Source: a virus. From it: a stretch of 21,480 nucleotides of DNA. The notes beneath the pieces are model-generated. The model had not been told where the DNA came from. It did not search any database and saw only the letters and a program-made list of their open reading frames with translations. This document shows, piece by piece, positions 1 to 21,480 of the stretch. The DNA lies in IMG/VR virus record IMGVR_UViG_3300020417_002193, positions 1 through 21,480 of that record, one strand, 5' to 3'. The number at the start of each line of letters is the position of its first letter. The first letter of the stretch is position 1. The position numbers and the translations under genes are program-made.

Positions 1-2
1 TT

Positions 3-3000
3 GATGTTGATAAGCGTCTCGTTAGACTACCTAACGGTTTCGAGACTAACAGAACTTACTATGTAATTGCTCCTGGTAGAAAGACTGCTCCACATGATTA
101 TTCTCCTACTAGCTTTGCTAAGACAGAAGCTACTAAGTTGATGCTTGCAGAAACCAAAGCAAATGCTGCTGCTGGTATCTACATCTACTCTGCAGAATCT
201 GACACTATTGATAAGGATGTTGAGATTGATCTCTATCAGTTCACTCTCGATGAGAAGTATGATCTCACGACATACAAGTGTAATCTAGATATCGCAGTAT
301 CTGGTGGTACTGCAGTAACAGGTGGTATTGAAACCAATGTTGCACATATCTTTGACGCACCACAGAATGTACCTCAGAGAGTCTTCTTTAGACCTATCGG
401 TACAAATGATCTACCATTGCTTGCTGCTTCTTTCCAAAGCGACAATGCTGCAGCAAACAACAATGATTCTACTGCTGGTGTTGCTGATTCTGCTGGTAGA
501 ATTAACCCAGAATTTGAATTCTATGTTCGCTATCAAGCATCTACAACAAAACCAAACAAGATCTTTACCATCTACAAGACATTTGCAGATGCACAGAATG
601 ATCTGAATAGAATCACTTTCCAGACTCTAAATCCAGATCTTAAGTTTACTGTATACGCTAACAAAGCAAAAGCACCATTCGGTTTCGACCCAAGAGGTAT
701 TTCTTACTCGAATGCTACTGGTGGTAGATGGTATATCAAGGTTAAGGATACATCTAGCAGTCCTGATCCTGCAATCTATCAAGAAAGCATTCTTTGGAGA
801 ACACATCAGTCTGACTATACTCAGTCTCCTGATCCTAAGACTGCTGATTCCTGGTACTTCAGACAAGAAGATAATCGCGAGGCAGAAGATAGAACATACA
901 AACTTCGTTATGTCATTCCAAACTATCTTGAGGGTGTCAGAGATCCTATTAACGGATTTGTTATTAAGACAAGAACTGATACCAGCCGTAGATTAAGACC
1001 ACAGAAGATCTTACTCAAACCAGCACCTGGCAACTTTAAGTCTGATGCATTCTTCCAAAACGATGCAAACCCAGGCGAAAGAATTGGTTGGACTTCTGAT
1101 CAAATTATTGCTGCTAAGGGTTCGCTAAACAATACATACGATCCATATAACCTAGCACAAGGCAAGAAGACAATTGTCACTGATAACAACATCAGTATGA
1201 CAATCCAGTCTGGTAGATTTAAGACTGTCGATGGCGATCAACTACTAGAACTTCATGTCTATGACTACGAACCAAATCCAAACATTCTAAGTCTAAACAA
1301 AGCAAGATTCAGAACTGTTAAGATTACTGCTCCACAGGGTGGTTCGTTTGAAGTTGAGAAGACACTAGACGGTGGTACTATCAACTCTGCAAACCGTATT
1401 ACATGGACTGGTAACAGCTCTGGTAGTGCATATGTTCATGCATACACCAATGTTGGTAACGATCATTATCTAATCCTGAAAGGATTCAGTGATGGAGATC
1501 TAGAGTATTCTCCTTTCTACAACACCAGATTCCAACAGGGTAGCATCTATGCTGACATGCTAGATGATCCTGATATGGGCAAGTCTCTACCACTTAAGAG
1601 ACTGATTGCTAAGGAACAGAATGATCTCTTCTACAAGCAAGATGGAGCACCTGTATACACCATCACCCCTGGTGATACTATCAAGGAAGATGGAACCGAG
1701 AACAGATATGTTGTTGCTTCTGTAGAGGATGTTGGAGATATCACTGACACCTTCTATATCTTTGAGATTGAGACACTACAGCGTCGTATTGCACAACAGC
1801 AAGATGGTATTTACTACCTGACTGCAATTCGTGGTAACATGTCTCCTCTACCACTAGGTGCAGGTAACCAGCGCAACTTCCGCAACTTTAAGTTCTCTCA
1901 ACCAATCTCTTATCTGTATCCACAGAACTATAAGAACGATCCATTCTGGTTCCAGTATGCTGGTACAACAGCAAATGAGAAGGCAAATGCTGCTACATTG
2001 ATTGATCCACCAGCAACATTCTCTGCTGCTGACAACTATGTACATGGTCTAGTTAGAACTAACGATTCTAAGTCTTCGATGACTAAAGAAGCAATCATCG
2101 ACTTGGTTGCAACTCCTGCATTTGAAGATAATACTTATCTCACCAATGTTGGTGATATCGATGCTAGAATTCAAGCACAGGAAGGTAATGCATCTTCTGG
2201 TGCTGAAGATAGACAGATTCCTATCGCTGGTGACAACAGAGTATTCACAGATCAGAAGTGGTATGTTGAACTCCGTCGTCCATCTATTGCTCGTGCAGGT
2301 AACCACACATTTGAATACCTTGGTTTCGGTCCTGGTAACTACTCCACAGGTCTCCCAGCGCGTCAGGAGATCGTCTTAACGGCGACTCAGGACTACTACG
2401 CCCAAGCGAAGCGTCAGGACGGTGGTATCGTCTTCTACACGGGTATTAACTCCAACGGTGAACTATACATTGGTAACCGTAAGATTAATGCTATCACTGG
2501 TGAGGAAGAGTTCCTTGAAAGAGCAGCACTTCTAGATTCTGATGATGACGATGATGATATCAGTTCACTCGTTACTACCTTCGAGGTTCCTGTAACATTC
2601 AACCAGAATATTACAGTCAACGGTGGTGATGGTGAACTAGTAAGCAACTTCAATGCTCCTGTTGCTATCAATGTCAACAACAATGACTTGACATTCCAAC
2701 CTAATGCACTCCAAATCTATTCTAATGTCGATCAAAATGATCCTGACGAGAATGGACAACCAAATGGTCCTGCTAACAACCCACTCCTAGATCGTAACTC
2801 CTTCACTCCTCGTCAGACTGGTGACATCTTCATCGGTAAGAACCAAGTTAAGGCAGCACAGTTTGCACTGAACCCAATCAAGAATGGTCAGGGTTATAAA
2901 GTTCAGACACACACGATCATCGACGGTGGTATTGTATTCCCATCTAATGTATCTCCAAACCAATCTGCTCTATATTCCTTGAGCACTGGTGGTACTGCTC

Positions 3001-6000
3001 TAGATGCTAAGCAGTATGTCAAGTATGGTACATCGGGTGCATTTATTCTACCTACAGACGGTGACATCATCCTCAAGGGTGGTTCTGTTGAGAGATCTGG
3101 ATCTCTTGGTTGGGTATATGCAAACTTCTACACTGCTATTCAGAATGCTGAGATTGCTTCGGTTCAATTCAATGGAACCAAGTATGTCAAACTGAACTGG
3201 AACATTGTTAGCTCTGTACAGCAGACTAACAACACTCTCGGAATTGTAGAGACATCTAGAATTAGAATTGGTAACTTCTATCCTAACGGTGCTCTAAACT
3301 CTGATGGTGGATTCCCAATCGTATCTCCAGTAATTAATGGATCTGTAGTTCCATTCAATCCAAGTGATTCCTTCTGTTATATTGAGATCGGTGAGTCTAT
3401 CGCTGCTGTATCTTACGATAACGATGGCGATGGTGCAATTGATCAACCAGTCTCTAACCCAACATGGGCGAACCTTGTATTGAGAGCAGGATCTCCTATC
3501 AATGGTGGAACACCAGCACCTACGATGGAATTCTCCTCTGCTAACTGGAAGGAGACAGGTGTTATTGGTGCTGATGTTCTAAGAACTGACACGGGTAGCA
3601 TTGGTGATTACAAACTTGGTATTAACACAATCGCAGCAGCAGCACACAGTGCATATGAGACTGCATTCGTTGATGTTAATACTGATCCAAAGGCAAACCT
3701 AGAAGTCATTGGTACTACATGGATTAGCGCCAAGAAAGTTCTAACTTGGTTGGACGAATCTGCTGCAACTCTAACCAATAAGACTGAAACTGGTCAGGCA
3801 AATGGATTCTTGGTTGGTGGATTCAGAGACAACCCTGATTCTACCGCACTAATTAGAGCGAACACTCTAACAAACAGAGTTGGTATTAATGTTGCTAACA
3901 ACAATGCTGTTCTTGATAAGACATTTGTTGTCAATGGTGAAGTTAGATTCTCTGATACACTAACTCTAACAAACGGAACAATTGAAAGTCCTTCTGGATC
4001 CTTTAATCTTGGTCCTACAAGTACAACAATCAATCTGTTCCCACTAGCAACTACATTGAATGTTGCAAACGATGCAACAGCAACACAAACCATCAACATC
4101 GGTAACTCAACTGAGAACCAGACTCTTACGATTGGTGGTGCAGCAGACACATCTGCTCTCTATATTCACAGTTCTTCTGAGTCTTCTGTTATTGACATCG
4201 GTACTGTATCTAACTCTAATGCAGGTTATCAGTCATCCATCACGATGGGTGGTGCATTTGCAAACAGTGCATCACTATTCAACATCAGAAACAGACTGCT
4301 GAAAGTTGATGGTGACATGCAAATTGGTACACCATCTACTGCTGTTACCAAGATGTACTCATTCACTCCAAAACTGGAGATCTTCAGTGCATCTGGTGGT
4401 TCTAACGAGATTGATGCTTTCCGTACTGGTTCTATCCTCAGCATCGGTGCTGACGCAGGAACTACAACCATCAACAACAGTCTATATGTTAAAGCAAGTG
4501 AAGAAGTTGATGGAAACATCACACTAAATGGTGGTCTATCTGTTGGTATCATCTCTGCAACTAGAGGTATCTTTAACACGACTACTTCTTCTCATGCTGT
4601 TGGTGCTACTGATGATCTCAATGTTGACATCTACAGAAGAGTAGAAATTGGTAAGACAATTGACTCCCAAGGTAATGCTCTATGGGGTGGTACAACCTTC
4701 CAAGAAGGATCTACTACTTACTACTTACCACTTAACGAGGCAATTGGTGTTACTGACATTGCTATCGGTGATCTACTTCTAATTGATAGAGGAGATACCA
4801 CTGGTGGTAGTAACCAAGCAAACTCTGAAATCCTCAGAGTTGTAACTCTCATCAATGCTAGCAATGCTGCTGACCCTGAGGGTTATAGAGTTGAGGTTGA
4901 AAGAGCACAGGAAGGAACCACACTCCGTACCGATCACCCTGATAACTGTAAGGTTGTCAAACTAACTAAGCAGAACAATGTAAGTTATCTAACTCAAGCA
5001 ATTGCTACTGCTGGTAGCCAAGGTGATACAGTACAGATTACAACTGCTGAATTTGGCGGCAGTATCAATATCAATGACATCCTCAGACTAAATGATGGCG
5101 AACTATTCAATGTAAGTGGTGTTAGCACCGATGCATCGAACATTCAAGGTCTGAGAGTCAATGACGGTGCTGAACCAACTGCCTTCACTGTATTTGAGGT
5201 TCTCTCTACTACAGGTCAAACGACAATCGAAGGTCCAACTGAAGTTAGAAATGACATCACTCTAACTGGTAGCACATCCAACAATGACAAGATGTTCACC
5301 ATTACAAATGGTGCTTCTTCTCCTGTCACTACATTCGATGTTGACAGTTCTGATGGTGACACCAGAATCCTAGGTGATCTAAGTGTTGGTGCTAACTTCC
5401 AAGAGTTCACAGTTGATGGTGACCTAGGTAATGTCACCATGAGAGGTGGTAACCTTGACATCTTCAATGATGCTGGCAACACCAAGCAACTCGAATTCAT
5501 CAATGGCAATGGTAACCTAACTATTGCAGGTGTTATTGAAACTGAAGGAACAGGAACTAACTTGTTCGCTGGTGACATCCAACTCAATGGCGGTGACCTC
5601 ACTGTTAACGATGGAAGCACTACAAGATTCAAGGTAAATAATGATGGTGGAATTGATCTTGGTGGAATCACAGACTACATCAGTCAGACTGGTGCTAGAA
5701 AGTGGATCTATCAGTCTACAGTATCTGGTGATGGTGGAGTCTTGACTGCTAATGTCAACTACTTCACTAAAGCATCCTCTGACCTAGTTCTCAAGTTACC
5801 TGCTAATGCACAGACTGGAGACATGATCCGATTTGTTGATATTGGAGGCGCTTTGACTTATAATGTCAGAATGATTATTAGAGCACCTGACGGCATCCCT
5901 GTCGCAGGAGACTCAACCAATACTAACCTAAGTATTGGTAGCGTTGACTTCACTAACTATGGTGGCGGTGAACTAATTGTTACGACACCTAACGCATCGT

Positions 6001-6092
6001 TCGGTCTAGTATACTCTGGAGCAACGAACGCAGATGGAAGCGCCACAGGCGTTCCAAGCAACCTACGCGGTTGGTGGTTAATGGAAATTTGA
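3..6092 (+). CDS. Very large beta-rich phage tail/virion structural protein, 5' end missing
   Basis: The reading frame is open from base 3, so the start lies upstream and ATG 138 is only an internal Met; 2029 residues are visible. The N-terminal 780 or so residues are rich in aromatic, Asn and Asp residues. A conserved-looking segment follows (about 780-840, with STGLPARQE and GGIVFYTG), then an acidic run of six Asp (847-852). The rest, to about 1890, is a long series of short beta-type motifs such as FVVNGEVRF, TINIGNS, DLSVG and GDIQLNGGDL, suggesting a beta-helical or fibrous shaft. A calcium-loop-like DNDGDGAID sits at 1139-1147. The last 130 residues, from TGARKWIYQ to GWWLMEI, look like a compact tip domain. 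There are no membrane segments. It sits directly before tail-collar genes, which fits a tail fibre or baseplate-attached protein. The structural class is an inference from composition and context; the exact T4 counterpart is not identified. Confidence 0.8.
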   Translation, partial: DVDKRLVRLPNGFETNRTYYVIAPGRKTAPHDYSPTSFAKTEATKLMLAETKANAAAGIYIYSAESDTIDKDVEIDLYQFTLDEKYDLTTYKCNLDIAVSGGTAVTGGIETNVAHIFDAPQNVPQRVFFRPIGTNDLPLLAASFQSDNAAANNNDSTAGVADSAGRINPEFEFYVRYQASTTKPNKIFTIYKTFADAQNDLNRITFQTLNPDLKFTVYANKAKAPFGFDPRGISYSNATGGRWYIKVKDTSSSPDPAIYQESILWRTHQSDYTQSPDPKTADSWYFRQEDNREAEDRTYKLRYVIPNYLEGVRDPINGFVIKTRTDTSRRLRPQKILLKPAPGNFKSDAFFQNDANPGERIGWTSDQIIAAKGSLNNTYDPYNLAQGKKTIVTDNNISMTIQSGRFKTVDGDQLLELHVYDYEPNPNILSLNKARFRTVKITAPQGGSFEVEKTLDGGTINSANRITWTGNSSGSAYVHAYTNVGNDHYLILKGFSDGDLEYSPFYNTRFQQGSIYADMLDDPDMGKSLPLKRLIAKEQNDLFYKQDGAPVYTITPGDTIKEDGTENRYVVASVEDVGDITDTFYIFEIETLQRRIAQQQDGIYYLTAIRGNMSPLPLGAGNQRNFRNFKFSQPISYLYPQNYKNDPFWFQYAGTTANEKANAATLIDPPATFSAADNYVHGLVRTNDSKSSMTKEAIIDLVATPAFEDNTYLTNVGDIDARIQAQEGNASSGAEDRQIPIAGDNRVFTDQKWYVELRRPSIARAGNHTFEYLGFGPGNYSTGLPARQEIVLTATQDYYAQAKRQDGGIVFYTGINSNGELYIGNRKINAITGEEEFLERAALLDSDDDDDDISSLVTTFEVPVTFNQNITVNGGDGELVSNFNAPVAINVNNNDLTFQPNALQIYSNVDQNDPDENGQPNGPANNPLLDRNSFTPRQTGDIFIGKNQVKAAQFALNPIKNGQGYKVQTHTIIDGGIVFPSNVSPNQSALYSLSTGGTALDAKQYVKYGTSGAFILPTDGDIILKGGSVERSGSLGWVYANFYTAIQNAEIASVQFNGTKYVKLNWNIVSSVQQTNNTLGIVETSRIRIGNFYPNGALNSDGGFPIVSPVINGSVVPFNPSDSFCYIEIGESIAAVSYDNDGDGAIDQPVSNPTWANLVLRAGSPINGGTPAPTMEFSSANWKETGVIGADVLRTDTGSIGDYKLGINTIAAAAHSAYETAFVDVNTDPKANLEVIGTTWISAKKVLTWLDESAATLTNKTETGQANGFLVGGFRDNPDSTALIRANTLTNRVGINVANNNAVLDKTFVVNGEVRFSDTLTLTNGTIESPSGSFNLGPTSTTINLFPLATTLNVANDATATQTINIGNSTENQTLTIGGAADTSALYIHSSSESSVIDIGTVSNSNAGYQSSITMGGAFANSASLFNIRNRLLKVDGDMQIGTPSTAVTKMYSFTPKLEIFSASGGSNEIDAFRTGSILSIGADAGTTTINNSLYVKASEEVDGNITLNGGLSVGIISATRGIFNTTTSSHAVGATDDLNVDIYRRVEIGKTIDSQGNALWGGTTFQEGSTTYYLPLNEAIGVTDIAIGDLLLIDRGDTTGGSNQANSEILRVVTLINASNAADPEGYRVEVERAQEGTTLRTDHPDNCKVVKLTKQNNVSYLTQAIATAGSQGDTVQITTAEFGGSININDILRLNDGELFNVSGVSTDASNIQGLRVNDGAEPTAFTVFEVLSTTGQTTIEGPTEVRNDITLTGSTSNNDKMFTITNGASSPVTTFDVDSSDGDTRILGDLSVGANFQEFTVDGDLGNVTMRGGNLDIFNDAGNTKQLEFINGNGNLTIAGVIETEGTGTNLFAGDIQLNGGDLTVNDGSTTRFKVNNDGGIDLGGITDYISQTGARKWIYQSTVSGDGGVLTANVNYFTKASSDLVLKLPANAQTGDMIRFVDIGGALTYNVRMIIRAPDGIPVAGDSTNTNLSIGSVDFTNYGGGELIVTTPNASFGLVYSGATNADGSATGVPSNLRGWWLMEI
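2341..2460 (+). other. GC-rich codon island inside the large structural gene
   Basis: By direct count, 68 of these 120 bases are G or C (57%), against 45% in the 60 bases before and 37% in the 60 bases after. Codons change with it: CGT replaces AGA for Arg, and GCG or GCC replace GCT or GCA for Ala. The encoded segment (about residues 780-819) contains STGLPARQE and GGIVFYTG. The frame is uninterrupted. It may be a recombination tract or a site under nucleotide-level constraint. Confidence 0.6.
3417..3443 (+). other. Calcium-binding-loop-like motif in the structural protein
   Basis: These codons give DNDGDGAID, which fits the DxDxDGxxD pattern of thrombospondin type 3 and dockerin-like calcium loops. 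It is the only clear copy seen in this protein. A loop of this kind could stabilise a fibre in seawater, but binding is not shown by sequence alone. Confidence 0.4.
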
Positions 6093-6240
6093 TACGAACA
6101 GATGGCAACTTACGGAACACTTAAGACAATGAAAGCCGCCGCCATTGGCACCATCATGCCATGGGGCGGCGACTTGACGGGCATCCCAGCGGGATGGTTG
6201 ATCTGCAACGGGCAGACATTAGAAGCGGATGATTTCCCAT
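5990..6240 (+). other. GC-rich stretch spanning the junction of the first two genes
   Basis: By count, 33 of 60 bases at 6001-6060 and 67 of 120 at 6121-6240 are G or C (55-56%), falling to 40% in the next 60 bases. It covers the 3' end of the long structural gene, the 9-base gap and the first part of the tail-collar gene. Its composition matches the island at 2341-2460. It may be a conserved recombination anchor flanking exchangeable tail-fibre modules. Confidence 0.5.
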
Positions 6241-7328
6241 TACTTACACAGGTAATTGGAGATAACTATGGTGGCACAAGTTTGGGAGGAACATTTCCAA
6301 ACTATACTGGATCAATTGCTCTCCCTAATATTAATCAGAGAGCACTAGTTGACCTTGACTCTGCATATTTTGATAATAGTAATACCATTGATACAACTGA
6401 AGCACTTGCTGCTCTAGTTGATCCAGTAAACGGAGCAAACTTTATCGGAACTGACATCGATAATGGTGTTGGTGATGACTATGATGCATATACTGATGTT
6501 AATTTTGCATACACACCAGAGAGTGACTTCACAGGAAAACTAACTGGTTCTAATTTGAATGAGACTTTCGGATCAAAGACAGTATACATGTCTCATCGAA
6601 AGTTAGGTAGAAGACATATTATGATTCATAGTCACCCAACTACATTTGATACCATGTATCTTCCTTCTTCTGGAACAAGACCAGGACAGGGTGTTGCTGC
6701 ATGGGGTGAAATTAACTATCGTATTTCTCGTGCTTCATTTGACCAATTAGATTATGGTCAGGTACAGGCGCAGTTGTCTATTCAGTATACCAATGACCAA
6801 GGATTTGGTGGCGGTGCTGCTGGTGTTGTGGTTGCTAATGTTCAGGGTGAGAACCCAACATTCAACTTGAAACCATTTAATGTTGTTGGATCTCCAATCT
6901 CTAACTGGTTTGGACCATATCAGGTTCCAAACCCTACTAGTAGTAATACAATGGACGAAGAGTTTCAACAGGGAGATACCTTAGCATATACTCCTGGTGG
7001 TGGCACACAAACCATTGCAAATAGAAACTTTGATAATGGTGGTGCCAACAGTGGTGATCAGCAGAACTGGACTAAAGCAATGTTCGATAGTAATGCTATT
7101 AGTTTTAACCAGAATACAGCAATTGCTGGTCAGCAGGCAGTCATCACGCCACATAATCATGAACCATTTGAAACACAATTTGATAAAGCAAACTTGAGAA
7201 TTCCTACCACTGTCAATGTAACTGCTATTTCAAATGTTACACCTGAGAACATCGACAAGGCATTTCGTCTAGATGTATCAGTTCCAACACCTAATCTACT
7301 CTGTTTATACCTAATTAGAGCATACTAA
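6102..7328 (+). CDS. Tail-collar domain protein 1 (short tail fibre / baseplate type)
   Basis: The 408-residue product has a phage tail-collar domain near its N-terminus (about 16-88), recognisable from IGTIMPWGG, IPAGWLICNGQTL, DFPLL and LPNINQRA. This domain occurs in T4 gp12-type short tail fibres and related phage and bacterial proteins. Two His-x-His pairs, H176-S-H178 and H351-N-H353, resemble the HxH motif through which T4 gp12 trimers bind a metal; the same role here is inferred. The centre is Gly/Asn/Thr-rich and poorly conserved-looking, as expected for a receptor-binding part. The protein ends in LYLIRAY, a form of the ending shared with the other two collar proteins of this window. 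The start is 9 bases after the upstream stop without a strong Shine-Dalgarno sequence, so translation is probably coupled. The stop overlaps the next start (TAATG). Confidence 0.85.
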   Translation: MATYGTLKTMKAAAIGTIMPWGGDLTGIPAGWLICNGQTLEADDFPLLTQVIGDNYGGTSLGGTFPNYTGSIALPNINQRALVDLDSAYFDNSNTIDTTEALAALVDPVNGANFIGTDIDNGVGDDYDAYTDVNFAYTPESDFTGKLTGSNLNETFGSKTVYMSHRKLGRRHIMIHSHPTTFDTMYLPSSGTRPGQGVAAWGEINYRISRASFDQLDYGQVQAQLSIQYTNDQGFGGGAAGVVVANVQGENPTFNLKPFNVVGSPISNWFGPYQVPNPTSSNTMDEEFQQGDTLAYTPGGGTQTIANRNFDNGGANSGDQQNWTKAMFDSNAISFNQNTAIAGQQAVITPHNHEPFETQFDKANLRIPTTVNVTAISNVTPENIDKAFRLDVSVPTPNLLCLYLIRAY

Positions 7329-8200
7329 TGGCAAATTACGCAAGAGAACGAGGAAAATATGGCGGGGTTGTAGGAGCAATCCAAATTTTTACTAGTGATT
7401 TGCCTCTCCAAGGTGACCCTTTAGATCCAAATTGGAGGCAAAAAATTCCCGCAGGATTTTTACGCTGTGATGGTAAAATATATGATGCTAGTGATTATCC
7501 AGAACTAGCAGCAGTTTTAGGAGTTGGTGATGGTTGTAAGTTTAAGAAACCTTCACAAACTTTAACTGCATCTCAGTTTCAAGTACCTGATGTTGGTGCT
7601 AAGTATCTCTCTCCTGGTTTAGCATCGGGTACTTATCAAAGTATGGTTCTTGCTCAAAATATTACAGAGAATAGTAACGGTAATCCTAGAGTTGGTGCAG
7701 AAGTTTTAGTGTCTGCACAGTCAAATACTTTCACTATTGGATATTCTGGAAACTTTACTGTTGTAGGTCAATCGGATATTGATTTGCAGGGAAATGCAAA
7801 ATTTGCTCCACCAAATGAAGATAGAGAAACGGGTTCTGCATTCCTAGATTCCAGTTCTTTCCAAGCACACGGTCACAACACTAATGCGAAAGTGTTGAAC
7901 TACACAGGTAACTTTAAGGTTGGTGCTGAAGGTAAAAGTGGAACTGACTTAACACCATTTGCAGGTAATACTATTGTTGGATCTGGTAATCCTACTAATG
8001 ATGCTGCATCAAACCATTTACACAGCATTAGTTGGCCATCAACGACTGATTATAGTCAGAATTATGTGTTCCAATTCCCTACATTTAATGTTCCTGCAGA
8101 TAACTTGCAGACTACATTGACTGTACAGACAAAAACAATTGATGAGTTACCAGAGTCTATCCAACCGTTCATTCTAGTTGAGTATATTATTAAGTTCTAA
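7328..8200 (+). CDS. Tail-collar domain protein 2
   Basis: The 290-residue product carries a tail-collar domain at about 15-95 (VGAIQIF, IPAGFLRCDGKIYDASDYPEL, FQVPDVGAKYL). It has two HxH pairs, H181-G-H183 and H230-L-H232, in the same order as in its upstream paralogue, and ends in FILVEYIIKF. It is the shortest of three collar paralogues here and lacks most of the central variable region, so it may be a baseplate connector or a short adhesin rather than a long fibre. Its ATG overlaps the previous TAA by one base, which suggests translational coupling. The collar assignment is strong; the place in the virion is inferred. Confidence 0.83.
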   Translation: MANYARERGKYGGVVGAIQIFTSDLPLQGDPLDPNWRQKIPAGFLRCDGKIYDASDYPELAAVLGVGDGCKFKKPSQTLTASQFQVPDVGAKYLSPGLASGTYQSMVLAQNITENSNGNPRVGAEVLVSAQSNTFTIGYSGNFTVVGQSDIDLQGNAKFAPPNEDRETGSAFLDSSSFQAHGHNTNAKVLNYTGNFKVGAEGKSGTDLTPFAGNTIVGSGNPTNDAASNHLHSISWPSTTDYSQNYVFQFPTFNVPADNLQTTLTVQTKTIDELPESIQPFILVEYIIKF

Positions 8201-8202
8201 AG

Positions 8203-10248
8203 ATGGCAGATTTAATTTACGACCTTCGCCCAGGAAGTTCTGGGTTTGATTTTTCTCAACCAAATGAATTTTTGGATGGATGTGCCATTTATAATAGTTG
8301 CTTTGGTGTTTCTGGTTCTTGTGGAACTGGTGAACTTGGTGGATTCAATAATAATGTTGGCACAAAGCACTTAAGTTTTGGTACTTTTAATTCTACTTTG
8401 TTTGTACAAAATAGAACTGCACAGTTTCTTTTGAATACTACAAGCATGGAATATATGATCATCGACCTTATTACAGGCGATGATTTCAATGGTGGAGAAA
8501 GACCAAACAACTCAAATGAAGGACTTAAGATTAAATGTGTGACTGGTGGTAACAATGGTACAACACAATTGGTTGCTGGTGGTAGTGGATATGGTCCATA
8601 CCCAGGAGTAGAAGGTGGTCCTGGATGGATTACAAGACAAGTTAATATTCCTGCTGCTAACAGAGGAATATTCCTCTGGCAATTGTTTATGACTGCAAAC
8701 TCACCTGAATTCCAAGGTTCTGGTGGTGTTTTTGCTAACAACCAAAATGCTGGTGATAGATATGCTGTTTCTAGAATTAGAATTTATGGCACTGTCCCTA
8801 CAACTATCACATATTTCAGAGCAAATGATGATTCACCAGACACAATGATCGATCCTGGTGCTCCAGTTACTTTATCTTGGAACACTAAATTAGGATCTTT
8901 TGATGGTGCTACTAGCGGATCAATTAATCAAGGTATTGGTAATATTTCTCCTATTGGAAATGGATCTATCACTCTTAACCCTGGTCCTACAACAGAGACT
9001 ACCTATACTTTAACTGTACAAGGTCCAACAGGGCAGTTAACATCTCAGGTAACTGTAGAGATGGATGTTCCTGATAGTGATCCAGACTTGTTTACATTTG
9101 ATAGTGTACAAGATGCAGAAACTGCTACGGTATACACTAGTAATACAGTAACAATTAGTGGATTGGAAACTAGTGTTACACTCCAAGCATCAAATGGTGC
9201 ATCAACTTCTAAAAATGGTGGGAACTTTAACACCAGTAATAAAAATATCAGTAATGGTGATACGGTGAGAGTCAGGATGACCTCATCTTCAAATTTTAAT
9301 ACACTAAAAACAACTACTGTTCAAGTTGGTAGTGCATCAGCAACATGGAAAATTACTACAAAGACAGAACCAGCACAGATTCCAAATGCTTTTGATTTTA
9401 ATGATGTAACAGATGCTGGACTGAATACTACTATCACTAGTAATCAAGTAACGATCACTGGTATCACACAATCAGTTCCTGTTAGTGCTCCTACAAATGG
9501 ATTTCAAAGTTCTGTAAATGGTGGTAGCTTTAATACTAATGCAAAAAATATTACTAACGGACAAACTTTACGATTAAGATATCAAACTAGTGGAAATACG
9601 GGTGAAACAGCAACTACTCAAATTACAGTAGGTGGTGGTGCATCTGTTGACTGGAGTGTTACTAACCAAGGAACCGCAGATACTGATCCTAATTATTTCT
9701 TCTTTGATGATGTAGATGATGCTTCTCCCAATACAACGATTACAAGTCAACCAGTTGCTATTACTGGTATTAATGTACCAACACAAGTTACTGCATCAAA
9801 TGGTGCTCAGATTAGAGTTGGAAATGGTAGTTGGGTTAATGGAAATACAGGAACTACCATTACAAATGGACAGAATCTAAGAGTTAGAATTACATCTAGT
9901 GCAAATCCTGGTGGTGTTGTAGAAACTGATGTTACTGTTGGTGCTTTAACAGATACATTTACGGTGACAACAACTACTGCAAATGATACTACACCTGATC
10001 CATTCTATTTTGCAAATAGAGATAACCAAGCACCAAATACATACATTGAGAGTAATGTGATTGTCTTGCAAGGCATTACATCACCTTCTAATGTATCTGT
10101 CACTGGTGGACAATTCTCTAAAAATGATGGTAGTGGTTGGAGTGCATTTGCAGCAACAGGACAGGTAAATAATGGTGATCAGTTTAAGGTTAGAGTCTTA
10201 ACTGGTGGATTAGCAACAACTAGTAACTTAAGCGTAACGATTAGTTAA
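8203..10248 (+). CDS. Modular adhesin-like tail protein with Ig-like domain and four ~100-residue repeats
   Basis: This 681-residue protein has three parts. Residues 1-195 form a probable beta-sandwich with all four cysteines recognised (C27, C33, C40, C112), ending at RIRIYGT. Residues 197-290 form an Ig-like domain (ITYFRANDD, VTLSWNTK, TTYTLTV). The remainder is four tandem repeats anchored on F297, F397, F499 and F601, spaced 100, 102 and 102 residues. Each opens with a PxxFxFxxVxDA-type block, then SNxVTIxGI and xNGxxxRxRxTSS motifs. The Ig-plus-repeats part is paralogous, in the same order, to the C-terminus of the next gene. There is no signal peptide or membrane segment, as expected for a virion protein. 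It lies between tail-collar genes, so a tail-fibre or accessory adhesin role is likely. The family name of the repeat is not recognised. Confidence 0.75.
   Translation: MADLIYDLRPGSSGFDFSQPNEFLDGCAIYNSCFGVSGSCGTGELGGFNNNVGTKHLSFGTFNSTLFVQNRTAQFLLNTTSMEYMIIDLITGDDFNGGERPNNSNEGLKIKCVTGGNNGTTQLVAGGSGYGPYPGVEGGPGWITRQVNIPAANRGIFLWQLFMTANSPEFQGSGGVFANNQNAGDRYAVSRIRIYGTVPTTITYFRANDDSPDTMIDPGAPVTLSWNTKLGSFDGATSGSINQGIGNISPIGNGSITLNPGPTTETTYTLTVQGPTGQLTSQVTVEMDVPDSDPDLFTFDSVQDAETATVYTSNTVTISGLETSVTLQASNGASTSKNGGNFNTSNKNISNGDTVRVRMTSSSNFNTLKTTTVQVGSASATWKITTKTEPAQIPNAFDFNDVTDAGLNTTITSNQVTITGITQSVPVSAPTNGFQSSVNGGSFNTNAKNITNGQTLRLRYQTSGNTGETATTQITVGGGASVDWSVTNQGTADTDPNYFFFDDVDDASPNTTITSQPVAITGINVPTQVTASNGAQIRVGNGSWVNGNTGTTITNGQNLRVRITSSANPGGVVETDVTVGALTDTFTVTTTTANDTTPDPFYFANRDNQAPNTYIESNVIVLQGITSPSNVSVTGGQFSKNDGSGWSAFAATGQVNNGDQFKVRVLTGGLATTSNLSVTIS
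9079..10245 (+). repeat. Four tandem ~300-base protein-coding repeats (adhesin stalk)
   Basis: Four diverged units of about 100 codons begin near residues 293, 393, 494 and 597. They share the FxFxxVxDA opening and the TNGQxLRxRxxTSG-type block. The last unit lacks the final W-x-VT strand and ends the protein. Divergence is high at DNA level, so this is an old duplication. Confidence 0.8.
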
Positions 10249-13200
10249 ATGGCAACTCAAACAGTCACCTACGACGTACCAGGCACATACAATATTGTTT
10301 TACCAACTAATGTAAAGTCTCTCACATATGAGATGCGTGGTGCTTCTGGTGGTAAAACTGGTCCTGGTATTATAATTAATAATTCATTTACTGCTGGTGC
10401 TGAAATTAATGGTGGACCAGGAGAAAAAATTACTGGTGTTCTTGATGCTGTTGCTTGTTCTGGTAAAACATTAGTAGTTCAGATTGGAACAAAAGGATTT
10501 CCTGGAACCACTAATATTGGTGTTGATGGTAATGCTTCTGGGGGTACTGGTGCATTTAATGGCGGAGCAGGTGGATCACAACCTGGAAATGAAACTATTT
10601 GTGCTTCTGGTGGAGGTGGAGGAGGAGGTTCTGCAACTACTGTTAGTGTAGATAATGGATATATTCTCATTGCTGGCGGCGGTGGAGGAGCAGGTGGTGC
10701 TACTTATGATCAATGGGACTCTCAGTATAGAACTCCAAATGGATCTGCTGTTAATCCTGGTACAGTAGGAACAACATTGAATGCATCTGCTGGTCAAGCA
10801 GGTGGTGCTGGAAATGTTAGTGCTAATGCTGGATCTGGTGGTGGAGGAGGAGGAAATAATCAACCTAACTTCCAATATGGTGCTGGTGGTCTTGCTGTTA
10901 TTTCTGGTAACCATATTGGTGGTAACCATGGATTTAAAGGCGGTAGTTATAGAGACACAAATTTTGTAACTGAAGCATCTACAAGTGCCAATGCATTCAC
11001 TGATAATGATGGATTCTTTGAGTTGGTATATGAGACTGGTGACCCACCTAATGTCCAGTTCAGTGTTTCTCCTGCTGCTGTTATTGTCAATGGAACAGGT
11101 GCTACACTTTCGTGGGAATGTACAGGTGATACAGCATCTGCTCCTACAAATGTTACATTGAATGGTAATAATGTTGCTTTTATTGATAGTTTAGCGGTTA
11201 ATCCAACTAGCACTACAACATATACTATTGTTGCTACTGGTCCTGGTGGAGTCACTAGTGATAGTATTGTATTGACTGTTATACCTGAAGGTGATCCACT
11301 AAACAATGAATTTGTTACCACATATGGTACTGGCACACATACTCTACAAGTTCCTGCAGGTACAACAAATGCATTCGTAACTATTGCTGCTGGTAGAGGT
11401 GGATCAGGTGGTTCTGATTCAGGTGGTAGTGGATGCCCTGGTGGTGCAGGTAGAGTAGGACAATTTAGATTGAAAGACGATGGTGCAGGTAATCCATATG
11501 GTACTGCGGGGTCACTTAACCAAACAATTTATCAAGATACTACAGTTGTTGTTCCTGCAGATATCAATGAAGTTAATTATGTAATTCAAGGTGGTAAAGG
11601 TGGAGATACTGCAGCATTTACTACTGGAAAATTAGGACAAAGAATTACTGGTGTATTGACAAATGTTGCTGGACAAACATTAAGTATTAAAGTTGGTGGT
11701 AATGGTGGTAATGGTAACTCTGCTGTTGATCTAGGATCGCCAGGTCAGGGATATGATAATGGTGGTGAAGGTGGTACAAATTCTACAATTAGTTCTACAT
11801 ATACAACTGTCCCTCTATACAGGTATTTTAATTCTACTACTGGTGATCACTTTACGGGTTTAGATGTTGCACCACCTGCTGGATATATTAGTGAAGGACA
11901 GATTGCAAATGTATTTACTGATCCACAACCACCAGGAACAGTTGTTCTTCAAGACAACGAACCAGGAAAACCAGCTAGTACATATACTGCATATGTTTTT
12001 CCTGCTAATGGTACACAACCATTCTTTATTGATGTAACGGAAATTCCAACAACTATCATTTATGCTAAGACAAATGGAACTGATGTTTTGTGGACATCTA
12101 ATGCAGCAGAAGGAAATAGTGATACTCCACCATATGGACTAGATACAACAAATAATGCATTTGGATATGCATTTTATGCACCAACTTCTCCTGTTACTTT
12201 AACTGTTAATGGTGCCACTAGTGTAAGAGGTGGCGGTGGTGGTGGATCCAGTGCCATTCATATTGGTGCTACCACATTAGTTGTTGCAGGTGGCGGTGGT
12301 GGTGCAGGTGGTCCTGATGCCTGTGGAACACTAGATCAGACTTCTGGACAAGGTAATGGTATTCTATACACTACTGGTGCTAGAGCAGCTGGATTAGACG
12401 GCGGCGATGCAGATGCCAACGGCGGTGGTGGAGGCGGCGGCGGTGCTGGTGGTGGTTGGACACCCACCAATCTTGCTGGTACAGGTGGATCTGCATGTGT
12501 AGGTGGTACTGGTGGTCAAACAGGAAATGGATACTACAATCTATCTTATTCTCAGAATGCTGGTGTTCTAAGTCAAGGAAATAACTTTAACTCTGGTGAT
12601 GGATATGTAACTCTTTCTGGTGCTGGAAATAATAACTGGAATTTGCAAATTAGAGTAGGAAATCAGGGATCTAACGGTGCATCTGGTTCTCCTGGTAACA
12701 AACCTGGCGGTTCTGGTGGTACTGGTGCAGGTGGTTTTATGGATGGTGGAGCAGGTGGTCGTGATAGTTTAGGTGGAGGATGGTCTGGTTCTGGTGCTGG
12801 TGGCGGTGCTGGATCTGGTATTTGGGATGTAGATAACAATCGTTGGTTTGCTACCGCTGGTGGCGGAGGCGGAGGCGGTGGAGGTTCTTGGAACCGTAGT
12901 TGTTCTGGATCTGCTGCTTCTGGTGGTTCATGGCAAGCTACTACTAATGTAAGTGCTGCTGACGGCGGCGGTGGCGCTAACTGTGGTGGTGATGGAGGTG
13001 GCGGCGGTGGTGGCGCTGGCGGTCATTCAGGTGGTGGCGGCGGCAGTGCTGGTGCTGATAATAGTGTTGGTGGTTCTTCTGGAGGTGCTGGAACATCTCG
13101 TTATGACAACAATGCATTAGAATTATTACAAGGTGGTAGTACAAACAGTGCTAGTGGTTATGCAATTGTTTCATTCTCTGTACCACCACAAATTGCATAC

Positions 13201-14613
13201 TTTAGAGCAAATGATGACAACACTGCTACTGATGTATATGAGGGAGATGTCGTAACACTATCTTGGAGTACATTATTCAATGGTGTTGAAACAGCATCTT
13301 TTGCTGAAATTGATCAAGGTATTGGTACTGTTTCAGTTGGTGAACAATCAACAACAGTCGTTGCTCCTTCCACATCAACAACTTATACACTAACAGTAAG
13401 TAATGCTGGTGTATTTTCACAGATGGCTGTTACACTTAATGTATTGGCACCAGATAATATTCCTGATATTTTTACTTTTGATAGTATTTTTGATGCTGAC
13501 TTAAGTACACAATATATTAGTAATGAGGTAACAATTACTGGTATTCAAGTAGATGTAACTGGTTCTGCATCTAATGGTGCATTCATGTCAGTAAATGGTG
13601 GTGCATTTACGCAAAATGCAGTAACCATTAGTAACGGTGATACTGTAAGACTCAGACTGACTTCTTCTGGTACATATACCACTCAATTAACTAGTACAGT
13701 TACTATTGGATTAACTAGTTCTCAGTGGAACATTACTACTGCACAAGAACCTGGACAGTTCCCTAATGCATTTGAATTTGAAAATGTCTTAGATGCTCCA
13801 ACTGAGACATATGTACAGAGTAATCAGATTACGATTACTGGTATTACTGTCCCAGTTATTGTATCTGCTCCTACAAATGGATTTGAAAGTTCTGTTAATG
13901 GTAGTTCGTTTAGTACAGCACAGAAAGTTATTAACAATGGAGAAATTTTAATTCTTAGATATCTGACTAGTGGTAACTTGGGTGAGACTGCATCCACTTA
14001 TGTCACTGTTGGTGATAGTCCAAACAAAAACTGGTCAGTTACTAATGTCGTGACTGCTGACACAGATCCAGATTATTTTGACTTTGTTAATGTTGTTGGT
14101 GCATCTGCCAATACCATGACCGAGAGTTTACCTCAGGTTATTAATGGCATTAATGTTCCTACACCAGTAACACTAACTGGCGGAGCAGAGTTTAGAGTAG
14201 GCACTGGTGCATGGCAAACCAGTGGAAATATTAATGTAGGTGATTCTGTACAACTAAGAGTTACTTCTAGTGCTGATTATGGTGGTGAAGTAGAAGTAGA
14301 TGTTACTATTGGATCTCTCACTGATGTTTGGAAAGTTATCACTACTACAGATGGTGATCAGATTCCAGATGCTTTCTTCTTCATCAATCAAATCAATCAA
14401 GTACCAAATTCATTTGTTTATAGCAACACTGTTCTTGTACAAGGTCTTACTGCTGCAGCAAATATTACAGTAACTGGAGGTAGTTTCAAGGTTGGTAATG
14501 GTGGATGGGTAACCACGGGACAAATAAATAATGGAGAGACCTTGCGTTTAAGAATACTTACACCTAATGGTCTCAATCAAACAGGAAATATGTCAATCAC
14601 AGTTGGTCCATAA
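10249..14613 (+). CDS. Giant glycine-rich modular adhesin with Ig-like domains and four C-terminal repeats
   Basis: This 1454-residue protein begins immediately after the preceding stop. Its order is: Gly-rich domain 1 (6-264); Ig-like (265-345); a short Gly-rich module (356-425); Gly-rich domain 2 (429-793), interrupted at about 521-643 by an insert with VPLYRYFNSTTGDHF that resembles DUF5648; Gly-rich domain 3 (797-978); Ig-like (980-1066); and four ~100-residue repeats anchored at F1075, F1175, F1277 and F1376. The Gly-rich domains share ITGVL, an IKVGGNGG-type strand, a LVVAGGGGGAGG-type core and a GYxxxS/Y exit strand, resembling the ALK-type glycine-rich fold. All eight cysteines noted lie before residue 985. 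Polyglycine helices determine receptor choice in T-even gp38-type adhesins, so host recognition is a reasonable inference. No phage orthologue is claimed. Confidence 0.78.
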   Translation: MATQTVTYDVPGTYNIVLPTNVKSLTYEMRGASGGKTGPGIIINNSFTAGAEINGGPGEKITGVLDAVACSGKTLVVQIGTKGFPGTTNIGVDGNASGGTGAFNGGAGGSQPGNETICASGGGGGGGSATTVSVDNGYILIAGGGGGAGGATYDQWDSQYRTPNGSAVNPGTVGTTLNASAGQAGGAGNVSANAGSGGGGGGNNQPNFQYGAGGLAVISGNHIGGNHGFKGGSYRDTNFVTEASTSANAFTDNDGFFELVYETGDPPNVQFSVSPAAVIVNGTGATLSWECTGDTASAPTNVTLNGNNVAFIDSLAVNPTSTTTYTIVATGPGGVTSDSIVLTVIPEGDPLNNEFVTTYGTGTHTLQVPAGTTNAFVTIAAGRGGSGGSDSGGSGCPGGAGRVGQFRLKDDGAGNPYGTAGSLNQTIYQDTTVVVPADINEVNYVIQGGKGGDTAAFTTGKLGQRITGVLTNVAGQTLSIKVGGNGGNGNSAVDLGSPGQGYDNGGEGGTNSTISSTYTTVPLYRYFNSTTGDHFTGLDVAPPAGYISEGQIANVFTDPQPPGTVVLQDNEPGKPASTYTAYVFPANGTQPFFIDVTEIPTTIIYAKTNGTDVLWTSNAAEGNSDTPPYGLDTTNNAFGYAFYAPTSPVTLTVNGATSVRGGGGGGSSAIHIGATTLVVAGGGGGAGGPDACGTLDQTSGQGNGILYTTGARAAGLDGGDADANGGGGGGGGAGGGWTPTNLAGTGGSACVGGTGGQTGNGYYNLSYSQNAGVLSQGNNFNSGDGYVTLSGAGNNNWNLQIRVGNQGSNGASGSPGNKPGGSGGTGAGGFMDGGAGGRDSLGGGWSGSGAGGGAGSGIWDVDNNRWFATAGGGGGGGGGSWNRSCSGSAASGGSWQATTNVSAADGGGGANCGGDGGGGGGGAGGHSGGGGGSAGADNSVGGSSGGAGTSRYDNNALELLQGGSTNSASGYAIVSFSVPPQIAYFRANDDNTATDVYEGDVVTLSWSTLFNGVETASFAEIDQGIGTVSVGEQSTTVVAPSTSTTYTLTVSNAGVFSQMAVTLNVLAPDNIPDIFTFDSIFDADLSTQYISNEVTITGIQVDVTGSASNGAFMSVNGGAFTQNAVTISNGDTVRLRLTSSGTYTTQLTSTVTIGLTSSQWNITTAQEPGQFPNAFEFENVLDAPTETYVQSNQITITGITVPVIVSAPTNGFESSVNGSSFSTAQKVINNGEILILRYLTSGNLGETASTYVTVGDSPNKNWSVTNVVTADTDPDYFDFVNVVGASANTMTESLPQVINGINVPTPVTLTGGAEFRVGTGAWQTSGNINVGDSVQLRVTSSADYGGEVEVDVTIGSLTDVWKVITTTDGDQIPDAFFFINQINQVPNSFVYSNTVLVQGLTAAANITVTGGSFKVGNGGWVTTGQINNGETLRLRILTPNGLNQTGNMSITVGP
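12228..13095 (+). repeat. GGN-rich low-complexity tracts encoding polyglycine
   Basis: There are many runs of four to nine Gly codons, mixing GGT, GGC and GGA, for example around 12228-12245, 12421-12455, 12860-12885 and 12990-13050. They code for Gly-rich domains 2 and 3 of the adhesin. A shorter tract lies at 10609-10630 and 10675-10700 in domain 1. Codon mixing limits simple slippage, but unequal exchange between tracts would stay in frame. Confidence 0.75.
13459..14610 (+). repeat. Four tandem ~300-base coding repeats, collinear with those at 9079-10245
   Basis: The units are anchored on Phe codons 1075, 1175, 1277 and 1376 (spacing 100, 102, 99). Each matches the same-numbered unit of the preceding gene best by eye: unit 2 of both has SAPTNGF then SSVNG, and unit 3 of both follows TADTDP. 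This indicates duplication or exchange of the whole block rather than independent unit expansion. Confidence 0.8.
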
Positions 14614-16280
14614 TGTCATATACTACTAATTGGTCTGTATCAACCTACGCTAGTGCTGATAATGTACAGTTCGGGCATTGGTACAGTCAGCGAAATCCTA
14701 AACTAGATGGAATGACAATCGGAACAGTTATGTCTATCTTTAGAGATAAGACAGGTAACTGGGGTACTCTTGATGGAGATTTAGATTCTAGATTCCCTGG
14801 ATGGATTGAGTGTGATGGTAGAACAGTAAGCGCACAAGATTATCCAGATTTATTTGATGCTATTGGCACAACATATGGTGGCACTGCAACAAAATCTTTA
14901 AGTGGTAACACTTACACATATTCTGGTAACTTTGTATTACCAAACTATCACAACAGAAAATTATTTGGTATTGGAAATGTAGATGGTAACTCTCCATCTT
15001 CTCCTACTGTTGTTACTTACAAGGGTCCTGATGTAACTCAAGGTGCTAGTGGTGACTCTACTACCGTTGGATCACAAGGTGGTAACTGGTTCATTAAAAA
15101 AATTGATGGAATTGGTACTCCTCCTGATGAACAAGTATTCCCAGGTATTACACAACCAGATGGTCAAGTTGTTGCATTCCAGTTGTGGCAGAATGAAGAC
15201 TTGAATCCTGCTGCATATGTAACCAAAGCAATTGGTGAATGGGTACAGAGAACTGAAGGTGGTTCTCCAAACTATTGGGACAATATAAATGAGTTTCAAG
15301 AAGCAGATATTACTATCACTGGTGGTAGTGGCACTGGATTACAAATTAGAGTGAGGGCAGAAGCACAATTAAATGATGCTGGTACTGATCCAGATGACAC
15401 TAGAATCAAAATTATGACAGTATTGAACCCTGGATCAGGGTATCAAGTTGGTGATACGATGGACATTACATTCCCAGACCCTGCGCCTGGTGGTGGTACT
15501 ATCTCACTCAGTCCTGGTCTCAGAGTATTGACTGTAACAGACTCATTTACCACCAATACTGACGGTAGATTTTTCAAGTTAGGATCTCTTACAACTACTG
15601 GTATTGATAGTATCTCTGGTGAAATTGATTATGAAATTACTGGTAACTTACAGGCAGCTATTGGACCACTAAATCCAACTGTCACTATTCCAGCGCAGCA
15701 CACTCATGATATTATTACAGCACAAGTAGACCAAATTGGTGTTGGATATGTTGCATGGGCAACTCCTGGTTTCTATCAAATTAGTACAGGAGAAATTGGT
15801 GCTTCGACTTACTCACAAATCGGTTATAATAGTGTTGTAAGTCCTGGTGGTGAGGTTAACTTCTCATTCAACAACTACTGGGCAGGTGATGTACAGAATA
15901 GCATTCCTGGTCTTGCAAGTGGCGGTAATGCTAGTGCTGGTATTGGTGTAAATGAAGTTCAGGGTAATATGGTTGTATATAACCCAGGGCAAACGAGAAC
16001 ACATACACATTACCTGTCGCAATCAGACTTTGGTGATTCTGAGAATGTTTATGGATGGGGTAATGCTAATGGTGGTGGTACTGCAGCAGGTGGTATGGCA
16101 ACCAATAATACTACAACTATTAATTTTTCTCAAACAGATCTAGCATTGAGTGCCAATGAGGCAGATTTTGAGTTAAACTTATCCAAAACAGTTGTTCCAA
16201 CACCATCAATGGTTCCAGAATCGACTGTACCACTGTTGACTAAATACCATCGAGTCAAGTATATTATTAAAGCATACTGA
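14613..16280 (+). CDS. Tail-collar domain protein 3 with a large insertion
   Basis: The 555-residue product has a tail-collar domain at about 37-122 (IGTVMSIF, FPGWIECDGRTVSAQDYPDL, FVLPNYHNRKLFGIG). It has two HxH pairs, H363-T-H365 and H464-T-H466, and the shared ending VKYIIKAY. Between the collar and the first HxH pair is an extra segment of about 200 residues. It includes GGSGTGLQIRV and NPGSGYQVGD (272-281), a GxGYxxGD motif that I associate with repeated beta modules in cyanophage structural proteins. ATG overlaps the previous TAA by one base. The C-terminal third is Gly/Asn-rich like the other collar paralogues and is probably the receptor-facing part. The domain call is solid; a specific baseplate position is not assigned. 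Confidence 0.83.
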   Translation: MSYTTNWSVSTYASADNVQFGHWYSQRNPKLDGMTIGTVMSIFRDKTGNWGTLDGDLDSRFPGWIECDGRTVSAQDYPDLFDAIGTTYGGTATKSLSGNTYTYSGNFVLPNYHNRKLFGIGNVDGNSPSSPTVVTYKGPDVTQGASGDSTTVGSQGGNWFIKKIDGIGTPPDEQVFPGITQPDGQVVAFQLWQNEDLNPAAYVTKAIGEWVQRTEGGSPNYWDNINEFQEADITITGGSGTGLQIRVRAEAQLNDAGTDPDDTRIKIMTVLNPGSGYQVGDTMDITFPDPAPGGGTISLSPGLRVLTVTDSFTTNTDGRFFKLGSLTTTGIDSISGEIDYEITGNLQAAIGPLNPTVTIPAQHTHDIITAQVDQIGVGYVAWATPGFYQISTGEIGASTYSQIGYNSVVSPGGEVNFSFNNYWAGDVQNSIPGLASGGNASAGIGVNEVQGNMVVYNPGQTRTHTHYLSQSDFGDSENVYGWGNANGGGTAAGGMATNNTTTINFSQTDLALSANEADFELNLSKTVVPTPSMVPESTVPLLTKYHRVKYIIKAY

Positions 16281-16283
16281 GGT
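16279..16283 (+). promoter_or_regulatory. Shine-Dalgarno sequence at the head of the oxygenase cassette
   Basis: GAGGT lies 5 bases before ATG 16289 and overlaps the preceding TGA stop. It is the clearest ribosome-binding site at any gene junction in the window, where most starts appear to rely on coupling. It supports ATG 16289 as the start. Confidence 0.65.
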
Positions 16284-16288
16284 AGATT

Positions 16289-16945
16289 ATGGGAGCACAA
16301 CCGATTCGTCCTATGGAATTAATGGACGATCCTAATATTACTAAGTCCGACTTTACGGACTTTATTGGTGTGTGGGAAAATTTCATGCCAAAATCCCGTT
16401 GTGATGCAATGATTAAACATTTTGAGAATGTTGTTGCTAACGGGTCTGTGGTAGGAGGAGATGATGCTACCATGGGTGGTGTCATGGATGGAACTAACCA
16501 GTTCCCACAAGGATCTTTGGGTAGAAAGGATGAATCTATCCTTATGAACTATTCGGATCCTAATCTAAATTATGAGATTAATCAATATCTTACAGCATGT
16601 GTTCAGCACTATGTTGAAAAATATGATCAACTGAAGCATGGTAAGTATGTATCTGAAGATTCTAAGATGCAGAAGACAAAACCAGGCGGTGGTTATCATG
16701 TTTGGCACTATGAAAGTGCAGGATTTGGACATCACGCGAGAGAACTTGTTTGGGCAATCTATCTAAATGATATGCCTGAGGGTGAAGCAGAGACTGAATT
16801 TCTTTACCAAAGAAGGAGAATCAGACCTACTGTAGGAACTGTATGTGTTTGGCCTGCGGGCATGACACATGTGCATAAAGGAAATACAGTGTTTACCCAA
16901 GATAAATATATACTGACAGGATGGTATATCAAGGTTCCTAAGTAA
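16289..16945 (+). CDS. 2OG-Fe(II) dioxygenase, prolyl-4-hydroxylase-like, with HxE variant
   Basis: This 218-residue protein looks like a double-stranded beta-helix dioxygenase of the prolyl-4-hydroxylase type, which uses Fe(II), O2 and 2-oxoglutarate. The candidate metal site is H140-Y-E142 (in GGGYHVWHYE) with distal H196 (in MTHVHKG). K206 lies ten residues after H196, the spacing between the iron His and the 2-oxoglutarate-binding Lys in collagen prolyl hydroxylase. Glu in place of the usual Asp is unusual. EGEAETEF at about 165 corresponds to the GGETxF block of the family. The N-terminal 130 residues contain an ENFMPKSRCDAMI helix typical of the region before the core. It follows the tail-collar gene by 8 bases, with a good ribosome-binding site. 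The substrate is unknown; a protein substrate is plausible from the family. Confidence 0.75.
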   Translation: MGAQPIRPMELMDDPNITKSDFTDFIGVWENFMPKSRCDAMIKHFENVVANGSVVGGDDATMGGVMDGTNQFPQGSLGRKDESILMNYSDPNLNYEINQYLTACVQHYVEKYDQLKHGKYVSEDSKMQKTKPGGGYHVWHYESAGFGHHARELVWAIYLNDMPEGEAETEFLYQRRRIRPTVGTVCVWPAGMTHVHKGNTVFTQDKYILTGWYIKVPK

Positions 16946-16950
16946 CTAAA

Positions 16951-17895
16951 ATGGCAGAATATTTCTATCAAAAACCAACAGATGACGAAATTAGGGAATT
17001 TTGGTCGAAGACCATTAGACCTAGAGAGTCTGTCATGGAGTTAAACTTTGCTGAGAAAGCAGTTACCTTAGGTAATATTGCACTAGGCGGTAGAACTACA
17101 TTTATCGACGAGAAAGCATGGACAGATATTGTTCTTCCTGCTTTCTCATCTGAATGGCATGATCCTGGTAGAGATGAAATTAAGAATGTAATCCTGTACA
17201 GTGATGATACATATCTCTGCTTCAGATCTAAGATGAGATATGAGTTTGATACAAATACTACTAGGTGGCAAGACTATACCTATAAGAAGGGTAAAGCATC
17301 TGAACTTAAGACTATTTACGAAACTATTCGTACAGTCGCTATCATTCAAAAAGAGGCAAAAGATAGAGAACTCTTAGAAGAAGTAAGAAAGTTAAATCTA
17401 GAAGCACTTGATTATTTCTATGATAGCAAGTGGTATAAGAAGATGGATGAAATCCAGAAGATGCTACTGTATTCTGATTGGAGAGTTCTTCCTGATGCAC
17501 CACAGAAGTGGGATGGTGAAAGAGATGCGTGGGTTACTTGGAGACAGAGATTAAGAGATCTCCTTCCTGATAATCCAAGAGAGACATTTGAGGACAACTT
17601 CGCGATGTTTAAGTTTCTTCAAACATTGAAGTATCCTGTTGACCCAAGAGTATGGGCAACAATGTATCCTAATCGTGATGTAGATTATTTGTCTACTGAT
17701 GATCAGTTTAAAAAGTATGACTTTGAAGTATCTAAAGACTTTGTTGGTAAGACTCAATTGAACTTGATTGAATTCTTAGAGACATATGATGCTAACACTA
17801 GACCTATTGAAGCTAAGGTGTTAGAATTAGCAAAAGCACTGAGATTAGAAACTGTTTACGAAGGACTTGACTACGAAAAATTTGTTGCTGAATAA
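16951..17895 (+). CDS. Protein with phage tail-assembly-chaperone-like domain
   Basis: The 314-residue protein contains a block at about 165-210 with LLYSDWRVLPDAP, a conserved Trp-rich stretch (W187, W194, W197) and RQRLRDL. This matches the signature I know from small phage tail-assembly chaperones (Phage_tail_APC type), where a TDW...LPD...W..YR..LRD motif is typical. Those proteins are usually under 150 residues. Here the motif sits in the middle of a larger, charged, mostly helical protein, with a possible coiled coil at about 115-165 and an extra C-terminal region of about 100 residues. Placed after the tail-fibre block, it may help fold or attach a fibre. It begins 5 bases after the preceding stop with no strong Shine-Dalgarno sequence. 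The function is inferred from motif and position. Confidence 0.65.
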   Translation: MAEYFYQKPTDDEIREFWSKTIRPRESVMELNFAEKAVTLGNIALGGRTTFIDEKAWTDIVLPAFSSEWHDPGRDEIKNVILYSDDTYLCFRSKMRYEFDTNTTRWQDYTYKKGKASELKTIYETIRTVAIIQKEAKDRELLEEVRKLNLEALDYFYDSKWYKKMDEIQKMLLYSDWRVLPDAPQKWDGERDAWVTWRQRLRDLLPDNPRETFEDNFAMFKFLQTLKYPVDPRVWATMYPNRDVDYLSTDDQFKKYDFEVSKDFVGKTQLNLIEFLETYDANTRPIEAKVLELAKALRLETVYEGLDYEKFVAE

Positions 17896-17898
17896 TAT

Positions 17899-18543
17899 AT
17901 GATCTATGAATATGATATGCTCCCTAAAGGAGTTGTGAAGAACATACTTGATTTCTATCAGTTTTGTGAGTTTACAGACGGTTCGTGGTCTGGATCTTCT
18001 AAAAAAGAATTAAAGTACAATGAGCAGTTGTTGGATGAAGCACACTATCCAACTCTTGTTTCTATGATGAATAAGTATATCTCTGAAAATCAGGGATTTA
18101 ACTATTACTTCATTCCAAGCGCACATACACATCCAAACTTCCTTAGATACAAGGAGGGTATGCATTATCATTGGCACAATGATATGTGGATCATGGATGG
18201 TATCAAGACGGATTACAGTATAACTGTATTTCTTAGTGAACCTGATGACTATGTGGGTGGAGAACTAGAAATTGAAGTTGGTGATTCCTCAGTAGAATAT
18301 AAACTAGAAGCAGGCAAAGCAGTAATTTATCACACTGGACTCAGACATAGAGTTAAACCAGTATTAAGTGGTGAACGAAATGTAATTACATGGTGGTTTA
18401 CTTCCATGATTAATAATGGTAAGGTTCGTGATATAATTACAGAGTATTCTCGTCTCCTTGCAGAGACACCCATGGATCCTAGTGTGAAGTGGAAGTTTGA
18501 GAACATTCGTCAAAACTTGATTAGAGAACATGCAACTTTCTGA
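17899..18543 (+). CDS. PKHD-type 2OG-Fe(II) hydroxylase, PiuC/YbiX-like
   Basis: The 214-residue protein has the layout of PiuC/YbiX-type PKHD hydroxylases. The N-terminus resembles the usual start (MLPKGVVKNILDFYQF, then FTDGSWSG). It is followed by FLRYKEGMHYHWHND, the TDYSITVFLSEPDDYVGGEL block, EAGKAVIYHTGLRHRVKPV and GERNVITWWF. Predicted iron ligands are H93, D95 and H150; R160, ten residues after H150, should bind 2-oxoglutarate. All core residues are present, so it is probably active. Family length is about 220-230, so this is near full length. Several in-frame Met codons occur at the start (17899, 17917); the first gives the best fit. The last 14 bases overlap the next gene. The natural substrate of this family is not settled. 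Confidence 0.87.
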   Translation: MIYEYDMLPKGVVKNILDFYQFCEFTDGSWSGSSKKELKYNEQLLDEAHYPTLVSMMNKYISENQGFNYYFIPSAHTHPNFLRYKEGMHYHWHNDMWIMDGIKTDYSITVFLSEPDDYVGGELEIEVGDSSVEYKLEAGKAVIYHTGLRHRVKPVLSGERNVITWWFTSMINNGKVRDIITEYSRLLAETPMDPSVKWKFENIRQNLIREHATF

Positions 18544-19048
18544 TATTAAAGAATATCCTAACTTCTTCTCTCCCACTGATCATCTATCAATCAATCGAAC
18601 AATTAGTAAACGACCGTGGTACTGGGGTCATCAGAGTCATCCTAAAAAGAATGCTGGTATACCTCCATTTTGGCAGATGCCACTGGATGATGATGCCTTC
18701 TTCACAAAGTATCTCCTAAATAGGATTGAAGAAAATACTAGCACTGAATATGATCTTGAGCGTGTTTACGCAAACGGTCAAACTTATGGCATGAGAGGTA
18801 GTATTCATCAAGATGGATTTGATGAGAGTTGTAGAACTCTACTATATTATCCTCTTGAAGTTTGGAATCCCGAGTGGAATGGCAAGACTGCTTTTAAACT
18901 AGGGAATGAATATCGTTATGTTACCCCAGAACCAAACAAAGCAATTATATTTCCTGGCGCAATTCCACACTGGGCAGAAGAGACCTCCAGAACATTTGCT
19001 TCACTGAGAATCACTATCGCATGGAAACTGTTTATTAAAGTAAAATGA
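18530..19048 (+). CDS. Small 2OG-Fe(II) dioxygenase
   Basis: The 172-residue product fits the 2OG-Fe(II) dioxygenase fold. GSIHQDG gives H93 and D95, IPHWAEE gives H147 as distal ligand, and SLRITIAW gives R160 as likely 2-oxoglutarate anchor (R154 is an alternative). The strand order RTLLYYPLEVWNPEWNGKTAF, then NKAIIFPGAIPHW is typical: a hydrophobic strand, W-x-x-E-W-x-G, and the strand before the distal His. It resembles small phage and cyanobacterial dioxygenases rather than PiuC. It starts inside the previous gene in another frame (14-base overlap) and ends in an ATGA overlap with the next. The substrate is unknown. Confidence 0.8.
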   Translation: MQLSDIKEYPNFFSPTDHLSINRTISKRPWYWGHQSHPKKNAGIPPFWQMPLDDDAFFTKYLLNRIEENTSTEYDLERVYANGQTYGMRGSIHQDGFDESCRTLLYYPLEVWNPEWNGKTAFKLGNEYRYVTPEPNKAIIFPGAIPHWAEETSRTFASLRITIAWKLFIKVK

Positions 19049-19380
19049 ACTATCAGGTATACGAATTTCAAGAAATTATTGAACAGGCAATTGCTTGGAG
19101 AAGAAGACCCACTGTCTTTGTTCGTAATATCGGTCCACGAGCAATTACAGATGAAACTAGACGAGATGAAGTTTATAATACTTACAGGATGCTGCTAGGT
19201 TCTGATGTAATGCAAGGTTTGCTTCGTAATGAATATATCTTTATCTCATTTGATGATTTAGAAACTGCACGAGAGTATGCTGTAGATAATTTCCCAAGAA
19301 ATAGTGAGGGAGATCCTGACATGTACATACGAGTTGAAGTATATGATAACGAAGGAAGAATCGAGTACGATAACAAATAA
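19045..19380 (+). CDS. Hypothetical protein, 111 residues
   Basis: I do not recognise this protein. It is 111 residues, charged, with alternating helical and strand-like stretches: an N-terminal helix (FQEIIEQAIAWRRRP), a strand (TVFVRNIG), a helix (DEVYNTYRMLLGSDV), a strand (EYIFISF), a helix (LETAREYAVDNF) and a final strand (MYIRVEVYD). This could be a small alpha/beta fold of ferredoxin type. There is no signal peptide, membrane segment or metal motif. ATGA overlap with the upstream dioxygenase and a 2-base gap to the next gene place it firmly in the same transcript. Composition matches the neighbours, so it is a real gene. Confidence 0.7.
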   Translation: MNYQVYEFQEIIEQAIAWRRRPTVFVRNIGPRAITDETRRDEVYNTYRMLLGSDVMQGLLRNEYIFISFDDLETAREYAVDNFPRNSEGDPDMYIRVEVYDNEGRIEYDNK

Positions 19381-19382
19381 TC

Positions 19383-20246
19383 ATGGCAGTAACCGAACAT
19401 TATATGGGTGCTCAAGAGCACAGTATCAACACAGAGACATTCTTAAATTACCATAGATATGTTCCTCAGGCATATGTAAAGTATGATCTGATTGCTGAAC
19501 CTGCTCGTGTAAAGTTACAAGAGTTCTGGGAATTTATCAAGAGATCTACACTCAAACCAGGATACTCATCAACAGCAATGTTGAAGACAAATGATTCTGG
19601 TATTTGGTTTACAACAACCGACAATACATTTGCTGAAGATCTATCATTTCATGCATATAGTACGGTAGATTATAGAACTGTCAATCGTACTGAGTTGTAT
19701 ACCATGTTTGGTAAGACAGAACCAGGGTTGATGAATACTTTGTTATTGGAAGAGTTAGACATTGGACTGGAAGGTATATCTGTCTCTCCTGAAGGTGAGA
19801 TGCAGAAATGTATTTTGGTATTTCGACCAAACTCACATGTTCTGTCACTTCTAAATCTTCCTAATTATGAGAATATGCAGAAGTTTGTAAATCTTAGTTT
19901 TGAAGAATTCAAGACATATAACAATGCTTCCACATCATTCAGTTCTCCAATTCGCTTGCAAGTTGACCCAGACAGTGATACAATCTCTGTAGAGTTTGTC
20001 AGTGCTTTCTTCCAGAAAGACTTCTACATTAGTGGTGGCAACCACAATTCTTATCTTAACAGAAAAAATCTATATTTTGAGAGAATGCTTGAGGCAGAGT
20101 TGCTGACAGCAGACGAGGTGGCATATTGTAAGACAAATAGTCCATCTTGGCAGCAATTCTCCATCAAATTTAAATATAGTGGTGGTGAGTTAGTAGATAA
20201 AAAACTGTACACATTCGATGTTAGTGACTTTGAAACTGTGACATGA
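19383..20246 (+). CDS. Hypothetical protein, 287 residues
   Basis: I do not recognise this protein. It is 287 residues, soluble, with mixed helix and strand and no clear catalytic motif. Features visible are an N-terminal AQEHSINTETFLNYHRYVP stretch, a helix PARVKLQEFWEFIKRS, a central GMNT-free acidic region with LLLEELDIGLEGISV, a strand KCILVFRPNSHVLSL, and a C-terminal strand FSIKFKYSGGELVDKK. No HxD...H...R set for a dioxygenase was found, although two oxygenase genes follow. It is tightly linked (ATGA overlap at its 3' end), so it may act with a neighbour, for example as partner or substrate carrier, but that is speculation. Confidence 0.7.
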   Translation: MAVTEHYMGAQEHSINTETFLNYHRYVPQAYVKYDLIAEPARVKLQEFWEFIKRSTLKPGYSSTAMLKTNDSGIWFTTTDNTFAEDLSFHAYSTVDYRTVNRTELYTMFGKTEPGLMNTLLLEELDIGLEGISVSPEGEMQKCILVFRPNSHVLSLLNLPNYENMQKFVNLSFEEFKTYNNASTSFSSPIRLQVDPDSDTISVEFVSAFFQKDFYISGGNHNSYLNRKNLYFERMLEAELLTADEVAYCKTNSPSWQQFSIKFKYSGGELVDKKLYTFDVSDFETVT

Positions 20247-20809
20247 TCCTTGGTAGTATTATTCATGAGTATAAACTTGATTGCCCAGATGTAAACGAAC
20301 AAGTTATTGATTTCTTATATCAATACAAGAGAGCACAATCTACTTCTGATGTTAGATCCAATAGAAATGGATGGCAGAAGAATCATCTTGAGACTTTCCC
20401 ACAACTTAAACCTCTCACTGATCTACTTGCTGTAGAGTTTGAGAGGTTTATTTGTGATGAGATGTTGCCATTAGTTGAGACACGATTCTATCTTGGTAAC
20501 TTGTTCTGTAATATCAATCCGCCAGGTGCTGTGCATGTACCACATGTACACCAAGGAGATTTTACTGGTGTATATTACTTGCAAGCACCAAAAGATTGTG
20601 GTATGCTTGGTATCTTGAATCCACATCAATGTCCTAACACTGCAAGAATGACATCCATGTTTGCTGGTGTCAAACTAGAGCAGAAGATTGTTCCCACTGT
20701 TGGCACTGGGTATTTCTTTCCAACACATCTTGTACACTATGTTGAGGAGAATCTATCACAATCAGATAGGATATCCTTGTCATATAATATTAATGTTGAA
20801 CCAAAATGA
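20243..20809 (+). CDS. 2OG-Fe(II) dioxygenase, TIGR02466-like
   Basis: The 188-residue protein matches the pattern of the putative 2OG-Fe(II) oxygenase family TIGR02466: NINPPGAVHVPHVHQGDFTGVYY in the middle, a LGILNP block, then PTVGTGYFFPTHLVHYVEE and DRISLSYNIN. Candidate ligands are H101 or H103 with D106, distal H165, and R176 eleven residues later for 2-oxoglutarate. The first half of the metal site reads HVHQGD rather than a plain HxD, so which residues bind iron is uncertain. ATGA overlaps link it to both neighbours. Length is close to what is usual for the family. Function within the phage is unknown. Confidence 0.78.
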   Translation: MILGSIIHEYKLDCPDVNEQVIDFLYQYKRAQSTSDVRSNRNGWQKNHLETFPQLKPLTDLLAVEFERFICDEMLPLVETRFYLGNLFCNINPPGAVHVPHVHQGDFTGVYYLQAPKDCGMLGILNPHQCPNTARMTSMFAGVKLEQKIVPTVGTGYFFPTHLVHYVEENLSQSDRISLSYNINVEPK

Positions 20810-21399
20810 TTTGTACAGTTCTTGATGGATTATTTGATCCAGTATATCTACATCAGATAGATTCACTGGTGAGAGATATTCCCCTGTGTACAAATAATAT
20901 TGCTAACAGGAAAACATATCCTTATGGCACAGAGGGTACACATAGATTGATGGGTCAAATACTATTCAATCGTGAGGATATTAATACTATTACCACATTG
21001 AAACCTGAGTGTGAAGACTTCTTCAAGATCTTGAAAGTAGTTGAGAAAGAACTTAATGCATACTTCTATTGCTCTCAGATAACTGTGAATGTACAGCACA
21101 GTGGTTGTGATGGTACTACACATGTTGACAGTCCCGACCCAAACGACTATACTATTCTATTATTCTCATGTGCTACATGGAATCAAGAGTGGGGTGGACA
21201 GTTTCAGTTGTGTACACCAGACGGTGAGGTTGTGGAAGAACACGAGTATATTCCTGGGAGAGTTATCCTCGTGCCATCAAAGCACCCTCATAGAGGTCTA
21301 GGACCAACTGAACCATATGTTTACAGGTCATCTGTAGCATTCAGAGTCACACCACTAGACTATCACCTTCGTAAAAACTATCAAGGACACGATGCTTGA
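20806..21399 (+). CDS. 2OG-Fe(II) dioxygenase
   Basis: The 197-residue protein has a canonical dioxygenase site: THVDSPD supplies H106 and D108, KHPHRGLGP supplies distal H162, and R174 (YRSSVAF) or R180 is the likely 2-oxoglutarate anchor. Between them lie YTILLFSCATWNQEWGGQF, the hydrophobic strand and W-x-x-x-W-G-G turn seen in SM-20/EGLN-like and cyanophage oxygenases, and EEHEYIPGRVILVPS before the distal His. The N-terminal third is less conserved-looking. It starts in an ATGA overlap with the upstream dioxygenase and overlaps the next gene by 8 bases. A protein substrate is typical for relatives but is not shown here. Confidence 0.83.
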   Translation: MICTVLDGLFDPVYLHQIDSLVRDIPLCTNNIANRKTYPYGTEGTHRLMGQILFNREDINTITTLKPECEDFFKILKVVEKELNAYFYCSQITVNVQHSGCDGTTHVDSPDPNDYTILLFSCATWNQEWGGQFQLCTPDGEVVEEHEYIPGRVILVPSKHPHRGLGPTEPYVYRSSVAFRVTPLDYHLRKNYQGHDA

Positions 21400-21480
21400 A
21401 TTTTGTTATGAACTCGACTACAAGAACCTTGACTTTACAGATGAAGAAACTCGCAAACTTTATCGTATTGGAAGGGGAGA
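21392..21480 (+). CDS. Start of a DUF4385-like gene, cut by the window end
   Basis: An ATG overlapping the previous stop region opens a frame that runs to the window edge (29 full codons visible). It begins MLEFCYELDYKNLDF and reaches LYRIGRGE. The last stretch matches what I recall as the hallmark of DUF4385 proteins (YKIGRGEQGVL). The function of that family is not known to me. The call rests on a short match, so it is tentative; that a gene starts here is well supported by the overlap and the open frame. Confidence 0.5.
   Translation, partial: MLEFCYELDYKNLDFTDEETRKLYRIGRG

Follow-up and report, generated by a model that had tools for sequence, protein, structure and literature searches.

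The virus record IMGVR_UViG_3300020417_002193 carries five intact genes of the 2-oxoglutarate (2OG) oxygenase superfamily in a single packed run behind a tail-collar fibre gene. That this run is a cassette linked to the tail genes is close to certain, and its enzymes may well act on the tail proteins themselves, a reading that is given a probability of about 0.5. The window is the whole stretch analysed, 21,480 nucleotides in length (positions 1 to 21,480 of the record). It belongs to a virus of marine cyanobacteria, and the cassette is a conserved one of T4-like cyanophages (Kyanoviridae). The observation made in the first-pass annotation was confirmed in part: the packed run stands, with ORFs present at 16289, 17899, 18530, 20243 and 20806, while the claims on active sites and subfamilies required correction. 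Its interpretation, a modification cassette tied to tail adhesins, is also partly supported, the survey of gene order bearing out the link to the adhesins.

All window genes described here are encoded on the + strand. The window opens within a giant short tail fibre gene, whose 3′ part it contains (3..6092; phrog_4527, 2133 bits). The run includes a Gly-rich (19.5% Gly) virion or adhesin-like protein (10249..14613), recognised by virion-structural PHROGs and composition, and a tail-collar fibre protein (14613..16280; PF07484 Collar, 45.6 bits; phrog_4924 short tail fiber protein, 251.5 bits) which lies immediately upstream of the cassette and is a possible substrate. The first oxygenase gene, a1 (16289..16945), directly precedes the tail assembly chaperone (16951..17895), which occupies the T4-GC 741 position of S-PM2 and Syn1. 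A tail-chaperone-like gene had been proposed for this run, and the match to phrog_4697 (179.8 bits, E 1.6e-52) agrees; the Pfam family Phage_tail_APC gives only 17.1 bits, below its cut-off of 26.6. The chaperone is followed by the oxygenase genes a3 (17899..18543) and a4 (18530..19048), the small conserved cassette protein g5 (19045..19380; phrog_4883), the fast-evolving g6 (19383..20246; the place of T4-GC 743 / phrog_4851) and the oxygenase-superfamily genes a7 (20243..20809) and a8 (20806..21399). Throughout the cassette, neighbouring genes are separated by 2-8 bp or overlap by 4-14 bp. Terminator-like sites within the run number two, against a mean of 3.4 in shuffles, and a tRNA search of the window found none. 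The near-identical phage Sf-CH1b has another annotated 2OG gene after the run, so the window probably ends inside it; a further 2OG match in Sf-CH1b (21536-22204) lies just upstream of the giant-fibre start at 22367.

Promoter-like motifs were also considered. The sequence GATAAATA stands at 16901, 50 bp ahead of the chaperone gene, and in L004-L007 counterparts precede that gene by 20-50 bp. It was rejected as a late promoter within the cassette, as coding explains it: it spells the codons D205-K206-Y207 of a1, and K206 is the conserved lysine. The motif TATAAATA, which we take to be the T4-type late promoter, was absent from the window (0 found, 1.41 expected). The S-PM2 locus (L005) holds one TATAAATA, the sole one on its + strand, 44 bp before the giant fibre gene, which hints at late expression.

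Pfam 2OG families (PF13640 or PF13759, each with a cut-off of 27) match all five proteins. Those of a1 (PF13640, 29.9 bits), a3 (PF13640, 52 bits) and a7 (PF13759, 49.6 bits) exceed the cut-off; a4 (21.1 bits) and a8 (PF13640, 24.0 bits) fall below it. HMMs iterated separately from a1, a3 and a7 retrieved 270, 272 and 273 ORFs, 270 of them common to all, and those from a4 and a8 retrieved one same subset of 87 ORFs; pieces of the window itself (L001-L003) were left out of this survey. The idea of five different subfamilies is right only in part, as a1 and a3 share phrog_61 and a4 and a8 share phrog_274 (51.9 bits for a8). The a7 protein is TIGR02466-like, as had been suggested, passing the NCBIfam cut-off (65.3 against 62.5 bits). 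The PiuC-like label of a3 is only partly borne out: it aligns with the PKHD-type hydroxylases 3dkq (E 5e-19) and PiuC 9ghl (E 9e-13) in PDB sequence searches, but it stays under all four PiuC/YbiX cut-offs (best PRK05467, 122 bits against 143 for the equivalog) and differs from PiuC and YbiX in its tail-gene context. Only four of the ten oxygenase pairs gave an alignment long enough to read (141-161 columns), the global alignments of the other six covering too few residues, and identity in these four is 19-24%; a recent tandem duplication is therefore not indicated, in line with the first proposal.

An HxD/E...H metal site and a basic 2OG anchor are found in four of the five proteins and are conserved in all relatives aligned, truncated or over-long proteins having been removed before counting. 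The a1 site, H140-x-E142/H194/K206, is present in 53/53 unique proteins, where H196 is as invariant as H194 and may equally be the ligand. The sites of a3 (H93-x-D95/H150/R160, 35/35 unique proteins), a4 (H93-x-D95/H147/R160, 49/49 unique proteins) and a8 (H106-x-D108/H162/R174, 12/12) are equally constant. The exception to the His-x-acid pattern once ascribed to all five is a7, with H101-x-H103/H165/R176 in 19/19; its PDB relatives 3bvc and 2rg4 also align with HxH, and the site may indicate other chemistry.

A PDB sequence search at E ≤ 1 returned no match for a1 or a8, and only a porin (E 0.08) for a4. Of the five, a1 was the one modelled, and its predicted structure (pLDDT 86.9, pTM 0.86) gives the double-stranded beta-helix of prolyl 4-hydroxylases, with Z 18.5 to the P. 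putida P4H, in keeping with its earlier description as prolyl-4-hydroxylase-like. Its best Foldseek match (E 3e-9) is PBCV-1 vCPH (PDB 5c5t), a virus-coded protein hydroxylase. The metal site of vCPH is HxD, whereas that of a1 is HxE, and identity among the structural matches listed is 16-21%.

The survey of gene order was anchored on the tail chaperone (phrog_4697) and covered 85 loci, near-identical contigs being included in the counts. In all 84 assessable loci the gene immediately upstream of the chaperone is a 2OG gene, and in 77/81 the one immediately downstream is a PiuC-like 2OG gene. Where this downstream gene is present, a4 comes next (71/71); g5 follows a4 in 67/67 assessable loci, and an ORF of 230-340 aa occupies the g6 place in 66/66. 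The conserved order is fibre, a1, chaperone, a3, a4, g5 and g6, and one clade additionally has a7 and a8. This order is kept although the chaperones of S-PM2, Syn1 and ACG-2014e are only 25-28% identical to that of the window, and the five-gene order persists in the clade where a7 drops to 53-54% and a8 to 58% (L131). In comparisons of the eight genes with five relatives, dN/dS was 0.03-0.30 in every case where it could be computed; the cassette genes are under purifying selection. Scattering of the genes away from tail genes in relatives, which would have spoken against a dedicated cassette, is not the pattern of a1, a3 and a4, since these keep their places around the chaperone across diverse loci; the order of a7 and a8 holds only within one clade, and a8 relatives are found in another island too (L121, L122).

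Four loci (L055, L056, L061 and L062) are without a3 and a4. Adhesin type was rejected as the switch for this absence, the fibre layout, judged by eye from ORF sizes where the stretch allows, being like that of L058 and L073, which keep both genes. The absence of a3 and a4 with no evident change in adhesin layout counts against tail proteins as the substrate.

The closest known system is the T4-GC 240 / 741 / 28 / 166 / 742 / 743 run of the cyanophages S-PM2 and Syn1, which shares its gene content and order behind the short tail fibre with the cassette. In the window, a7 and a8 come on top of this run; S-PM2 has one a7-like gene. In the S-PM2 and Syn1 records the genes are annotated singly, as 2OG oxygenase, chaperone, endonuclease V or hypothetical, and no description of the T4-GC 240-743 run as one tail-linked unit was found in the literature searched.

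At least one 2OG oxygenase was found in 24 of the 26 genomes searched, and two or more in 23. That single 2OG oxygenases are common in cyanophages was thus an understatement; 24 such genes are given for one genome, S-SCSM1, in the available part of PMC9602691, where the repertoire is interpreted as host reprogramming. Some of the S-SCSM1 genes lie beside virion proteins, and the genome has no match to the cassette chaperone profile. Mass spectrometry of virions has been published for S-SCSM1 (PMC9602691) and for S-CREM1 (PMC9964418). This profile is strong in nine of the 26 genomes, each with the cassette triad around the chaperone, and phrog_4851 occurs in seven, all among these nine. Of the 80 2OG genes in these nine, 34 are no more than 4 kb from the chaperone (mean 3.26 under circular shifts, with a largest value of 22 over 20,000 shifts), though the genomes are related and the test therefore overstates independence. 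The other 46 of the 80 are not within that distance, which tells against tail proteins as the substrate. So does P-SSM2, where eight 2OG-like genes cluster in the company of genes for the head, replication and recombination; the stretch examined around them contains no tail fibre.

The g6 protein is predicted to be a PT-barrel (the ABBA prenyltransferase fold), which is new here. Its model (pLDDT 78.4, pTM 0.82) has 10 strands. The best 24 PDB rows from Foldseek are all prenyltransferases, with TM 0.42-0.49 for the best 12, and structural alignment gives Z 13.4 and rmsd 3.7 over 218 aligned residues. The predicted fold resembles that of NphB, AmbP1/3, PagF, PatF and KgpF. Sequence searches with g6 matched neither a Pfam prenyltransferase family nor any prenyltransferase in the PDB, and 58 divergent homologues showed no invariant K/R that could serve as basic diphosphate-binding residues, though at 9-19% identity (one row 89%) the alignment may misplace them. 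On these two grounds, g6 is not claimed as an active prenyltransferase.

Collagen was considered as a common substrate and rejected for the window, where none of the six adhesin/fibre genes has eight Gly-X-Y repeats in a row and Pro makes up 4-6%. Also new here is a second contig group with oxygenase runs close to tail fibres, collagen-like or of other kinds; some of these runs include a sulfotransferase (L134) or a tryptophan halogenase. The halogenase accompanies 2OG oxygenases in L121, L144 and Syn9. In L134, two 2OG genes are flanked on either side by a tail fibre with collagen repeats. Among the 21 relatives of L134 on viral contigs, 14 list five 2OG genes, located past two smaller ORFs that follow a large or collagen ORF. 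Gly-X-Y runs of at least eight occur in 4 of 23 second-group loci and in none of the shuffled long ORFs; the repeats number 56 and 53 in L134, 135 in L149 and 38 in L143, and L156 has a doubtful 8-repeat run on the other strand. Pro is absent from the L134 repeats listed and the window adhesins are without Gly-X-Y runs, so 'prolyl' hydroxylation is not implied. Seven large ORFs from six loci of this group were scanned: two match tail-fibre PHROGs and five match only PHROGs of unknown function, which weighs against a tail substrate. In L135, the ORFs listed with the a1 relative include no obvious tail gene, again contrary to that reading.

A virus modifying its own structural fibres has a precedent in the collagen lysyl hydroxylase/glycosyltransferase of Mimivirus, one bifunctional protein acting on collagen (cited in the available part of PMC8968730). 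The window differs in having several separate enzymes and adhesins free of collagen repeats. In the proposed mechanism, the 2OG genes would be expressed together with the tail genes, and their products would use Fe(II), 2-oxoglutarate and O2 to place hydroxyl groups on side chains of the fibre, perhaps while the chains are bound to the chaperone. Each hydroxylation would add 16 Da and yield succinate and CO2, and the modification may stabilise the host-binding adhesins or provide handles on them. Tail proteins are favoured as the substrate because of the fixed chaperone linkage, the conserved sites, the low dN/dS and the match of a1 to protein hydroxylases including viral vCPH, and also because L134 and its relatives have 2OG genes near fibres. 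Co-expression alone can keep gene order, which counts on the other side.

The enzymes could instead be made with the tail genes and hydroxylate host proteins such as EF-Tu or ribosomal proteins, aiding infection. The best structural neighbours of a1 include the P. putida P4H solved with EF-Tu (4iw3), the closest solved relatives of a3 are bacterial PiuC-type proteins, and other 2OG genes sit among replication genes. However, an enzyme of that kind would not need strict linkage to fibre and chaperone, and when cellular genomes were pattern-scanned using the a1 profile, only two loci emerged, one of them phage-like; host proteins are considered an unlikely target. The variation of a7, a8 and further copies between phages, together with the genome-wide abundance of 2OG genes, would suit an insertion hot spot in which multicopy passengers pile up beside fibres that they do not serve. 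This is possible for a7 and a8, but as an account of the cassette it is quite improbable given the constancy of a1 (84/84) and a4 (71/71) by place, their conserved sites and the low dN/dS.

Slightly less probable again is an auxiliary role in metabolism, proposed for cyanophages in the available part of PMC3037559, by which the enzymes would turn over 2-oxoglutarate (the 2OG/NtcA idea) or a small molecule and owe their tail position to timing only. Against it stand the fixed order in which several enzymes of diverse sequence surround a chaperone, the predicted prolyl-hydroxylase fold of a1 and the occurrence of 2OG runs close to tail fibres in the second contig group. DNA repair by AlkB-like or endonuclease V enzymes is mentioned in the available parts of PMC3037559 and PMC9146016, and phrog_274 carries the label 'DNA endonuclease V'. 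In a4 and a8, however, Pfam at E ≤ 1 gives 2OG families only and no endonuclease V domain, the 2OG site is conserved in both and the neighbours are tail genes, which makes a repair function most improbable.

In the parts of the literature available, the 2OG oxygenases of cyanophages are multicopy, little-explained 'auxiliary' genes assigned to host metabolism, 2OG levels or DNA repair. The fixed linkage to the chaperone and the 2OG runs near fibres elsewhere point to a definite, testable substrate, the fibres of the virion itself, and the predicted PT-barrel would add a second kind of tailoring protein to the same cassette. More tentatively, and less likely than not, certain phages may hold islands for tail-adhesin maturation, in which 2OG oxygenases with a PT-barrel, tryptophan halogenase or sulfotransferase would furnish the receptor-binding fibres with hydroxyl, prenyl, halogen or sulfate groups. 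The chemistry of the fibres would then vary independently of sequence, in a RiPP-like tailoring of virion proteins. If tail proteins are the substrate, phage attachment would rest on protein chemistry that requires O2 and 2OG, host-range studies based on sequence only would overlook a layer, and revision would be due for a set of AMG annotations.

The window, a complete virus record of 21,480 bases, runs from the 3′ part of a giant short tail fibre gene through two collar proteins, two virion/adhesin-like proteins and a collar fibre into the eight genes of the cassette. From the collar fibre onward, genes are separated by 2-8 bp or overlap by 4-14 bp. The first cassette gene behind the collar fibre is the 2OG oxygenase gene a1 (16289), followed by the chaperone (16951), beyond which lie the oxygenase genes a3 (17899) and a4 (18530-19048; phrog_274). 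The fifth and sixth positions are taken by g5 (19045), encoding a small conserved protein, and g6 (19383). The run closes with the oxygenase genes a7 (20243-20809; TIGR02466/PF13759 type) and a8 (20806-21399; phrog_274). Positions 16289-21399 share 97.6% identity with Synechococcus phage Sf-CH1b (PV340850). This phage has an additional annotated 2OG gene, SfCH1b_43, downstream of a8 with two other genes between, and a 2OG match (21536-22204) just 5′ of a giant fibre gene starting at 22367. The upstream arrangement is matched in S-PM2 (2OG gene 165307-165888, fibre from 165928).

The survey of gene order was anchored on the chaperone, itself no oxygenase. The best 80 of 142 relatives in the viral-contig scan, four annotated phages and the window gave 85 partly redundant loci (unique proteins after length filtering: a1 53, a3 35, a4 49, g6 50). 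A 2OG gene ends immediately 5′ of the chaperone at all 84 assessable loci, and another starts immediately 3′ of it at 77 of 81. Where the downstream gene is present, a4 comes next (71/71), g5 follows a4 (67/67) and an ORF of 230-340 aa stands at the g6 position after g5 (66/66). The most tightly tied gene is a1. The four exceptions without a downstream 2OG gene (L055, L056, L061, L062) retain a1, the chaperone and g5 and are missing a3 and a4; this loss with a1 kept indicates that the two oxygenase groups are separable. At one locus (L029), three consecutive a4-like ORFs follow the chaperone instead of one; either a4 has been duplicated in tandem there, or it is broken and shows up in pieces.

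Separate scans were made for a7 and a8, and all loci in them that include the chaperone keep the complete order of eight genes (L114, L117-L120 and L123-L133, several representing one contig). Within these loci identity falls to 53-54% for a7 and to 58% for a8 (L131). The a8 relatives of L121 and L122 (50%) sit in a different island. In L121 (5825-14426) this comprises about ten 2OG genes, one with its 2OG domain fused to DUF6817, with a tryptophan halogenase inside (PF04820, 282 bits) and an adjacent Gly_rich_2 protein.

Three of the five oxygenases of the window pass the Pfam cut-off and two fall below it; all five are linked by iterated profiles. The first-pass annotation had proposed a His-x-acid site in each. 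This is borne out for four, as the a1 site HxE/H/K is kept in 53/53 aligned orthologues, and the metal and anchor residues are kept in 35/35 for a3, 49/49 for a4 and 12/12 for a8. The exception is a7, with HxH in 19/19 aligned proteins, like its PDB relatives 3bvc and 2rg4. The TIGR02466/PF13759-type proteins aligned here carry HxH, in contrast to the HxD/E of other 2OG oxygenases. The predicted structure of a1 (pLDDT 86.9, pTM 0.86) has the prolyl-hydroxylase fold, aligning with 4j25 (Z 18.5, rmsd 2.7, 175 aligned) and with PBCV-1 vCPH (Foldseek E 3e-9). The a1 gene is among the most conserved of the cassette, at 98% identity in L118 versus 85% for the chaperone. Compared with five relatives, all eight genes show purifying selection (dN/dS 0.03-0.30, from comparisons with unsaturated dS).

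The phrog_274 family of 2OG proteins (18530-19048, 20806-21399) is named 'DNA endonuclease V' by PHROG and RefSeq. These cyanophage names look wrong, because Pfam and the conserved HxD...H...R site indicate a 2OG oxygenase. Another doubtful label is 'ferrochelatase', found on genes in or near 2OG clusters (S-RSM4 SRSM4_132, Syn9 gp54, S-PM2 p237); a3 weakly matches the 'ferrochelatase' phrog_3531.

The g6 protein has no Pfam match above cut-off and, in the window, no PHROG match of its own; phrog_4851 is matched by 41 of 45 members of its alignment. Its model (pLDDT 78.4, pTM 0.82) contains ten strands as hairpins between helices, and matches BFVD models of orthologues from four cyanophages (E 8e-14 to 4e-11). 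The top 24 rows of a Foldseek PDB search are all ABBA/PT-barrel prenyltransferases, after which the probability drops to 0.05. A second aligner matched g6 to NphB (7fhe; Z 13.4, rmsd 3.7, 218 aligned) and PatF (Z 12.4). TM-scores against prenyltransferases are modest and no catalytic residues were identified in g6; the predicted structure is likely a PT-barrel.

Among 26 author-selected genome records, T4 included, PF13640 is present in 24 and PF13759 in 22. The chaperone profile matches 12, nine strongly and three partially (E 3e-9 to 8e-5), and a1, a3 and a4 matches surround the chaperone in all nine strong-match genomes. Within these nine, 34 of 80 2OG genes lie <4 kb from the chaperone (expected 3.29; circular-shift mean 3.26, maximum 22 in 20,000 shifts); the resulting p = 5e-5 is not literal, the nine genomes being related phages. 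The g6 family phrog_4851 matches seven genomes, all among the nine, leaving Sf-CH1b and S-RSM4 without a match. Collar domains are not exclusive, occurring also in T4, S-CRM01, S-SKS1, ACG-2014f and, weakly, P-SSM2.

The other 46 of the 80 genes lie >4 kb from the chaperone. Together with the P-SSM2 cluster, they count against an exclusive link to the tail. In P-SSM2 eight 2OG-like genes are interspersed with gp23, gp3, uvsY, gp45 and gp44, and the stretch examined there includes no tail-fibre gene. P-SSM2 and three further phages were picked for visible 2OG clusters and are not a random sample. In the other three the clusters are close to fibre genes. Besides its chaperone-linked set, S-RSM4 carries eight more 2OG genes (L110:5337-11007), placed between gp13 and a tail fibre gene of 8.8 kb and bordered on each side by a few hypothetical genes. 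In Syn9, fibres, 'tail fiber assembly' genes (phrog_863) and two tryptophan halogenases precede seven 2OG genes, and in S-SCSM1 annotated 2OG genes 240-243 stand between virion proteins and fibre genes.

A pattern scan with the a1 profile across cellular genomes (84,980 species) gave two loci. L135, in a Gammaproteobacteria MAG, has no obvious tail gene among its unscanned ORFs. L134 (2-10118), a contig of a Flavobacteriaceae MAG, looks phage-derived. Two tail fibres with collagen repeats, the first (PF01391) scoring 140.6 bits and the second 130 bits, enclose, in order, two ORFs (86 and 224 aa), a PF13640 protein, a PF13759 protein, an unknown and a sulfotransferase. Among its 21 viral-contig relatives, several near-identical, 14 carry five 2OG genes (L136-L148 and L150), with the run broken by two other ORFs in L144-L147; two have three such genes and the rest none to four. 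Seven large ORFs from six loci were scanned: two (L137, L140) match tail-fibre PHROGs, five match only PHROGs of unknown function, and all seven match phrog_27227, as does the second collagen fibre of L134. The L144 run follows a large ORF sharing this family and contains a tryptophan halogenase (phrog_2928; L144:8375-9850); unscanned ORFs of similar size occur in L145-L147. L134-type contigs are not counted as independent of cyanophages.

Cyanophage 2OG genes have been treated in PMC3037559 as DNA repair genes or modulators of 2OG level. PMC9602691 ties them to reprogramming of the host and calls their functions 'not specifically investigated', and PMC10436341, PMC9146016, PMC9964418 and PMC10452541 list them as multicopy AMGs. 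Searches of open-licence PMC listings turned up no description of this tail-linked cassette or of a PT-barrel protein within it. The simplest account of the cassette is that its enzymes would act on products made with them, the fibre chains, perhaps while these are bound to the chaperone, whose gene lies between those of a1 and a3. We infer both substrate and residue, and put the chance that tail proteins are the substrate at about even (roughly 0.5).
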